NCBI GenBank assembly: GCA_023382715.1 | Contig: JAHDWP010000002.1 | Coordinates: 1-64,000, forward strand | Direction: 5' to 3' | Length of the DNA stretch: 64,000 nucleotides | DNA from: Anaerolineae bacterium | Lineage (GTDB): Bacteria; Chloroflexota; Anaerolineae; Aggregatilineales; Aggregatilineaceae | In this document: piece after piece, positions 1 through 64,000 of the stretch | Layout: every line of letters begins with the position of its first letter | Position numbering within the stretch: position 1 is the first letter of the stretch | The notes under the pieces: model-generated | Databases searched by the model: none | The model's input: the letters and a program-made list of their open reading frames with translations, nothing else | Told to the model about the DNA's origin: nothing | Made by a program: the position numbers and the translations under genes

Positions 1-12
1 GGGGACATTGGC

Positions 13-180
13 TCATGCCCTCATTTTACCCATACCCTGTCCTTTTGCCACTCCCGAATCATAGGTTCGCTTGACAGCCGTGCGCGCGACGGATTCAAGC
101 GTTACGGCGTCCAGACTCTCAAGATATGTGATAGAGGACAACAATTTTACGGCAGGGTGCATTTGATCTGAATTGGGCAT
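13..180 (-). pseudogene. Crp/Fnr-family regulator, N-terminal fragment
   Basis: Reading leftward from an ATG at 180 with a good ribosome site (AGGGGAAATACC), the first 45 or so codons read like the start of a Crp/Fnr cyclic-nucleotide-binding regulator, with the segment LLSSITYLESLDAVTLESVA followed by the usual R-T-Y-x-S-G turn. After that the family normally continues into the cNMP beta-roll. Here the frame continues for only about a dozen unrelated residues and stops at 13, giving 55 codons. The gene is therefore truncated or frameshifted, unless the rest lies in another frame beyond the window edge. It is divergent from the histidine kinase gene across about 113 bp. Confidence 0.5.
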
Positions 181-293
181 GGTATTTCCCCTGAACGATT
201 GGCATTTGAACCCCTCAGCAGAGTTTATGTTGTTGTTGGACAGCCTGTTAAGCACTATACTGAAGAAAAATATGAGTTTAACCGTGGTGTGCT

Positions 294-2195
294 GTGACTC
301 TCCGAAACAGGCTGGGCCTGCTGTTCTTATCCTTCTTGATTCTAGTGACGATCTCCGTGGTGGCAACCGCGTGGATGGTGCGCGATCAGGATCAGGACGC
401 GCTGGTGATCAATCTGGCTGGACGCCAGCGTATGCTCGTGCAGCAGATCATCAGCCAGACGCTGCAAATCCAAGCGGGCCAAAACCCGGACGAACACAGA
501 CAAATTCTGCGTGACGCAACAACTGTGTTTGATCAAACACTCACCGCGTTGATTGCCGGTGGCGAAACGCAGTATCTGCCGGGTCAGACGGTTCCCATAC
601 CGGCAGCCGGATTGGAGACCATCCGGGCTGAACTGCGCGACCTCCAGCAGCGTTGGACCATGTTCCAGGATGATTTGCACATCATTGAAACGGCATCACC
701 CGGCAGCGCCAGCTTTGACACCGCGATTCAGTCTCTACAGGCGCTTGCGCCGCAGTTGGTTCGGCAGGCGGACGAGATTGTGCGGTTATACGAGGCAGAG
801 TCGGAGCGCAAGCTGGCGTATTTGGGGTGGATACAAGCTGGTTTTTTCTTGTGCGCAGTCGGACTGTTGGTGATCGGCGTAGTGATGATCCGGCGCGCAA
901 TCATGACCCCACTGCAAACACTTAAGAACGCAGCACAACAGATCGGGCAGGGTGACCTCGACAGTCCGGTACAGATCGCTGGCCCGCCTGAATTCACAGA
1001 TCTGGCGACCAGCGTCGATACCATGCGCGCCCAGCTAAAGACCTTAACCGGAGAACTTGAGGCACGAATCTACCAGCGCACGCGCGAATTGACCGCCCTG
1101 TACGACGTGATCCGCGAGATTTCGTCGCATTTGGATATCGCGCACGTTCTGGACTCAGTGACCGCTAAGGCTCGCGATCTGCTCGATAGTGATGTCGCGT
1201 GCCTGTGTTTGCTGGATAGTGCGGGCGAGTCGTTGATGCTCAAGGCGTATAACGGTCCTCAGGATGCGGTATGTGGCAGTTGTGTGCTGGCGAAACACTC
1301 GGTTGCGGCGCAGGTTTTGGGCCGTGAGGAAGCCATGATTTGTGACGTAGGCGGCTGCCAGACGGTGGCCCCGGACTATCGGGCCAGCCACCTTGCCGCG
1401 CCGCTGCAGGTGGGGGAACGCGTGATCGGGGCGTTATGTGTTGGCAGCACACGGGCGGCCACTTATTCTGATGAGCAGGTCCGACTGCTGACCGAACTGG
1501 CGAACTCAACAGCAATCGCGCTGGAAAATGCGCGGCTGTATGAGCAGGCCGAACGTGTGGCAGCATTGGAAGAACGCCAGCGTATTGCCGCCGATATACA
1601 TGACGGGCTGGCCCAGACGCTCAGTTATGTCAGGCTCAAAACCGGTCGCCTGGCGGATCTGATCGCGCGCGATGCAGATGAGCAAGCGGCACAGGAATTG
1701 ACCCTGATTAGCGCTGCGGTAGACCGTGCCGATCACGAAGTGCGCCAGTCGATCGCCAGCTTGCGGGCTGTTCCGGTTCTGGATCGCACATTGCAGGAGC
1801 ATCTTGCTGACGTTGTCGCCGATTTCACCCAATCCGTCCCCGAAGTTGCAATTGATGTTGTGAGCGCGGATGATCACGATGTGGTCCTGGAAAGTGACGC
1901 GATGGCCCAGGTGCTGCGTGTGGTTCAGGAAGCCTTGCAGAATGCGCGCCGCCATGCCAGCGCGTCCCGCGTTACGATCCGGTTGGAGCGCCAGGGAGCA
2001 GTCTATCGTGTTATGATCCATGATAATGGCTGCGGGTTTGATCCCAGCGCCGTGAACGGCAAAGGGCACTTTGGACTGAGCATCATGCAGGCACGTGCGG
2101 CACGCATTGGCGGCGATCTGATGATTGAGGCAGCGCCGGGACAGGGCACGCACGTGATTCTGGCATGGCCTGTACAACAGGCGATGCCTGCGTAG
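294..2195 (+). CDS. NarX-type sensor histidine kinase with GAF domain
   Basis: Membrane sensor kinase of 633 residues that would phosphorylate the response regulator encoded just downstream. Start is GTG. Membrane segments lie near residues 8-28 and 176-199 and enclose a periplasmic helical domain. At about residues 39-52 this domain has the motif INLAGRQRMLVQQI, like the P-box of NarX/NarQ and PilJ-type sensors. HAMP follows (about 200-255), then GAF (about 265-420). The HisKA_3 dimerisation domain has the phospho-acceptor His436 (DIHDGLAQ), followed by an HATPase with N-box QEALQNARRH and G-box DNGCGFD. The GAF domain contains several Cys residues (CLCLL, CGSC, CDVGGC), which could suggest a redox or metal-cluster input; that is inference. 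The stop is 17 bp before the regulator ATG, so this is an operon. Confidence 0.9.
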   Translation: MTLRNRLGLLFLSFLILVTISVVATAWMVRDQDQDALVINLAGRQRMLVQQIISQTLQIQAGQNPDEHRQILRDATTVFDQTLTALIAGGETQYLPGQTVPIPAAGLETIRAELRDLQQRWTMFQDDLHIIETASPGSASFDTAIQSLQALAPQLVRQADEIVRLYEAESERKLAYLGWIQAGFFLCAVGLLVIGVVMIRRAIMTPLQTLKNAAQQIGQGDLDSPVQIAGPPEFTDLATSVDTMRAQLKTLTGELEARIYQRTRELTALYDVIREISSHLDIAHVLDSVTAKARDLLDSDVACLCLLDSAGESLMLKAYNGPQDAVCGSCVLAKHSVAAQVLGREEAMICDVGGCQTVAPDYRASHLAAPLQVGERVIGALCVGSTRAATYSDEQVRLLTELANSTAIALENARLYEQAERVAALEERQRIAADIHDGLAQTLSYVRLKTGRLADLIARDADEQAAQELTLISAAVDRADHEVRQSIASLRAVPVLDRTLQEHLADVVADFTQSVPEVAIDVVSADDHDVVLESDAMAQVLRVVQEALQNARRHASASRVTIRLERQGAVYRVMIHDNGCGFDPSAVNGKGHFGLSIMQARAARIGGDLMIEAAPGQGTHVILAWPVQQAMPA

Positions 2196-2212
2196 TTAGT
2201 GGAGCTAGACAA

Positions 2213-2866
2213 ATGGACCCTATTCGCGTTTTATTGGTCGATGATCATGCCCTGTTTCGTGAAGGGTTGGCAAGCATCATCACGGGCCAGCCCGATATGG
2301 TTATCGTGGGGCAGGCTGACGATGGGCTGGAAGCGCTGGTCAAGGCGCAGGAATTGAAACCCGACCTGATCCTGATGGATATCACCATGCCCGGTGGCAG
2401 CGGCCTGGAAGCAACACACAAGATCAAGGCAGCCTTGCCGGACACGGTGATCGTGGTGCTGACGGTCCACAGTGACGAAGAAAAGTTGTTTGAAGCGATC
2501 AAGAACGGCGCACAGGGATACCTGCTCAAGAATATCCGCTCCGAAACCATGCTGGACTTGATTCGCGGTGCGCTGCGCGGCGAAGCGGCCATCACACCGG
2601 TGCTTGCCGGTCAGATACTCGAAGAATTCCGTCGCCTGAGTCGCAACCTCCCCGACGAGATGGGCGAGCCAGTCGAAACGTTGACGTTCCGCGAACAGGA
2701 AGTTCTGGCGCAGGTGGCGACCGGGGCGAGCGACAAAGAGATCGCCGAGCAGTTCAATATCAGCCTGCATACCGTCAAAAGCCATATGCGCAACATTCTC
2801 GCCAAGCTGCATGTCAACAGTCGCTACAAAGCCGCCTGGTACGCCCGGTACAAGGGGTTGGTGTAA
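2213..2866 (+). CDS. NarL/LuxR-family response regulator
   Basis: Two-component DNA-binding regulator of 217 residues, partner of the preceding kinase. The ATG at 2213 is preferred over an in-frame upstream ATG because GGAG lies just upstream and the protein then starts at the receiver (IRVLLVDDHALFREG). The receiver has the acidic pair D10/D11, the phospho-acceptor D56 (LILMDITMPG), a conserved T near 84 and K near 106. The C-terminal LuxR-type helix-turn-helix begins LTFREQEVLAQVATG and includes HTVKSHMRNILAKL. No target site was identified. A terminator follows the gene. Confidence 0.93.
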   Translation: MDPIRVLLVDDHALFREGLASIITGQPDMVIVGQADDGLEALVKAQELKPDLILMDITMPGGSGLEATHKIKAALPDTVIVVLTVHSDEEKLFEAIKNGAQGYLLKNIRSETMLDLIRGALRGEAAITPVLAGQILEEFRRLSRNLPDEMGEPVETLTFREQEVLAQVATGASDKEIAEQFNISLHTVKSHMRNILAKLHVNSRYKAAWYARYKGLV

Positions 2867-2915
2867 ACGGATCCATTCCTCCTCTAGACGATACGAATTA
2901 ATCCCTGCCTCATAG

Positions 2916-2950
2916 GAGCGATGAAGCCGTACACCCCATCGCTCTTTTTT
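2916..2950 (+). terminator. Intrinsic terminator of the two-component operon
   Basis: GAGCGATG (2916-2923) pairs with CATCGCTC (2937-2944) and is followed directly by six T residues. Confidence 0.85.
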
Positions 2951-2975
2951 CATGCTGCTATCCCCCTGAAGAACG

Positions 2976-3004
2976 TTACATCAGAAGAACAAAACGATTA
3001 CACT
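2976..3004 (+). promoter_or_regulatory. Sigma70-like promoter of the YdhR-like gene
   Basis: TTACAT (2976-2981) and TACACT (2999-3004) are separated by 17 bp, about 45 bp before the ATG and just after the preceding terminator. The boxes deviate from consensus. Confidence 0.45.
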
Positions 3005-3049
3005 AAAAGTAAACGGTTCGATAGCAGAAACCCAAAGGAGGGAAAGCTC

Positions 3050-3370
3050 ATGTCTCAGAAAATATTGCAGGTCAATTTTAAGTTCAGTGTGTCAAAAGCG
3101 GAGTACGAGCAGGTGTGCTTGCCAGAAGCTCCGAATCTTGCAGCTGCTCCTGGTTTGCGTTGGAAGGTGTGGATCATGAACGAGGTGGAACGTGAGGCAG
3201 GGGGGATTTACCTGTTCGATGATGAGACCTCACTGCAATCGTTCGTCGAGCCGCTCAAGGCTATGTTGGATGCTCCCATCTTCAGTGATATCCGTATGAC
3301 AACGTTTGATATTTTGGAGGCACTCACCCTGATCACACGCGGTCCTATTCAGGAAACTGCTCAGATATAA
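3050..3370 (+). CDS. YdhR-like putative monooxygenase (small dimeric alpha-beta barrel)
   Basis: A 106-residue soluble protein resembling the YdhR family. That family forms small ferredoxin-like dimers related to antibiotic-biosynthesis monooxygenases; the reaction is unknown for most members. The ATG at 3050 has a strong site (AAAGGAGGGAAAGCTC). Visible family features are a beta strand at the start (ILQVNFKFSVS), a central GLRWKVWIMNE segment, and a GGIYLFDDETSLQSFVEP segment followed by helices. It is monocistronic: a terminator lies upstream and an IS256 element begins 18 bp after the stop. Family assignment is moderate; substrate cannot be read from sequence. Confidence 0.7.
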   Translation: MSQKILQVNFKFSVSKAEYEQVCLPEAPNLAAAPGLRWKVWIMNEVEREAGGIYLFDDETSLQSFVEPLKAMLDAPIFSDIRMTTFDILEALTLITRGPIQETAQI

Positions 3371-3388
3371 CGCTGAAGGACCGGTCAA

Positions 3389-4794
3389 GTCCGAAAACTT
3401 CTGTAAAAGTGGAGACGTGGCATCGGATTAGACAGCCTTCCTCTGAAATGATGTAGGTTCGGGTGAACTGGGCGACAACTCCAGCTCCCGTCGTAAGCGG
3501 CGCAGCATGGCAAGCTCCAGGTCGGTCATGCGCACACGCTGCCAGCGCTCACTGGCCTGCCAGAGCGTGGCAAAGACCAGCTTCAAGCAACTGCGCTCAT
3601 CGAAGAAGCGCGGGATGGTTTTGGTGCGGCGGCGCTGCTCGGCGAAGGCCCGCTCAATCAGGTTGGTAGTCCGAATGCGCCGGTGATGCAAAGGCGGGCA
3701 GCGTAGGAAGGCCAGGCACGCTTCCAGGTCATCGAGCAAACAGGTGATCGCTGACGGGTAGAGCTGCTCATAGGTGTCGAAGAAGTCTTTCAGCAACCGG
3801 TCCGCCGTAGGCCGGTTGGGCGCATTCCAGATCGCCTGCAATCGCTGCTTCACCTCGGGTTGAGCCGACAGCGGGACTTTGTCGAGGATGTTGCGGGTCT
3901 TGAGCATCACGCAGCGCTGGCGCAGGCTTTTGGGCCAGACTTCCTCGACTGCCGCAATCACCGCTGGCGCACCATCCGTTGTGACCAGCGTCGGGGTGGG
4001 CAGGCCGCGTTTGGTCATGTGACGGATGAACTCACGCCAACAGGACAGGCTTTCTTTATTGCCCAACGCCATGGGCAGCAGCACCTTACTTCCATCCCGG
4101 CAAATCGCCCAGGCGCACAGCAGCGCTTCTTTCACGTTGCCCTGCCGCCGCAGACTCTCATACACCGCATCCAGAAAGACGTATTCGACCTCGAACTCCG
4201 CCAGGCTCCGCACGCAGAAACGTTGGTAATCTTCCCACAGGCTGTCGGTGATCTCGCTGATGGCGGTGCGGCCCAGCAAGGGTTCACCGGTCACTGGATC
4301 CCGGAAGGCGTCTTCCACGTCACGCGTCGACAGACCACGGGTGTACATCTGCAGCACCAGGTAATCCAGCACATCCGTGTTGCCCTTGAAGAACTCCATC
4401 AGCCGGGAACGATACGGCTGTTCGCTGTCGCGCACCTGGGGCACCGCCAGGGCGATCTCGCCCTCCGCACTGCGCATTCGACCCGGCTTGTAGCCGTTGC
4501 GATACCCGACCGCCTCTTCCTGGCGTTCGTACCGGTCGCGCCCCAGAAAGTCGGTCACTTCTTGCTCGAGCGCTTCCTGGGCCACCATCTGTGCCGCCAG
4601 CTTCAGAAAGTCGCTGGCCGGTTGCTCGCTCTGCTGGTACCCGCCCTGCAAGTACCCTTCCAACAGTTGCCGGATCCGCTCACTCGGCGGTATCTTCATG
4701 CTCATGGCGTGTGCTCCCTTTCCCCTCGCGGGATTCGTTCTCAGACAAACGAATGGTAGCTCACGCCTCCTTGTTTTTACAGAAGTATACGGAC
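3389..4794 (-). mobile_element. IS256-family insertion sequence
   Basis: About 1.4 kb element with imperfect terminal inverted repeats. At 3389-3408 the top strand starts GTCCGAAAACTTCTGTAAAA. The complement of 4775-4794 starts GTCCGTATACTTCTGTAAAA, with two mismatches in 20. It encloses one transposase gene. I could not find the expected 8-9 bp target duplication, so the element may be old or its flanks rearranged. It lies directly upstream of the defence operon. Confidence 0.85.
3428..4705 (-). CDS. IS256-family transposase
   Basis: Full-length 425-residue DDE transposase of the IS256/mutator type, catalysing cut-and-copy movement of the element. The three acidic positions can be placed at the D of VFLDAVYESLR, the D of TTDGAPAVI and the E of TNLIERAFAEQRRR, the last being the characteristic helical segment of this family. 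The N-terminal third carries the YRNGYKPGRMRSAEGEI region common to IS256 proteins. The start at 4705 has GGGAG about 10 bp upstream. No frame interruption is visible, so the protein is probably active. Confidence 0.93.
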   Translation of the reverse strand: MSMKIPPSERIRQLLEGYLQGGYQQSEQPASDFLKLAAQMVAQEALEQEVTDFLGRDRYERQEEAVGYRNGYKPGRMRSAEGEIALAVPQVRDSEQPYRSRLMEFFKGNTDVLDYLVLQMYTRGLSTRDVEDAFRDPVTGEPLLGRTAISEITDSLWEDYQRFCVRSLAEFEVEYVFLDAVYESLRRQGNVKEALLCAWAICRDGSKVLLPMALGNKESLSCWREFIRHMTKRGLPTPTLVTTDGAPAVIAAVEEVWPKSLRQRCVMLKTRNILDKVPLSAQPEVKQRLQAIWNAPNRPTADRLLKDFFDTYEQLYPSAITCLLDDLEACLAFLRCPPLHHRRIRTTNLIERAFAEQRRRTKTIPRFFDERSCLKLVFATLWQASERWQRVRMTDLELAMLRRLRRELELSPSSPEPTSFQRKAV

Positions 4795-5149
4795 ATTACC
4801 ACTGGTTACCGTAGGGGAGACCGTAGGTAGTCGTCAACAATTTCTTTATCTCGCCCATCTTTTCGCGCAGGTTTTAGGCGCATCGGTTTCTGCCGTAGAT
4901 GCTGTTTTCCACCCCTAAGTGAGGTCACGAATTCTGCCTGGAGTAGCGTGCAGAGAGACAAATTCACAGATGTTTCATGAATGGAACATACTCTGCCGTC
5001 GTAGTTTTGTTGCGCATTCTGTCGTTCTGCCTATCATAGTAAGAACGGCGTAATGTAGCGCCATTTCCGTGGTATTGGGCAGACTTAGCTGCCTTTGTGG
5101 ATGCCCGTGATTTCTGTTTTTCAGAGACTATCTTTTTCAAGGGTGGGTC
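4795..5149 (+). promoter_or_regulatory. Leader region of the defence operon with a candidate promoter
   Basis: This 355-bp stretch between the IS256 end and the methyltransferase holds no credible gene. A possible promoter is TTGCGC (5010-5015) and TATCAT (5032-5037) with a 16-bp spacer. The ribosome site AAGGGTGGG precedes the ATG at 5150. No tight palindromic operator was recognised. Confidence 0.35.
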
Positions 5150-8100
5150 ATGTCGATCAGCTCCCTCGGCTTTCAACATTTGTCTGTTCGTTCCGCCGCT
5201 GACATTCACGAACTTTTCCGTCTTCTGGGATATCCAGTGTATGAGCCAGAGCCGTTCGAAGGCCCTGATCTTGACGAATTGGAGCTCGACGACGTAGATC
5301 GCGCATCTGTTCAGCGCGCCTACGTCGTGTCCAATCTCGACAACCACGCGGTCTATCTGTACGAGGTCGATGATCTTCGCCAAACGCGACTGCGCGGACT
5401 GGCCTGGAACGCTCTCCAGCGCGGGACCGCGCTGCTTGTGGTAACCCGTGACTATCGCGAGATTGTCTTCGCTCACCCTCGGTTTGTCGGCACCCCCACC
5501 AAGAGCAATGTGCGCGTGGACAAGCTGAAGATGATCGTCAGCGATCCAACACGCCACGACCTCGACACCCTGAACGCTATTCACGCCCACCGGCGTACCG
5601 GCCAGCAGGTCTATGAAGCGCAAGCCGAAGCCTTCAACGTCACCAGGATCACCAAACGCTTCTATGACGAGTACAAGGCGCACTACGACCTCGCGCGGGA
5701 CGCTATTCGCCGCTACAACAAGGGCATTCCCGAATTCCAGAACGCCGATCAGGAAGCGAAGCTGCACGCCTTCACTCAGCGTTTGCTGGGGCGGTTGATG
5801 TTTCTCTATTTCCTTCAGCGCAAGGGATGGCTTGGCGGACAGAAGCGCTTCCTGGGCGATCAGTTTATCGACACCGTGCGACGCCATGCCGGTGAGTTCC
5901 GGGGTGATCAGGAGACGTTTTACTACTACACCGAAGTTCTCGAGCCGCTGTTTTTTGAAACGATGAACACGCGGCGGCTCGATAACACTACACGCTGGCC
6001 AGGTGTGCGGATTCCCTATCTCAACGGTGGGTTGTTCGATAAATCACGTGATCCGGAAGGCGTGATTATTCTGCCAGACTCGTTATTTGATCCAAATAGC
6101 AGCGATGGCTTGCTCGCTTTTTTCAACCGCTACAACTTCACCATTGCCGACGATACCCCGCTTGAACAAGACGTGGCCGTTGATCCGGAAATGCTCGGCA
6201 AGGTCTTTGAAAACATGCTCGAAGAGCGTGACCGGGGCCAGACCGGCAGCTTCTACACGCCGCGCACGATTGTGTCGTACATGTGCCAGGAAGCGTTGGC
6301 CGGATACCTCGAAGAGAGCGCGAATATCCCACGCGAGACTACCCGCGCCCAGTTTGATCCCGACACTGATGTAGCCCTCACGCCAGAAGAAGCGCAGCGC
6401 ATAAGCGCCGCGCTCGACACCCTGACCGTGCTCGATCCGGCGGTCGGCAGCGGCTCATTCCTGATCGGGATGCTGGGAGAGATCATCCTGCTGCGCCGAG
6501 CTTGTGCCAGTGCGCTGGGCGTTGAGGTCAATGCGGCGGTTGTAGCTGATTGGAAAGAAGCGATCATCCGCGACACGCTTTACGGCGTAGACATCAAGCC
6601 GGAAGCGATTGAGATCGCTCAGCTTCGGCTCTGGCTGGCGCTGGTCGTGGACCAGACTATCGAACAGGCGCGCCCCTTGCCTAACCTGGACTACAAGCTC
6701 ATGGCGGGCAACAGCCTGATCGAGACTATCGACGGCGAGCCGGTTCTCACTAAGAGCGCGACTGCCCTCTTGCGTGGCGAAGAGTCTGCCATGCAGCTCT
6801 CCAACCCGGCAGGCACGCAGATAGGAATGAGGCTCTTTGAAAGTGAACGCCAAACTCAACAAGCGCGGGTGGAACTCGATATGCTGCGACAGCAGTTCTT
6901 CCGCGCCAGCCCGGAAGAACGTCGTCAGTTGCGCGACAAAGTCACTACTCAGGAACGGCGGATTGTTTTTTCCAGCCTGAGAGAAAAAGCTGAAGCGCTG
7001 CAGGCGCAGATCGATCACCTGGGCAAGAAAGCAGGACTCGCTGGCGGACGGCTGGGACGTGCTGACCAGCGCAAGCTCGAAGACGCCAGCGCCAGGTTAA
7101 CGCGCATAACCGATTTACAGGAAACAATGCGCAACCCGGAAGCCGCGCTGCCGTTCTTCCTTTATCGCCTGCACTTCAGCGAGGTCTTCACGCGCAAAGG
7201 CGGATTCGACGTGGTGGTCGCCAACCCGCCCTATGTACGCATGGAAGCCATCACCGACCAGAAGCCAGAACTGCAAGCATCTTATCCTGAGGTGTACACC
7301 GGTACGGCAGATTTATATGTGTACTTCTTCGCACGGGGCATTCAACTGCTCAGGTCGCATGGCCAGATCACCTACATCGCGCCGAACAAATGGCTGCGAG
7401 CAGGCTACGGCGAGAAGCTGCGTGAGCATTTCGTCAACTCCGTGCACATCGAGCAAATCATTGATTTTGGCCACGCGTCGATTTTCAAGGGTACGGATAC
7501 CTTCCCGTGTATCGTGGTATTCCAGAAAGCCAATGGCAAACCGGCTCACGCCTCTCATGTCCTCGTGACCCGGTTCCCCAGAGACGAATTCGAGCAGTGG
7601 GACCTGCGCGATTTCGTCGAGGAACAGAGCCACCCAGTTGCGGCGAATCGTTTCTCGGCGGCTCCCTGGAGCCTGGAACCCGCCGACATCGAGCGCTTGA
7701 TGGCCAAGATTCAGGCAGCAGGCATCCCGCTGCGAGAATTTATTGGGGCGGAACCCTATTATGGAATCAAGACCGGGCTGAACGAAGCCTTTCTGATCGA
7801 CACAGCAACCAGGGATCGCCTGGTGGCCGAAGACCCCGCATGTGAAGCGATTATCCGGCCCTATCTGCGCGGTCAGGATATCAAGCGCTGGACGCCGGAA
7901 TGGGCTGGACTGTGGATGATCCTTCTCAAGTCGAGTGAGAATCATTCTTGGCCGTGGAGCAAAGCAGGTACAGGCGCCGAGCAGGTTTTCGCGGAGACTT
8001 ACCCGGCACTCTATGCACACATGAAACCATTTGAGGAAAAACTCCGGAAGCGTCAAGATCAAGGCCGGTTTTGGTGGGAACTCAGATCGTGTGCGTATTA

Positions 8101-8572
8101 CGAGATCTTTGAGCAACCCAAGATTATCCACACAGATATTACTTGGCGCGCGCAATTTGCTTTCACGGACGACCCCGTTTATCTGGTTAACACCGCCTAT
8201 GTTTGGCCAACCAACGATTTATACTTGTTGGCGGTTGTCAACTCCCCGTTACTTTGGGCGTTCATGTGGCGCAACGCCATGCACGGAAAAGATGAAGCGC
8301 TGCGCATGATTTACTCATTTACTGAAACCCTACCTATTGCTCAACCCACTGGTGAAATCCGGGCAAAAATCGAGCCACTTGTCAAACAGTTGATCACCCT
8401 CTCTAAAGAGTCGCAAACTCACGCCATACAGGCGGAGATGCGTCGCCTGGAACAACATCTCTCGAATTTGGTTAATCAGGTGTATGGGCTGACACCGGAG
8501 GATATCGAGTTGATGTGGCGCACGGCTCCGCCCAGAATGCCGATAGTGCCGCCGAAGATGGAACAAGAATGA
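5150..8572 (+). CDS. Type IIG/Eco57I-like N6-adenine DNA methyltransferase, putative restriction-modification or defence subunit
   Basis: Large protein of 1140 residues that should methylate adenine in DNA. SAM motif I is LDPAVGSGSFLIGM at about 427-440. The catalytic motif IV is NPPY at 692-695. Between them lies a long charged, probably coiled-coil insertion (about 565-640). The C-terminal third (about 800-1140) resembles TaqI/Eco57I-type target-recognition regions, including a VYLVNTAYVWPTNDLYLLAV strand. The N-terminal 150 residues have the fold signature seen in type IIG enzymes (ALLVVTRDYREIVFAHPRF), but I cannot point to an unambiguous PD-(D/E)XK nuclease. It is first of five co-directional genes and is 46 bp from the OLD nuclease. 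It may be the self-marking component of a DISARM- or BREX-like system; it is not a standard type I HsdM because no hsdS or hsdR is present. Confidence 0.85.
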   Translation: MSISSLGFQHLSVRSAADIHELFRLLGYPVYEPEPFEGPDLDELELDDVDRASVQRAYVVSNLDNHAVYLYEVDDLRQTRLRGLAWNALQRGTALLVVTRDYREIVFAHPRFVGTPTKSNVRVDKLKMIVSDPTRHDLDTLNAIHAHRRTGQQVYEAQAEAFNVTRITKRFYDEYKAHYDLARDAIRRYNKGIPEFQNADQEAKLHAFTQRLLGRLMFLYFLQRKGWLGGQKRFLGDQFIDTVRRHAGEFRGDQETFYYYTEVLEPLFFETMNTRRLDNTTRWPGVRIPYLNGGLFDKSRDPEGVIILPDSLFDPNSSDGLLAFFNRYNFTIADDTPLEQDVAVDPEMLGKVFENMLEERDRGQTGSFYTPRTIVSYMCQEALAGYLEESANIPRETTRAQFDPDTDVALTPEEAQRISAALDTLTVLDPAVGSGSFLIGMLGEIILLRRACASALGVEVNAAVVADWKEAIIRDTLYGVDIKPEAIEIAQLRLWLALVVDQTIEQARPLPNLDYKLMAGNSLIETIDGEPVLTKSATALLRGEESAMQLSNPAGTQIGMRLFESERQTQQARVELDMLRQQFFRASPEERRQLRDKVTTQERRIVFSSLREKAEALQAQIDHLGKKAGLAGGRLGRADQRKLEDASARLTRITDLQETMRNPEAALPFFLYRLHFSEVFTRKGGFDVVVANPPYVRMEAITDQKPELQASYPEVYTGTADLYVYFFARGIQLLRSHGQITYIAPNKWLRAGYGEKLREHFVNSVHIEQIIDFGHASIFKGTDTFPCIVVFQKANGKPAHASHVLVTRFPRDEFEQWDLRDFVEEQSHPVAANRFSAAPWSLEPADIERLMAKIQAAGIPLREFIGAEPYYGIKTGLNEAFLIDTATRDRLVAEDPACEAIIRPYLRGQDIKRWTPEWAGLWMILLKSSENHSWPWSKAGTGAEQVFAETYPALYAHMKPFEEKLRKRQDQGRFWWELRSCAYYEIFEQPKIIHTDITWRAQFAFTDDPVYLVNTAYVWPTNDLYLLAVVNSPLLWAFMWRNAMHGKDEALRMIYSFTETLPIAQPTGEIRAKIEPLVKQLITLSKESQTHAIQAEMRRLEQHLSNLVNQVYGLTPEDIELMWRTAPPRMPIVPPKMEQE

Positions 8573-8618
8573 GCCTGGGATATGGCTTTTCGGACGGGCA
8601 TGGGGACACTGGGAGTTA

Positions 8619-10289
8619 ATGGTGAAAATCAAAAGGATAAAAATTCAGAATTTCAGGTCGATAAAATCCCTGGAATTTTTCCCTGCTAGTGTTTGCGCAT
8701 TAGTTGGTGAGAATGGCGTAGGAAAAACAAACATCCTTGCCGCTCTCGATTTTCTACTTGGCGAAAAATGGCCATCAAATCAGCGACTTGAAGTTTCTGA
8801 TTACTTCCAACATGACGAGCGACGAGAAATCTTTGTCGGAATCGAATTCGAACAAAACGCTTATGACATCCAGTTTATTTGTTTCAAGCAGGGCTTTGAG
8901 AAAGGCCAGAATCGAATTGGATATTTCTCAAATCCCTGTACAGACCTTAAACAGGCCGCTTTTCTCAAGACTGAACATCGCGAAAAATGCGCAATGACGT
9001 ATCTGGAAGCTAGCCGCGATCTGGATCGTCATCTAGGAACTTCCCCTTGGACACTATTTGGACGCATTACCAGCCAATTCAACGCCGATTTCCCAGAAGC
9101 CTCTATAGAACCTCTCGAAGCTCATTTTGAAGGTGCCCTAGAACTACTCCGAACTCCAAGATTCCAGCAATTCGAAGCGGAGATCGAAACCGCTTTTCGA
9201 GACCAACTTAAGCGTACCACTCACAACTTGCGATTAGAGTTCAAAGCCTTTGATCCCCAGAGCTACTACCGTTCAATCAATCTTGTTCTTCGGAGAGGGA
9301 AAGACGAGCGACTCAGGCTTCCAGAGGCTGGACAGGGGATGCGCAATTTGGCATTGTTGGCTCTGTTCCGAGCATATGCAACTGTATTCAAGGGGGATGC
9401 GATAATTGCCATCGAAGAGCCGGAAATCTATTTACATCCCCATGCTCAGCGCAGTTTAGCGAGTCTATTTAATGATCTTGCTGAGCGGGAAAACCAGGTG
9501 TTTTTCTCAACGCACGCTAGCAGCTTTGTAGACCTGGAACACTTTGATCAAGTTTGTCTGGTTGAGAGATGTGTGGACGATGACGGAGAGCAATGTACTA
9601 CGGTGCGGCAGGTTTCCGCCGAACAGTTTCTTGAGGAACGGCAAAAGCTTCATCCGTCTATTTCGATGACAACGGATAGCGTCAAAAAAAGACTTCACAA
9701 TATCAGTCGATTGGAGCACAGTGAGGTCTTTTTTGCCAGGAAAGCTGTTCTTGTCGAAGGAGAAACGGAGCAATATGCACTTCCCATTTTTGCCGATTGC
9801 CTCAGCTATAATCTGGACTCATTTGGCGTATCCATAATCAACGCTGGTGGCAAAAACAACTTGGATCAATTCTTCCAACTGTACAACGCCTTTGGCATTC
9901 CTGTTTATGTGATCTTCGATAATGACCAGGGTAAGCCAGATAAGGAATTGGAGCAAAATAGAGTCTTACTGCGAATGCTCCATCAACCCGAAACCTTAAA
10001 CCCTGAGCCAGAGATTTCGGCAACATACGCGGTTCTGAATATTGACTTCGAAACCGAAATGCGGAATGCCATTGGGTCTGAGAACTATGACAGTTTGTGT
10101 AAAGATGCAGCATACGAACTGGGCTCAAATCCGGGAAAAGGTCTGCGCGCTCGTTACATGGCGCAACGCTTGGCGGATGAGGGAATTGTGCCCAATTTCA
10201 TTTCGGATATCGTGCGAGCGATTAGAGTCCTGGGTGACATTGATGTTGAGGTGGCAAACGGCGATTTTCCAGAGGAATTTCCGTTCTGA
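8619..10289 (+). CDS. OLD-family ATPase/TOPRIM nuclease
   Basis: A 556-residue protein with an ABC-type ATPase N-terminus and a TOPRIM C-terminus, the build of overcoming-lysogenization-defect (OLD) nucleases. The start reads KIKRIKIQNFRSIKSLEF, typical of RecF/SMC-like ATPases. Walker A is GENGVGKT at 30-37, and the Walker B region is IIAIEEPEIYLHPHAQR near 263-280. TOPRIM shows the glutamate in VLVEGETEQ (about 378-386) and an acidic DND in VIFDNDQGK (about 433). The gene is visibly richer in A/T than the methyltransferase before it and the helicase after it, suggesting a separate origin. It lies between two genes that look like a natural pair. It may cut invading DNA under nucleotide control, as GajA does; that is inference. 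Confidence 0.85.
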   Translation: MVKIKRIKIQNFRSIKSLEFFPASVCALVGENGVGKTNILAALDFLLGEKWPSNQRLEVSDYFQHDERREIFVGIEFEQNAYDIQFICFKQGFEKGQNRIGYFSNPCTDLKQAAFLKTEHREKCAMTYLEASRDLDRHLGTSPWTLFGRITSQFNADFPEASIEPLEAHFEGALELLRTPRFQQFEAEIETAFRDQLKRTTHNLRLEFKAFDPQSYYRSINLVLRRGKDERLRLPEAGQGMRNLALLALFRAYATVFKGDAIIAIEEPEIYLHPHAQRSLASLFNDLAERENQVFFSTHASSFVDLEHFDQVCLVERCVDDDGEQCTTVRQVSAEQFLEERQKLHPSISMTTDSVKKRLHNISRLEHSEVFFARKAVLVEGETEQYALPIFADCLSYNLDSFGVSIINAGGKNNLDQFFQLYNAFGIPVYVIFDNDQGKPDKELEQNRVLLRMLHQPETLNPEPEISATYAVLNIDFETEMRNAIGSENYDSLCKDAAYELGSNPGKGLRARYMAQRLADEGIVPNFISDIVRAIRVLGDIDVEVANGDFPEEFPF

Positions 10290-10360
10290 GCGATAGTGTT
10301 GTTGCAAATGCAGTACACGAACAAAATCGACTCGCTGCGCGTTTGGAAAAAGGGCTTGAA

Positions 10361-13300
10361 ATGTACCACCCTCCAGATTACATCGACAATACCGCTGAGG
10401 AACGCATACTCGGCGCTGTGCTGCACCGCCTGCTCACCGAGTGGGATGAACGCGAACTGGATATCGCCAGTGGGTTCTTCGAGCCGAAGGTCTGGGAGAT
10501 GCTGGGCGATGCTCTGCGGAGGCTTTCGTGCTTCCGCCTGTTGCTGGGCCGTCCTCCGGAGCTAGAAAGCCCTGAAGCCGATGATGGGGTAGTAGATTTG
10601 CAGCGGTTCTATCGCCAGCGCCTGCGCGAAGACCTCGAAGCGCTGCCGCTCAACCGGGACTATGCCTTCCTGATCGATGACCTGACCGCTTTTCTGGCCC
10701 AGGAGTTGGTTCAAGTTCGATACTACAACGGCGCATTTCTGCATGCCAAAGCCTATCTGATGCCTCACGCGGCGATTGTCGGCAGCAGCAACTTCACGCC
10801 CTCGGGCATGACCCGTCAAGCCGAACTGAATCTCGTTCAGCAAAACCAGGCGGTAATCCGCGATCTGCGCCAGAACTGGTTCGAGCAGATGTGGGCTTAT
10901 TCGACCGATCACAAGCAGGACCTGATCGACGCGCTGAACGAAAGCAAGTTCGGCGATGCGCTCTGGACCCCGCACGATGTATTCATCAAGGTGCTGTACG
11001 AATACTTCCGTGACCGCATTATCCCCGAAGAAGTTGAGGCGCGCATAGGGGTTGAACTGGCCAGTTTCCAGCAAGAGGGCTTGCGAGAGGCCATTCGCCT
11101 GATCGACCGGCACGGCGGGGTGATTGTCAGCGACGCGGTGGGGCTGGGCAAGACGTATATCGGCATGAGCCTGCTGGAACACTACGTGTTGGGTAAGCGT
11201 CGCAAGGGGCACATCCCGCGCGGACTGGTCATCTGCCCGGCGCAGTTGCGCGATCTGGTCTGGGAACCGAAGCTGGACGAGTACGGGATCAAGGCAGAGG
11301 TCATCTCCCAGGAACTGGTAAGCCGCGATTCGTTCGACTGGAAACACTACAACCGGTACGATGTGGTGCTGATCGACGAAAGCCACAACTTCCGCAATCC
11401 GGGCACCAACCGCTACCAGAACCTGATGAAGATGCTGGCCACCGGCAACCCGGATACCAAGGTCATCCTCATGACGGCGACACCGGTCAACAATTCGGTG
11501 TGGGACCTGTATCACCAGATTTCGTTTATCACACGCGGCCAGGATGTGTTCTTCCGCGAATATGGTATCCGCAACCTAAAGGGATATTTCCGGGAAGTCC
11601 AGGACGGTGGCGCGGACATCTTCACGCTGCTGGAACAAACGATGGTGCGTCGCAGCCGCCAGGATGTGAAGCAGCGCCAGCAAGCTGGGGAAGAAATTCG
11701 CTTGCCGGGGAAGGGAATCATTCACTTTCCCGAGCGACTGCTCTACAGCGTCAACTACGATCTGGAAGCCACCTATGACGGATTCTACGAAAAGATCGTG
11801 GCGCGTATCGAAAGCCTCTCGCTGATCAGCTTCAATATCGAGCAGTATCGCAAAGGCGATATCGACCAAGAAGTCGAGCGTGTGCGGCAGTATTCAAATG
11901 CACTAATTGGCATCCTGAAAACACTTTATCTCAAGCGCCTGGAAAGCTCGCTGGCAGCCTTTGAAGTCAGCATCCGACGTCAGCAGCAGTTCCAGGAACG
12001 GTTCTACGATATGCTGGTCAACCATGAGAGACTGCTAGACTCGGCTACCAACCGCCGTTTGCTAGCTCTGGAAGCGCTGGAAGACGACACTGTAACCGAC
12101 GATATTGAGGTGATTATTGAGTCACTACCTGAGGCGGACATTCGCGACTATGATCTACGCGCTATCCGCCGCGAACTCAGCCTGGATATGCAGACGCTCG
12201 ATGCCATTCTTGACATGGTCGAGTTAGTCCAGCATCTGGATGACGAGCAGAAACGCGATGCCAAACTTGCTGAGGTCAAGCGGCTGCTGTCCGATGATCT
12301 GCGTGGGCGAAAAATCCTGCTCTTTTCGTACTACCGGGACACAGCCCAATATGTCTATGAAGCGCTGATTGGCGATCCAACATGGCAAGAAAGCTGGTCC
12401 CGCCCGCCTGTGATCGAGGTCATCCACGGCGAAACCGATCCCCATAGGCGCGAGAATCTTGTCAAGCGCTTTGCCCCAAAAGCCAACACAACTGAAGACA
12501 ATCCACCACCGATTTCTGAAGCCGATCCAGAGATCGACATCCTGATCTCCACCGACGTGCTGAGTGAAGGGCAGAATCTGCAAGATGCGGGCGTGATCAT
12601 TAACTACGATCTTCACTGGACGCCGATTCGAATGATTCAACGAGCAGGGCGCATTGATCGCCTGGGCACCGAGTTCGACACACTGCATGTCTTCAACTGC
12701 TTTCCTCAGACCGGATTGGAGCAATTACTGGGGCTGGTGGAGCGATTACAAGACCGCATCCGTGACATCGACCGTACAGTGGGTCTCGATGCCAGTATCC
12801 TGGGCGAAGTTGTCAGCTCGCGTTCACTTGACCAACTCAGACGACTGCACCAGGAAGATCAAAGCGTGATCGACGAGTTGGAGCGGGAAATTGAGCTTGT
12901 CTCAACCGATGAAATGAAGCTCCCGCTTATCCTGTACTTGCAGCAAGCTGGACTAGAAAAGGTCAAGAGCATTCCACTGGGAATCGGTTCTGGAATTGCC
13001 AAGTCACTTCACCCATCTGGTGAGTTTTTCGCGTTTCAGGCAGCAGATCGTCATTTCTGGCGACTCTATACGGCTGACGAAGTTATCAGCGACAAGCGCC
13101 GTCTATACCGCTATCTATTGGTTGGTTCCGACGAACCCCGTTCAATGTCTGCCGATTTTGAGGTCTACGACAGGCTCGATCAGGCCACCAACGATGTGCT
13201 TGAAGAGATTAACTCAGCAGTTCGTGCGCGTCGCATTAAGCCTAAGATGGGTGCGATCAATGTGGAACTGGGTGCGGCGTTACGCCAGCCCACTCTGCTC

Positions 13301-13591
13301 ACGACTGCCGAAATTGCAGCGCCAGACGACCTTGTCGCTCCAGAGAATCTGCGTCAGAAGGTTCAACAGGTTATCCAGAACATCTCGCTGGACGCCTTCA
13401 GGCGTGATAAAACGCTGAGGGCGGTTTTGGCCAACTATCGAGACGATCAGAATCAACGTGCTCTGGTAGAAGCCCTGGATGAGTTCTTTGTCGAGAACGA
13501 ATTATATCGTGACATCATCATGCCCAAGACGACCTTGGAGCAGATTCGTGCCGAAGATTTGCGATTGGTGGCATATGAGGTTTTCAGATAA
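10361..13591 (+). CDS. PLD-nuclease / SNF2-type helicase fusion protein
   Basis: A 1076-residue fusion. The N-terminal region (about 1-200) is a phospholipase-D-like nuclease with one HKD-type motif (H128-A-K130, then IVGSSNFTPSG); such proteins usually dimerise to form the active site. A superfamily-2 SNF2-like helicase follows: Walker A DAVGLGKT near 258-266, Walker B IDESHNFRN near 338-346, motif III MTATPVNNS. The C-terminal RecA fold has STDVLSEGQNLQ and QRAGRIDRLG. I prefer the ATG at 10361 (AAAGGG six bases upstream) over a TTG at 10343. Helicase-PLD proteins of this build are found beside DNA methyltransferases in defence loci and probably translocate on and cut unmodified DNA. Codon use matches the methyltransferase more than the intervening OLD gene. 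Confidence 0.88.
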   Translation: MYHPPDYIDNTAEERILGAVLHRLLTEWDERELDIASGFFEPKVWEMLGDALRRLSCFRLLLGRPPELESPEADDGVVDLQRFYRQRLREDLEALPLNRDYAFLIDDLTAFLAQELVQVRYYNGAFLHAKAYLMPHAAIVGSSNFTPSGMTRQAELNLVQQNQAVIRDLRQNWFEQMWAYSTDHKQDLIDALNESKFGDALWTPHDVFIKVLYEYFRDRIIPEEVEARIGVELASFQQEGLREAIRLIDRHGGVIVSDAVGLGKTYIGMSLLEHYVLGKRRKGHIPRGLVICPAQLRDLVWEPKLDEYGIKAEVISQELVSRDSFDWKHYNRYDVVLIDESHNFRNPGTNRYQNLMKMLATGNPDTKVILMTATPVNNSVWDLYHQISFITRGQDVFFREYGIRNLKGYFREVQDGGADIFTLLEQTMVRRSRQDVKQRQQAGEEIRLPGKGIIHFPERLLYSVNYDLEATYDGFYEKIVARIESLSLISFNIEQYRKGDIDQEVERVRQYSNALIGILKTLYLKRLESSLAAFEVSIRRQQQFQERFYDMLVNHERLLDSATNRRLLALEALEDDTVTDDIEVIIESLPEADIRDYDLRAIRRELSLDMQTLDAILDMVELVQHLDDEQKRDAKLAEVKRLLSDDLRGRKILLFSYYRDTAQYVYEALIGDPTWQESWSRPPVIEVIHGETDPHRRENLVKRFAPKANTTEDNPPPISEADPEIDILISTDVLSEGQNLQDAGVIINYDLHWTPIRMIQRAGRIDRLGTEFDTLHVFNCFPQTGLEQLLGLVERLQDRIRDIDRTVGLDASILGEVVSSRSLDQLRRLHQEDQSVIDELEREIELVSTDEMKLPLILYLQQAGLEKVKSIPLGIGSGIAKSLHPSGEFFAFQAADRHFWRLYTADEVISDKRRLYRYLLVGSDEPRSMSADFEVYDRLDQATNDVLEEINSAVRARRIKPKMGAINVELGAALRQPTLLTTAEIAAPDDLVAPENLRQKVQQVIQNISLDAFRRDKTLRAVLANYRDDQNQRALVEALDEFFVENELYRDIIMPKTTLEQIRAEDLRLVAYEVFR

Positions 13592-15460
13592 AGGTTCTGG
13601 GCTGGGTGATCGTGCCAGGAAACAATCGGAGGTGGCGAGTTGATATTGCAACGAGTGACAGTCAGAAACTTTCGTAATCTCGACAATGTAACCGTAGACC
13701 TCGGTCTGTTCAGCGTCATAATAGGCCCAAACAATTCAGGGAAGACCAATCTGCTAGAGGCTATCAGAAAAGTTTTGGGGCCAGGAAGTGCTCGAAACGT
13801 ATCTATTTTGGATTCTGACTTTGGGGATTTAGCGCGTCCCATTGAAATCGAAATATGTTTTGAGGTAAATACCGAACATGACTTAGCTGCATTTTACGGA
13901 ATACGCGGCGGCCAAATTGAACCGACTCAAAGGACAGTAACAATTCACTTTGAGGCTGAATGGAGGCAAGAAAACCGTGAAGTCTATGCCGAGTGCCTTA
14001 TCATACGAGATGGATTGCCAGAGGAGCATCGACAGCGAGCAGTTTTCGACTGGACGTTCAAGCGTTACATTCAATTTGAGTTAGTCCCTGCCATCCGAGA
14101 AGTGCCATCAAGCGCTGACTTTTCGGCGCGTTCATCCGACTTGCGGCAGATTTTCTCATATTTTGCTTCGGATTTTGTGCGCCCTGTTGAAGCCGTTCTA
14201 AAGGCGACATCGGCGACTCTTGCTAAAGTGGAATCAGACACAGAGACCCTCAGAGAGTTAGGATTGGCTGATGTTGCCAATACTATCCAGACGAAGTTTA
14301 GTGAGTTGGATCGCCAATTTCGGGAGGGCGCGCAAGACAATAGACCTCCTTTCTTGCGACCTCAAATTGGCGATTATAAGCAGAACTGGAAAGAAATCGA
14401 AACGACCTTAGAAAGCCTCGCGGGGGATGATGATTCCACTTCTGATGGTCGCGAACACCAACACATTGAAGACTTGCGACAAATTGTAAAGAAGGTTCTC
14501 TTGGTAATCGAACGGGCGGATTTTCAAGTTACCCTTTTCGAGCTTCGGGAGAGCATTTCGCAAAGTTCGCAGTTCAGTGGTATGCATTCGCAGATAGCAG
14601 ATATTGCTTCGGCGTTGATACCGGGTTACAACGCCTCGCTAAGCCTCTTCCCTATAAAGGATAACGAACTCATCGCAAGTGCTGCGGTTGAAATGGAGGG
14701 CTTGCCGTTTCAACATCAAGGCAGTGGACATCAAAGCTCGTTTGTCATTGGCCTAAAACTCTTACGTGCTCTTGCCCAACTTCAAGATGATGCAGAGGGA
14801 GAAGTCAATTACCTCCTGCTTGGATTAGAGGAAATAGAAACGCATTTGCATCCTCAGATGCAGCGTTTTGTAGTCAACGCGCTTAGGAGCCTTCAACAAC
14901 GTTTTGCAGACGATGGGAAAACTATCCAGATTATTCTTACCACGCACTCACCGGATATTTTGTCTCGATGCGAAATTGAGAATCTGATAATCCTCGGCCC
15001 CAAGCATCGAACTGATAGGGTAGGAAGATGTTCCCTGGAAGACCTTAAAGCTATTGCCTTATCAGTGGCAGGTGGCGAGATCGGCGGCTTGTCGAAGAAG
15101 ATAGCCAGACTCAGATTGGAAGCTGAACAACTTCTTTTGACAAATGGTGACGCTCTCTTTGCTCAATGCGTTGTTGTCGCAGAGGGTGCTTCAGAACAGG
15201 GGGCAATTCCGGTTTTTGCTCGAAATATGACAGATGGTTTTGACCTTGATGAAGTTGGTGTTACGGTTATTGACGGATGCGGTGCCGAAATGATGTATCC
15301 GCTTTACCTTTTACAGCAATTGAACATCCCAAGTACATTTGCCTACGATTCGACCGATCCAGTTCACAAGCACATTGCTGAGAAATTCGGGGGATTTCCC
15401 ACTGATCTTCATAAGTTCGAGGACGAAATTCTAGCAAACATTCCCATTCACTTGGTGCTA

Positions 15461-16328
15461 GGGCGTGTTTGCAAACTTATAGCCAGAGCAAGATGGCGGC
15501 GAGAGTGACGACAGCCCGGTAACAGTCCGCCCGTTTTTCATAGCGTGTGGCGACGCGCCGGAACTGTTTGAGCCGGTTGATAAAGCGCTCCACCCGATTA
15601 CGGAGGCGATAGAGAGTGCGGTCAAAAGGGCCAGAGCGATGCTCATTCCGCTTGTGCGGGATGGTGATGCGGATCCCACGCCGTCGCAGAGTGTTGCGGA
15701 GCTTGCGGCTGCTGTATCCCTTATCGCCCACCAGGCGTTTGGGACGCCGCTTGGGGCGACCCCTGCCAACCCGCTTGACCGCGCCCTGGTCCAACAGCTC
15801 CTCGGCGACGGTGGCTTCATGCTGTTGGCCAGGCGTAAGGACAAAGGTCATCAACTGCCCATTGCCCTCCACACGCACATGCAGCTTGGTGCTGAACCCG
15901 CCCTGGCTGCGACCTAAGGCGTCCGTTTTCGGGTCACTTTTTTTGCCCCGGCGGCGTGCTGATGAGCCCGCACGACGGTGCCATCCACAAAATGTACTTC
16001 CCAGTCCAACTTTCCGGCTCGGTCCGCTTGTTCCTGCACCGCCGCCAGGATGCGATCCCATAATCCGGCCCGTGTCCACCGGTAGAAGCGGCTCGCCACC
16101 GTCGACCAGGGACCGTACCGTGCGGGTAAATCACGCCAGGGGGCGCCGGTCCGGATGACCCAGAGCATCCCGTTGATGATCCGCCGATGGTCGTCCGCCG
16201 GGCGTCCCGTCTTGGGCTTCTGGGGCGGCAGCAGCGGTTGCAGTCGCTCCCATTGTTCGTCGGTTAATTCATGTCGTTTGCTCATGGCCCGCAGTATACC
16301 GGCGTGGTTCGACTTTGCAAACACGCCT
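15461..16328 (-). mobile_element. IS5-family (IS427-like, two-frame) insertion sequence inside gajA
   Basis: An 868-bp element with 15-bp inverted ends (GGGCGTGTTTGCAAA at 15461-15475; complement of 16314-16328 reads AGGCGTGTTTGCAAA). It is flanked by TA on both sides (15459-15460 and 16329-16330). Host sequence rejoins as GTGCTA/GAAGCTC, restoring the gajA reading frame, so the boundaries are well supported. Clean ends and an intact frameshift site indicate recent insertion. Confidence 0.92.
15477..16285 (-). CDS. IS5-family transposase made by programmed -1 frameshift
   Basis: Two overlapping frames encode one transposase. The first starts at ATG 16285 (MSKRHELTDEQWERLQPLLP) and ends at 15914. 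It holds the HTH and first acidic residue (HFVDGTVVRAHQHAAG). The second frame covers SKLHVRVEGNGQ-type sequence with the second Asp in LVGDKGYSS and the Glu in NRVERFINRLKQFR. A run of seven A on the coding strand (15938-15944) lies in the overlap, the usual slippery site for -1 shifting in this group. The shift direction was checked from the frame coordinates. Both halves look intact. Confidence 0.9.
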
Positions 16329-16622
16329 TAGAAGCTCTCTATGAAGTGAACGAGCATCGTGTCACAGAGATGGTTAGGAGTTTGCCTAAAACAGGTGTTC
16401 TTCAAGGAATAGAAACTCCTGAATCCTTGATAGCTTGTTTGGAGAATGTAAAAAACGGGCAAATTCATGACTTGACTCGGCAAATTAGGACAATGTTAGA
16501 TAAAGAAAAAGGGTACATGACCGGACGCAGAATTGCACAAAAAGCTACGAAGCCAGAATATGTGCCTGGTGTCTACAAGCGTATGCTCTTGGATGCCCGA
16601 CGAAAAGCCAAAGGTGAGCTGG

Positions 16623-18200
16623 ATGCGCCAGACTTCAGTTCGTGACTCCTCCCAATTACAAGCCATCTACGCACCGATTAATGCCCATCATGTGGTTATT
16701 GCCCCTGCTGGATACGGAAAAACCTATGTGATGGCGAAACGTATTGCCTACCTAATCACAGCAGGTTATGTCCGTCCCCCGTATCGGGTTCTAGGATTGA
16801 CTTTTACAAATTCCGCTGCGGCCACGATGCAACGGAGAGTTGCGCGTGAAGTGGATCAACAATTCCACGAGTGTATAGACATTATGAATTTCCACTCTTT
16901 TTGTTATCAAGCACTTGTGGCCTATGGCACGGAAATAGGAATCCAGCCTGATTTTATTGTCGTGGGAGAACAAAAAACTGACAATGGGCCTGGATTGACT
17001 TACGATGATTTGCTCTTGGGAGGAAAAGCGTTATTGGAAATTTCGCGTATTTTAGCCCTATACCGGGCAGTGTATCGCTATATCGTGGTTGATGAATTTC
17101 AGGACACCAATCCGTGTCAGTTTGGAATTTTGAGACTATTGGTAAAGGGGCTTGCCCCTCAAAATGATGATCGCCCAGTAATGATATTTGCAGATAAAGA
17201 ACAAGCAATATACGAATTTCGTGATGCACGCCCAGAGAATGTAGATCATGCCCTAAGCGAATTTGGCTGCCGAGAGACAATCAGGCTAACGCAAAACCAT
17301 AGGGTAAAAAATAATGACATTGACGCTTTAGGCCGTCTTCTTCGGACAGATGACTTTGGCATTGAAATATTACCTCAAAGAAAATACCCTCTTTCTCTAT
17401 CCCGCAATGTAGCTGAAGAAGCTCCCAGAGTAGCCGAATTGATTCAGGGTTTGCAGCAGCGTGGTATTTCTTTGCACGAAATCTGCGTTATCGCGGCCAC
17501 AGGGTATCGATTAAACAGTATTATCGAACAACTGGATACTTCCCCTAAAGTCCCCTATGTGTTTATACCATCATTTCAGACGAAAGAGATTGAAGACAAG
17601 CACCCGACTCTCGTAGAGAAGTTGACTGAAATCGCACAAAAAGGCTCTAATACCTGTCGAAGCCTGTTGGATGTTATTCCCAAGACCGACGGTGAAGGCA
17701 AAACCGATCCTGTGCTTAACCTAATGCGTGTAATGGCTCAGCAATATGATTCACGGTATCGAAATCTGCCCCTAAAAAGACGAGCAGCGATTTTCAGAAA
17801 TCATCTTTACCTGGAAATCGACTGGGGAACTTTAATTCGAGAACGTTGCACCGACCGGGTTTTTATCTCAACAATTCACGGTGTTAAGGGTTTAGAGTTT
17901 GAACATGTAGTATTGGTTGGAATGGAAGACAGAGGAATACCTCATTGGAAAATATGCCGGGAATGCCGAAATGGCAACTCAGTGGAATCTCTTCTCAAGG
18001 AGCCTGCGAGACAGTTGCACGTCGCTGTAACGCGCAGTATCTCCGAAGTGTATTTCTTTAGCGTGCAGCAGCAAACAAGTCAATATGGTGGGGTATTTGA
18101 TAGGCAGACAACATGCCTTTTGTCTCCTATTCAATCATATCTTGGACTCGGAGTGGATGTGTCGGTTCCGGTGTTATGTCAAGCTTGTTCCGTCTCATAA
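16623..18200 (+). CDS. gajB: Gabija-type GajB, UvrD/Rep-like helicase
   Basis: A 525-residue superfamily-1 helicase, the second subunit of Gabija-like defence. Walker A is APAGYGKT at 27-34, motif Ia region LGLTFTNSAAATMQRRV, Walker B VVDEFQDTNPCQ near 154-165, motif V region STIHGVKGLEFEHVVLVG near 415-432, and motif VI LHVAVTRS. The ATG at 16623 is preferred because GGTGAG precedes it and it overlaps the end of gajA by 23 bp, so translation is coupled. Upstream in-frame ATGs would lie within gajA. The length fits GajB (about 500 residues). The gene is intact although its partner is broken, and it is A/T-rich compared with flanking metabolic genes. Confidence 0.87.
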   Translation: MRQTSVRDSSQLQAIYAPINAHHVVIAPAGYGKTYVMAKRIAYLITAGYVRPPYRVLGLTFTNSAAATMQRRVAREVDQQFHECIDIMNFHSFCYQALVAYGTEIGIQPDFIVVGEQKTDNGPGLTYDDLLLGGKALLEISRILALYRAVYRYIVVDEFQDTNPCQFGILRLLVKGLAPQNDDRPVMIFADKEQAIYEFRDARPENVDHALSEFGCRETIRLTQNHRVKNNDIDALGRLLRTDDFGIEILPQRKYPLSLSRNVAEEAPRVAELIQGLQQRGISLHEICVIAATGYRLNSIIEQLDTSPKVPYVFIPSFQTKEIEDKHPTLVEKLTEIAQKGSNTCRSLLDVIPKTDGEGKTDPVLNLMRVMAQQYDSRYRNLPLKRRAAIFRNHLYLEIDWGTLIRERCTDRVFISTIHGVKGLEFEHVVLVGMEDRGIPHWKICRECRNGNSVESLLKEPARQLHVAVTRSISEVYFFSVQQQTSQYGGVFDRQTTCLLSPIQSYLGLGVDVSVPVLCQACSVS

Positions 18201-18216
18201 TGGGATTAGAAGTTCC

Positions 18217-18252
18217 TTGCGCTGAGCGAGGGAATCGCCTCGCTCAGCGCAA
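18217..18252. terminator. Bidirectional hairpin terminator after gajB
   Basis: Perfect 15-bp inverted repeat: TTGCGCTGAGCGAGG (18217-18231), six-base loop, CCTCGCTCAGCGCAA (18238-18252). It lies between convergent gajB and the minus-strand HTH gene. There is no T tract. The core resembles the hairpin at 18795-18820. Confidence 0.75.
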
Positions 18253-18267
18253 TCCAAATGCTTGCAC

Positions 18268-18531
18268 CTACTTGCGCCTTCCCTGCACAATCTGCCAAAC
18301 CCGCTGTTCGGAGACACCGAAGACCTCAGCTAACGTTGCTCTCGATTCGCCTCGCTTATAACGAGCACGAATCTCAGCATTTCGAGCACACTTTGCCGGA
18401 GTAGAGTTGGAAATCGGAGTCTGGGGCAGTTTCTGGCCGTAGTAACTAATCGCCGTCGCGAAGACCATCGCAAAGAGCAGTTTGGGGAATGATGGGACGT
18501 CAAGGCCCCTATGGGGCACTGGCTGCCACAC
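18268..18531 (-). CDS. Small helix-turn-helix protein (inverted paralogue of the next gene)
   Basis: An 87-residue basic protein whose C-terminal 40 residues form a resolvase/Mor-like helix-turn-helix (NAEIRARYKRGESRATLAEV, FGVSEQRVWQIV). The same pattern is present in the gene on the opposite strand. The longest start is GTG at 18531, overlapping the start of the plus-strand gene by 21 bp. A later Met (FAMVFATAIS) could be the true start because no good ribosome site is visible. The role is unknown; it could be a transcription factor or a recombinase-derived DNA-binding remnant. Confidence 0.55.
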   Translation of the reverse strand: MWQPVPHRGLDVPSFPKLLFAMVFATAISYYGQKLPQTPISNSTPAKCARNAEIRARYKRGESRATLAEVFGVSEQRVWQIVQGRRK

Positions 18532-18777
18532 GCCTTTAGAGCAGATGGCAGCTTTATTTTTTCCTTCGAAGAAGCTGTTTCCGCGCTGGTGAATCGGCTG
18601 TATCCTGGTTCGCCGAACTCCTCTACTCCACTATTGCCAAGCACTCCCAAGAAGGTTGATCGCAATGCCGAAATCCGAGCTCGGTATGCTGCTGGCCTGA
18701 GCGTGCCTGACTTGGCCAGGGAGTATGGCATCTCGAAGAACCGGGTGTATCAGATATTGAGGGGGAAGAGGAAGTAG
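18511..18777 (+). CDS. Small helix-turn-helix protein (paralogue, divergent)
   Basis: An 88-residue protein ending in NAEIRARYAAGLSVPDLARE followed by YGISKNRVYQILRGKRK, a compact helix-turn-helix. It aligns over nearly its whole length with the minus-strand protein 18268-18531 (shared STPxK, RNAEIRARY, G-S, RVxQI, RK end). The N-terminal half is low in similarity and may be a linker. The start is uncertain. The gene is followed by a true terminator at 18795-18825. No recombinase catalytic domain is attached to either copy. Confidence 0.55.
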   Translation: MGHWLPHAFRADGSFIFSFEEAVSALVNRLYPGSPNSSTPLLPSTPKKVDRNAEIRARYAAGLSVPDLAREYGISKNRVYQILRGKRK

Positions 18778-18794
18778 GGGGCGTTCGGATTGTT

Positions 18795-18825
18795 CTGAGC
18801 GGGGCAGTCGTCCCGCTCAGTTTTT
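18795..18825 (+). terminator. Intrinsic terminator of the plus-strand HTH gene
   Basis: CTGAGCGGG (18795-18803) pairs with CCCGCTCAG (18812-18820), followed by five T. Its stem sequence is related to that of the hairpin at 18217-18252 on the other side of the HTH pair. Confidence 0.85.
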
Positions 18826-18855
18826 GTTTTCCAGAAAGACTCTGAAAATCCTTCT

Positions 18856-19875
18856 TTACTGTCCGGAAGGATCGAGTTTTCTGAGTTCAACTGAAAGAGT
18901 GCTAAGGATGTCGGCAAGCCTCAGTACATTCCCCTCTGAAATCACAAGCCGCTGACCAATGGAATGTGTGTTATCTCCTGATTTGGTGATGTATTCCTGA
19001 TCGATGATTCCATTACGATGGACTATCAAATGGCGCTTCTGGAAAAGCAACTCAAGGTCGGAATATTCTGATCTTGACAGCAGATCATCGTACCCCTTGC
19101 CAGTGAGTGTTTTCCAGAGAGCCGAGGATTCGGCGAGATTTTGAAAGACGTTCCTTCGTTGTTTGATGCTAGCTGCGCCCGGTTGTCGATTGAAGAGATT
19201 CTCTGCAAAATATTGGAAGGCCCCCACCAATCTACACAGACTGTCCTCAAGGATGTTGCGCACGCTGTCGCGAGCTGTATCTTTGTCTATGACTTCCTCT
19301 AAAACAAGAGACATCTCCGACGTTTTACCCATCACTTGGCGAACAATATCAATGGTCCGCTCAAAGGTGACAAGAACGGAGTTGTGGCCACAGGCTGGGC
19401 AGAAATACGCAAGACCAACAGAGGCATACCTGCAACCACACACTTCACAAACAAAGGTTTGCCGCATAGTATCGGCAACACCTACGGGAAGTACGATCTG
19501 ATTTCTTCCCGGCTTAACTGACAATGACAAGGAAATAAATCCTGGTTTCTGTGAACGGTTAAAGCGTCGTGCATCTTCCTTGAGTGCTGTGTTGATCTGT
19601 CCTTGAAGGTGGTTGGGCGCAACGGCGCGGATATATTCACTTTGTTCAGGTGTATTCCACGAATCTGCTGTCATCTCATAGCGGCAGATCGGACAAAACA
19701 CCCGTTCATCAGACACTTTGTCTCGCCAGTCCTCAAACAAAACTTTGAAGTCTGCCTCACACTCCTCAGATGGACAATGTCTGTCAAAATATCCCTCATC
19801 GTCTAATGGCAAAGAAATTGGAATATGAATACCTTGCTCCAATTTCTTTAGCTCATCCAGCAGTTTCTTGAACAT
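18856..19875 (-). CDS. Double zinc-ribbon protein with HEPN-like C-terminus, candidate defence RNase
   Basis: A 339-residue protein I do not recognise as a named family. It has two zinc-ribbon-like modules: C34-x4-C39 with C61-x2-C64, and C143-x2-C146 with C159-x2-C162. The C-terminal region is helical and contains RHLIVH at 281-286, matching the RX4-6H signature of HEPN ribonucleases. The ATG at 19875 has GAGGT about seven bases upstream. It is monocistronic and lies within the defence island, on the opposite strand to the operon. An RNA-binding ribbon plus HEPN build would suit an abortive-infection RNase, but function is inferred from motif and context only. It could equally be a non-catalytic HEPN scaffold. 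Confidence 0.6.
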   Translation of the reverse strand: MFKKLLDELKKLEQGIHIPISLPLDDEGYFDRHCPSEECEADFKVLFEDWRDKVSDERVFCPICRYEMTADSWNTPEQSEYIRAVAPNHLQGQINTALKEDARRFNRSQKPGFISLSLSVKPGRNQIVLPVGVADTMRQTFVCEVCGCRYASVGLAYFCPACGHNSVLVTFERTIDIVRQVMGKTSEMSLVLEEVIDKDTARDSVRNILEDSLCRLVGAFQYFAENLFNRQPGAASIKQRRNVFQNLAESSALWKTLTGKGYDDLLSRSEYSDLELLFQKRHLIVHRNGIIDQEYITKSGDNTHSIGQRLVISEGNVLRLADILSTLSVELRKLDPSGQ

Positions 19876-19929
19876 CTACTTACCTCACAAATACAACTAC
19901 CCTCTTGCGATTATAGGAGATTGACTCCA

Positions 19930-21097
19930 AGGTAGTCTCCCTGACGGGTGTTGTTGGTAAAATAGAGCCAGTAAAAGCATGATGGTCGAGGGAGACATGG
20001 CGAACGAACTGGCTCAAGTGGGGCAGTTTTGCCCCAACGAACAGTGTGAATTGTACGGCGAAATCGAAGCGGCGCAGATTATTCGCTTCGGAAAAACCAA
20101 GAATGGCGCGCAGCGTTATCGGTGCAAAAGCTGCGGACAAACGTTTACGGAAACGTTCGGCACAGTATTCTATCGACGCCAAGCCTCGCGTGAGACGATT
20201 TTGGAAACGTTGGCGTTGTTGGCCGAAGGGGTACGTATCAGCAGCATCGCGCGTGCCAAAGGGATCAAGGAAGACACAATTCTCGACTGGTTGCGAGCGG
20301 CGGCCCGACAAGCGGCAGAGGTGGAAGAAGCGTTGCTGAAAGACTACCGGATCAGTCAGGCGCAGATCGACGGCTTGTGGACCTCCGTGGGTCACAAAGG
20401 GCATAAAGGGGGGCGTCGAAAGCGATGAGCAAGGCGAATTCTGGCGCTGCACCCTGATTGAAGTGGACACCCGGCTGCGCGTGGGGCGTGGGATTGGCAA
20501 AACGGAGACGGAGGCATCTATCGAACTCCTACGCCAACTCAAACGGCGTGGGCATCCCGATGGGCCACCACCGTTGGTCTCGGATGGAGGGGGCGGTCAT
20601 CGCGAAGCCCTGATTGAAGTGTATGGCGAAGTGCCCGACTACAGCGGACGTGGACGTCCGCCATCGCTCAAGCAACCAAGCGAAGATTGGCAGTATTTGC
20701 AGAGGGTCAAACAACGTGACAATGGGCGGGTTATCGGTGTAGAAGCACGGGTCATCTTGGGTGATCCGGAGCAAATCTATGCTGAATTGGACACCCACAC
20801 GGCCTACGTTGAACGCACCAACTTGACCTCGCGGCACATGAATGGGCGCTTGGTCCGCAAGACCTTGGGCTTTTCCAAGCGCGTGCAGATGTTGCGTGCA
20901 GCGTCGATTTGGGAAGATGTCGTGTACAACTTGGCACGTCATGTCAAAACCTTACGGCTAGAAGTCAACGATGGAACTCGTCGATGGCTTCAACGCTCAC
21001 CCGCTATGGTCGCTGGTCTCGCTGACCATATTGGGTCGATTGAAGAACTTTTATCCTATGTTCCCGCTCCTAACAACACTTGAGCGGGAGACTACCT
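19930..21097 (+). mobile_element. IS1-family-like insertion sequence
   Basis: Terminal inverted repeats AGGTAGTCTCCC (19930-19941 and the complement of 21086-21097), extending with a second matching block TGTTGTT further in, bound an element of about 1.17 kb. This is longer than classical IS1 but similar to larger IS1-family members. No clear direct repeat flanks it. Its right end abuts a truncated IS3 orfA, so insertion and later rearrangement are likely. Confidence 0.8.
19979..21083 (+). pseudogene. IS1-family transposase in two frames
   Basis: The first frame (19979-20428) encodes an InsA-like zinc finger (FCPNEQC..., YRCKSCGQTFTETFGTVFY) and a helix-turn-helix. The second frame, opening upstream of 20463 and ending at 21083, encodes an InsB-like DDE domain with VERTNLTSRHMNGRLVRKTL near its end. 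The frames join around a run of six G (20408-20413), where one reads HKGGRRKR-stop and the other KGGVESDEQGEFWRC. Moving between them needs a +1 (or -2) shift, not the -1 shift known for IS1. Either this copy is inactivated by an indel or it uses unusual decoding. Confidence 0.75.
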
Positions 21098-21359
21098 CGT
21101 TCTCCAGCGCCAGCTTACCCACCATGCGCTCCAGCTCGGCCACCCGTGTTTCCAACTCGCTCACCGCCTGGTCTTGCTGTTCCTGGCTGGCGAAAATCCC
21201 TGGCGCGCGTTCCTGAAACGCGTCGCGCCATTTGTAGTACAGATTATCGCGGATGCCTCGCTCACGGCAGATTTGCACTACCGGCTTTTCCCCGCGGATC
21301 CCTTCAAGTACGGTTTCCAGCTTGAACTTCGCGCTATACTGTCGGCGTTTCGTGCTCAT
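21098..21359 (-). pseudogene. IS3-family OrfA, truncated
   Basis: From ATG 21359 the product begins MSTKRRQYSAKFKLETVLEG, a typical IS3-type OrfA helix-turn-helix, and continues through a leucine-zipper segment (VAELERMVGKLALENEV). It is cut at the inverted repeat of the IS1-like element near 21097. No orfB is present on the other side, so the element is a dead remnant. Confidence 0.8.
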
Positions 21360-21415
21360 CGTCTTTTCCTTTTACAACCTCTACTATACTCTCTTCTGGT
21401 TGTGTCCAGAAATTC

Positions 21416-21842
21416 GACCGCACCGCATTGCTCCAACGTTTGCTTGTCCATTACCTGCCAGCGGCTATCCATCTCCAGGTCATCAGCTATCACTCCGGCC
21501 AAGGCTGGTCCCGTGATGTTGCCCAACTCATCATTGCCCACCAGTGACATGAAATCCTCGTGGAACTGCTGCGCCCGTTGCTCCGTCTGGAACTGCGCGA
21601 CTTCAAGCCACTGTGCACGCTGAGGCGCATCGGGTGAAACCGCTTCTGCAAGATCGGCAAAGTCCACCACGCACACTGCCGAATAGCCCAACAGCGCACC
21701 ATCGGGATCACACGCGGGCACGATGTCCAGTTGCCAGGTCGGGGCGATGTCTTGCGGCTCGAAAGTTTCGAAGACGAAGTCCTGCGCCTGGAGATACGGC
21801 GCGTCAGGCTTGATGCTGGCGGCGATCAGCGCGTCATCGGAC
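21416..21842 (-). pseudogene. Gene fragment of unknown function, cut by the IS3 remnant
   Basis: An open frame on the minus strand runs from about 21842, before any start codon, through a Val-Pro-Ala-Cys segment near 21721 to LEMDSRWQVMDKQTLEQ, where it meets IS3-derived sequence. Composition and absence of stops suggest a real former coding region. It lacks both a start and its natural end. I recognise no domain. Confidence 0.4.
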
Positions 21843-21843
21843 A

Positions 21844-22059
21844 GTGGAGGTGTGGCGGGGGATGAGGAAGGGCGACCGCCTCGTGGCTGCGCCGAGGGTT
21901 ACCAGCCAGGCCGTGTGGCGCGTGGTGGAGGAGCACGCGGGGCGACTGGGGCTGAATGTCTCCCCTCGTGACCTGCAGAACACCCCCAGTGACTACATTG
22001 ACCTCAAAGTAGAGCGCCAGGAGCAGTTGCCCGGCACACGCGAGGAGCGCAGCCCGTGA
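21844..22059 (+). pseudogene. Possible tyrosine-recombinase (integrase) remnant
   Basis: The frame contains VTSQAVWRVVEEHAGRLG followed by LNVSPRDLQNT, which resembles the catalytic-domain stretch of XerC/D-like integrases before and at the H-x-L-R-H motif. The expected HDLRHT is replaced by RDLQNT, and no upstream or downstream recombinase sequence remains. If correct, this is a degraded integrase at the edge of the island. The resemblance is short, so confidence is low. Confidence 0.3.
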
Positions 22060-22106
22060 GCACAGCCTGCAAATGCGAGTGACAGACGGCTAATAATCCC
22101 CTAATG

Positions 22107-23126
22107 CTAACCTAACTCACTGACAGCAAACTGCTCATTCTCGACGATCAGCTCGCCATCCAGGTAAAGACTCGTGTTGCGGCAGCAGATGTCGAAGTGA
22201 GCTTCTGATACGTTCTTTCCGCCTAGCCCACTATAAGGGGCGGGAGCGTCGAAGATATTGCGGCCAATCGCTACCAGAATCGTGCCGTATTTCGACTCCG
22301 AGTCCATACCCACGTGGCCCCAGTCCGCACGTTCGTCAATACCCCAGCCCGCGTGCGCGAAGCGGAACGCCCCCTCATCACCCGCCCGCTCAAGATGCGA
22401 TTGGAGTAAGTAGGCGTCTGGGCCTCCCTCGATCTTAGCAATCTTCCCTTTCTCGATAGTCAACACGACACGGCTCTGAGCGTGGCGCCACATTCCTAGC
22501 AAGACATCGCCCGGCTCGATCACATAATGCCCCTCAGCGCTGTCTTCCAGGGGGGCGCATGTCACCAGTCCAGACGGCCAGTGATCCCAACGTCCCGGTT
22601 CATCGGCGATGCCGCACTGATACATGGCCTTGCGCCCATCCTTGCGTAGCACGTAGTCCGATCCTGCGGCGGAGACGACATGGATTTCTTTGGCCTCCTG
22701 GAGGCGCTGCGCTCCTACTAGCCCTCTGCGACGCACCTGTTCATTGGGCAACATGCGCTTGAGTACTTCCAGCGGTTCCTGCACCATCAACACCCGCGCT
22801 CCCGCCTTCAGAGCGGCGTTATGCGTATCGGTGTACATCCACGAGCCGATGCCGCGCGGCAACATGCTCATGCCCAGGATCAAATCAGCACTCTGCCAGG
22901 TTGCGCGCACCAGCGCATCATCAAGGCGTTGATCCCCCTGCGAGACCAGGATATAGGCGTTGGCGCCCAGGCTGGACGCAGCCGCAAATGCGGCAGGCGG
23001 GTAAGCGAGGTGTAAAAAGCGCGGATCGGTAAAGATGAGCACATTCTCGCCTGGTTGCACTTTGCACAAGCGCAACTCGTGGGTGAACATGCCAACGAGG
23101 TCGGCACTGCCTAGCTCAGAAAACAT
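22107..23126 (-). CDS. NicX/aminopeptidase-T (M29)-like metalloenzyme
   Basis: A 339-residue protein of the family containing 2,5-dihydroxypyridine 5,6-dioxygenase (NicX) and thermophilic M29 aminopeptidases, whose metal ligands lie in the C-terminal half. Suggestive residues here are the E and H of LERAGDEGAFRFAHAGWGID, then DWGHVGMDSESKYGT and the final SEAHFDICCRN. The start at 23126 has GGAGGG six bases upstream. The gene is 41 bp downstream of the last transporter gene on the same strand, so it probably acts on the imported peptide-like or N-heterocyclic compound. Peptidase versus ring-opening dioxygenase cannot be decided from sequence alone. Confidence 0.65.
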   Translation of the reverse strand: MFSELGSADLVGMFTHELRLCKVQPGENVLIFTDPRFLHLAYPPAAFAAASSLGANAYILVSQGDQRLDDALVRATWQSADLILGMSMLPRGIGSWMYTDTHNAALKAGARVLMVQEPLEVLKRMLPNEQVRRRGLVGAQRLQEAKEIHVVSAAGSDYVLRKDGRKAMYQCGIADEPGRWDHWPSGLVTCAPLEDSAEGHYVIEPGDVLLGMWRHAQSRVVLTIEKGKIAKIEGGPDAYLLQSHLERAGDEGAFRFAHAGWGIDERADWGHVGMDSESKYGTILVAIGRNIFDAPAPYSGLGGKNVSEAHFDICCRNTSLYLDGELIVENEQFAVSELG

Positions 23127-23167
23127 GAGTTTCCCTCCGGATAACAAGTCTCGATAAATCTTACAGA

Positions 23168-24220
23168 TTACACGGCTACCTGTCTGAAGCCGGACAACGG
23201 CTCTTCGTTCGCCGCACTACCTTTGACAAGCCAGCCGCTGCGAGCTAGCTCTTCGGCGCGCCAGCAGCGTGCCCAATGGTCCTGCGCAACAGCGCGCAGG
23301 ACCTGCGGCTCGCGAGCGCAGCGTTCCGTCGCGTAGCGACAGCGTCCGTACAGCTTACAGCCTGCGAAGTCGTGCGCTCTCTGAGTCACTTCTCCGGTGA
23401 GCATCTCCGCACGCCGCACCTCGTCGCGTCCTCCCTGTCCGATCAACGTGGCAGCCAACAAGGCCCTGGTGTAGGGATGGTGCGGGGATTCAAACACCGC
23501 GTGCTTGGTGCCAGTCTCTACAACTTGACCCAGGTACATAACATAAATACGGTCGGCGATATAGCGAATGACGCGCAGGTCATGCGAGACGAAGATGAAG
23601 CTCAGGCTACTTTGCCGCTGCAGGTCGAGCAGCAGATTAATGATCTGCCCTCGGATAGACATGTCCAGGGCGGCGGTTGGTTCATCCAGGAAGATGAAGT
23701 GTGGCTCTGGGGCTAATGCGCGTGCCAGAGCCACCCGCTGCAACTGCCCGCCGCTCATCTCGTAGGGGTACAGGGTTGCAAAGCGTTCGTCGAGTTCCAT
23801 TTGATCCAGCAGGGCTAGCGCTCGCTGCTCTTTCTGCTTGAGGGTCCGGTGCCTAGAGAGACGCATGGCGTCCACCAGGGTTTGCCCAATGGTCATGGTT
23901 GGGTTGAATGACGTGACCGGGTTCTGGAAAACCATCTGTATCTTGGCGCGTAGCGGGCGAAACACTCGCTCATTCAACCCCTGGATTTCGCGACCCTCAA
24001 AAAGAATTCGACCACCGTCCAGATCAAGTAACCGCAGGATTGCTCTCCCCAGCGTAGACTTGCCTGAACCGCTCTCGCCAACTAATCCAACTGTCTCGGC
24101 ACGCCTAACGGTGAGCGAGACATCATCCACAGCGGTCATGCTGACACGCTTCAGGCTGCGCCGGCGCATCGTGAAGACCTTGCTCGCGTTCGATATGACC
24201 AATACATCATCTGCCTTCAT
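23168..24220 (-). CDS. Opp/Dpp-family ABC transporter ATPase (DppF-like)
   Basis: A 350-residue ATPase that powers an oligopeptide/nickel-type importer. It has Walker A GESGSGKST, the Q-loop segment IQMVFQNPVTSFNPTMT typical of the Opp/Dpp group, signature MSGGQLQRVALARAL, and Walker B FIFLDEPTAALDMS. The C-terminal oligopeptide extension has the cysteine cluster GCKLYGRC...ERC. I take ATG 24220 as the start; an open frame continues upstream but overlaps the DppD-like gene. It is last but one in a minus-strand operon and pairs with the preceding ATPase. Confidence 0.93.
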   Translation of the reverse strand: MKADDVLVISNASKVFTMRRRSLKRVSMTAVDDVSLTVRRAETVGLVGESGSGKSTLGRAILRLLDLDGGRILFEGREIQGLNERVFRPLRAKIQMVFQNPVTSFNPTMTIGQTLVDAMRLSRHRTLKQKEQRALALLDQMELDERFATLYPYEMSGGQLQRVALARALAPEPHFIFLDEPTAALDMSIRGQIINLLLDLQRQSSLSFIFVSHDLRVIRYIADRIYVMYLGQVVETGTKHAVFESPHHPYTRALLAATLIGQGGRDEVRRAEMLTGEVTQRAHDFAGCKLYGRCRYATERCAREPQVLRAVAQDHWARCWRAEELARSGWLVKGSAANEEPLSGFRQVAV

Positions 24221-24239
24221 AACAACCCGCCTGCATTGA

Positions 24240-25190
24240 CTACGAAAAATGACATGCGCTGTAATGCCCTGTCTCAACTTCGCGGACAGCAGGGGCTTCG
24301 CGCCCGCAAATGTCCTGCGCGCGCGGGCAGCGTTCCGCGAAGCTACATCCCTGCCACTGCTCGCGTAGATCGGGCACACGGCCTGGAATGAAGGGCATTT
24401 TTTCGCCAGAAGTGCTCGCGAAACACTCTAGCAGCCGGATGGTGTAGGGGTTGGCGGGACGTCCCAATACCTGACTGACAGACCCTGTCTCCATCACCGT
24501 CCCGGCATACATTACGGCCACTCGGTCGCAGACGGCCGAAACCAGGCCAATATCGTGCGTGATCAGCATCAACGTAGCGTCGAGCTTCTCAACTACCTCC
24601 TGGATCAGATCGAGCACCTGCACCTGAATAGTTACGTCCAGACCACTGGTCGGTTCGTCAGCGATGAGCAGTTGGGGAGAGCACACCAGGGCCATGGCAA
24701 TCATTGCGCGCTGGGCCATGCCGCCGCTGTATTCAAAGGGATAGTTACGTGCCCGATCTTCGGGATGCGGAATGCCAGTGGCGGCCAGCACCTCAACCGC
24801 GCGTTGCCAGGCCTCGCGCTTGTTTCCACCATTGTGCTGGCGATAAACGTCGGCAATCTGTTGGCCAACAGGGTATAGAGGATTGAGCGCTGCCGAAGCG
24901 TTCTGAAAAACCATGCAGATCTGCGATCCCCTGATCGGGCGCAATTCGTTCTCGCTCAGCGCGAGCAGGTCGGCGCCCTGGAACAGGATGCGCCCCTCGG
25001 TGATGCGGGCGGTAGGCGGCAGCAGGCGAAGCATACTCGTGGCCGTGACCGTCTTGCCGGAGCCGCTCTCGCCGACGATAGCAGTGCGCGCGCCACGCTC
25101 GACCTGCAAATAGACACCACGCAGAGCGTAGACTGTATCGTGCCCGACGTGAAACTTTACGTGTAGGTTCTGAATGTCCACGAGTGCCAT
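24240..25190 (-). CDS. Opp/Dpp-family ABC transporter ATPase (DppD-like)
   Basis: A 316-residue ATPase and heterodimer partner of the next gene product. Motifs: Walker [12 protein letters not shown]-loop [17 protein letters not shown], signature [15 protein letters not shown], Walker [15 protein letters not shown], and the C-terminal cysteine-containing oligopeptide domain ([15 protein letters not shown]). It starts three bases from the end of the permease gene, so translation is probably coupled. Substrate specificity lies in the binding protein, not here. Confidence 0.93.
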
Positions 25191-25193
25191 CGG

Positions 25194-26072
25194 CTACACC
25201 CGTTTCGACCACAGCGATTTCAGGATGTCGCTGATGTTATTGAGCACCCACACTGAATAGAACAGTGCCAGCCCAGGGAAGACCGAGAGCCACCACTTGC
25301 CGAAAACCATGTAGTTGGCGCCGACCTGGATCATCGAACCCCATTCGGGCTTGGGGATCTCCACGCCCAGCCCGATGAAGCTGAGGCCGGCGATCATCTG
25401 CACTGCGTAAGCGCAACTCAACGGAAGCTGAGCGAAGACGGGCACCAAGGCGTTGGGAATGATGTGACGAAAGACGATGATCAGCGAGGGGTTACCAGCC
25501 ACGCGCGCCGCCTGGACAAACTCTACGTCACGCAGCGGCACGACCACGCTGCGCACCATCTTGCTGTAGACGGGGATGTTATAGAAAGCGACGATCAGCA
25601 CCACATTGGTCAGCGTATTCCCGGCAGCGGCGATAAAAGCCATGCCAAACAGGATCTGCGGAAAACCTTGAAAGACCTCGGTGATGCGCGTGATGACATT
25701 GTCTAACAAGCCGCCATAGTAGCCCGAAATGGCCCCCAGTGGTACGCCCAGGGCAATGCCGATCAGGACAGAACTGAGCGCCAGCGTGAAGTCGGTACGG
25801 ATGGCGTGGATCGTTCGCGAGAAGATATCCATCCCATCGCGATCGGTGCCGAACCAGTGTTCAGCCGAGGGAGGTTGCAATGTGTTCATCGGGTTGGGCT
25901 TTACCGGGTTCTGCAACGGCAACACTGGCGCGAGAATCCCCAGACTGATGAAGGCGAGTAGAATGCCGAAATTGATCGTCACGCGCCATAAACCGTTCGC
26001 GTCTAACAGACGGCGCAAGAACGACGGTCGGACAAAGGTAGCAGTTTTTGTGCTTGTTGTGGCAGTCGTCAT
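25194..26072 (-). CDS. Opp/Dpp-family ABC permease (DppC-like)
   Basis: A 292-residue inner-membrane permease. After a short cytoplasmic tail there is one early hydrophobic segment (FGILLAFISLGILAPVLPL) and a bacterial-transporter permease core with the HWFGTDRDGMDIFSRTIHA element diagnostic of DppC proteins. The EAA-like loop reads VQAARVAGNPSLIIVFRHII. It forms the translocation channel with the DppB-like protein encoded immediately upstream. Confidence 0.93.
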   Translation of the reverse strand: MTTATTSTKTATFVRPSFLRRLLDANGLWRVTINFGILLAFISLGILAPVLPLQNPVKPNPMNTLQPPSAEHWFGTDRDGMDIFSRTIHAIRTDFTLALSSVLIGIALGVPLGAISGYYGGLLDNVITRITEVFQGFPQILFGMAFIAAAGNTLTNVVLIVAFYNIPVYSKMVRSVVVPLRDVEFVQAARVAGNPSLIIVFRHIIPNALVPVFAQLPLSCAYAVQMIAGLSFIGLGVEIPKPEWGSMIQVGANYMVFGKWWLSVFPGLALFYSVWVLNNISDILKSLWSKRV

Positions 26073-26104
26073 GATCGATCCTGATGCCCTCAGGAGTATT
26101 CCGA

Positions 26105-27133
26105 CTACTTGGTTACCCGCGCGCGCGGATCAATCAGAGCCGTGATAATGTCGGCCAGCAGGTAAATAGACAAGTAAAACCCGGCGCTGAGCAACACCAC
26201 CCCCATCACGGGCTCGTAATCTGAATGATTCATAGCGTCAACGGCGTACAGGCCTAATCCTGGCCAGGTGAAGATGATCTCCACCAGGACTGTGCCGCTC
26301 AGCAGATAGCCATAGGTCATGGCGATCATGGTGACGACTGGGGCCAGCATGTTCTTGAAGGCGTAGCGGCGGACGGTGCTGTTGGACAGGCCAAAGGCGC
26401 GCGCAGAGCGAATATAATCGCTCTGCATAATCTCTTCCGTCTTGCTGCGGGCGATGCGTAGTGTGCTGGGGCTAGTGGTGATGGCCAGCGTCAGCGCGGG
26501 CAGGATCAGGTGTTTAACGCTGGACACAAAAGCGTTCCAGTTCCCGGCCCATAGGGTATCTATGGTGTACCAGCCGGTCACCTGGGCGATAGTACGGTAT
26601 TGGCGATCTATACGGCCCAACGGAGCGGGCAGCCAGCTTAGTTTGGCGAAGAACACGTAGATGAGGAGCAGCCCCAACCAGAAGCTTGGCATTGAGACGC
26701 CGGCCTGAGCGATCACGTCCACGATGCGGGCGAAGCGGCTGCGCGGGCGGCTGCCCGCCAGGATACCCGCCGGGACGGCCCACAGCACCCCAAGCAAGAG
26801 GGCGAACGTCGAAAGTTCCAGGGTCGCTGGCAATCGCGAGCGAATATCTCGCATCACCGGATTGTACGAATAGCGCGAGACGCCCAGATCTCCTTGCAGC
26901 AGGTTGCCCGCATAATTCAGATATTGCTGCCAGAGTGGTTGATCTAACCCTAGGTCGCGGATCATATTGTCGAGCATCTGCTGCGTGTGGCGCGGACCGA
27001 CGAGCAGGTACACTGGATTGCCAATGAAGTGAGTCACTGAAAAGGTTATAATGGACATAAGGACGAGCGAGATCAGTAAGATCGCTAATCTCTTGCCCAG
27101 GAAGAATCCCCATTCACGCAGTGTTTCGAGCAT
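26105..27133 (-). CDS. Opp/Dpp-family ABC permease (DppB-like)
   Basis: A 342-residue permease with about six membrane segments. The N-terminus has the family pattern (RLAILLISLVLMSIITFSVT, followed by DQPLWQQYLNYAGNLLQGDLG). The EAA loop reads RSARAFGLSNSTVRRYAFKN. The start at 27133 (MLETLREWGFFLGKR) is chosen because the family begins there; a longer frame lacks similarity. Its ribosome site is weak. A strong stem-loop (27165-27190) separates it from the binding-protein gene, which is the first gene of the unit. Confidence 0.92.
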   Translation of the reverse strand: MLETLREWGFFLGKRLAILLISLVLMSIITFSVTHFIGNPVYLLVGPRHTQQMLDNMIRDLGLDQPLWQQYLNYAGNLLQGDLGVSRYSYNPVMRDIRSRLPATLELSTFALLLGVLWAVPAGILAGSRPRSRFARIVDVIAQAGVSMPSFWLGLLLIYVFFAKLSWLPAPLGRIDRQYRTIAQVTGWYTIDTLWAGNWNAFVSSVKHLILPALTLAITTSPSTLRIARSKTEEIMQSDYIRSARAFGLSNSTVRRYAFKNMLAPVVTMIAMTYGYLLSGTVLVEIIFTWPGLGLYAVDAMNHSDYEPVMGVVLLSAGFYLSIYLLADIITALIDPRARVTK

Positions 27134-27164
27134 AGCAGTGTGTTCGCCTGTGTGCCAGAGTGAG

Positions 27165-27190
27165 TCGGGGCGTGGGTGGGCACGCCCCGA
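27165..27190 (-). promoter_or_regulatory. Intercistronic stem-loop after the peptide-binding-protein gene
   Basis: TCGGGGCGTG (27165-27174) pairs perfectly with CACGCCCCGA (27181-27190). No T tract follows. Its place between SBP and permease suggests partial termination or an mRNA-processing block. Confidence 0.65.
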
Positions 27191-27228
27191 CCACCGCGAC
27201 ATTCAGTCAACCATAGCAGGAGAGGCTT

Positions 27229-28836
27229 TCACTCCCCACGATAGAGCGGATAGTACCACAGAAGGTTGTCGGGCAGTTGTACATAGCCCTGGATGTCGTC
27301 GCGCATGGCGATCTCGAACGGCATATCCACAACGTATAGTGCCGGAGCATCGTCGTTGAGAATACGCTGATATTCGGCAGCAAGCTCGGCTTTACGATCC
27401 GGGTCGAGCGTGCTGGCCAGATCGTCAATGACGGCGTCGAGGTCCGGATTGCTGTAACCCATCCAGTTGGCGACGGCCTCCGTCTCGAAGAATAACTTGC
27501 CCGTGTAGCCTGCGTCGTCCACGTACCACAGCAGGTCGCGCATCCAGGCTTGATGCTCCAGCGTGCCAAGCTGCTCGGCGAACACCGCAGACGGCTGACG
27601 GTTAATGGTCATGGCCACGCCGATCTGAGCGAAAGCGTCTTGCAGCAGGATGGCGATCTGCTCAATGGTCGGATCGCCCTGGGCAATGTCTAGCGTGAAC
27701 TCAAAACCGTCAGCATAGCCGGCCTCGGCCAGGAGTTCTCTGGCTCTGTTCAAGTCGTAACTGTATGGCCACAGCGTGCTGTCGTGAAACTGGCCCGCTA
27801 CTGGGATCGGCCCCTTTGAGATCAGCCCATTGCCGTTGAAGATGCCGTTCAACACATCTTCTTGGGGGACGGCATAGGTCAGCGCCTGACGAACCAGCTT
27901 GTTGGTGAAGGGTTCTTTCTGCACATTGAAGCCGAGGATCATCTGATTGCGCGTCGGCACAGAAAGAATCTTGACGCCGGGACTGCCGCGCAACAAGTTC
28001 AGTTCGTCCGCGCTCAGATCTTTGGCGATGTCTACTTCACCTTGCTGAAGCAACAGGGCACGGTCTGCCGAGGAGGGGATGACGCGCAGGATCACCTGGT
28101 CAAAGAAGGCAGGACCATCCCAGTAGTCTGCGTTAGCGCGCAGCACCATCTCGACACCGGCTTCCCAGCTTTCGACGTAGAACTCGCCCGACCCGATATC
28201 ATTCTTGGCGAGCCAACGAGTTGCCCAGGGATCATCACTCTCGACGTGAGCTTGAGCCTCTAGAGCATCCATCGGAGCCTGCGACTGATCGCGGAACAGG
28301 TAGAAGAACCAGGGGCTAGGAGCGGAGAAGTTAATCTTCACCTGGTAGTCGCCCAGCTTCTCCACCTGGTCCATGCTGTTGATGTTAGCCGTCAGGGCGT
28401 TCCACTCCGTGCCGGACTGCGTACCATAGGCCCGCTCGAACCAGTAGATGAAGTCATCAGCGGTCACTTCGCGCCCGGTCTTGGGGAAGGTTGCCCCCTG
28501 ACGAATGTTGAGAGTGATGGACAACCCATCGTCGGACCAGGTCCACGACTCGACGGCGGCACCCTCGATGACGCTTACATCAGTGGCGCTGTAACCCTCC
28601 CCCGTGTCGTACCACCTGTAGCGGAAGAACTGGTCGTAGATGTTGTAGTTCACCTCATTCGAACGCTGGAAACGCGAAAACGGCGGGTCCAGCGTCTCAA
28701 CATCGCCTGAGATCGCAATGACCAGCACGTTCTCGTCATCCTGGGCCTGAAGTGGGCTGGCGCTAATCCAGCCGCTCAGCAGCAACGCCAGAACGAGGAT
28801 CGGCCCACAAAGTCGAAATAGCTTCTTGGGATTCAT
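27229..28836 (-). CDS. Extracellular solute-binding protein family 5 (peptide/opine/nickel type)
   Basis: A 535-residue exported binding protein. The signal peptide spans about residues 1-31 (PILVLALLLSGWISASPLQAQ) without a lipobox cysteine at the cleavage point. The mature start, VLVIAISGDVETLDPPFSRF, is characteristic of SBP_bac_5, as are ITLNIRQGATFPKTGREVTA and the RQALTYAVPQEDVLNGIF stretch. It delivers ligand to the DppBCDF-like complex encoded downstream. It lies downstream of the LacI gene on the same strand with a 69-bp gap and is probably under its control. The ligand is unknown; peptides, oligosaccharides or opines are possible in this family. Confidence 0.92.
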   Translation of the reverse strand: MNPKKLFRLCGPILVLALLLSGWISASPLQAQDDENVLVIAISGDVETLDPPFSRFQRSNEVNYNIYDQFFRYRWYDTGEGYSATDVSVIEGAAVESWTWSDDGLSITLNIRQGATFPKTGREVTADDFIYWFERAYGTQSGTEWNALTANINSMDQVEKLGDYQVKINFSAPSPWFFYLFRDQSQAPMDALEAQAHVESDDPWATRWLAKNDIGSGEFYVESWEAGVEMVLRANADYWDGPAFFDQVILRVIPSSADRALLLQQGEVDIAKDLSADELNLLRGSPGVKILSVPTRNQMILGFNVQKEPFTNKLVRQALTYAVPQEDVLNGIFNGNGLISKGPIPVAGQFHDSTLWPYSYDLNRARELLAEAGYADGFEFTLDIAQGDPTIEQIAILLQDAFAQIGVAMTINRQPSAVFAEQLGTLEHQAWMRDLLWYVDDAGYTGKLFFETEAVANWMGYSNPDLDAVIDDLASTLDPDRKAELAAEYQRILNDDAPALYVVDMPFEIAMRDDIQGYVQLPDNLLWYYPLYRGE

Positions 28837-28905
28837 AGCGCTTCCTCCGCAGCAACAACGAACGATCTCGCTGACGATGAGTTCTTGGTTGTCGGCAACC
28901 TCCTC

Positions 28906-29922
28906 TCACGATGACTTGGATTGAACGGGACTGCCACACGATGCGCGGACGATCAACTCAGTCTCTAGCACAACGGTATACGTAGGACGCCGGGGATTGG
29001 CGATACGCTCAAGGAGCAAGCGTGCGGCATTAACTCCAATTTCAAAAGCTGGTTGAGCGACTGTAGTCAGAGGTGGGTTGAGCGAAATGGCCCAGGACAG
29101 ATCGTCGAAGCCAATCACGGCGATGTCAGAGGGGATATTTCTGCCAGCCTCGTGGATTGCGTTGAGCGCGCCAATCGTCATTTGATTGTTAGCGACGAAC
29201 ACCGCCGTCGGAGGATCGGGCAGGCTGATCAACTGCCAGGACAACTCATAGCCGCTACTCTGCCGGTAATCGCCGAAGCAGGCCAAGGAAGAATCAACAC
29301 GCAGACCGGCATCGGCCATGGCCTGCAAGTAGCCCGCATAACGCTCACGGCCAGTCGTCAAATGCAGAGGACCACTAACTATACCGATACGTGTGTGACC
29401 AAGCCGGATTAGGTGATGGATCGCCTTGAGTGAGCCTTCGAAGTTGTTAACCACCACTGTATCCACTTCGATATTGTGCATCCGGCGATCCACGACGGCC
29501 ACGGCCAGGCCTTGCTCTATGGCGCTGGCCAGAGCGGAAGAGTCTTCACGAGTGGGCGCGATGATGAGACCGCCTACATCCTCGGTTTGCATCAGGCGGA
29601 TGAAGGATGCTTCTCGATCGGTATTGGCGTCAGCATTTCCTATCAGAACGCTCGATCCGCCCCGGGAGAGGACATGCTCAATGCCTCGCAGCACATGAAC
29701 GTAAAAGGGATTGGTGATGTCTGAGAAGATGACGCCAACGAGCCTGCTATGGCTGGCACGCAAGCGTTGCGCCACACGGCTGGGACGGTAGTTCAGGTCC
29801 TCGATAGCAACCAGGACGCGCTCTGTTAGCTCGTCGGTGACGTGTGGGTGGTGGTTGAGGACTCGCGACACAGTGGTGACGGAGACCCCTGCACGCTTGG
29901 CGACATCTTTGATAGTAGGCAT
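28906..29922 (-). CDS. LacI-family transcriptional regulator
   Basis: A 338-residue repressor. The N-terminal LacI helix-turn-helix is canonical (TIKDVAKRAGVSVTTVSRVL), followed by the hinge helix NYRPSRVAQRLRA and a periplasmic-binding-protein-like ligand domain (LVGVIFSDITNPFYVHVLRG ... AVFVANNQMTIGALNAIHEA ... VIGFDDLSWA). It is first gene of the minus-strand unit ahead of the Dpp-type importer. An AAAACGTTTT palindrome lies just upstream and is a likely autoregulatory operator. LacI control of an Opp/Dpp importer hints at a sugar-containing substrate, but that is inference. Confidence 0.93.
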   Translation of the reverse strand: MPTIKDVAKRAGVSVTTVSRVLNHHPHVTDELTERVLVAIEDLNYRPSRVAQRLRASHSRLVGVIFSDITNPFYVHVLRGIEHVLSRGGSSVLIGNADANTDREASFIRLMQTEDVGGLIIAPTREDSSALASAIEQGLAVAVVDRRMHNIEVDTVVVNNFEGSLKAIHHLIRLGHTRIGIVSGPLHLTTGRERYAGYLQAMADAGLRVDSSLACFGDYRQSSGYELSWQLISLPDPPTAVFVANNQMTIGALNAIHEAGRNIPSDIAVIGFDDLSWAISLNPPLTTVAQPAFEIGVNAARLLLERIANPRRPTYTVVLETELIVRASCGSPVQSKSS

Positions 29923-29959
29923 TGAGAGTAATCGCTGACAAATAGATGGGACCGGACAG

Positions 29960-29969
29960 AAAACGTTTT
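29960..29969. promoter_or_regulatory. Candidate LacI-family operator
   Basis: AAAACGTTTT is a perfect 10-bp palindrome with the central CG usual for LacI-family sites, 38 bp upstream of the regulator start. Confidence 0.5.
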
Positions 29970-30120
29970 TTCTCAGTCGCGCGAATAACCGTTGAAATCG
30001 TTACCAGAGATATTCACCACCATACGACATTTCTACGCCATATGTCAAGCATTTTCTGCTGAAGTGGTTATTTGGAGATCTTCCTGGTGGATACTGTTGA
30101 AGGGCCAGGCGTGCCTAACC

Positions 30121-30190
30121 AACCAGCTCAAGTGGAACCGTTTTGCCCCAATGAACCCTGTGAGGTGTACGGTGAGACCGGGGCGACGCT
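30121..30190 (+). pseudogene. Remnant of an IS1-like transposase zinc finger
   Basis: The sequence GCTCAAGTGG, then TTTTGCCCCAA and TGTACGG repeats the start of the IS1-like gene at about 20010-20060. It encodes FCPNEPCEVYGETGA, matching FCPNEQCELYGEIEA there. Only this short piece remains. The surrounding 29923-30415 region holds the LacI operator and no other gene I can support. Confidence 0.65.
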
Positions 30191-30415
30191 GGTAGTTGCT
30201 TTATTCATCTTCAGGACTAAGCCCCAGCAGGGCTGGAACCACTCCGCTCCGGGAACGTTCCGTGAAGGACACTGCTCCGCATGCTCGACATCGCCGGTAA
30301 CGCAGTTCATCCTTTCCAGGTCTTATACACAGTCAGGTTGTTTCGCCCTGCCGTATTCACACGTTCTCTTCCTATCCCATTGGAGACAGCCTCGCCTTAC
30401 CGTCCTGCAAAATTA

Positions 30416-31246
30416 TCATTCTTTGACCGCACCCGCGGCCAATCCCTGTACAAAGTACCTGCCCACTAATCCGAAAAAGAATATCACGGGGACAACTGTC
30501 AGAATGGATGCGGCGGATATTTGACCCCAGTTGATAGAGTAGGCAGAAGTCCAACCCGCGATCCCGACGGGGACTGTCTGGTTGGATGGCGAGGATAAGA
30601 GGATCGCTGGAAACAGGTAGTCATTCCATGACACCACGAAAGAAAAGATCGCCACGGTCGCGATGCCGGGCGCAATGAGCGGCGTGAAGATCTGAGCCAG
30701 CACACGCAAGCGACTCGCCCCATCAATGCGCGCCGCATCTTCAAGCTCAACGGGTACTCCATCAAAGAAAGAGCGCAGCGTCCAGATACCAAATGGCAGG
30801 GCCAGAATCACGTGCACTAGAACAACGCTGATGATGTTGTCATAGAGTCCCAGATTCGCCATTACGCGGAACAGAGGGATGATCAGCAATATGCCAGGAA
30901 ATAGATAGACCAGCAGAATTCCGAGAGAGAAAAGAGTCTTACCCCGAAAACGCAGCCGACTAAGGCTATAGGCAGCCCCAACCGAAAGGAGTAGGGTTAG
31001 CACAGTGGCCGCGACTCCCACAACGATGCTGTTTCTCATGAACGTCGTATATCTGGACTCGTACAGCACATCGCGATAATGCTGCAGAGTGGCATCTTCA
31101 GGAAAGAACGTCGGCGTGCTTGCCATCATCTCTGGCAATTTCTTGAAAGAAGTGATGAGCGTCCAGTAGATGGGCGAGATATAGACTAACACTAACATGA
31201 GAAGAATAGCGTATATCAGCAACCGCTGACCTAAACTTGGGCGCAT
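30416..31246 (-). CDS. Sugar ABC transporter permease (MalG-type)
   Basis: A 276-residue inner-membrane protein with six predicted membrane segments. The N-terminus (LLMLVLVYISPIYWTLITSF) and the EAA loop (ELEDAARIDGASRLRVLAQI, then FTPLIAPGIATVAIF) are typical of carbohydrate-uptake-family permeases. The C-terminus reads YFVQGLAAGAVKE, as in MalG homologues. It is the distal gene of the SBP-MalF-MalG unit and lies nine bases after the MalF-like gene. No dedicated ATPase is nearby, so a shared MsmX-like ATPase is expected elsewhere. Confidence 0.93.
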   Translation of the reverse strand: MRPSLGQRLLIYAILLMLVLVYISPIYWTLITSFKKLPEMMASTPTFFPEDATLQHYRDVLYESRYTTFMRNSIVVGVAATVLTLLLSVGAAYSLSRLRFRGKTLFSLGILLVYLFPGILLIIPLFRVMANLGLYDNIISVVLVHVILALPFGIWTLRSFFDGVPVELEDAARIDGASRLRVLAQIFTPLIAPGIATVAIFSFVVSWNDYLFPAILLSSPSNQTVPVGIAGWTSAYSINWGQISAASILTVVPVIFFFGLVGRYFVQGLAAGAVKE

Positions 31247-31255
31247 ATCTGCCTC

Positions 31256-32206
31256 TTAGCTGAGCTTCCGTCTCCCAAAAGTGACCAGATAGATAGTGGT
31301 GAACGGAACGATGAACATAACCAGCAACAGAACGGAAATTGTCGCAGCATTACTCATCCTGAAGAGGTGCAGACCTTGCTTGTAGATCAGAACTGGCAGT
31401 GTGGCAGTCCCATCTCCGGGGCCCCCCTGAGTCATCAGCCAGATGGGAGGAAACATATTGAAAAGCCAGATTACCAGAATAAAAGCGGTATTGGCGACTG
31501 CGGGGCGGATAAGCGGAAATGTGATCCGCCAGAAGATAGCCCAACTTGATGCCCCGTCCACACGAGCCGCCTCGTAGAGTGTCCCCGAGATCGTTTGCAT
31601 GGCAGCCAGAGTCACCACCGCCATGAAGGGAGTCCAACGCCAGGCGTTCACGAGAATCACAGCTAGCATTGCAGTCTCACGGCTAGCGAAAAAAGATACG
31701 GGTTGATCCACAAGACCGATCTGTCGCATCAAGTAATTTAGTACTCCCGCTACAGGGTCCAGAATCCAGCGCCACATCAGGACATTGACCACAATGGGGA
31801 ACATCCAGGGGAGCAAGCTCCACGTACGTACCGTCCGCTGGCCGTAGAACTGCAGGTTCAGTACGACGGCGATAGCGATCCCGATGGGCACAATCAGCAG
31901 AAGATTGCCCAGCGACCAGATAACTGTCAGGCGAGCGCTCTCCCAGAACTCCGATTTGTGGAGTATCTTTGCGTAATTGTCCAGGCCCACGAATGGTACG
32001 TTTTTCTCGATGGAGCGCTGGTTATGCAGACTCAGCCAGAACACGAGTCCAACAGGATAGCCAATGATACCCAGCATCCAGACCACAGAGGGCAGTGTAA
32101 GTAGAAACGAAAGCGGCCCATCTCGCTCTAGCCATGAGAGTAGCCTGGACGCAAGAGCTTTGAGGTCACTAGATTTCTTTTGTGATGAGCACTCCAGCGT
32201 TGCCAT
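31256..32206 (-). CDS. Sugar ABC transporter permease (MalF-type)
   Basis: A 316-residue permease forming a channel with the MalG-like partner. It has a hydrophobic first segment (FLLTLPSVVWMLGIIGYPVG), an EAA loop LYEAARVDGASSWAIFWRIT, and the FPPIWLMTQGGPGDGTATLP element common to MalF/UgpA-type proteins. The start at 32206 gives a cytoplasmic N-terminus of about 35 residues. A strong stem-loop at 32286-32310 separates it from the SBP gene. Confidence 0.93.
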   Translation of the reverse strand: MATLECSSQKKSSDLKALASRLLSWLERDGPLSFLLTLPSVVWMLGIIGYPVGLVFWLSLHNQRSIEKNVPFVGLDNYAKILHKSEFWESARLTVIWSLGNLLLIVPIGIAIAVVLNLQFYGQRTVRTWSLLPWMFPIVVNVLMWRWILDPVAGVLNYLMRQIGLVDQPVSFFASRETAMLAVILVNAWRWTPFMAVVTLAAMQTISGTLYEAARVDGASSWAIFWRITFPLIRPAVANTAFILVIWLFNMFPPIWLMTQGGPGDGTATLPVLIYKQGLHLFRMSNAATISVLLLVMFIVPFTTIYLVTFGRRKLS

Positions 32207-32285
32207 CTGAGAGCATCTCTCTATTCATAGAATAACTTCGTCCTGAGCCAGCGGGTCGGGCTTAGCAGAACCACAAGTCGGCGGT

Positions 32286-32310
32286 GAGGGCTGGCTAGCA
32301 GCCAGCCCTC
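32286..32310 (-). promoter_or_regulatory. Intercistronic stem-loop after the sugar-binding-protein gene
   Basis: GAGGGCTGGCT (32286-32296) pairs perfectly with AGCCAGCCCTC (32300-32310), a three-base loop between. Same position relative to SBP and permease genes as the hairpin at 27165. Confidence 0.7.
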
Positions 32311-32344
32311 CTCACGCTACCAGGCCACCGAGAGCTGGTACAAG

Positions 32345-33664
32345 CTAGTTCTCGATGATGTCTTGATACTGTTTGGCACCCCAGGCCACCGCGGCAACCG
32401 GACTCTCACCCTCGAGTACGATGCGTTGGAGAACCTTGCCCAATACGAACGAACTCTCGATCTGCGAGGCGTGCGGCGCACCCTCTGGGCCAGTGAAACC
32501 GATGATATCGATGCTGCTGCCAACCTGCGCTTGTACTGTCACCAGGTCGGCCACTTGAGCAACCACTGGATGGTTGAGAAATGCGTCTGACGAGGCAGTT
32601 GCCTCGGTAACGGGCATGAACAGGCCGGCCTCGATATTGAGCAGATCTGCGTGATTCTCAGGTTGGTAGAGCCATTCCAGAAAAGCTGCGACCGCATCAA
32701 TATCGGCAGTGCGTGTCACCGTGATCGCTCGCGGATAGCCTGTATGGCGACTCTCTTTACCTTCGGGGGCTGGCATGGGAGCCATTGCGTACTTTTCAAG
32801 TAGCTCCGGATCATTCGCGGCCAGTTCGCGAATCCACGCCCCATTGTACATCACTGTCGCACAACGGCCCGACTTGATGAGCAGTTCAGTTGCGCCCCAA
32901 TCTAGGTTCTCTTTGCCGGGTGGGGAGTATTCGGCAAGCTGGGCGAGGAAAGTGTATGTCTCAATGTTTTCGGGCGAGTCGAAGACAACCGTCTCTTCGC
33001 CATTCTCTACTGCAACGATGTCGCCACCGTTGGAGCGCAGAAACGACCACACGACCTGGCTGCCGTAGTTCCCGTTAGAAGACACAGGCAGGCAGAAGCC
33101 GTAGACATCCGTCACTCCATCCCCATCCTGATCGAGCATTAGAGCCTCAGCGGCCGCCAGTGTCTCGTCCCAGGTCTTGGGCGGTTCAAGTCCCGCTTCT
33201 GCATACAGATCCGCGCGGTAGGTCATCGGCCAGTAGACACCAAAGACCGGGATGGCATATTGTTGCCCATCTACTTTGTAGGGATTTGAGAGCGCTTCAG
33301 GGATCACAAACTGGTTGTCCAGGCTCTGAAAGATGTCATCAACCGGGACAACAGCATTGTTCTCCATAAGGATGGGCAACTGCGGTGGGTTAATGAGGAT
33401 GATATCGGGCAATTGGCCCGTAGCCATGCCAGACAGAAGCTTGGTCTGGTAGTCAGGGAAGTTGATCGGCACCTGCTCTACCTTGACCCCGGTTTCTTGT
33501 TCGTATCGCGCGAAAAGCTGCTCTATGCCCTCAACACGAGCAGGGGGAGTCTCCCAATGCCAGATCTCAATGGTGCCGCTTTGCGCTCTGGCTGGGGCAA
33601 CGACAACTCCCAAGGGAGCTACGACGATCGCGATGAGAGTCAGTACTACTGCAACGCGAGACAT
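32345..33664 (-). CDS. Extracellular sugar-binding protein (SBP family 1)
   Basis: A 439-residue exported binding protein. The signal peptide covers about 1-27 (LTLIAIVVAPLGVVVAPARAQ) with no lipobox. The mature protein begins GTIEIWHWETPPARVEGIEQ, followed by family-1 features such as YQTKLLSGMATGQLPDIILI and YAEAGLEPPKTWDETLAAAE. GGAGGGAATAACAAC precedes the ATG. It is first gene of the importer and separated from the lactonase gene by 127 bp. The sugar is unknown; gene neighbours suggest an oxidisable sugar or sugar acid precursor. Confidence 0.92.
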   Translation of the reverse strand: MSRVAVVLTLIAIVVAPLGVVVAPARAQSGTIEIWHWETPPARVEGIEQLFARYEQETGVKVEQVPINFPDYQTKLLSGMATGQLPDIILINPPQLPILMENNAVVPVDDIFQSLDNQFVIPEALSNPYKVDGQQYAIPVFGVYWPMTYRADLYAEAGLEPPKTWDETLAAAEALMLDQDGDGVTDVYGFCLPVSSNGNYGSQVVWSFLRSNGGDIVAVENGEETVVFDSPENIETYTFLAQLAEYSPPGKENLDWGATELLIKSGRCATVMYNGAWIRELAANDPELLEKYAMAPMPAPEGKESRHTGYPRAITVTRTADIDAVAAFLEWLYQPENHADLLNIEAGLFMPVTEATASSDAFLNHPVVAQVADLVTVQAQVGSSIDIIGFTGPEGAPHASQIESSFVLGKVLQRIVLEGESPVAAVAWGAKQYQDIIEN

Positions 33665-33791
33665 GTTGTTATTCCCTCCTAGCTGACAAGTTCACCATTC
33701 GAGTAACCGAGGACTGAGCCGAGTTACAAAATATGAACTCCTTAGCCTCCTTTCCCAATTCGCGATCAGATGTACTGAGCGGGCATACACG

Positions 33792-34685
33792 CTATTTCAG
33801 ATTGGAGCCACGAACCAGGCATCGCAGTCTATAGAGGCCCGTGCTGGCTGTGACGTAAAGACTACGCCGATCGTGGTCACCCCAGGCGAGATTGGCCGCC
33901 ACTTCTGGTATGGAAATTCGCGCCATGATCTTGCCGCTGGGGTTGCATATCCAAATGCCGCCCGACCCTGTGCAGAAGATATTGCCATTCTCATCAAGTT
34001 TCATACCGTCAGGCACACCCTCTTCATCCGCTTCTCCCTTGAGTGTGATCAGCACTTCTCCTCCTGACAACTGCCAGTCATCACTCACGCGGAATGAGCG
34101 AATATGCTCATGAACGGAGTCGTTGATATACAGGATGCTCTCGTCTGGACTCAATGCCAGGCCATTGGGAGCGTCGAAATCGTCCACCAGAAGTCTCGGC
34201 TCGCCCAGGTCTGGCCTCAGGTGGTATACACCCCGCCAAGGCTGCTCCTGCTCTGCTGGCCCTCCCAACCCCTCCATCAGGCCGTAATGAGGATCGGTGA
34301 AAAGAATCGATCCGTCAGCAGCAACGATGATATCGTTCGGGGCATTCAGCCGTCTCCCCTCGTACTGGTGGGCCAATACCGTTATCGTGCCGTCATGATT
34401 TTCACGAGTTACACGGCGCGTTTGGTGTTCACAGGTCAGCAGTCGCCCTTTGCAATCCAGACATAACCCGTTAGAGAAATGGCTAGGCTGGCGGTAGATC
34501 TGGACTCCCTCACGATCCGAATAGTGATAAATGGTGTTGGCGGGGATGTCGGAGAATAACAGCCGACTCCTAACGTGGTCCCACACAGGACCCTCAGTGA
34601 ACTTGAACCCATTAGCCAACCGCACAAGGTCTGTTGATGGAGCGACAAGCCTGGTGGCTTCACTTTCGAACACAGTGATAGCCAT
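33792..34685 (-). CDS. SMP-30/gluconolactonase-family lactonase
   Basis: A 297-residue six-bladed propeller hydrolase that should open sugar lactones to aldonic acids using a bound divalent metal. Family motifs are NGFKFTEGPVWDHVRSRLLF (metal-ligand Glu), YEGRRLNAPNDIIVAADGSI (metal-ligand Asn), DAPNGLALSPDESILYIND and the VPDGMKLDENGNIFCT segment (metal-ligand Asp). I choose ATG 34685 because GGGAGG lies nine bases upstream; a nearer ATG overlaps that site. With the SDR gene (37411) it would form an oxidise-then-hydrolyse pair. It lies in a minus-strand run that also includes the propeller and CysD-like genes. Confidence 0.88.
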   Translation of the reverse strand: MAITVFESEATRLVAPSTDLVRLANGFKFTEGPVWDHVRSRLLFSDIPANTIYHYSDREGVQIYRQPSHFSNGLCLDCKGRLLTCEHQTRRVTRENHDGTITVLAHQYEGRRLNAPNDIIVAADGSILFTDPHYGLMEGLGGPAEQEQPWRGVYHLRPDLGEPRLLVDDFDAPNGLALSPDESILYINDSVHEHIRSFRVSDDWQLSGGEVLITLKGEADEEGVPDGMKLDENGNIFCTGSGGIWICNPSGKIMARISIPEVAANLAWGDHDRRSLYVTASTGLYRLRCLVRGSNLK

Positions 34686-34749
34686 AGAGAGCATCCTCCC
34701 TCTGTCCAATACTGCCTCGCTTGCCGGAGGTTCTGTCAACAAGCAAGCT

Positions 34750-35085
34750 CTAGGGGTTAAAGTCATCCCCTGCGATCACGTATGCACGATGAGCAACGCT
34801 GCGAGCCAGTGCCGCAGCTTGTGGCCAGGCCCGCTGGTGTTCGGGGCTGGCCACCCACCGTCGGCGATTCTCTTCAGTATCGAATACCAACTCTAGCTGA
34901 TATTCAAACTGAGTTGGTGCTGCCCCGATCTCTTGAGCCAGATCGGCAGGGAAGATGCGCAGCAATGACGAGCGGATATATCCCTGCTGTTGACGCAACG
35001 CAGGAACATATACTGCGGTATACATAGCCTCAAACTCCGCCTGTTTGAGAGTGTCAATCTCAAAATAGATCTGCAGCAGCATCAT
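34750..35085 (-). CDS. Small dimeric alpha-beta-barrel protein (EthD/ABM-like)
   Basis: A 111-residue protein starting MMLLQIYFEIDTLKQAEFEA, with the strand-helix pattern of antibiotic-biosynthesis-monooxygenase or EthD-like domains. GYIRSSLLRIFPADLAQE and FEYQLELVFDTEENRRRWVA mark the later strands. The start at 35085 has a near-perfect site (GGAGGTGA, five bases away). It lies between the lactonase and the propeller genes. Such proteins act as small oxygenases, isomerases or accessory subunits; the reaction here is unknown. Confidence 0.6.
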   Translation of the reverse strand: MMLLQIYFEIDTLKQAEFEAMYTAVYVPALRQQQGYIRSSLLRIFPADLAQEIGAAPTQFEYQLELVFDTEENRRRWVASPEHQRAWPQAAALARSVAHRAYVIAGDDFNP

Positions 35086-35124
35086 TGAAGTCACCTCCCC
35101 AAAGAGACTATGCCAGGCCCTTAT

Positions 35125-36450
35125 TTAGCTGAAGAGCATTACATCCCTGATCCAGACCTTGCCTGGCCCATTCATGAACAGTCTTACGGCTACCGACTGC
35201 GCGTTGGCCGGAGCAACAGCCTCAAGGCGATCCTCAAGCCAGTCGGTCGTGCCAGTTACAAGCTGCCCCATCGGTCCTTCTGTTAGGTTGGTGATGAAGC
35301 CCCCATAGCTGTCAAGGAAACACAGTTGCAGGCAGGCAAACGCTTCGGGATGGATCCCTTCTGCTCTGATCTTGCCTCCGAGGTAATAAGATTTGCCTGC
35401 CTGTACGGCGACATACTGGACTAACATCAGCGCACCAGGCCGGTCATAGGCTAACCCACAGCACGCCATGTGTTCATCCCAAATGACCTCCCCACCTCCT
35501 TCCGCAAAGCGATTATCCAGCAGCCATCCAGTCGAAATGCCATCTCGGTCGCGCGCCTTGAAGAAGCCATTCTTCAGGCGAGGAAAGACCGTACGCATGT
35601 GGCGACGGTTGCGGAACATCCACACAATGTTGCCATAGATGTCCACTTCGATCGCGCGATGGTGGTTCTGATCAGAGATCAGAACATTTCCATTGGGCAG
35701 TTTGTCGGCTTTGTAGAAGCTGGCCCAGTAGTCCACCGAAAACGCCCAGACGATTTTCCCATCATGGGTGACTTCAAGAATGCGGTGATTGTTTGAGTCA
35801 CATATCAGAACGTTGCCATTAGGAAGCCGATCGGCGTCGCGGGGGTTGTTGAGCATCTCGCGCGAACCATCTCCGTAGCACCAGACGATGTCTTTGGAGA
35901 GAGTCACCTCGATGATACGGTTATGATCCGAATCGCAAATTAAGACGTTCCCGTTAGCCTGCATGTCTGTATTGTGTGGATGAGCGATCCCGGCGCTGTA
36001 CTCCCAGAGCACAGTGCCGCGACGATCCACAATAATGCAGCGGTTGTTATTGCGATCGGAGATGATGAAATTCCCGTCTGCCAGCTCGTGCGCATCATTG
36101 GGGTAATGGAGGTGCGAGCCATCTGAGAGGGTGCCGGTCCCCTCTCCCCAATGGTCGGAGTTCAGCACAACACGCTTATCAGGGGCGACTTCGAGCAAGC
36201 GGTTATTCGTAGTGTCGGTAATGAGCGTATTGCCGCTAGAGAGTCGTTTAGCGCTGTGCGCAAAGGAAAGACCCTCTGCATAACGCCAGACGATCTGGCC
36301 GGTTGGCGTTACTTCCAGGATCTCGCTACCCATGCGCGTTTCGTCACCCGCATCTGTGATCAGGGTATTGCCATTCGGCAACCTCTGGACATCGCACGGG
36401 AATTCGAGCATGCCCTCGATCTGAGCGGCAGAGTATTGTTCTGTGCCCAC
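35125..36450 (-). CDS. Arylsulfotransferase-like beta-propeller with C-terminal jelly-roll domain
   Basis: A 441-residue protein. Residues 1-300 hold about six repeats of the form DADRLPNGNVLICDSNNHRI-LEVTHDGKIVW, the pattern of ASST-like propellers. About 310-441 form a beta-rich domain (YVAVQAGKSYYLGGKIRAEG ... GPGKVWIRDVML) resembling carbohydrate-binding jelly rolls. No signal peptide is seen from the GTG start at 36450, so it appears cytoplasmic, unusual for ASST enzymes; a start further upstream would run into the CysD-like gene 10 bp away. It could be a sulfotransferase, a sugar-binding scaffold, or a related propeller enzyme. The adjacent CysD-like gene makes sulfur chemistry worth considering. 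Confidence 0.6.
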   Translation of the reverse strand: MGTEQYSAAQIEGMLEFPCDVQRLPNGNTLITDAGDETRMGSEILEVTPTGQIVWRYAEGLSFAHSAKRLSSGNTLITDTTNNRLLEVAPDKRVVLNSDHWGEGTGTLSDGSHLHYPNDAHELADGNFIISDRNNNRCIIVDRRGTVLWEYSAGIAHPHNTDMQANGNVLICDSDHNRIIEVTLSKDIVWCYGDGSREMLNNPRDADRLPNGNVLICDSNNHRILEVTHDGKIVWAFSVDYWASFYKADKLPNGNVLISDQNHHRAIEVDIYGNIVWMFRNRRHMRTVFPRLKNGFFKARDRDGISTGWLLDNRFAEGGGEVIWDEHMACCGLAYDRPGALMLVQYVAVQAGKSYYLGGKIRAEGIHPEAFACLQLCFLDSYGGFITNLTEGPMGQLVTGTTDWLEDRLEAVAPANAQSVAVRLFMNGPGKVWIRDVMLFS

Positions 36451-36460
36451 TGTCCTACTC

Positions 36461-37282
36461 CTACATGTAGCCCAGCTTGCGCAATTTCTCCATCAACTCC
36501 TCTTTATCCTGGCGTCGTCCACCACGCTCGTAAGTGTTCTCGAGGTCCTGTTGCCAGGCAGGAATCTGGCCGTGACTTGTTGTAGACACGCGAGCACCGA
36601 GAGAACGATAACCTTGTTCGTAGAGCTTTACGAAGGGGATGCTGTACTCGAAGTGGGCGTCCCATACGTCGCGCTCGGTAAAGTGTAGGATGGGGCAGAT
36701 TCGAACATGCTCAGGACTGAACTCAGTAGCCGGCCTGGGGCTGAAATACTGCTCGTTGGCGCGGGCAGGCTGTTCATCCCAGCGAATACCCTCAAAGAAG
36801 CCCCGGATTTGCGCGCTCTCAAGATAGCTGTTCAGCGCGACCGTCTTCATCAGGTGGTTGCCCACAAACGATTCCGGCTCATATGGGAATACATCGTCCT
36901 CATAACCCAGGCGTTCGATCTCACGGCGATTGCGCTCGTTAAGATCAGCCACTCGCACTTGGGCGCCAAGCTGGCCCCCCGCCGCTGAAGAGACATCACG
37001 GTTGTGAAGCATCTTCACTTCAGCTCCCCACTCTTCAGCTACCTGGGCGAGGAATTCCCGAATTTCCTCGAACATATCGCCCTCGTCAATGCAGAAGCAC
37101 ACGGGTAGCGGCAAGCCATGTTCACGGCAGACTTCACGTACTAGATAGAGAACCAGAGTGCTATCCTTCCCTCCAGTCCAGGCAACCGCTAGGTCTGCAA
37201 TAGGGTACTTCTCAAAAGCCTCTTCGATGATCTTCTTAGCATCACCCATTTTCTTTCTCAGCATCGCTCGATCTTGAGACAT
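36461..37282 (-). CDS. CysD-like PAPS-reductase-superfamily PP-loop protein
   Basis: A 273-residue adenylating enzyme. The PP-loop is AVAWTGGKDSTLVLYLV near the N-terminus. The core shows GIRWDEQPARANEQYFSPR, equivalent to the GIRRDE-A-A region of the sulfate adenylyltransferase subunit CysD. The C-terminus reads GYRSLGARVSTTSHG then ERGGRRQDKEELMEKLRKLG, again CysD-like. No cysN, cysC or cysH is in the window. The CysD motif YRSLGCxxCT has lost both cysteines (YRSLGARVST). ATG 37282 has GGAG eight bases upstream. It starts the minus-strand catabolic run, divergent from the SDR gene. It may activate sulfate or a sulfur-containing acid; true function unknown. Confidence 0.75.
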   Translation of the reverse strand: MSQDRAMLRKKMGDAKKIIEEAFEKYPIADLAVAWTGGKDSTLVLYLVREVCREHGLPLPVCFCIDEGDMFEEIREFLAQVAEEWGAEVKMLHNRDVSSAAGGQLGAQVRVADLNERNRREIERLGYEDDVFPYEPESFVGNHLMKTVALNSYLESAQIRGFFEGIRWDEQPARANEQYFSPRPATEFSPEHVRICPILHFTERDVWDAHFEYSIPFVKLYEQGYRSLGARVSTTSHGQIPAWQQDLENTYERGGRRQDKEELMEKLRKLGYM

Positions 37283-37346
37283 TGGGTTTTCTCCAGGCAA
37301 ACTACACGGATTTTGACTTGAGGTTGCTTTCCATTCTATACTGAAA

Positions 37347-37364
37347 ATATTGATTGTTCAATAT
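37347..37364. promoter_or_regulatory. Candidate operator in the divergent CysD-like/SDR promoter region
   Basis: ATATTGA (37347-37353), TTGT, TCAATAT (37358-37364) is a perfect palindrome with 7-bp arms, centrally placed between divergent starts at 37282 and 37411. Likely bound by the IclR protein of this locus. Confidence 0.5.
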
Positions 37365-37410
37365 GTAGGACAATGTTCATAATGGCGAACAACAAAGGGG
37401 CTTGATTACG

Positions 37411-38205
37411 ATGAAAGAGACACCTCATGAATTCGCTGGTCGAATAGTGCTGATCACAGGGGCTGGAGGAGGTATCGGGCTGGCACTGATCCGCGCCTTC
37501 GGCAAGCGCGGCGCGTCCATTGTTGCTGCCGATCTGACGACAGACCTCTTGGCCCGCGCCTTGGAAGAAGCACGAGCTGTCGCCGCGCTGTGTCATACGG
37601 TGGCGGGAGATGTAGCAGAGCCAACGGTATGCCAGCTTCTGGTTGACGCTGCGGTTGAGCGCTTTGGTCGGTTAGACGTTCTGATTAACAATGCTGGGAT
37701 TGGTGGGCCTGTGGAACCAGTCTGTCAGATGGATCTGGATGGCTGGAATCGGACTTTGGCGGTCAACCTGACGGGGGCAATGCTATGTTCGCGCGCAGCG
37801 TTGGGGGTGATGATTCCACAAAATTGCGGGGTGATTGTCAACATCGCATCCAATGTTGGCAAACGAGGACATGCCGCGCGCGGAGCCTACGTCGTATCCA
37901 AGTGGGGTATGCTGGGCCTTACCCAGACCATGGCTCTTGAAGTCGCCCGGATGGGAATCCGTGTAAATGCCGTGTGCCCAGGGCCAGTCGAGGGCGAGCG
38001 TGTCGAGGGCTTCATCCGACGTCAGGCAGAGGTCCAGGGTGTCACTGCGGACGAGATCCGCGCGGAATGGATTGCGAGTATGCCGATCGGGCGCATGATT
38101 ACCGCTGAAGAAGTGGCTGAGGTGGTAGTTTTCTTGGCCTCCGAACGAGCCAGCGGCATGACTGGGCAATCGGTCAATATCACTGGCGGAATGGTGATGC
38201 ACTGA
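37411..38205 (+). CDS. SDR-family NAD(P)-dependent dehydrogenase
   Basis: A 264-residue classical short-chain dehydrogenase. The cofactor motif TGAGGGIG is near 16-23, acidic D39-like residue in VAADLTTD suggests NAD preference, NNAG is near 91, the catalytic Ser lies in GVIVNIASNVG, and Y-x3-K is in AYVVSKWGMLGLTQ. ATG 37411 follows AAAGGGGC. The stop overlaps the next start by one base (TGATG), so the two are coupled. With the SMP-30 lactonase it suggests oxidation of an imported sugar to its lactone; SDR plus SMP-30 pairs are also used in sulfoquinovose and rhamnose oxidation. Confidence 0.93.
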   Translation: MKETPHEFAGRIVLITGAGGGIGLALIRAFGKRGASIVAADLTTDLLARALEEARAVAALCHTVAGDVAEPTVCQLLVDAAVERFGRLDVLINNAGIGGPVEPVCQMDLDGWNRTLAVNLTGAMLCSRAALGVMIPQNCGVIVNIASNVGKRGHAARGAYVVSKWGMLGLTQTMALEVARMGIRVNAVCPGPVEGERVEGFIRRQAEVQGVTADEIRAEWIASMPIGRMITAEEVAEVVVFLASERASGMTGQSVNITGGMVMH

Positions 38206-39377
38206 TGAGGCAACGCTCCCGCATAATTCTCTATGCGCCTTCAGCGGCTATTACGGCGCGACCCGATCTTCTGGACCGTGTCGCTGAACGATATGATCTG
38301 CGGAGTGTCATCATCCGCAGTCCTGATCGAACGGCCTTTGAGCTTGTGCGCGAGCGCGACTTAGATGCTTTGTGGTTAGCTCCCGGCTTGTGGGGAGATG
38401 GCCAACAGCCCGCAACGAATCGCGCGGTCTTCCCGTCTGTGCCAGGCTGGGACGCTTCACTGCATCCCGCCTATGAGCGCCAATTTCCTATGCAATGCCC
38501 CAATAGTCCTGGCTTTGCGGGTGAACTTGGTGCGTACTATGCTCAGACAGCTAACGCATTGGGGGCGACCGGCGTCTTTGCCACTCACCAGCGTTATCAT
38601 CACCCGGCAAATCTGGAGCATCTATGGGGTTGTATCTGTCCTAACTGCTGGGTAACGGCAGCGCAGACAGGCCTGGATGTGGGGGAGGTATCGAACTTTT
38701 GGAGGGCGTTAGCCCACAAGCTGGCGAAATTGCCGGCGGAACAATGGGCCCAAGTCCCTGTGATGGCGAGCACTAATCCACTGATTGACTGGTGGGCAGC
38801 GCTCACTGATATGGACTTCCCGCTTCGCTGGTTCGCCTGGAAGAACACTTCTATTGAGTCCCATATGCTCCGAGTGAGAGCGGCATTTGAAGCGGGAGCG
38901 CCCAAGCTTGCTTTCGCAGCCAACTGCTTCGAGCCATTGCTGGCGCCGTTGGTGGGTAACGCACCAACGACACAACGCTCTTCCATTTGGTACGCACCGC
39001 TCTTAGGTTATTGGTCACACCACGTGCATGGAAGCCTTGAGAATCTTGCCGCCTGGCATCTGATTTTGTCTTCTCAGGGAACGCGGGATAGCATCTTGCA
39101 GGCGCTGGCAACGCTCTTGGGCGTTGGGGCAGCTCTAAATGATGCGGCTCATGGAATCCGCCAGGAACTGTATTTAGGAGCAGCACAAGCTGCCCAGTTG
39201 GGTATGGAGTACTATCCTGTTCTCAATGGGACTATAGCCAATCAATATGGCGGCACGGCGAGTCAGTTCTCATTAGCCGAGGGTTTAGATCTTGCAGAGA
39301 AGCTAGGCGCAGCGGGAGTGATAGTCCAGGGAATCAGCCAACTTCTTGATGACGCACTCCTTGATTTCTGGTACTGA
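38205..39377 (+). CDS. Unrecognised 390-residue protein coupled to the SDR gene
   Basis: I do not recognise this family. The protein is soluble and rich in Trp, His and Cys, for example YHHPANLEHLWGCICPNCW and PLRWFAWKNTSIESHMLRV. Predicted strand-helix alternation from the start (IILYAPSAAITARPDLLDRV ... DLDALWLAPGLWGDG) and the final GLDLAEKLGAAGVIVQGISQ would suit a TIM-barrel-like fold. The HH and C-x2-C pairs could bind metal. Translation is coupled to the SDR, so it likely acts on the same pathway. It could be a sugar isomerase, hydrolase or aldolase substitute; no function is claimed. Confidence 0.75.
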   Translation: MRQRSRIILYAPSAAITARPDLLDRVAERYDLRSVIIRSPDRTAFELVRERDLDALWLAPGLWGDGQQPATNRAVFPSVPGWDASLHPAYERQFPMQCPNSPGFAGELGAYYAQTANALGATGVFATHQRYHHPANLEHLWGCICPNCWVTAAQTGLDVGEVSNFWRALAHKLAKLPAEQWAQVPVMASTNPLIDWWAALTDMDFPLRWFAWKNTSIESHMLRVRAAFEAGAPKLAFAANCFEPLLAPLVGNAPTTQRSSIWYAPLLGYWSHHVHGSLENLAAWHLILSSQGTRDSILQALATLLGVGAALNDAAHGIRQELYLGAAQAAQLGMEYYPVLNGTIANQYGGTASQFSLAEGLDLAEKLGAAGVIVQGISQLLDDALLDFWY

Positions 39378-39392
39378 ACAAATGTGACGACT

Positions 39393-39412
39393 CTCCCCGC
39401 TTTAGCGGGGAG
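39393..39412. terminator. GC hairpin after the unrecognised gene
   Basis: CTCCCCGC (39393-39400) pairs with GCGGGGAG (39405-39412) around TTTA, 16 bp after the stop. No T tract; it may end the operon or be the end hairpin of an IS605-like relic. Confidence 0.55.
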
Positions 39413-39734
39413 CTTCCCAGAGCACGCGCGCCGCAACGGGCCACGTTACGCTCTGGCGGCCCCGTCCGGGCCGAGTAGCCGTTTCTCTCTTAGGTGCGGT
39501 TCAGATGTTACGCAGCGGCCTGCCCGCTGCAACCCTGTACCTGAAGTGGTCAAAGAGCCGCATGGGGCGCGTGCTGAGGCTATGCTCCTGCTGTCACGCT
39601 CTCGCCCAACCGTATACGGGAAGTATGCCGCACATTCGTTCGCTACACTGTGCCCGAAAGGAGACAAGCGCCATTCCTCACCGGGTTGAAACCTGGTGTC
39701 CCCTGGCGCAATTTCTATGGAGAGTAAAGTTCAT
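39413..39734 (+). other. Non-coding stretch, possible IS200/IS605 remnant
   Basis: About 320 bp without a credible gene. One frame reads SSRFSLRCGSDVTQ ... EVVKEPHGARAEAM, which reminds me of the basic tail of TnpB proteins. Hairpins sit at both ends (39393-39412, and CACCGGGT/ACCTGGTG near 39679-39698). This would fit a decayed TnpB-type element, but the evidence is weak. Confidence 0.25.
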
Positions 39735-40553
39735 ATGCCGACAGATCATGCCGCGCGCCTCGACGAGGTGTCGGATCCCGAACCAGATCCTGAACACCGT
39801 GTACTGTCTCCGTCAGTGTCAAGGGCAGTACGGGTGATCGAGCGCCTCTCACTAGGCCCTAGTACCTTGACTGAATTGAGCAAACAGCTAGAGATCCCCA
39901 AGAGTTCTCTGCACAGCATCCTGGCTACTCTGTCTGCTCACAACTGGATCGAGGTCTCAGGTCGAGAACTGCGCCAGGGGAAGGCTCTTTTTCGCACGGT
40001 CGTCCGCTATAGCCGCAACGTGCTTCTACGTCCAACATTCCTAGAAGTCGGGCGGCGAATTGTGAGCGAGACCGGAGAAACCACTTTCCTAGGCATTCTG
40101 GAGGGCAACCATGTGCTTCATGTCGCGCGAGTTGATGGCACTGCTTCGCTCCGTTATGTTGCGCTTGAGGGTGAGCTTGGTCCAGCTCATGCGTCGGCGT
40201 TGGGCAAGGTGCTGCTAGCTGAACGCGAGCCTGGGGAGGTTGCTACACTATTTGGCTCATCCACTTTGCCGCCGCTAACACCTCAGACCGTGACAGATCT
40301 GAATCAGTTACTCGACGATCTGTCGTCAGTTCGCTCTCAGGGTTTTGCTCTCGACCTGGGAGAGGTTGTTGATGGCCTTTATTGCGTAGCTGCTCCTGTC
40401 CGTGACGCATCAGGGGCGGCTATTGCTAGTATGGCGCTGGCTGCCCCTGCATTTCGCTTCTCCGAGCATAGAGAGGAATATATCGGTCTGATTCGAAAGG
40501 CATCTGGCGAAGTCTCGGTTCGTCTGGGATACCTGGGGAACACACAGGGTTGA
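39735..40553 (+). CDS. IclR-family transcriptional regulator
   Basis: A 272-residue regulator. The winged helix is seen in AVRVIERLSLGPSTLTELSK and LEIPKSSLHSILATLSAHNW. The effector domain contains LRYVALEGELGPAHASALGKVLLA and GFALDLGEVVDGLYCVAAPVRD, both typical IclR segments. Several starts are possible; ATG 39735 has GGAGAG ten bases upstream and leaves a short tail before the wing. It lies downstream of the SDR operon on the same strand and is the obvious regulator for the 30-39 kb catabolic locus, probably through the palindrome at 37347-37364. Confidence 0.92.
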   Translation: MPTDHAARLDEVSDPEPDPEHRVLSPSVSRAVRVIERLSLGPSTLTELSKQLEIPKSSLHSILATLSAHNWIEVSGRELRQGKALFRTVVRYSRNVLLRPTFLEVGRRIVSETGETTFLGILEGNHVLHVARVDGTASLRYVALEGELGPAHASALGKVLLAEREPGEVATLFGSSTLPPLTPQTVTDLNQLLDDLSSVRSQGFALDLGEVVDGLYCVAAPVRDASGAAIASMALAAPAFRFSEHREEYIGLIRKASGEVSVRLGYLGNTQG

Positions 40554-40654
40554 AGTGAATGGCACGAATCTCAAACCAGACGCTCACACTCCCGAATAGA
40601 CTATGCCCAAACTCGATCAATCGTTCTGCCCCGACTGGTAATACGATCCCCTAG

Positions 40655-41523
40655 AGCGTGTTATGCACTTTATAGACAGAAGGCAATCGACTGAACGAAA
40701 CACTGTGCCATCGGGATAGCGAAGGCCAAGAAATGCAAGCCTTTCACGGTTTCCGGCAAACGCTCATAGTCACGGGCGAGTCGGCGGAAACGAGCGAGCC
40801 AGCCGAAGGAGCGTTCGACGACCCAGCGGCGCGGCAGAAGCACAAAGCCGCGTTTGACGTCGGGCAGCTTGACGACTTCCAAGCGAATAGCGTGAGCGGC
40901 GGCCTGTTGAGCCGCGTCATCTCCCGTGTACCCCTGGTCAACGAACGCCACTTCCACTGTTTGCCCGGTGGTTTCCTGGACCGCCTGGGCCAACTGCTCG
41001 ACGTGGGCACGGTCCTGCTCATCGGCGGCAGTGACGTGCAAGGCCAGCAAATGACCCAAAGTGTCCACCGCCATATGGGTCTTACTGCCTTTGCGGCGTT
41101 TGGCCCCGTCATAGCCAGCACGTTCCCCACTTTCGGGACTGGATTGCAGCGTCCGGCTGTCGAAAATGGCGGCGCTCGGCTGCTCGGTGCGTCCCTGGGC
41201 CAGGCGCAGCCGCGCCCGCAGGTCGTGCACCATCGCCTCAAACACGCCCGCTTTCAGCCAGCGCTGCGCCTGCTGATACACCGTGTGCCACGGCGGCAAG
41301 TCGTTCGGGATCATGCGCCACGATATCCCGCCGCGTACGACATAGCGCAGGCTATTGAACACCTCGCGCAAGGAGTGATCGCGCTGTGGCGCCTCTTCTG
41401 TCATCAACGTCAAATACGGCGCCACAAACGCCCATTCTTCATCGCTTACATCTGTGGGGTAGGCTTTTCGTTCGCTCATACCCCCATTGTAATCACGCAC
41501 TGTTCAAAAGTGCAGAACAGGCT
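40655..41523 (-). mobile_element. IS5-family insertion sequence (single-frame type)
   Basis: An 869-bp element bounded by CTAG on both sides (40651-40654 and 41524-41527), the 4-bp duplication usual for IS5-group elements. Inverted ends are AGCGTGTTATGCACTTT and, on the complement of the right end, AGCCTGTTCTGCACTTT (2 mismatches in 17). Confidence 0.93.
40670..41479 (-). CDS. IS5-family transposase
   Basis: DDE transposase of 269 residues from ATG 41479 (MSERKAYPTDVSDEEWAFVA). The N-terminal region has SLRYVVRGGISWRMIPNDLP and YQQAQRWLKAGVFE, typical for the family. Catalytic Asp residues are placed in AIFDSRTLQSSPESG and AFVDQGYTGDD, and the Glu in RRWVVERSFGWLARFRRLAR. A few residues upstream are open but begin in the inverted repeat. 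The frame is intact, so the element is probably mobile. It is unrelated at the protein level to the two-frame IS5-type element in gajA. Confidence 0.93.
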   Translation of the reverse strand: MSERKAYPTDVSDEEWAFVAPYLTLMTEEAPQRDHSLREVFNSLRYVVRGGISWRMIPNDLPPWHTVYQQAQRWLKAGVFEAMVHDLRARLRLAQGRTEQPSAAIFDSRTLQSSPESGERAGYDGAKRRKGSKTHMAVDTLGHLLALHVTAADEQDRAHVEQLAQAVQETTGQTVEVAFVDQGYTGDDAAQQAAAHAIRLEVVKLPDVKRGFVLLPRRWVVERSFGWLARFRRLARDYERLPETVKGLHFLAFAIPMAQCFVQSIAFCL

Positions 41524-41609
41524 CTAGGGCGTGTCTGGAAACCCCTCACCCCTGCACCCCTCTCCCTCACCGGGGCGAGGGGAAATCCTGCGCCTGGCGT
41601 CCACCGCGT

Positions 41610-41837
41610 CACGCGCTGGGCATTGTGGCCCTGGCTGGCGTGCTCGACGTGGGCGGCAATACCTTCTTCCTGTTGGCGGCCCAGGCGGGGCGGCTCGATG
41701 TGGCCTCGGTGCTGTCGTCGCTCTACCCGGCGATCACGGTGCTGCTGGCGCGTGGGCTGCTCGGCGAGCACATCGCCCGCTGGCAGGGCATGGGGATTGT
41801 CGCCGCCGTGATCGCCGTGCCGCTGATCGCAAGCTGA
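41610..41837 (+). pseudogene. EamA/DMT-family transporter, C-terminal remnant
   Basis: About 75 codons read [20 protein letters not shown], then [40 protein letters not shown] and a final hydrophobic segment. This is the last two or three membrane segments of an EamA drug/metabolite transporter. The preceding sequence is a hairpin-rich intergenic repeat, not the rest of the gene, so this is a truncated copy next to the IS5 element. Confidence 0.7.
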
Positions 41838-41902
41838 CCGCTTGACAGGCGGCGTATCTGCTTATAGGCTCATGACCACGAGATGCACTCGCGGCGAGTT
41901 TG

Positions 41903-41930
41903 TTGACATCAAACAGGCATCTGGTATACA
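41903..41930 (+). promoter_or_regulatory. Sigma70-type promoter of the GntR regulator
   Basis: A consensus TTGACA (41903-41908) and TATACA (41925-41930) with a 16-bp spacer precede the gene by about 40 bp. Confidence 0.75.
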
Positions 41931-41934
41931 CTGC

Positions 41935-41948
41935 TTGGTATAGACCAA
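41935..41948. promoter_or_regulatory. HutC-type GntR operator (autoregulatory)
   Basis: TTGGTATAGACCAA contains GT-A-TA-G-AC, the HutC-subfamily core, with inverted flanks. It lies at the expected transcription start. A second related core GGTATACAC overlaps the -10 box (41923-41931). Confidence 0.65.
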
Positions 41949-41968
41949 AGACCAGTTGTGGTGCCAGA

Positions 41969-42724
41969 ATGAGTACGGTGATTGGCCCCCCTTCGCTCAG
42001 CAGCCATATGCCGCTCTATCTCCAGGTGCAAGAAACACTTCAGGAGATGATCGAGAACGTCGAGTACGGCCCTGGCGAGCAGATCCCCTCTGAACGCGAG
42101 CTGAGCGATATGCTGGGCGTCAGCCGGATGACCATCCGGCGGGCGGTGGAGAACCTGATCCAGGTGGGGCTGCTCGAACGGCGCTCGACCAGCGGCACCT
42201 ATGTCCGGCAACCCCAGATCGTACGCCATGTTGGCTCGCAGTATCCGGTCGGGCTGACCCAGATGTTGCAGCACCTGGGAGCGCATGTGGGCGCGCGCCT
42301 CCTGACCTTCGACACCATTCGTGCGCCGCACAAGATCGCCACTTATCTGGGCTTACGCCTGGGCGAGCCGGTTGTGGTCCTGCGCCGGCTGCGGACCGCT
42401 AATGCGTTACCCTTCTGTATCGAGACCAGCCATGTTCCCGCAGAGTTCGTGCCCGGCCTGGCGTCAGGTGATGTCGAGGGCGACATCTCCTTCTACGGCC
42501 TTCTGAAGGAGCGCTACGGCATTTCTATGGTCAGGAGTGAGGGGACCGTCAAGATCTCTCGCTGTCTGCCTGAGGAAACGGACCTCCTTGGTCTGAATGC
42601 CGGCGACCCAGTGTTGTTCATGCAGGCAGTCATCTGCGACACCCTCAATCGAAACGTCGAGTACATTCGGTCAGTGAACCACCCCGATCGGGTTATTTTC
42701 CGTTCCTATCGGCAGTTGGGCTAG
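41969..42724 (+). CDS. frlR: GntR-family (HutC/UTRA) regulator of the fructoselysine locus, FrlR-like
   Basis: A 251-residue regulator with an N-terminal winged helix (MPLYLQVQETLQEMIENVEY ... PSERELSDMLGVSRMTIRRA) and a C-terminal UTRA ligand domain (LGLRLGEPVVVLRRLRTANA ... YIRSVNHPDRVIFRSY). I choose ATG 41969 since earlier in-frame starts overlap the promoter and operator. It heads the frl-like cluster in the same orientation. In Bacillus and Escherichia, frl operons are also controlled by GntR-family FrlR. The ligand is presumably a phosphorylated Amadori product; the symbol rests on context. Confidence 0.8.
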   Translation: MSTVIGPPSLSSHMPLYLQVQETLQEMIENVEYGPGEQIPSERELSDMLGVSRMTIRRAVENLIQVGLLERRSTSGTYVRQPQIVRHVGSQYPVGLTQMLQHLGAHVGARLLTFDTIRAPHKIATYLGLRLGEPVVVLRRLRTANALPFCIETSHVPAEFVPGLASGDVEGDISFYGLLKERYGISMVRSEGTVKISRCLPEETDLLGLNAGDPVLFMQAVICDTLNRNVEYIRSVNHPDRVIFRSYRQLG

Positions 42725-42833
42725 CTGGCCACTCCTCCTGAGGGGACTAGCAGGCCTACTTCGGTATCAACCGGTTCTCTCGTCTGGCCAGGCGCGTGTG
42801 GGTACGCGCCATCATCTGAGGAGACAGGCAACC

Positions 42834-43853
42834 ATGGCTCAAGATTTCGACCGTAACGCATTCATCCAATCGCTTGACGCTGCGACGCAGGGCCGGCTCA
42901 AGGCTGCCCAGCTTGGCGAAGAACTGGGGCGCAAAGGCTTCAAGCGCCTCTATTTCGTGGGCTGCGGTGCGCCCAACCGTCTGATGGCCATGATGGAGTA
43001 CTGGGCGCAGCGCATCGCCGTCAACACGGAGATCCGGCGCTACTTCCCCGCCGAGTTCGTCAGCCAGAACCCCGCCTCGCTTGACGAGAACACGCTGGTG
43101 ATCCTCGGCTCACATTCCGGCACGACGAAGGAGACGGTCGAGGCGGCGCGTTTCCTGCAGGGCAAGCCATGCACCACGGTCGGCTTCACCCAGAAGGTGG
43201 AGTCTCCGCTGGCCCAGGCGGTGGACTATGCGCTGCCCTATGGCGAGACAGAGGCCGGCTACTATGCTAACTACATCATGATGCAGGCCCTGGTGAGCGG
43301 TTTCCTCAAGGTCGCGGAGCCTGGCTGGCAGGTGCACGATGCGTTGCTGGAGTCGTTGGGCGCGCTGTCTGCTGCGCTGGCGGAGACGGCCCTGCTGAAC
43401 GACGCGCGGGCCACTGAAGAAGCCCGCCTCTACAAGGATGATCGCATCATGTACGTGGTCGCGGGCGGTCCCATGTCCACCACGGCCTACGTGCTGGGTG
43501 TTTGCGTCTTGATGGAGATGCAGTGGATGCATGTCCAACCGGTCGTGGCAGCCGAGTTCTTCCACGGACCGTTCGAGATTGTGGACGAGACCACTCCGCT
43601 GATTCTGCTCGTTGGTGAGGACCCCAGTCGGCCTGAGGCAGAGCGCGTGGTGCGCTTCTGCAAGAAGTACACCGAACGCCTGATGATCTACGACTCCAGA
43701 GATTTCGCTATGCCGGGCATTGCCGAGGAGATTCGTCCCATCGTTGCCCCGATGATCCTTGAAGCAGCGCTCAGCCGCTTCCCGGCACACCTGGCCGTCT
43801 GGCACAACCATCCGCTGAGCACGCGCCGCTACATGTGGAAGACGGAGTACTGA
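42834..43853 (+). CDS. frlB: Fructoselysine-6-phosphate deglycase (FrlB-like, SIS domain)
   Basis: A 339-residue SIS-domain protein expected to split fructoselysine 6-phosphate into glucose 6-phosphate and lysine in the cytoplasm. First SIS motif: LYFVGCGAPNRLMAMM; phosphate-binding loop GSHSGTTKETVEAA; second SIS domain with MYVVAGGPMSTTAYVLGVCV and the catalytic-region segment VVAAEFFHGPFEIVDE, which is characteristic of FrlB-type proteins. ATG 42834 has GAGGAG upstream. A GGTATCAACC element (42763-42772) resembling the frlR operator core lies upstream. The gene is five bases from the kinase gene, which makes its substrate. Confidence 0.88.
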   Translation: MAQDFDRNAFIQSLDAATQGRLKAAQLGEELGRKGFKRLYFVGCGAPNRLMAMMEYWAQRIAVNTEIRRYFPAEFVSQNPASLDENTLVILGSHSGTTKETVEAARFLQGKPCTTVGFTQKVESPLAQAVDYALPYGETEAGYYANYIMMQALVSGFLKVAEPGWQVHDALLESLGALSAALAETALLNDARATEEARLYKDDRIMYVVAGGPMSTTAYVLGVCVLMEMQWMHVQPVVAAEFFHGPFEIVDETTPLILLVGEDPSRPEAERVVRFCKKYTERLMIYDSRDFAMPGIAEEIRPIVAPMILEAALSRFPAHLAVWHNHPLSTRRYMWKTEY

Positions 43854-43858
43854 TCGCG

Positions 43859-44665
43859 ATGCGCATCGTGGGCGTCGGCGACAACACGGTCGACAGGTAC
43901 CTGCATCTCAAGATGATGTTCCCCGGCGGCAATGCGGTGAACGTGCCGGTTCTCGCCCGCCGCTACGGCCACGAAGCCAGCTATATTGGCTGGCTGGGGG
44001 ACGACCCCCATGGTCGCCTGATCATGGAGGCGCTCGTCGCCGAAGGGCTTGACGTCTCGCACTGCCGCATGGTGGACGGCCCCAACGCGTACGGAGAAGT
44101 GTCGGTGATCGACGGAGACCGGGTGTTCGGCCACGCCGATCACGGCGTGACCCGGCTCATCGCGCTGGAGGAGGAGGACCTGGCTTTTGTCCGCCGGCAC
44201 GATCTGACCCACACGAGCATCTACAGCCATCTTGAGCGGGACCTGCCCAAGTTGAGCGCAGCTTCGCGCGTCCTGTCTTTTGACTACTCGCAGGAAGCGA
44301 CGCGCGATTATCTCAGCGCGACACTGCCCTACGTCACCATCGCGCTTCTATCGTGCCCAGGGCAGACTCAGCCAGAGGCGGAGGACTATATGCGCTGGGT
44401 GCACCAGCAGGGACCGAGCTTGGTCGTCGCCACACGGGGAAAACTCGGCTCGCTGGTTTTCGACGGTGATCGCTTCTACGCGCATGGCATTGCGGAGACT
44501 GAGGTGATTGACACGCTGGGGGCCGGCGATGCGTATGCTGCGCGCTTCCTCGTCGAATATCTCTCTGGAACGCCGATCCCCGAGGCGATGGCCAGCGGGG
44601 CCTTGTCGGCAGCAGAGACCTGCCGCTACTACGGCGCGTTCGGCTATGGCATACCGATCCCGTGA
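43859..44665 (+). CDS. frlD: Fructoselysine 6-kinase (FrlD-like, PfkB family)
   Basis: A 268-residue sugar kinase using ATP to phosphorylate fructoselysine at C6. It follows E. coli FrlD closely by eye: VGDNTVDRYLHLK, PGGNAVNVPVLARRYG, YIGWLGDDPHGRL, FDYSQE and the PfkB catalytic signature VIDTLGAGDAYAARFL containing the base Asp. The start at 43859 gives the family-typical N-terminus. It lies directly after frlB, so both enzymes are made together. Specificity for fructoselysine rather than another Amadori compound is inferred from the frlB-frlD pairing. Confidence 0.9.
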   Translation: MRIVGVGDNTVDRYLHLKMMFPGGNAVNVPVLARRYGHEASYIGWLGDDPHGRLIMEALVAEGLDVSHCRMVDGPNAYGEVSVIDGDRVFGHADHGVTRLIALEEEDLAFVRRHDLTHTSIYSHLERDLPKLSAASRVLSFDYSQEATRDYLSATLPYVTIALLSCPGQTQPEAEDYMRWVHQQGPSLVVATRGKLGSLVFDGDRFYAHGIAETEVIDTLGAGDAYAARFLVEYLSGTPIPEAMASGALSAAETCRYYGAFGYGIPIP

Positions 44666-44791
44666 GTGAGCTGTCGTCGTTAGCAGTACCAGACTGAAAG
44701 GAGGCCCGCTGCCATCATTGAACAGTGCCACTCACAACCCGGCAAGACAACAAACGCCTGGAACGCTCTTAACAAGCAGAGGAGAACACAC

Positions 44792-46093
44792 ATGTTGAGA
44801 CGCTATGGACCCAAGTTCGTCGTGCTGGTGGTGCTCATCAGCCTGCTGATCGGCGGTATTGGCACCAGCGCGGCCCAGGGGCAGGTCACGATCCGCTTCT
44901 TCCACAAATGGCCCGAGCCAGAGCACATGGACTACTACAACTGGGTCATTGAAGAGTTTGAGAAGGCGTACCCGAACATCAAGATCGAGATGGAAGCGGT
45001 TGCCGACGAGCCGTACAAGGATAAGATCCGTGTCGTGATGGCCAGTGGTGACGTGCCCGACATTTTCTTCTCGTGGGCTGGCGAGTTCTCGTGGAAGTTC
45101 GCCCGTGCCGGACGTGCTCTGCCGCTCGATGAGTACGTCTACGGCACTGACTGGGAGAACGACCTCATCATGAGCGCGACCGTGCCGTACCAGTGGGATG
45201 GCAAGTTGTACGGGCTGCCGATGCGCATCAACGCCAAGTTCATGGTCTACAACAAAGAGCACTTCGAGAAGTACGGGCTTTCCGCCCCTACCACCTGGGA
45301 TGAATTCCTGGCCGTCTGCGCGACACTGAAGGAGAACAAAGTCATCCCCATCGCCTTTGGCAACGAGTTCCCCTGGGCGTCCTCACACTACGTGGGCGAC
45401 TTCAACGCCAAGCTGGTGCCTGGGGACGTTATCGCTGCCGACTACCTGCTCCAGGGCGAAGCCGATACGCTCTTCACGCACCCCGGCTATGTCGAGGCGC
45501 TCGCCCGCTTCAAGCTGCTCAACGATGAAGGCTACTTCAACGAGGGGGCCAACGCCCTGCAGCACAGCCTGGCCCGCGCGAGCTTTATCGCGGGGCGCGC
45601 CGGAATGTTCTACATGGAACTGGAAGAGTTCCAGCAGGTTGCCGACCAGATGGGCGCGGACGCCTTTGGCTTCTTCCCCTTCCCAAGCGGAACTGGTGGC
45701 GAGGGCGACCAGAACCTGCTCACCGGTGCGCCGGACGGGTTCATGGTCTCGGCAGAGACTAAGCACCCCGAAGAGGCGATCACCTTCTTGCGCTTCATGC
45801 TCTCCCCGGAGCGTGGCGCAGAATACGTGCGGATGCTGGGCATCCCCAGCGCCGTAGCCGGCGCAGTGAATGAGGAAACTGCGCTGCCGATTGTCGTTGC
45901 GGGCGTGGAAGCCATCAACCAGGCCAGCGGCATGGCCCTGTGGCTCGACACCGACATTGATATCAGGATCGTGGAAGTCTACCTGCCCGGTATGCAGGCG
46001 CTGCTGACTGGGTCGGAGTCTCCGGAAAGCATCATGGCGAAAGTGCACGAGGCGGCGGTCAAGATTCAGGCCGAGCTTGCCCAAGAGGGCTAA
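44792..46093 (+). CDS. frlO: ABC transporter sugar/Amadori-compound-binding protein (FrlO-like)
   Basis: A 433-residue family-1 binding protein. The signal peptide is about 1-30 (FVVLVVLISLLIGGIGTSAAQG) without a lipobox. The mature sequence starts VTIRFFHKWPEPEHMDYYNW, with DIFFSWAGEFSWKFARAG, GLPMRINAKFMVYNKEHFEK and YGLSAPTTWDEFLAVC, all typical. GAGGAG precedes the ATG. It follows frlD by 126 bp and is followed by a stem-loop and two permeases, the same gene set as B. subtilis frlBONMD in another order. The FrlO name depends on this context. Confidence 0.85.
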   Translation: MLRRYGPKFVVLVVLISLLIGGIGTSAAQGQVTIRFFHKWPEPEHMDYYNWVIEEFEKAYPNIKIEMEAVADEPYKDKIRVVMASGDVPDIFFSWAGEFSWKFARAGRALPLDEYVYGTDWENDLIMSATVPYQWDGKLYGLPMRINAKFMVYNKEHFEKYGLSAPTTWDEFLAVCATLKENKVIPIAFGNEFPWASSHYVGDFNAKLVPGDVIAADYLLQGEADTLFTHPGYVEALARFKLLNDEGYFNEGANALQHSLARASFIAGRAGMFYMELEEFQQVADQMGADAFGFFPFPSGTGGEGDQNLLTGAPDGFMVSAETKHPEEAITFLRFMLSPERGAEYVRMLGIPSAVAGAVNEETALPIVVAGVEAINQASGMALWLDTDIDIRIVEVYLPGMQALLTGSESPESIMAKVHEAAVKIQAELAQEG

Positions 46094-46117
46094 CAGGCCC
46101 ATCCCTATCGTTTCTTG

Positions 46118-46146
46118 GCGGGGGGTGTTCTGCAGACACCCCCTGC
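46118..46146 (+). promoter_or_regulatory. Intercistronic stem-loop after the FrlO-like gene
   Basis: GGGGGTGT (46121-46128) pairs with ACACCCCC (46136-46143), extended outward by GGC/GCC with a bulge. It lies between SBP and permease genes, as at 27165, 32286 and 58726. Confidence 0.7.
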
Positions 46147-46171
46147 CAGCAGAGTCCTGAGGAGCCGGGCA

Positions 46172-47089
46172 ATGCCAGGGTTTGAATGGACACGCTTCAA
46201 AAGAAGCCTGACCCCTTACATGTTTCTACTGCCAGCTCTGGTGTTCATGGTCGTCTTCATCTACCAGCCGATCGTTCAGAGCTTCCGTTACAGCCTCTAC
46301 AAATGGAGCGCTTTCTCAGCCTCTGAGAGCTGGAAGTACGTCGGTCTGGACAATTACACCCGCGTGATTGAAGACGACATCTTTTACACCAGCATTGTCA
46401 ACAACATCTGGTATGCGGTGATTTCGGTGGCCGTGCAGGTATGTTTTGGCCTGGTTCTGGCCGCCCTGCTTGAATCGCAGATTCTCCCCCGCCTGTACAA
46501 TCTTGTCTTTCGTACAGCTTTGTTCCTCCCTTCGGTGCTGGCCGTCACGATTGTGGGCATCACCTGGCAGCTTGTGTACAGCCCGGCGACGGGCTTGATC
46601 AACCAACTGCTGGAGTATGCCGGGCTGGAGGCATTCAAGCGCACCTGGCTGGGGGAGGAGGGAACAGCGATTTTCGCCATTATTGGCGTGTCGCAATGGC
46701 AGTGGACGGGCTACATCATGATCCTGTTTGTGGTGGCCATCCAGGCAATCCCCCACGAGTTGTACGAGGCTGCCCGCATTGACGGCGCCAATGGCATCCA
46801 GCAGTTCTTTCACATCACGGTGCCCGGTGTGCGCCAGACTTTCCTGGTGATGTCCACCATCACCGTCATTGGCGCATTTCAGGTATTCGATATTGTGTGG
46901 GTGATGACGGCCGGCGGGCCCAACCACGCCAGCGAGACGTTGGGCAACTATCTTTACCGGGTTGGGTTCCGCAATGACGAGATGGGATACGCTTCGGCGC
47001 TGGCGACGGTGATGTTCCTGATCACGTTTGTGCTGTCGTTTGTCCAACTCCGCTTGGGCGGTGGCATTCAGCAGCAGGAGGCCCACTGA
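46172..47089 (+). CDS. frlN: ABC transporter permease (MalF-type, FrlN-like)
   Basis: A 305-residue permease. From ATG 46172 (preceded by GAGGAG) it begins with a membrane segment (LTPYMFLLPALVFMVVFIYQ). The EAA loop is LYEAARIDGANGIQQFFHIT, followed by FDIVWVMTAGGPNHASETLG and a final segment. It forms the channel with the next protein. The stop is one base before the next ATG, so the permeases are translationally coupled. No ATPase gene is in the cluster; a shared MsmX-like ATPase would be needed, as in B. subtilis. Confidence 0.9.
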   Translation: MPGFEWTRFKRSLTPYMFLLPALVFMVVFIYQPIVQSFRYSLYKWSAFSASESWKYVGLDNYTRVIEDDIFYTSIVNNIWYAVISVAVQVCFGLVLAALLESQILPRLYNLVFRTALFLPSVLAVTIVGITWQLVYSPATGLINQLLEYAGLEAFKRTWLGEEGTAIFAIIGVSQWQWTGYIMILFVVAIQAIPHELYEAARIDGANGIQQFFHITVPGVRQTFLVMSTITVIGAFQVFDIVWVMTAGGPNHASETLGNYLYRVGFRNDEMGYASALATVMFLITFVLSFVQLRLGGGIQQQEAH

Positions 47090-47090
47090 G

Positions 47091-47972
47091 ATGGCTAGAC
47101 TTCAACATGCAGGGCGCCGCGCCGCGCGCCAGCCGCTCGACCGGTATCGAGCCAGACAGTTGTTCACGCAGTTGATCGTGCTGAGCCTGTTCGTGGTGCT
47201 CACAGTGATTGCTATTTATCCCATGATCTGGGTTGTCACCAATTCCCTCAAAAGCGATGTCGATCTGTTCGAACAAACCTGGGCGTTTCCCAAAGAGCCG
47301 CGCTGGCAAAACTACGAGCGCGCGTGGCAGTTTGGCATCGGCAGGTACATCATCAACAGCGTGATCGTGACGGCAGCCAGCGTCGTGGGCACTGCGATCA
47401 TCAGCACCATGGCCGCCTACGCCCTGGCGCGCTACAGATTTCGCGGCCAGACCTTTCTGCTCTTCTTCATCCTGGGCGGCCTGATGCTCGCCCCGCAGGT
47501 CACCCTGATTCCGCTGTTTCGCACCCTGGTGAAGCTGGGTATCTACAATACCTACCTGGCACTGATCCTGCCCTACATCGCGTTTGGCATTCCGTTCTCC
47601 ACCTTCCTCATCCGCGCTTATGTCATGGGGCTGCCCAGAGAACTGGAAGAGGCGGCTTTCATTGACGGCGCGGGGCCGTGGGGCGTATTCCTGCGGGTGA
47701 TCGTCCCGCTCAGCCGCCCCGTCATCGCCTCGGCCATGGTCATCGAGGCCATGCGCGCCTGGAACGAGTTCATGTTCGCCCTGACCTTCATTGAGTCGGA
47801 CAAGCTGCGGACGCTCACGATTGGTATTTCGGCGTTCCAGAGCACGCTGCGCGCGGAGTACACGGTGGTGATGGCCGGCCTGGCCATTGCGGCGATCCCG
47901 ATGATCCTGGTCTTCCTGATCGCCCAGGGGCAGCTCATCCGGGGCCTGACGGCGGGGAGTCTCAAGGGATAG
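47091..47972 (+). CDS. frlM: ABC transporter permease (MalG-type, FrlM-like)
   Basis: A 293-residue permease. ATG 47091 is chosen from its spacing to GGAGG in the end of the preceding gene. Features are LIVLSLFVVLTVIAIYPMIW, the LARYRFRGQTFLLFFIL segment, EAA loop ELEEAAFIDGAGPWGVFLRV, and the C-terminus GQLIRGLTAGSLKG. It is last in the frl-like operon; two hairpins follow, the second a true terminator. Confidence 0.9.
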   Translation: MARLQHAGRRAARQPLDRYRARQLFTQLIVLSLFVVLTVIAIYPMIWVVTNSLKSDVDLFEQTWAFPKEPRWQNYERAWQFGIGRYIINSVIVTAASVVGTAIISTMAAYALARYRFRGQTFLLFFILGGLMLAPQVTLIPLFRTLVKLGIYNTYLALILPYIAFGIPFSTFLIRAYVMGLPRELEEAAFIDGAGPWGVFLRVIVPLSRPVIASAMVIEAMRAWNEFMFALTFIESDKLRTLTIGISAFQSTLRAEYTVVMAGLAIAAIPMILVFLIAQGQLIRGLTAGSLKG

Positions 47973-47980
47973 AAAGCATC

Positions 47981-48004
47981 ATGCCTCGAAATGACTCGAG
48001 GCAT
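47981..48004. terminator. Stem-loop downstream of the frl-like operon
   Basis: ATGCCTCGA (47981-47989) pairs with TCGAGGCAT (47996-48004), nine perfect pairs, eight bases after the stop. No T tract. Confidence 0.5.
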
Positions 48005-48099
48005 GCCTGCATCCTGTGCCCGGCAGAATGGGGTGACGTGGTATAGTAGCAGCCAACTGAACAATCTCGCAGAAGCTGTCCCCAAGCGAGAGTTGACCT

Positions 48100-48122
48100 G
48101 ACCCCAGACTCTGGGGTCTTTT
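48100..48122 (+). terminator. Intrinsic terminator downstream of the frl-like operon
   Basis: GACCCCAG (48100-48107), loop ACT, CTGGGGTC (48111-48118), then TTTT. Perfect stem. Confidence 0.85.
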
Positions 48123-48476
48123 GTGCCTTCTCCCTTAGGTTCTCCTTCGGTAGTGACATGCGACTATCTCCAACCGCCGGGGGGAAATACCGGAGCGAGG
48201 AGAATCTTCCGAACGGAAAAGTGCTGATCAGCCAGCCCCAAGACCAGCGGCGCCGCTGGCATTCACGCGCCCTTCTCCTGCCCGGTGGGAGACAGCCTCG
48301 CCTCGCTGTCGGAAAACCTAAACGACTCTGTTTGCAGTTAAAAAGACACGCAGCTTATGTTCAGCCGTCCTGCCACCCTAATCGAAGTCTAGCTGCCGTT
48401 CAAGGTCCTCGGAGTCCAGAGCCAGTGCGAACGCGGCGGAACTGCGCGTGCGGCTGGCCACGAGGCGATCACACGG
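48123..48476. other. Gene-free stretch between terminator and MITE
   Basis: About 350 bp with no credible reading frame. A block GGGAGACAGCCTCGCCT near 48288-48304 is also found near 30378-30394 (GGAGACAGCCTCGCCT), so both are probably remnants of the same dispersed or mobile sequence. Confidence 0.35.
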
Positions 48477-48607
48477 GGGTGCATTCCAAATTGGGGGCAG
48501 AATTGAATTCGCTAGGGGCAGATAAGCACCGGACCGAAAGAAGGCGGCCCTAAACTTGACGCATTTTCCCCTGATTTGGAAACTCGCCCCAGATTTGGAA
48601 TGCACCC
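48477..48607. repeat. MITE-like repeat, copy 1 (131 bp)
   Basis: The terminal inverted repeat starts GGGTGCATTCCAAATT at 48477 and ends with TTTGGAATGCACCC at 48607. It is nearly identical along its length to 56262-56392 and encodes nothing. Confidence 0.85.
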
Positions 48608-48722
48608 GCCCTCCCTTCCGCACTGGACGCGAACGGAAAAGCGCACTACACTTGGACACAGACGCCGCCTGCTGCGAAAATCGAGGGAGACCGGGCAGCA
48701 TTGTCTTGAGGGAGAGCGCGCA

Positions 48723-49859
48723 ATGGTGATCTGGCCCTTGCCCCGCATCACATTCCAGGAATTGAGCCTGGTCGAGGAGACTCGGCGCGCGGCGCTGCTC
48801 ACCAGCGCCGAAGCGTGGCCGGTAGTCAGCGATTATCTGGCGTTGCCGGTGTTAATCCAGGCGGAACCGTCGCGCTATGATCGTGAGTTGTTCGAGTACC
48901 TGGCCGAGAATTTGCCCAGCGCGGTTGAAGTGGTCTATGCGGTGGGGGGTGGCGCGCCTTTGGAAGCGGCCAAAGTGGTCGCGGCGCGCAATCGCGTCCC
49001 GCTCATCGTCGTGCCGCTGGCGCTGGACAGCACGGCCATGCTCGCGCCTTACGCCGTCGCCAGCGAGCCGGTCGCCGACCGCCAGCGCCGCGTCCGTCTC
49101 AGCGCCGCCCCTGCCGCCGAAGTGCTGCTGGACTGGGATGTGATCCTGAGCGCGCCGGAGTCTGTGCGTGGGGCGGGCATTGCCGAGATGCTGGGCATCG
49201 TCACCGGCCTGCTGGACTGGCGCTATGCTGCGCAGCGCGGCAAAAATCCGCGCGCCGAGCGCTTCCAGCCCTGGGCCGCCGGCGTGACGACCGATCTCGC
49301 CAAGCAGGCGATCAAGAGCGCGACGGCCATCGGCCAGGGCGATCGTGAGGCGCTGCAAACACTGCTCAGCCTGATGATGGTGGCGGTGCAGATGGGCAAC
49401 TTGCTCGGCCACACGCGCGCCCTGCAGGGCGGCGAGCACCATCTGGCCGACATCCTGTCCGCCACGAGCAACCCCGCCACGCCGCGCGCTGAGTTGTTGG
49501 GGACGTGCGTGCTGTTCTGCGCCGCGCTGCACGGCCAGGACCCGGCTCCGCTGCGCGATGCGCTGAACGGGGCGGGCGTTCGGCTGGATCAGATTCGCGC
49601 GACCGATTTCAACCTGCTGCTCAGCGCGCTCAGCACGCACCTGGCCGATCACGGTTTCCCCTACACCATCCTCAACGATCTGGATCTCGCGGCGGACGAG
49701 GTGGCGCTGGCGCTGGACGCCGCCGGGCTGACCCTGCTCACCGAGACGTGGGCCGTGCCCGCCGGGGATGCCTCGGCGCGGCAGCCCGCACCAGGCGAAA
49801 GAGCCGCCCGACCAGCCCGGTCCACGACCGCCACCGCCGCCGATACGCCCTCGGACTGA
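48723..49859 (+). CDS. Glycerol-1-phosphate-dehydrogenase-like protein (iron-containing alcohol dehydrogenase superfamily)
   Basis: A 378-residue protein of the G1PDH/AraM/dehydroquinate-synthase-like superfamily, which reduces dihydroxyacetone phosphate to sn-glycerol 1-phosphate in characterised members. The nucleotide-binding segment is YAVGGGAPLEAAKVVAARNR followed by VPLIVVPLALDSTAML. Metal-ligand positions may be the Asp of VRGAGIAEMLGIVTG-LLDW and the His pair of LQGGEHHLADIL. The match to family motifs is partial, so the enzyme may have another substrate or be inactive. ATG 48723 has GGGAGA upstream, whereas an earlier frame would begin in the MITE. The C-terminal 30 residues are low-complexity. 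Confidence 0.65.
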   Translation: MVIWPLPRITFQELSLVEETRRAALLTSAEAWPVVSDYLALPVLIQAEPSRYDRELFEYLAENLPSAVEVVYAVGGGAPLEAAKVVAARNRVPLIVVPLALDSTAMLAPYAVASEPVADRQRRVRLSAAPAAEVLLDWDVILSAPESVRGAGIAEMLGIVTGLLDWRYAAQRGKNPRAERFQPWAAGVTTDLAKQAIKSATAIGQGDREALQTLLSLMMVAVQMGNLLGHTRALQGGEHHLADILSATSNPATPRAELLGTCVLFCAALHGQDPAPLRDALNGAGVRLDQIRATDFNLLLSALSTHLADHGFPYTILNDLDLAADEVALALDAAGLTLLTETWAVPAGDASARQPAPGERAARPARSTTATAADTPSD

Positions 49860-49942
49860 GAGCAGCGGGGCGCAGACCTCATCCCCTGGCGCGCCAGAGC
49901 GAATGAGCATACAGTCTGGCCTGGTCCAGCCCCCATCCCCGG

Positions 49943-50032
49943 CCCTTCCCCCACGAGGGGGGAAGGGAGCAGAGCGCCGGCCTTAAGCCCCTTCCTCCTT
50001 GCGGGGGAGGCTTGGGGTGGGGGAGACAGCAA
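49943..50032. repeat. REP-like GC hairpins
   Basis: CCCTTCCCCC (49943-49952) pairs with GGGGGAAGGG (49958-49967). A second imperfect hairpin of related sequence follows at about 49984-50016. Similar C-rich hairpins occur near 41545-41580, 55022-55070 and 58857-58890. The 49860-50135 gap has no gene. Confidence 0.55.
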
Positions 50033-50135
50033 GCAACTGCCGGCGGACTCCCGCCCTGATGTGCTGGTGCGCTTGGGCGATGCAGGGGCGTATCGCGATA
50101 CGCCCCTGCGCCGCGTACTTCTGCCCACACAGAAA

Positions 50136-50936
50136 CTACCTCTTGCTGGCCACCCCGCCGCGCTCCAGCACGTAGACCAGGCCGGGCGTGCCCGGATTGT
50201 AGGGTGCGTCGGCGCACCCGTTGCGCCGGCCCACCACGGCCAGCCCCACTTCGGCGAAGAGCTGCTCCATCTCCGACACAGTGGGCCACCAGACCTGCTG
50301 GCGGTATTCGCGCCGGTGATGCGCGGGGCCAAAGACGACGGCCTGCTGATGGGCGATGCGCCGCTGTGTGTCGAAGTGCTCGCGGTAGATGATCGCGCCG
50401 CCCTGCCACTCGTCCCAACGCTGGGTGCGCGCGGGTAGCTCCGGCTGCCAGTCTTCGCTGCCGAAGAGCAGCCGCCCGCCAGGGCGCAGCAGCCCGGCTA
50501 CGCGCCCCAGGGCATTGCGCGCGCTGGGACGGTCGGGGAACCAGGTCAGTAGATTGCCACAGAACTGGACGATGGCGTCGAACGGCCCGCGCAGCGGCGG
50601 GCGCGCGAGATCGCCTTCCACCCAGTCAACGGTCAGTTCGCGTCGCCGGGCGTGGTAGCGGGCGAGCGCCAGCAGCTCGTGCGACAGGTCCAGCCCGGTC
50701 ACGCGCATGCCGCGCGCGGCCAGGGGCAGGCTATGCCGCCCCCAGCCGCAGCCCAGGTCGAGCAGACGGTCACCTGCCGCCAACCGCAGGTGGATGGCGG
50801 CGAACCGCACTTCCTCTTCTGTGTGATGTGCCCATGCCGCCGGAGCATCGCCGGTCATCATGCGGCGGGCCAGCCCCGCCGCCATCTGGCGATTCCAGGC
50901 AAGGTTGTCACGATAAGTGAGTCCGGGTGCATGCAT
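50136..50936 (-). CDS. Class I SAM-dependent methyltransferase
   Basis: A 266-residue methyltransferase. SAM motif I is LLDLGCGWGRHSLPLAARG, motif II region VTGLDLSHELLALAR ends with the ribose-binding acidic residue, and the segment WVEGDLARPPLRGPFDAIVQ contains motif III/IV. The second half has no recognisable specificity domain. It is the last gene of a minus-strand unit with an ABC-2 exporter, 40 bp after the permease. A small-molecule or self-resistance methylation linked to export is possible but unproven. The start is approximate because the nearest GGAG is 13 bases away. Confidence 0.85.
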   Translation of the reverse strand: MHAPGLTYRDNLAWNRQMAAGLARRMMTGDAPAAWAHHTEEEVRFAAIHLRLAAGDRLLDLGCGWGRHSLPLAARGMRVTGLDLSHELLALARYHARRRELTVDWVEGDLARPPLRGPFDAIVQFCGNLLTWFPDRPSARNALGRVAGLLRPGGRLLFGSEDWQPELPARTQRWDEWQGGAIIYREHFDTQRRIAHQQAVVFGPAHHRREYRQQVWWPTVSEMEQLFAEVGLAVVGRRNGCADAPYNPGTPGLVYVLERGGVASKR

Positions 50937-50976
50937 TAACTAGAGACTCCTTTTCGGCGCACGGGCAGCGCGGCTG

Positions 50977-51807
50977 TCAGCCGTTGCGCTTCAGCTTGCC
51001 CGTGCGCTTGGTGTACTTCTCCGCGCGCTGGAACAGGTAAATGCCCAGCGGCAGCATGATCAGGCCCATGATCAGCAGGGGCCACACGTAACTCAGCGGG
51101 TCGGCGGTCGCCGTATTGGGCAGCAGCGCCGCCCGCATCCCTTCCAGCACATACGTTGCCGGCGAGATCTTCGCCAGAACTTGCAGCCAGCCCGGCAGCA
51201 CGCTGACCGGGTAGTAGATGCCCGACACGAGCAGAAAGAACGCCTGCACGATGTTGGTCATCTGCGCACCGCGCTCCGGGTAGAGCAGCGGCAGGATGGA
51301 CGCCACCACGCCGATGCCGACGAAGGACAGGCTGCCCACCAGCAGGATCACGGTCGCAGCGGCGAGATCGGCGTCGGCGAAGCTGAGATCGAAGAACCCG
51401 GCGACGACCACGCCAATGATCACGGTGAAGAGCAGGCTGTAGACGATGGCGAAGATCGTCTGGCCGATCATCTGGTTGAAGCGGTGCACCGGGGCCATGA
51501 AGGTGTACTCGATGGTGCCTTCCCACCGCTCCCAGGCGATCATCTCGCTGATGTTGTTGAAGATGCTGGCCAGAAAGCGCCAGACCAGCGTCCCGATCAG
51601 CAGGTAGGTGATCAGGAAGTTGGTGTCAATCTGCGTCTCACCGGTGATCTCGGCGGCACCAGCGCCGATGAATGTCACCGAGAGCGAGTTGGCGATGGAG
51701 TAGGCCAGCCAGACGACTTCCCACCCCCAGTAGCGTTTGACCAGGTTGAAGTTGCGCGCCACGAATGCGTAGGACTGGCGCATCTCCAGTTGAATGCCCT
51801 TAATCAC
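50977..51807 (-). CDS. ABC-2 type exporter permease
   Basis: A 276-residue membrane protein with six segments, e.g. FLITYLLIGTLVWRFLASIF, TIFAIVYSLLFTVIIGVVVA, and a final PLLIMGLIMLPLGIYLFQRA. The layout IISFSY-like YPVSVLPGWLQVLAKISPAT before the last helices is typical of ABC-2/DrrB-like permeases. Start is GTG 51807 with AGGAGG at good spacing. It pairs with the ATPase encoded just upstream. Such pairs export drugs, lipids or polysaccharides. Confidence 0.9.
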   Translation of the reverse strand: MIKGIQLEMRQSYAFVARNFNLVKRYWGWEVVWLAYSIANSLSVTFIGAGAAEITGETQIDTNFLITYLLIGTLVWRFLASIFNNISEMIAWERWEGTIEYTFMAPVHRFNQMIGQTIFAIVYSLLFTVIIGVVVAGFFDLSFADADLAAATVILLVGSLSFVGIGVVASILPLLYPERGAQMTNIVQAFFLLVSGIYYPVSVLPGWLQVLAKISPATYVLEGMRAALLPNTATADPLSYVWPLLIMGLIMLPLGIYLFQRAEKYTKRTGKLKRNG

Positions 51808-51825
51808 GGTTGCCTCCTGCGAAAA

Positions 51826-51864
51826 CGGTTGTCAGTGGTCGGTTGTCGGTATCAGTGATCGGTC
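51826..51864 (-). repeat. CA-rich degenerate short repeats upstream of the ABC-2 permease
   Basis: Read in the gene sense, the block contains CACTGATACCGACAACCGAC and CACTGACAACCG, repeats of an ACTGA/CAACCGA type. Similar blocks precede genes at 59019 and 62036. Confidence 0.5.
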
Positions 51865-51982
51865 GAAGCGCTGCTCGGCTGCGCCCGTCGCAGAGCGTAT
51901 GCCATACGCCCCTGCGAAGTCGGGCGTCCTGCCCATCCCCACCGGACCACTGAAGACCGATCACTGCTTGTTTCTCCTCACG

Positions 51983-52933
51983 CTACGACAGCACTTTCTC
52001 CGGCTCGAAGTCCGTCACATCGTCCTTCTCGACCAGCTCCTTGCCGGTGAGGGCCATGAAGACCTCTTCCAGCGTCGGCTCGTGGCCGTTGCGCCGGATG
52101 CGCCGCTTGAGGCCCTCTGGCGTGTCGAGGGCGGCGATCCGGCCATCGTCGAGGATGGCGATGCGATCGCACAGCGCGTCGGCCTCGTTCATGTCATGCG
52201 TGGTGATGACGATGGTTGCGTCGTGTGTGTCGCGCAGCTCGTTGACGAACGCCTGCACTTCCAGCTTCGAGCGCGGGTCCAGGCCGGTGGTCGGCTCGTC
52301 GAGCAGCAGCAGCACCGGCTGCGTCAGGAAAGCGCGGGCAATGGCCACCTTCTGCTGCATCCCCCGGCTCATGTCCTCCATCGGGCTGGTGTAGCTGCTC
52401 TCGCGCAGCCCCAGCCGCCCCAGGATCTCGCGGGCTTTGCGGTCGGCTTCCTTGCCAGAGACGCCGTACAGCCGCGCCCCGTAGAGCAGGTTCTCCTTGG
52501 GGCTGAGCTTCTTGAAGAAGGCCGCCTCTACTGATACGCGGTTGATCAGCCGCTTGACGGCCATCTCGTCGCGTTCCACATCCAGCCCGAAGACGGTGAT
52601 CGCCCCTTCGTCTGGCAGCAGCAGCGTGGAGAGCAGGCGGATCAGCGTGGACTTGCCCGACCCGTTCGGCCCCAGCACGCCGAAGATTTCGCGGCGATAG
52701 ACGCTGAACGAGACATCCGACACGGCGGTGACCAGTTCCTTGCCACGCCGGGCCTTGAGCCTGGGCGGGGTGTCGTGGCCGTTGGCCGACTGTCCGTTTG
52801 CCGCATGATTGCTGGTCGCCTTGTGGCTGCCAGCCCAGCGCCGCCACCAGGGGTCGGCGGCGACATTGAAGCGCTTGACGACGTGCTCGACGACGAGCGC
52901 CGCTTCCTGCGTGGGGGTGGAGTATTCCAGCAT
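51983..52933 (-). CDS. ABC-2 type exporter ATPase
   Basis: A 316-residue ATPase with Walker A GPNGSGKST, Q-loop region NRVSVEAAFFKKLSPKENLL, signature MSRGMQQKVAIARAFL, Walker B VLLLLDEPTTGLDPRS, and the H-loop TTHDMNEADALCD. An unusual linker of about 40 residues rich in Asn, His and Lys (SHKATSNHAANGQSANGHD) is inserted between the first strand and Walker A. ATG 52933 has AAGGA seven bases upstream; the frame upstream is not conserved. It is first protein gene after a leader with tandem terminators, so expression is probably attenuated. Confidence 0.92.
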   Translation of the reverse strand: MLEYSTPTQEAALVVEHVVKRFNVAADPWWRRWAGSHKATSNHAANGQSANGHDTPPRLKARRGKELVTAVSDVSFSVYRREIFGVLGPNGSGKSTLIRLLSTLLLPDEGAITVFGLDVERDEMAVKRLINRVSVEAAFFKKLSPKENLLYGARLYGVSGKEADRKAREILGRLGLRESSYTSPMEDMSRGMQQKVAIARAFLTQPVLLLLDEPTTGLDPRSKLEVQAFVNELRDTHDATIVITTHDMNEADALCDRIAILDDGRIAALDTPEGLKRRIRRNGHEPTLEEVFMALTGKELVEKDDVTDFEPEKVLS

Positions 52934-53008
52934 GGTGATATCCTTAGTCGTGCGTTGGTAATGCTCTGCTTTCGGCGTGAGAAAAGCGGTTTCGGGCCTG
53001 TGCTGCCG

Positions 53009-53042
53009 CACAAAAAAGCCGCGAGCTGGGTGCCCGCGGCTT
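53009..53042 (-). terminator. Terminator 2 in the ABC-exporter leader
   Basis: On the minus strand AAGCCGCG (53042 to 53035) pairs with CGCGGCTT (53023 to 53016), followed by a run of T from the A6 at 53012-53017. It lies between promoter and ATPase gene. Confidence 0.75.
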
Positions 53043-53080
53043 GAATGGCCGGCGACGGACTCGTTGGACGAGTCATCGCA

Positions 53081-53108
53081 AAAGAAACCGCGGGCATTGC
53101 GCCCGCGG
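53081..53108 (-). terminator. Terminator 1 in the ABC-exporter leader
   Basis: On the minus strand CCGCGGGC (53108 to 53101) pairs with GCCCGCGG (53095 to 53088) and is followed by TTTCTTTT. It shares stem sequence with terminator 2; a small GACTCGT/ACGAGTC hairpin precedes each, indicating a duplicated module. Confidence 0.75.
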
Positions 53109-53136
53109 CCAGAGTCCCTCGTTCAGACGAGTTTCC

Positions 53137-53223
53137 TTAGCGGCAAACAGGCGCAATACGGCAAGGTATGTTTCCGGTGGAAACGTTACCCATGCGAGTG
53201 CGGATGAGGGTGTGATTCGCCAT
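53137..53223 (-). CDS. Putative leader peptide (28 residues) of the ABC exporter
   Basis: From ATG 53223 the frame encodes 28 residues ending NIPCRIAPVCR and stops at 53137, about 30 bp before terminator 1. AAGG lies about seven bases upstream of the ATG. A second overlapping option starts at 53245, almost at the predicted transcription start, and encodes a 19-residue His-rich peptide (MKGAKAHHGESHPHPHSHG). Either could serve in ribosome-mediated attenuation. Neither is proved to be translated. Confidence 0.4.
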   Translation of the reverse strand: MANHTLIRTRMGNVSTGNIPCRIAPVCR

Positions 53224-53256
53224 GATGCGCCTTTGCTCCTTTCATAGGATGCGGGC

Positions 53257-53286
53257 AGTATAGCACGAGCGGCGCGAGATTGTCAA
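53257..53286 (-). promoter_or_regulatory. Sigma70-type promoter of the ABC-exporter leader
   Basis: On the minus strand a perfect TTGACA (53286 to 53281), 18-bp spacer and TATACT (53262 to 53257). It faces the leader peptide, both terminators and the exporter genes. No other gene is found in 53287-53560. Confidence 0.8.
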
Positions 53287-53560
53287 GGCATTTGTTGGCA
53301 AGTTGGCAAGTGCGCGCAAAGGCTGTCAGTGACTCGCCTGGCATCGGGCGAGGTAAAGCCGGACAGGTGCGCCTGGCCATATGCCCCGCGATCTCCGCCC
53401 TGGCTCTGCCGGGGAGAGTCCAGGGAAGAGGTCTGCCGCAGCACCAGGGACTTCGGAAGTCGGCTATCTGAGCGGCGCGCGAACGCCCTTATTCTTTGGG
53501 CGCGCGCAAGATTTTCGGCAGCCCGCGCCGCTGTGCAACTTAAGACATTTCCTAAATGAC

Positions 53561-53590
53561 TTGACATCGAACATAGGTTCGGCCTATAAT
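53561..53590 (+). promoter_or_regulatory. lexA promoter with embedded SOS box
   Basis: TTGACA (53561-53566) and TATAAT (53585-53590) with an 18-bp spacer. The perfect palindrome CGAACATAGGTTCG (53568-53581) fills the spacer and matches the GAAC-N4-GTTC LexA box of Gram-positives and Chloroflexota. LexA binding would block RNA polymerase, giving autorepression. Confidence 0.92.
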
Positions 53591-53637
53591 GGAGAGCAAA
53601 ATGCGAACTATTGTGCGAATAGCGCGGAGCGACTCCT

Positions 53638-54318
53638 ATGCAACGACAAACACTCTCAGAACGGCAGAAGAAGATTCTCAAGTTCATCGAGAATTTCCTG
53701 GCCGAACGCGGTTACCCGCCGACCATCCGCGACATTGGCGAGGCGGTTGACATCGCCTCGACCTCGGTGGTCAACTACAATCTCAACAAGCTGGTGGATC
53801 GCGGGTACATCAAGCGCGATCCCAGGGTCTCGCGCGGGTTGTGGCTGGCCAGCCAGGAGCCGCCGAAAGAGCTGCCGGTGGCCTATGCGGACCCCACCGC
53901 TATGTTCCAAATTCCGCTGGTGGGCAAGATCGCGGCCAGCGCCCCGGTGCCCATCCCCGGCGAGGACTTCGGCTACTACTACGACACCGACGACCTGATC
54001 GAGGTGCCGCAGTCCATGATCGGCGCGGCGCATCGCGACGACCTGTTCGCGCTGCGCGTCACCGGCGATTCGATGATTGACGCGATGGTGGCCGACGGCG
54101 ACATCGTCATCCTCAAGCGGCAGAATGTCGCGCACAACGGGGATATGGTGGCGGTCTGGCTGACCGAGCGCGGCGAGACGACGCTCAAGAAATACTTCCA
54201 CGAGGGCAAGAAGGTTCGCCTGCAGCCGGCTAACCCGCTGATGGACCCGATCTACGTGGACGCCGACAAGGTGAGCGTCCAGGGGCGTGTGCTGGCCATT
54301 CTGCGCGCGCTGCACTAG
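53638..54318 (+). CDS. lexA: LexA SOS-response repressor
   Basis: A 226-residue repressor that represses DNA-damage genes and self-cleaves when stimulated by RecA filaments. The N-terminal winged helix is LSERQKKILKFIENFLAERG with PPTIRDIGEAVDIASTSVVN. The linker cleavage region reads VGKIAASAPVPIPGE, so the scissile bond is probably Ala-Ser rather than the usual Ala-Gly. The catalytic Ser lies in VTGDSMIDAMVADGD and the Lys in ERGETTLKKYFHEG. ATG 53638 has GGAG upstream and fits the family start. It is monocistronic, behind its own SOS box. Confidence 0.95.
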   Translation: MQRQTLSERQKKILKFIENFLAERGYPPTIRDIGEAVDIASTSVVNYNLNKLVDRGYIKRDPRVSRGLWLASQEPPKELPVAYADPTAMFQIPLVGKIAASAPVPIPGEDFGYYYDTDDLIEVPQSMIGAAHRDDLFALRVTGDSMIDAMVADGDIVILKRQNVAHNGDMVAVWLTERGETTLKKYFHEGKKVRLQPANPLMDPIYVDADKVSVQGRVLAILRALH

Positions 54319-54489
54319 AACTGCGCCTGCGCCGCGCGCCAGGCCCTTGTCCCGCCAATTCCGGCTCCTCCTCCTCGCTCGCCGTGTAGTCGCTCCGTGC
54401 TGGCTCAGGGGAAGGAGTCAGTGTGTGTTCGGGCGGCAGTGTGCTACATTCTGGGCGGTGATCGGCCTGCATTCAAGGGAGAGTTACTC

Positions 54490-54948
54490 ATGCCCGCTGT
54501 TGGTGAAAAAGCGCCCGATTTCGCCCTGAAGAATCAGAATGGGGAGACCGTCCGCCTGAGCGATTTTCGCGGTCAGAAGGTTGTCCTCTTCGCCTTCCCG
54601 AAGGCGGGCACGTCCGGCTGCACTACTCAGGCGTGCGGCTTTCGCGATCAGTTTCCCCGGATCGAGCTTGCCAATGCCGTCGTGCTGGGCCTCAGCCCGG
54701 ACCAGCCAGGAGATCTGCTCAAGTGGCAACGGGACGAACATCTGCCCTATGACCTGCTCTCCGACCCCGATCACGCTGTGCTGGAAGCGTGGGGTGCCTG
54801 GGGAGAGAAGTCCATGTACGGCAAGACCTACCTGGGCGTGATCCGCTCGCACTGGATCATTGACGAGGAAGGGCGGATTGCGGACGCGCAGATCAAAGTC
54901 AGCCCGGCGGACAGCGTGGCGCGAGCTGTGGCCTTCCTGGGTGAGTAG
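54490..54948 (+). CDS. Peroxiredoxin (BCP/PrxQ type)
   Basis: A 152-residue thiol peroxidase reducing hydrogen and organic peroxides. Features are VGEKAPDFALKNQNGETVRL, the catalytic-loop sequence AGTSGCTTQACGFRDQF with peroxidatic Cys in GCTTQAC and a resolving Cys five residues on, as in PrxQ, then IRSHWIIDEEGRI. The usual Pro before the catalytic loop (x-T-P-G-C) is replaced by Ser (T-S-G-C), a non-standard residue. ATG 54490 follows AAGGGAGAG. Single gene between lexA and the rhomboid gene. Confidence 0.9.
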   Translation: MPAVGEKAPDFALKNQNGETVRLSDFRGQKVVLFAFPKAGTSGCTTQACGFRDQFPRIELANAVVLGLSPDQPGDLLKWQRDEHLPYDLLSDPDHAVLEAWGAWGEKSMYGKTYLGVIRSHWIIDEEGRIADAQIKVSPADSVARAVAFLGE

Positions 54949-55085
54949 CAGGACTCGCCGCGAGAGCGTGTTGTGAACTCCGCACAGGCGCAGCGGGAAG
55001 CATGTAACGCCGCAGCGCATTGGCCCCATCCCGTAGCCTCTCCCCGCCGGCGGAGAAAGGGGCCGGGGGATAGGGGTAGCACGCT

Positions 55086-55889
55086 CTAAGCCGCCATTGT
55101 GTAGACCATCAAAGCCGCCAGCCCCGCCGCATAAGCGACCGTCGCCAGCGCCCAGCGCCCGACCGGGTTTTTGTCCACCACGCTGAACCCGCTCTCGGCA
55201 GTGGGATCGTGCTGGAGCCGGTAGGCCGGCCCGATGAACCAGGCCAGGATGACGCCCCCCACCAGCCCGCCGATGTGCCCGGCGTTGTCAATGCGAAAAC
55301 TGGTCGCTCCTGTCGAGGCGAAGAAGCCCAGCCCCAGGTTGATCAGCATCAGGACGACCAGGTGTGTCAGGTGCTGGCGCCCGGCGGTGCCGTGTAGCTC
55401 GCGGTGCTGATAGAAGTAGACCATCTCCGCGCCGAAGATGGCGAAGATGGCTCCCGACGCGCCCACCGACGGCGCATCGGTGAAGATGAAGCTGGCGAGC
55501 GAGCCGGACAGTCCGCCGAGCAGGTAGATGATGGCGAAGCGGGGCGTGCCAAAGAGCGCCTCCACATCGCGCCCCAGCACGAACAGCGCATAGCTGTTGA
55601 AGATGAGATGCGTCAGGTTCAGGTGCAGGAACATCGAGGTGACCAGGCGATAGTACTCGCCGTCGCGGATCGCCTCGTTGATCTTGGCCCAGTCATTCAG
55701 GAACAGGATCTGCTGGCGGGCGGACAGGCTGAAGAAGTACAGGAAGATGAGCACGATAATGCCCAGCAGCACGTAGGTGAGGCGCGGCTCGGCAACCGTC
55801 ATGCGCACGGCGACACGGCGCGCGCCGGGCGGCTGCGGCGGTTCGGGCACGTCGCTGGGCGGCTGAGAGGGCTGAGGGGAATAGTTCAT
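55086..55889 (-). CDS. Rhomboid-family intramembrane serine protease
   Basis: A 267-residue membrane protein with a proline-rich cytoplasmic N-terminus and about six to seven segments. Catalytic Ser is in SVGASGAIFAIFGAEM (GxSG) and the His in DNAGHIGGLVGGV. The HLNLTHLIFNSYALFVLG segment in TM2 carries the usual His-x4-Asn pattern. I prefer ATG 55889 (AAGGA seven bases upstream) over a longer frame to 55949. Substrates are unknown. Convergent with the peroxiredoxin gene across a C-rich hairpin region. Confidence 0.92.
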   Translation of the reverse strand: MNYSPQPSQPPSDVPEPPQPPGARRVAVRMTVAEPRLTYVLLGIIVLIFLYFFSLSARQQILFLNDWAKINEAIRDGEYYRLVTSMFLHLNLTHLIFNSYALFVLGRDVEALFGTPRFAIIYLLGGLSGSLASFIFTDAPSVGASGAIFAIFGAEMVYFYQHRELHGTAGRQHLTHLVVLMLINLGLGFFASTGATSFRIDNAGHIGGLVGGVILAWFIGPAYRLQHDPTAESGFSVVDKNPVGRWALATVAYAAGLAALMVYTMAA

Positions 55890-56261
55890 CAGGTCGTCCT
55901 TGTGCTCCAGGCGTGAGCCTGGCGTCGCAAGCATGATCGCGCGGCTCATCGCTCAGAACCGGCGTTGCGCCGATCCGGCTTCGAAGCGCTCCTGTAGCAA
56001 ATTGTATCTCAACCCCTGCGTATGCCGCTCGTATTCTGCGTGAGAGTCGTGTTAGAACTCTGGCGGGTGTGTGCAACGCTCGCCAGGAGTTGCGCCTGGG
56101 CGGAAGACCTCACCCTTGTGGGCTATCGGCCCACATCCTGGATCGTGCCCGCTCCGCCTCCCCGGCCCTTTTTCCACGAGAGATACTGTCGGCGAAATGC
56201 GCCCTACGGGGCCGCAGCAGGGCAGCGCCCCTGCGAAACCAGCACGTGCTCCGTTCCGCTC
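55890..56261. other. Intergenic region left of MITE copy 2
   Basis: About 370 bp with short frames only. It contains a C-rich stretch (about 56145-56180) related to the REP-like hairpins. I see no promoter or RNA gene that I could support. Confidence 0.3.
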
Positions 56262-56392
56262 GGGTGCATTCCAGATTGGGGGCAGAATTTAATTCGCCAG
56301 GGGCCGATAAGCACCGGGCCGAAAGAAGATGGCACTAAACTTGACGCTTTTTCCCATGATTGGGAAACTCGCCCCAGATTTGGAATGCACCC
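56262..56392. repeat. MITE-like repeat, copy 2 (131 bp)
   Basis: Same length and sequence family as 48477-48607, with ends GGGTGCATTCCAGATTGGGG and TTTGGAATGCACCC. A possible 3-bp CTC duplication flanks it. It lies about 80 bp upstream of the exported nucleosidase gene. Confidence 0.85.
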
Positions 56393-56471
56393 CTCGAAAA
56401 GTTGCGTTTGCGCTGTTTTCCACTAAACTGGAGGTAGCATGAGGCGTTGCAATGGCTAGAGGAGAAGGGAA

Positions 56472-57428
56472 ATGTTCAGAGAGAAGAGTCTCATTGTCGT
56501 TTCCGTTTTGCTGATCATCCTCTTGGCCGCCGCTCTTGCGCCAGTGAGCGCGGTTTTCGCGCAAGGCCCGGTTGACGTTTGCCTGAACTCGACCCCGCGC
56601 ATCGCGGTCATAAGCGCCTTCAACGCCGAGTTCGAACTCCTGCTGTCTGAGGCGGAGATCGAGGGAATATGCGTGATCGGGAATGTCTCGTATCACATTG
56701 GCACCCTGAGAGGTAACGATGTGATCATGTTCCTTTCCGGCGTTTCGATGGTCAATGCGACCATGACCACGGAAAGGGCGATCAACTATTTCAATGTCGA
56801 GCGAATCGTCTTTTCCGGAATTGCAGGCGGCGTCAACCCTGACCTGCACATCGGCGATGTGGTTGTGCCGATCCAGTACGGCGAATACCTGGAAAGCTAT
56901 TTCGCCAGAGAAGTCAATGGGGTCTTCACTCCCCCCCCTTACTGGACTCCGGAATTCCCCAACTATGGGATGATCTTCCCAAGCTCGGTCGGTGTCATTG
57001 ACCTGGCCGCAGAGCCGGACAGCTACCTTGACCAGTTCTGGTTCCCCGCCGATGCGGAGATGTTCGCGGTCGCTCAACGCCTGATCGTGGACCTGGAACA
57101 GTGCACGCCCGAACAGGTCTGTCTCACCCAGGCCCCGGTTCTCGTTGTCGGCGGGAACGGCGTTTCCGGGCAGTCGTTCGTGGACAATGCGGAGTTCCGC
57201 ACCTATGTCTGGGATACATTCGGCGCGAATGTGCTGGAGATGGAAACTGCCGCTGTCGCGCATGTTGCCCAGTCTCACGCGATTCCCTACCTGGCTTTTC
57301 GCAGCCTTTCTGACCTGGCTGGCGGCGGCCCAGGCGAAAACGAAATCAGGACCTTCTTCCAGTTGGCCGCGGACAATAGCGCCAGGGTACTTCTCACTTT
57401 TCTGGAGGAGTGGGCCAAGACCCACTAA
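56472..57428 (+). CDS. Exported MTA/SAH-nucleosidase-like (PNP/UDP family) protein
   Basis: A 318-residue protein of the nucleoside phosphorylase/nucleosidase fold with an N-terminal signal peptide (about 1-31, VVSVLLIILLAAALAPVSAV). The fold is shown by RIAVISAFNAEFELLLSEAE, NDVIMFLSGVSMVNATMTTE and IVFSGIAGGVNPDLHIGDVV. The ribose/base site is marked by VLEMETAAVAHVAQSHAIPY (Glu pair) and FRSLSDLAGG (catalytic Asp). It would release purine bases from nucleosides outside the cytoplasmic membrane. It precedes a purine-type ABC importer by 41 bp, a sensible release-then-import arrangement. Substrate could be MTA, adenosine or other nucleosides. Confidence 0.85.
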   Translation: MFREKSLIVVSVLLIILLAAALAPVSAVFAQGPVDVCLNSTPRIAVISAFNAEFELLLSEAEIEGICVIGNVSYHIGTLRGNDVIMFLSGVSMVNATMTTERAINYFNVERIVFSGIAGGVNPDLHIGDVVVPIQYGEYLESYFAREVNGVFTPPPYWTPEFPNYGMIFPSSVGVIDLAAEPDSYLDQFWFPADAEMFAVAQRLIVDLEQCTPEQVCLTQAPVLVVGGNGVSGQSFVDNAEFRTYVWDTFGANVLEMETAAVAHVAQSHAIPYLAFRSLSDLAGGGPGENEIRTFFQLAADNSARVLLTFLEEWAKTH

Positions 57429-57469
57429 TTTGTTTGGCGTACAAGTCGAGTTAAAAGGAGCGTATGTAC

Positions 57470-58705
57470 ATGATCAGGAAATTGGCAGTCTTGGCAGTTT
57501 TGGTGGCGATGTTCGCCAGCGGATTCGCATCCGTCATCGCGCAGGACGAATTCATCTTCGGCTCGGTGCTGGTCGGCCCCAAAGATGACCGGGGCTGGAG
57601 CCAGGCCCACTACACCGCCGGGCAGTACGTGGAGAAGAACCTGCCCGGCACCAAGATGATCGTCCTGGAGAGCCTGAACACGGCGGCCCGTCCAGAGACC
57701 ACGCTCGACCAGGTGGTGGAGGACATGGTGGCCCAGGGTGCCCAGCTCATCCTCACCACGTCGGCGGACTTCGAGGTGGACACGACGGTAGTCGCGGAAC
57801 TCTACCCGGATGTCGTCTTCATCAGCGTTTCTGGCGATGACGCCCTGTGGGGCATCGCCCCGGACAACGTGGGCAACATCATGGGCGAGATGGAATACGG
57901 CAAGATGATCGCCGGCTGCGCCGCCGCTCTCAAGACGCAGACGGGCAAGATCGGCTATGTCGGCCCGCTGATTGACCCAGAGACAACCCGCCTGGTGAAC
58001 GCAGCCTATTTGGGAGCGCGCCACTGCTACGAGAACTATCGCGGCATGAGCCCCGATACGCTGGACTTCGCTGTGACCTGGATCGGCTTCTGGTTCAACA
58101 TCCCCGGCTTCACGCTCGACCCGACGGAGGTCTCCAACGCCTTCATTGATAACGGGCGCGATGTGCTGATCTCCGGCATTGACACCACCGAAGCCATTGT
58201 CGTGGCCGGCCAGCGTGCCGCCGAAGGCGCTGCTGTGTGGGCCGTCCCCTACGACTTCGAGGGGGCCTGCGACGAAGCTCCCAGCATCTGCCTGGGCGTG
58301 CCGTACTTCAACTGGGGCCCCTCGTACCTGATGACAGTCAAGGCTGTGCAGGACGGCACCTGGGAAGCATCCTGGGACTGGTTTGGCCCGGACTGGACGG
58401 ACATCAATAACCCTGACACGTCCCATGTCGGCTATCTGTACGGCGATGGCCTGAGCGACGAGGACAAGGCCATGCTCGATGAGTTCATCGCCGGGCTGGC
58501 GGCGGGCGCTCTGGGCGAGGAGGGCGGTCTGCACCTGTGGACTGGTCCACTCAGCTTCCAGGATGGCTCGGTCTTCCTGGAGGAGGGCGAAGTGGCCACC
58601 CTCAAGCAGATCTGGTTCCAGGCGGCCAACGCGGACGACGCCGCCACGCCTGAGGAAGTGACTCCGGCGCAGCTTCTGGCTGGCGTGCAGGGCACGAGCA
58701 AGTAG
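57470..58705 (+). CDS. BMP-family (PnrA-like) purine nucleoside/base-binding protein
   Basis: A 411-residue exported binding protein of the Bmp family. Signal peptide about 1-24 (AVLAVLVAMFASGFASVIAQ), no lipobox. The ligand fold shows GSVLVGPKDDRGWSQAHYTA, then LETLNTAARPE-like and VEDMVAQGAQLILTTSADFE, and NVGNIMGEMEYGKMIAGCAA. ATG 57470 has AAAAGGAG nine bases upstream; an ATG at 57464 is too close. Downstream are one ATPase and two permeases, completing a BmpA-NupABC-like importer. Ligand is inferred as a purine nucleoside or base from the nucleosidase and xpt neighbours. Confidence 0.9.
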   Translation: MIRKLAVLAVLVAMFASGFASVIAQDEFIFGSVLVGPKDDRGWSQAHYTAGQYVEKNLPGTKMIVLESLNTAARPETTLDQVVEDMVAQGAQLILTTSADFEVDTTVVAELYPDVVFISVSGDDALWGIAPDNVGNIMGEMEYGKMIAGCAAALKTQTGKIGYVGPLIDPETTRLVNAAYLGARHCYENYRGMSPDTLDFAVTWIGFWFNIPGFTLDPTEVSNAFIDNGRDVLISGIDTTEAIVVAGQRAAEGAAVWAVPYDFEGACDEAPSICLGVPYFNWGPSYLMTVKAVQDGTWEASWDWFGPDWTDINNPDTSHVGYLYGDGLSDEDKAMLDEFIAGLAAGALGEEGGLHLWTGPLSFQDGSVFLEEGEVATLKQIWFQAANADDAATPEEVTPAQLLAGVQGTSK

Positions 58706-58725
58706 CATTGACCGTGTAGCGCGTG

Positions 58726-58753
58726 GGGAGAGGAGTGTTATCGCTCCTCTCCC
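58726..58753 (+). promoter_or_regulatory. Intercistronic stem-loop after the BMP-protein gene
   Basis: GGGAGAGGAG (58726-58735) pairs perfectly with CTCCTCTCCC (58744-58753), followed by TTAG. A second hairpin CTAGGCGCT/AGCGCCTAG lies at 58837-58857. Confidence 0.75.
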
Positions 58754-58969
58754 TTAGTGTCGGCTGGTGGAAGAGGTCCGTCGTGGTTTCTGGTCGCAGG
58801 GGCATCAAGCGGTCAGCCGCCAACCACGAGAGTCTGCTAGGCGCTTTCAGCGCCTAGCCCCCGGCCTTTTTCCCCGCAAGCAAGGAAAGAGGAGCACTTG
58901 TGCGAGAGACAGCGAGTCTCCTCGCCCCGCTCGCGAGGAAGAGAGAATATATGCGCAGCACGCTCTGGC

Positions 58970-59007
58970 AACCAACGACCCATAACCAATAACCAGCAAC
59001 CAACACC
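58970..59007 (+). repeat. CA-rich degenerate short repeats upstream of the ABC ATPase
   Basis: AACCAACGACCC, ATAACCAATAACCAGC and AACCAACACCC form a series of degenerate 7-mers of the type AACCAAY, ending 12 bp before the ATG at 59019. Confidence 0.6.
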
Positions 59008-59018
59008 CTTCATCTGAG

Positions 59019-60488
59019 ATGCTTATGCGCGTTGAACTGCAACATATCTCCAAGACTTTTGGGCGCGTGCGGGCCAACCAGGACATCTCGCTGACCTTCG
59101 AGGGTGGGCGCATCTACGCCATCCTCGGCGAGAACGGCGCTGGCAAAAGCACGCTGATGAAGATCATGTCCGGCTATCAGTCGGCGGACAGCGGGGCCAT
59201 CCTCGTCAACGACCAGCCGGTCACGCTGAGCGCACCAACCAGCGCCATCGCGCATGGCATCGGGATGCTCTACCAGGACCCGCTCGACTTCCCGCCCTTC
59301 ACCGTGCTGGAGAATTTCATCGCCGGGCGACCGGGCGGCCTGTTCCCGGATAGCGAAAACGCGCGGCGCACCCTGCTGACCCTGGCCGAGCGTTTCGGCT
59401 TCGCCCTTGATCCGGACGCCTATGTGGATATGCTGACCATCGGCGAGCGCCAGCAGCTTGAAATCCTGCGCCTGCTGTCGCTCAACGTGCAGATGCTGGT
59501 GCTCGACGAGCCAACAACGGGCATCAGCGCCGAGCAGAAGAGCGCCCTGTTCAGCGTCCTCAAGTCGTTGGCCCGCGATGAAGGGATGGCCATCATCCTG
59601 GTTTCGCACAAGCTCGAAGACGTGATCGAGCTATGCGATCACGCTTTTGTGCTGCGGCGCGGGCGGCTGGTGGGCGAAAAGACCATCCCGTGCCCGATCA
59701 GCGACCTGGTCGCGCTGATGTTCGGCAAAGTCATCGAGCGTCAGGAGCGCCCGGCGGCGGTCTGCGGCGCGCCGGTGCTCAGCGTTCAAGACCTGCGCAT
59801 GGTCAGCCATCGCCTGACGGTCGAGCACGTCTCGCTGGAAGTGTGCGCCGCCGAGGTGATCGGTTTGGCCGGGCTGGACGGCAGTGGTCAGGCCGAGTTC
59901 ATGCGCGCCTGCACGGGTCTCTATCCGCCAGAGCATGGCGTGATCCACCTTCATGGCCGCGATATGACGCGCACGCCCTATCATGCCTTCAAACAGGCAG
60001 GGGTCGCCTTCCTGCCTGCCGGGCGCATGGAAGAGGGGCTGATCAAAGGCATGACGCTCAGCCAGCACTTCGCGCTGACGCTGCCCAGCCGCGCGCCCTG
60101 GGTCAACTGGATGCGCGCCCGGCGCATGACGGGGGAGCGTATCCAGCATTTCAACGTCAAGGGGCGGCCTGGCAGCCCGATCCAGACGCTCTCCGGCGGC
60201 AACCAGCAACGTTTCGCGCTCTCGCTGCTGCCGCAGAGACTCAGATTGCTGCTGCTGGAGCATCCCACGCGCGGCCTGGATGTGGAGAGCGCCAACTATA
60301 TCTGGGAGCAGCTTCTGACCCGCCGGGCCGATGGCACGGCCATCGTGTTCATTTCCGCCGAGCTGGATGAGATTGTCGCCTACAGCGACCGTATTCTGGT
60401 CTTCTTCGGCGGGCGCGTGACGCTGGTCGAAGACCCAGCCGAGATGTCGGCCAACCGCCTGGGCGAGCTAATCGGAGGGAGGCTGTAG
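59019..60488 (+). CDS. ABC transporter ATPase, duplicated domain (NupA/RbsA-type)
   Basis: A 489-residue ATPase with two tandem nucleotide-binding domains. The first is complete: Walker A GENGAGKST, signature-region LTIGERQQLEILRLL, Walker B MLVLDEPTTGIS. The second has a degenerate Walker A (GLDGSGQAEF, without the lysine), followed by LSGGNQQRFALSLLP and LLLEHPTRGLDVE; this asymmetry is normal for the sugar/nucleoside class. ATG 59019 or 59025 are both possible. It drives import with the two permeases; the next gene starts one base after the stop. Confidence 0.92.
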   Translation: MLMRVELQHISKTFGRVRANQDISLTFEGGRIYAILGENGAGKSTLMKIMSGYQSADSGAILVNDQPVTLSAPTSAIAHGIGMLYQDPLDFPPFTVLENFIAGRPGGLFPDSENARRTLLTLAERFGFALDPDAYVDMLTIGERQQLEILRLLSLNVQMLVLDEPTTGISAEQKSALFSVLKSLARDEGMAIILVSHKLEDVIELCDHAFVLRRGRLVGEKTIPCPISDLVALMFGKVIERQERPAAVCGAPVLSVQDLRMVSHRLTVEHVSLEVCAAEVIGLAGLDGSGQAEFMRACTGLYPPEHGVIHLHGRDMTRTPYHAFKQAGVAFLPAGRMEEGLIKGMTLSQHFALTLPSRAPWVNWMRARRMTGERIQHFNVKGRPGSPIQTLSGGNQQRFALSLLPQRLRLLLLEHPTRGLDVESANYIWEQLLTRRADGTAIVFISAELDEIVAYSDRILVFFGGRVTLVEDPAEMSANRLGELIGGRL

Positions 60489-60489
60489 C

Positions 60490-61671
60490 ATGGCTTCGTC
60501 AACCCGCCAACGCCTGCCTTCCGGTGCGGGCATGACGTGGCGTTACGTGCTCGACTTGTTGCCAGCGATCCTGGCCCCCTTCTTCGGCATCGCGGCGGCC
60601 CTGTTGATCATCGTGCTCATCCTGGAATGGCAGGGCGCCGATCCGCAGGTGGCCTGGAATTACGTCTACGAAGGCACGCTGGAGTCGGCGGCCAAGCGCG
60701 CCGATATGGTGGCTTTCTGGATGCCGCTGGCCATCACCTCGTTCGGCCTGGTGCTGGCGTACACCGCCGGCCTGTGGAATATCGGCGTCGAGGGCCAGAT
60801 CATGATAGGGGCCATCGGCGCGACGTGGGCGGTGCGCCTCTTCGCCGAAAGCAGCAGCCCGCCGCTGGGCCTGCGCCTGGGGCGCGACGGCATCCTGTTC
60901 CTGTGCTTCGTGTTCGCGGCGCTCGCCGGGGCGCTGTGGGCGCTGGTGGCCGCCGTGCTCAAGACGCGCGGCGGCGTCAACGAGATCTTCAGCGGCGTGG
61001 CGCTCAACTTCATCGCCCAGACGTTCAACATGTACCTGATTTCCAACGGCGGCCCCTGGCAGCCGCCCGGCAGCCGGGCCACCGAGACGGCGCGCTTCCC
61101 GGAGAACGCGCGCCTGCCCAGCTTCGAGGAGTACCGGCGGCTCAGCCCCACCACGATCTACATCACTATCGGGGCGTTCGTAGTGGTGGCGCTGATCATG
61201 TACGTCTCGCGCTGGGGCCTGCAGCTTCGCGCCCAGGGCAAGAACCGCAAGTCGGCGTTCCTGCTGGGCGTGCGCACCGACCGCAATGTGCTGGGGGCGA
61301 TGGCCCTCTGCGGCAGCATGGCCGGGCTGGCCGGGGCGTTTCGCGTGCTGGCCCCGGACGTGACCAAGCTCACCGCCACGCCGTCGGGCGGGATCGGCTT
61401 TCTGGCGATCCTGGTCGTGCTGCTGGCGAGCATGTCGGCCATCCTGACGCCGTTTGTCTCGTTCGTGTTCGCCGTGCTGTCGAAAGGCGGCCAGCGGTTG
61501 GAGAGCGGCTTCCAGTGGGATCACGATCTGCTGCTCGACCGCTCGCTGGTGCGCGTGCTGCAGAGCACGATCGTGCTGATGGTCGTGCTGGCCTTCGGCG
61601 CGCGCAACCGTTTCTTCCCGCCACGCAGCGCGCAGCCCGCCGTAGACGATGACGATGTTGACCGGACGTAG
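60490..61671 (+). CDS. ABC nucleoside-type permease 1 (BPD_transp_2, NupB/YufP-like)
   Basis: A 393-residue inner-membrane permease of the branched-chain-amino-acid/ribose/nucleoside class. Segments include FFGIAAALLIIVLILEWQGA and PLAITSFGLVLAYTAGLWNI-GVEGQIMIGAIGATWAV, the latter the diagnostic GxxxGQxxxG element. GVNEIFSGVALNFIAQTFNMYLIS-type and LGVRTDRNVLGAMALCGSMA segments follow, then ILVVLLASMSAILTPF. GGAGG in the previous gene supplies its ribosome site. It heterodimerises with the 62036 permease. Confidence 0.9.
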   Translation: MASSTRQRLPSGAGMTWRYVLDLLPAILAPFFGIAAALLIIVLILEWQGADPQVAWNYVYEGTLESAAKRADMVAFWMPLAITSFGLVLAYTAGLWNIGVEGQIMIGAIGATWAVRLFAESSSPPLGLRLGRDGILFLCFVFAALAGALWALVAAVLKTRGGVNEIFSGVALNFIAQTFNMYLISNGGPWQPPGSRATETARFPENARLPSFEEYRRLSPTTIYITIGAFVVVALIMYVSRWGLQLRAQGKNRKSAFLLGVRTDRNVLGAMALCGSMAGLAGAFRVLAPDVTKLTATPSGGIGFLAILVVLLASMSAILTPFVSFVFAVLSKGGQRLESGFQWDHDLLLDRSLVRVLQSTIVLMVVLAFGARNRFFPPRSAQPAVDDDDVDRT

Positions 61672-61677
61672 CCGCCG

Positions 61678-61911
61678 ATGGCGCGCTGGGAATATCTGAC
61701 GGTGTATCTGTCGGGTGAGCTTGACTTTCCCGACGCGGTTGAGCGGAGCGAGCGCCTGGCCTGGGCGGGCAAGTCGCTCACCCAGCAGCTTAACGAGCGC
61801 GCCGCGCAGGGCTGGGAGATCATTGACCTGCGCTGGCTGGCCGAGATCGAACTGATGGTGACTTTTCGCCGCCCGCTGCCGAACGGGGCGTGCGGGCCTG
61901 AAGGGGAGTGA
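61678..61911 (+). CDS. Small DUF4177-like protein
   Basis: A 77-residue cytoplasmic protein beginning MARWEYLTVYLSGELDF and containing LTQQLNERAAQGWEIIDLRW, the helix plus AQGWEII-strand pattern of DUF4177-type small proteins, function unknown. It starts six bases after the first permease and lies before the second, so it is cotranscribed with the importer. The ribosome site is weak. Occurrence inside a transporter operon could mean a small regulatory subunit, or it may simply be a passenger. Confidence 0.65.
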   Translation: MARWEYLTVYLSGELDFPDAVERSERLAWAGKSLTQQLNERAAQGWEIIDLRWLAEIELMVTFRRPLPNGACGPEGE

Positions 61912-61975
61912 GGGCCTTTCGCCTGGCATTGCCTGCGATCACATCGCTGGACGACGCCCGGCCTTCGCTTCCTCT

Positions 61976-62022
61976 TACCAACAACCAACAACTGATAACT
62001 GGTAACTTGACAACTGATCACT
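61976..62022 (+). repeat. CA-rich degenerate short repeats upstream of permease 2
   Basis: TTACCAACAACCAACAACTG then ATAACTGGTAACTTGACAAC and TGATCACTCAAC: degenerate AACNAAC/AACTGAT units ending 14 bp before the ATG at 62036. Confidence 0.6.
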
Positions 62023-62035
62023 CAACGAGGCATTC

Positions 62036-63004
62036 ATGACCGGCTTAGAAAGCACACTGCGCGGGATTGTGCGCGCCGCCGCTCCCATCGTCATTGCGGG
62101 GCAGGGCGAGCTGCTCACCGAGCGCGCCGGCGTGATCAACCTGTCGCTGGACGGGACGATCATGCTGTCGGCCATGACTGCGCACCTGGTGGTGCGCGAG
62201 ACGGGCAGCCTGGTGCAGGCGGTGCTGGCAGCGATGGCCGTCGGCGCGGCGGTGGCGCTGATTGTCGTTTTCTCCAGCATTGCCCTCAAGCTCAACCAGG
62301 TGGCGGTCGGCTTTGTGCTGACCATCCTGTGCGCAGACCTGGCTATCTTCCTGGGCAAGCCGCACTTCAACCAGCCCGGCAAGGAAATGCCGCACATGCC
62401 AATCCCGCTGCTCAAGGACATCCCCCTGCTGGGGCCGGTGCTGTTCAACCACAACATCCTGATCTACTTCAGCCTGTTCCTGATCGTGCTGATGTGGTTT
62501 TATATCTACCGCACGCGGCCCGGCCTGACCCTGCGCAGCATCGGCGAGCAGCCCGAAGCGGCCTTCGTGCGCGGCACACCGGTCAACGCGCTGCGCTATG
62601 TCTATGTGGTCGTTGGCGGATCGCTGGTGGGGCTGGCCGGGGCGACGTACTCGCTGTCGGTCAAGCTCGGCTGGAAGGAAGACCTCAGCGGCGAGGGCTG
62701 GATCGCCCTGGCCATCGTCATCTTCGGGTTGTGGGTGCCGGCGCGGGTGGCCCTGGGCGCGTACCTGATCGTCGGCCTGCGCTCGATCGCCATTGATTTG
62801 CAGGGCAACAAGGTGATCGATCTGCCTTCGCAGATCGTCAACATGCTGCCCTGGTTCCTGATGATCATCACGCTGCTGGTGGCGACCAGCGGCGCGCTGA
62901 CCCGGCTGGACCGCTACGCGCCGGAGCGCTTCCGCCCGATGATGCGCCGCTTCACGCGGGCCGCGCCGCCGCGCGCGCTGGGCACCACGTTCGAGAAGCA
63001 TTAG
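62036..63004 (+). CDS. ABC nucleoside-type permease 2 (BPD_transp_2, NupC/YufQ-like)
   Basis: A 322-residue permease. The N-terminal region reads LRGIVRAAAPIVIAGQGELL-TERAGVINLSLDGTIMLSAM, a hallmark of the second subunit in nucleoside importers. LKLNQVAVGFVLTILCADLA and PGLTLRSIGEQPEAAFVRGT follow, then GLAGATYSLSVKLGWKEDLS and GWIALAIVIFGLWVPARVAL. About eight membrane segments are expected. It completes the importer with the BMP protein, ATPase and permease 1. Confidence 0.92.
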   Translation: MTGLESTLRGIVRAAAPIVIAGQGELLTERAGVINLSLDGTIMLSAMTAHLVVRETGSLVQAVLAAMAVGAAVALIVVFSSIALKLNQVAVGFVLTILCADLAIFLGKPHFNQPGKEMPHMPIPLLKDIPLLGPVLFNHNILIYFSLFLIVLMWFYIYRTRPGLTLRSIGEQPEAAFVRGTPVNALRYVYVVVGGSLVGLAGATYSLSVKLGWKEDLSGEGWIALAIVIFGLWVPARVALGAYLIVGLRSIAIDLQGNKVIDLPSQIVNMLPWFLMIITLLVATSGALTRLDRYAPERFRPMMRRFTRAAPPRALGTTFEKH

Positions 63005-63068
63005 CGGGCAGCAGCAGTAACATTTGCCTTCGGAAAATGCGGTCAGTACACCAGGAGGAGATGTTCCG

Positions 63069-63533
63069 ATGTATCCGTGCGAATTGCAGGAACACCCTGT
63101 GAGACCTATCCTGTCTATCCGCTTTCGCTCGCCCGTGCAGGACCTGCCCACACACTTCGGAAGGGTGTGGGGCAGCCTCATGGAGTATCTTGGGACTCTC
63201 GGTGAGCATCCCACAGGCGCGCCGTTCGCGACGTACTACAACATGGATATGCAGGACCTGGACATCGAGGCGGGCTTCCCGGTTGCCAGGCCGCTGCCGG
63301 GCAGGGGCGAGATCCAGGCCTCAGAAATCCCCGGCGGGATGTTCGCCGTCTGTCACTACACCGGCCCCTACAACCAGGTCGGGCCAGCCTACGAGGAACT
63401 CACGCAGTTTGTCCAGCAACAGGGCTACATACCCAGCGGCGTTGCCTACGAATGGTATCTGAACGATCCCGCTGCTGTGCCGCCGCAGGAGCTGAAGACC
63501 GACGTCGTCTTTCCGGTGTCGCGCGCGGGGTAG
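63069..63533 (+). CDS. GyrI/AraC-effector-binding-domain protein
   Basis: A 154-residue stand-alone small-molecule-binding domain of the GyrI-like/SOUL-type fold. Typical segments are ILSIRFRSPVQDLPTHFGRV, GAPFATYYNMDMQDLDIEAG, then PGGMFAVCHYTGPYNQVGPA and YEELTQFVQQQGYIPSGVAY followed by EWYLNDP; the late Glu is the usual ligand-contact residue. ATG 63069 has AGGAGGAG eight bases upstream. No DNA-binding domain is attached. It could be a hydrolase or sequestering protein for toxic compounds. A terminator follows. Confidence 0.85.
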   Translation: MYPCELQEHPVRPILSIRFRSPVQDLPTHFGRVWGSLMEYLGTLGEHPTGAPFATYYNMDMQDLDIEAGFPVARPLPGRGEIQASEIPGGMFAVCHYTGPYNQVGPAYEELTQFVQQQGYIPSGVAYEWYLNDPAAVPPQELKTDVVFPVSRAG

Positions 63534-63570
63534 GGCGCGGGGCTGGATCGGACAGTCATTTGGACATTCT

Positions 63571-63597
63571 CAACAGGGGGCAGAACGCCCCTTGTTG
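63571..63597 (+). terminator. Hairpin terminator before xpt
   Basis: CAACAGGGGGC (63571-63581) pairs with GCCCCTTGTTG (63587-63597) with one G-T pair, followed by TATT. Poor T tract but strong stem. Confidence 0.65.
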
Positions 63598-63662
63598 TAT
63601 TGGTGGGGTACAATGCAGTGAACGATGATCAGGCAATGAGACCGCGCGGGGGAGAACACACC

Positions 63663-64000
63663 ATGCAGGCGCTCAAGGACAAGATTCGGGCCGAGGGCAC
63701 ATACCTCGGCGACGGCATCCTCAAAATTGACGGCATCCTCAACCACCAGATGGACCCCAGGCTGATCCAGGCGATGGGCGAGGAGATCGCGCGGCGTTAC
63801 CGGGACACCGGGCCGACGCGCATCCTCACCGCCGAAGTGTCGGGCATCGCCCCGGCGCTGATGGCGGCGCTGGCCCTCGACATCCCCATCGTCTACGCAC
63901 GCAAGCACAAGCCGGTCACCATGTATGGCCCCATCTTCCTGGAGACCGCGCCCAGCCACACCAAAGGCGGCGAGATCAACCTGATGGTTGCCGCCGAGTA
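63663..64000 (+). CDS. xpt: Xanthine phosphoribosyltransferase (runs off the window)
   Basis: The first 112 codons are present. The product begins MQALKDKIRAEGTYLGDGIL and continues with KIDGILNHQMDPRLIQAMGE, EVSGIAPALMAALALDIPIV and YARKHKPVTMYGPIFLETAP, matching Xpt of B. subtilis in order and spacing by eye. The enzyme converts xanthine and PRPP to XMP. GGGGGAG precedes the ATG. It fits the purine-salvage role of the preceding importer. I saw no purine-riboswitch-like leader in the 130 bp upstream. The PRPP-binding motif lies beyond the window end. Confidence 0.9.
   Translation, partial: MQALKDKIRAEGTYLGDGILKIDGILNHQMDPRLIQAMGEEIARRYRDTGPTRILTAEVSGIAPALMAALALDIPIVYARKHKPVTMYGPIFLETAPSHTKGGEINLMVAAE

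Follow-up and report, generated by a model that had tools for sequence, protein, structure and literature searches.

Gene content of the locus

The window, a stretch of 64,000 nucleotides from contig JAHDWP010000002.1 of an Anaerolineae bacterium, contains three adjacent co-directional genes separated by 46 and 71 bp, which encode a DNA methyltransferase, an OLD nuclease and a PLD/SNF2 helicase (Table 1). A sequence-only reading of this DNA had described the three genes and their spacing and had named their domains. The open reading frames are as it described, Pfam profiles confirm the domain calls and place PLDc_2 and SNF2 in a single open reading frame, and the defence character that it proposed is supported. 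Missing from that reading were a second OLD gene and a UvrD-type helicase gene, a Gabija-like pair located downstream of the trio (13640-18200). The PLD-SNF2 gene most likely starts at the ATG at 10361 and not at the mechanically called TTG at 10343, since 10358-10361 is where homology to relatives sets in.

Table 1. Features of the locus in window coordinates.
Feature	Position	Strand	Basis
Putative chassis gene 1: N6-adenine DNA methyltransferase with TaqI_C-type target recognition domain, 1140 aa	5150..8572	+	Pfam, AlphaFold model
Exchangeable cargo slot: stretch without homology in the otherwise 89-92% identical G005	8555..10357	+	blastn breakpoints 8554 and 10358
Putative cargo gene: class-1-type OLD ABC-ATPase/TOPRIM nuclease, 556 aa, no UvrD partner of its own	8619..10289	+	Pfam, PDB relative, motifs
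Putative chassis gene 2: PLD (HKD) nuclease fused to SNF2 translocase/helicase, 1076 aa	10361..13591	+	Pfam, residue conservation, model
GajA-like OLD nuclease cut off by IS insertion; neighbour outside the chassis	13640..15508	+	Intact 711-aa homologue in G005
IS5-type insertion within the GajA-like gene	15462..16328	.	Empty site in G005, terminal inverted repeats CGTGTTTGCAAA/TTTGCAAACACG
GajB-like UvrD helicase, neighbour; start uncertain; same broken Gabija-like pair	16533..18200	+	Pfam, PADLOC GajB 1.3e-67

The methyltransferase matches the Eco57I methylase (6e-41) and TaqI_C (1.5e-7) families of Pfam and carries the motifs DPAVGSG at residue 429 and NPPY at residue 692. The best PDB folds for its AlphaFold model (pLDDT 84) are CamA (Z 30.7, residues 360-1114) and BrxX (Z 27.1, residues about 166-1140). 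This fold is common to CamA and the BREX BrxX/PglX methyltransferases; in contrast to these, the window protein has an extra N-terminal domain of ~160 residues. The domain shows no alignment to solved nuclease domains among the matches listed in the fold search, which does not imply a new fold, and it reads E72-V-D in place of the E-x-K expected of a nuclease. In only 2 of 25 homologues is the lysine position of this PD-(D/E)XK motif occupied by K. The label 'IIG-like' given by the sequence-only reading is correct as to family, as an Eco57I-type methyltransferase is fused to a TaqI-like recognition domain (Pfam, PADLOC), but the 25 homologues share no conserved nuclease motif in the methyltransferase chain. 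Because the E-x-K lysine is not conserved, the PLD domain is the most likely seat of the nuclease activity associated with the outer genes.

In the PLD-SNF2 protein, Pfam places PLDc_2 at residues 119-184 (1.3e-9) ahead of SNF2 at 324-444 (3e-13), and also recognizes Helicase_C (1e-16). Of 97 homologues, about 90 keep the PLD residues H128, K130, G141, S142, N144 and E155; most of the others have gaps there because their sequences are truncated. The family does not conserve the Asp that belongs to the classical HKD motif (P135 in the window protein). Almost no variation is seen in SNF2 motifs I, II and VI across the 97 homologues, and the AlphaFold model (mean pLDDT 82) finds its fold matches in SNF2 enzymes and RapA. 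The same domain combination occurs in the PADLOC family C3a139 'HKD+Snf2' (E 4e-70) and in the NCBIfam PLD anti-phage protein NF042964 (E 2.5e-35), though the score for the latter, 122, lies far under its cut-off of 1100.

The OLD protein encoded between them combines AAA_15 (1.6e-35) with an OLD-like TOPRIM domain (2.6e-22), and carries a Walker A motif, GENGVGKT, at residue 30 and the TOPRIM motifs VEGE at 379 and DND at 434. Its best PDB relative is the class 1 nuclease Thermus scotoductus OLD (6p74; E 5e-41 over residues 4-445). Like that enzyme, it is a standalone OLD ATPase with TOPRIM catalytic residues and without a helicase partner, but it sits within a restriction-like operon. With a methyltransferase gene and a PLD-SNF2 gene as its neighbours, it does not constitute a Gabija system.

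The closest relative found (G252, 51% identity) is solo, with no methyltransferase or helicase alongside. Other relatives lie behind an N6-methylase on a Mesorhizobium plasmid (42% identity; L181 4506-9396) and behind a type III restriction-modification (RM) pair on a Bacillus badius plasmid (27%; L182 2949-9623), with a spacing of 26-29 bp, and a further one (G268, 28%) has an SNF2 helicase on one side and a probable DNA methylase on the other. The close placement of the two plasmid genes behind methylase or type III RM genes suggests a recurring link between this OLD family and RM. A phage-borne origin of the window gene was considered and rejected, as a scan of viral contigs yielded no relative and phage records gave only partial matches of 22-30%.

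The second OLD gene and its UvrD neighbour do fit Gabija, but the pair is broken by the IS. An intact GajA is present within the same flanking block in G005, a genome from a related genus, where the IS is absent (blastn gap 15461-16329; G005 continuous at 11479-11481). The island is flanked by a Mutator-type transposase gene at 3428-4705 (minus strand; Pfam) on one side and by an IS1-like transposase region at ~19980-20960 (plus strand) on the other. Homology to G005 begins at 4803, directly after the Mutator-type gene. Adjoining an IS-like gene, 18856-19875 (minus strand) encodes a protein with a match to the PADLOC candidate PDC-M14A (1.1e-15).

Replacement of the central gene in close relatives

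In G005, the methyltransferase and helicase are 92% and 95% identical to those of the window at the protein level, and the OLD gene is absent between them. Its place is taken by two genes unrelated to OLD, of 327 and 335 aa. The two DNAs are 89-92% identical over 4803-18143, broken only by the IS and the slot; blastn homology runs out at 8554, leaving 18 bp to the methyltransferase stop (8572), and picks up again at 10358, which is 3 bp ahead of the helicase ATG. In a second genome (G011), with outer proteins 76% and 85% identical, the slot holds a DUF3644 protein and no OLD.

Slot content turns over far more rapidly than the outer genes diverge. Among the 21 locus pairs with helicase identity of at least 80%, 13 have non-homologous slots, for instance L088/L105 (97%), window/L032 (95%), L087/L100 (94%) and L128/L129 (91%). 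The breakpoints in window/G005, L088/L105, L087/L100 and L128/L129 fall no more than about 22 bp from the methyltransferase stop and no more than 3 bp from the helicase start. In L088/L105 and L128/L129, a part of the methyltransferase towards the C-terminal half, probably the recognition domain, has diverged as well, which is not the case in window/G005. The repeats at the slot boundaries of four loci are short and at chance level, and a mobile element with its own ends was rejected as an account of the slot.

The two-gene cargo of 335 and 327 aa that replaces OLD in the nearest relative lies at L032 13651-15610 (minus strand), equivalent to L094 8008-9967. Neither Pfam nor PADLOC gave a match for it, and it is a candidate for an unrecognized defence pair. 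Four genomes of the window's own genus do not contain a close helicase homologue, so the block is patchily distributed, and it may have spread by horizontal transfer.

A rival reading is plain juxtaposition in a defence island: unrelated defence genes accumulate next to one another, and nothing sets the slot apart. In its favour, a Gabija-like pair and IS elements share the island with this locus, and repeats marking a dedicated insertion site were not found at the boundaries of the four loci. Against this, the outer genes keep their order, line and polarity while only the interior is swapped, repeatedly and at the same two boundaries, and we regard simple juxtaposition as very unlikely.

Distribution of the outer pair and diversity of the cargo

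A survey seeded on the helicase drew on one genome per species and the best 80 matches, so that its frequencies are biased; plasmid loci and loci of relatives were added. Counted over the 61 non-redundant loci that offer 7 kb or more of upstream DNA, a co-directional methyltransferase gene lies upstream of the PLD-SNF2 gene in 50, downstream in seven, and is not shown in four. In 13 of the 50 the two genes are directly adjacent (e.g. L116, L037), and in the other 37 a variable slot intervenes. The surveyed loci come from Chloroflexota, Cyanobacteria, Planctomycetota, Deinococcota and archaea. Pairwise divergence of the methyltransferase and of the helicase is correlated (Mantel r 0.88, reached by 0 of 2000 permutations), in part through shared ancestry.

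In distant loci, several methyltransferases reach a much greater length (1.4-2.4 kaa) and show only partial homology, so what is treated here as one chassis may be several. In three cyanobacterial loci (L092, L104, L108), a partly methyltransferase-like protein of about 2400 aa is encoded directly upstream of the PLD-SNF2 gene; it is possibly cargo fused to, or in place of, the methyltransferase.

By our own count, recognizable defence-type genes are present in about half of the occupied slots (23/44), where PDC families are counted as candidate systems. OLD-type cargo occurs in the window and in L109, L117, L118 (with HEC-01B, 5e-80) and L123. Other slots encode GmrSD/DUF262 proteins (L090, L097, L140), a CBASS cyclase (1e-139) with SLATT (L086), Argonaute (1e-230) with a DpnII-MboI nuclease (L129), an AAA_13 RloC/PrrC-like protein matching PDC-S06 (L142), AbiEi (3e-75; L127, with a 75% identical protein in L123) and RmrA-like HTH/M78 peptidase proteins (L115, L152, L156, L158, L162, L163). 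PDC-S19, PDC-S39, PDC-M04A, PDC-M24B and HNH cargo completes the inventory (G011, L100, L147, L167, L151).

Because the outer pair recurs widely and OLD-type proteins are found in the slot of at least four other distant loci, both associations are more than chance. For the sequence-only reading, a trio that never recurs would have counted against its proposal; the gene order does recur in L109 and L117, but with OLD proteins only 24-29% identical to that of the window over part of their length. Given this divergence, the simplest reading is that the slot OLDs were acquired independently.

The same reading had taken the three genes as one system, a proposal that does not survive the comparison with G005 and G011, in which unrelated genes replace OLD, or with the loci whose outer genes are directly adjacent. 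In its strict form, the methyltransferase would mark DNA while the helicase-PLD protein and OLD jointly attack unmarked DNA as an obligate three-component system. Tight co-directional spacing speaks for this, together with the recurring methyltransferase-OLD-helicase order and the OLD-type ABC proteins of L118 and L123. Yet OLD is absent in the nearest relatives of both outer genes, and two-gene versions exist. The absence of OLD from near-identical loci contradicts an obligate trio as a general rule, and for this locus it appears highly improbable.

Relation to known systems

Parts of the locus resemble several known systems. Class 1 DISARM (DrmMI, DrmD, DrmA, DrmB, DrmC) likewise comprises an adenine methyltransferase, an SNF2 helicase and a PLD protein, and the PADLOC profiles for DrmMI (4e-46) and DrmD (4e-30) match in the window. 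In contrast to DISARM, PLD is here fused to SNF2, and, in agreement with the sequence-only reading, neither DrmA nor DrmB (DUF1998) appears in Pfam and PADLOC scans of the large open reading frames at 294-18200; the only strong DrmA-profile match of the genome is on contig 4. Nor did these scans find BREX core genes (PglZ, BrxC, others) in the same interval. DUF499-centred BR Type 2/Hma systems share with the window a DNA methyltransferase and an SNF2 helicase that bears an HKD nuclease N-terminally, and some cargo families of the chassis slots (HEC-01, GmrSD) are common to Hma-embedded candidates (HEC) (PMC12839542). They differ in their DUF499 ATPase, which Pfam did not detect among the open reading frames of the locus; the single DUF499 match of the genome lies on contig 4 at 67.6-68.7 kb. 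Membership of the locus in DISARM, BREX or Hma/BR is thus ruled out by missing core genes.

Elsewhere in the genome (L180; contig 4, 62001-82000), genes for a DUF499 ATPase (1111 aa), a 1157-aa protein and an SNF2-type helicase (1163 aa) stand in a row, probably a DUF499-centred BR/Hma-type system.

A parallel in organization may be drawn with type I RM operons that embed defence genes, where, as in the window, a second defence gene lies between the genes for methyltransferase and translocase-nuclease subunits. The window differs in its one-chain methyltransferase with a target recognition domain and its PLD-SNF2 protein, without HsdS or HsdR. Examples are TgvAB in the type I RM operon of Vibrio cholerae VPI-2 (PMC11411939), DarTG2 in that of EPEC (PMC12255303) and PrrC with type Ic RM, and embedding of defence genes is established for RM, Hma and BREX operons (PMC11411939, PMC12255303, PMC12839542). 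For a named restriction-like PLD/SNF2 system, the literature searched offered nothing usable. The view that no named system has exactly this composition holds for the searchable literature, in which coverage of embedded-defence work is partial: no account was found there that presents this methyltransferase/PLD-SNF2 pair as a chassis around a hypervariable slot. Embedding in type I RM, Hma and BREX is accordingly known, while this putative chassis and its slot appear to be undescribed.

A proposed two-gene chassis with exchangeable cargo

The reading that we favour, and consider reasonably probable from comparative sequence analysis, is that of a two-gene, probably ATP-dependent RM-like chassis whose internal slot carries a second-line defence gene that can be exchanged. 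The methyltransferase would mark its own target site in host DNA; the second chassis protein would engage unmarked DNA through its SNF2 motor and cut it with its PLD domain. The OLD protein, encoded between conserved defence-system genes and exchangeable, would act as an autonomous ATP-gated nuclease that provides a second mode of protection. It is probably co-transcribed with the chassis, judging from gene spacing, and could be replaced whole via recombination through the conserved flanking genes.

An alternative to autonomy is a guard relationship, in which the chassis holds the slot protein inactive, or the slot protein monitors the chassis, and a phage block of the methyltransferase or helicase sets the slot protein free. 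PrrC with its type Ic RM system and PARIS with the anti-restriction protein Ocr are comparable cases. PrrC is a precedent for guarding: a linked type I RM system keeps it silent, and an anti-restriction factor of the phage switches it on (PMC2610378). OLD-ABC modules have also been proposed as backup effectors of BREX/BR (PMC12839542). Consistent with guarding, the cargo includes the RloC-PrrC-like protein of L142, OLD-type ABC proteins occupy the slots of five loci, and OLD relatives adjoin several different methylase systems. On the other hand, the slots hold highly diverse genes, among them systems that bring their own sensors (CBASS, Argonaute, GmrSD), the nearest relative of the window OLD stands solo, and TgvAB, an experimentally tested precedent for autonomy, protects without the restriction activity of its host operon (PMC11411939). 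Guarding consequently seems rather unlikely to us. Autonomy is favoured because the cargo is diverse and partly self-sufficient and OLD relatives occur solo; for the window OLD, this view draws on the complete systems in other slots and on the solo relatives.

We give somewhat less credence still to the idea of a universal effector bay, in which the chassis would sense attack or its own inhibition and license whichever effector occupies the slot. If true, a single RM-type sensor would drive interchangeable effectors (OLD, CBASS, Argonaute, AbiE, RloC-like and others).

Under the favoured reading of chassis and cargo, this locus type would add a further embedding host to those already known, with unusually sharp replacement boundaries. 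It also marks where new antiviral genes may be sought, namely between the methyltransferase and PLD-SNF2 genes, and the slots without recognizable defence genes, including the 327 and 335 aa pair of G005, are candidates for novel antiviral systems.
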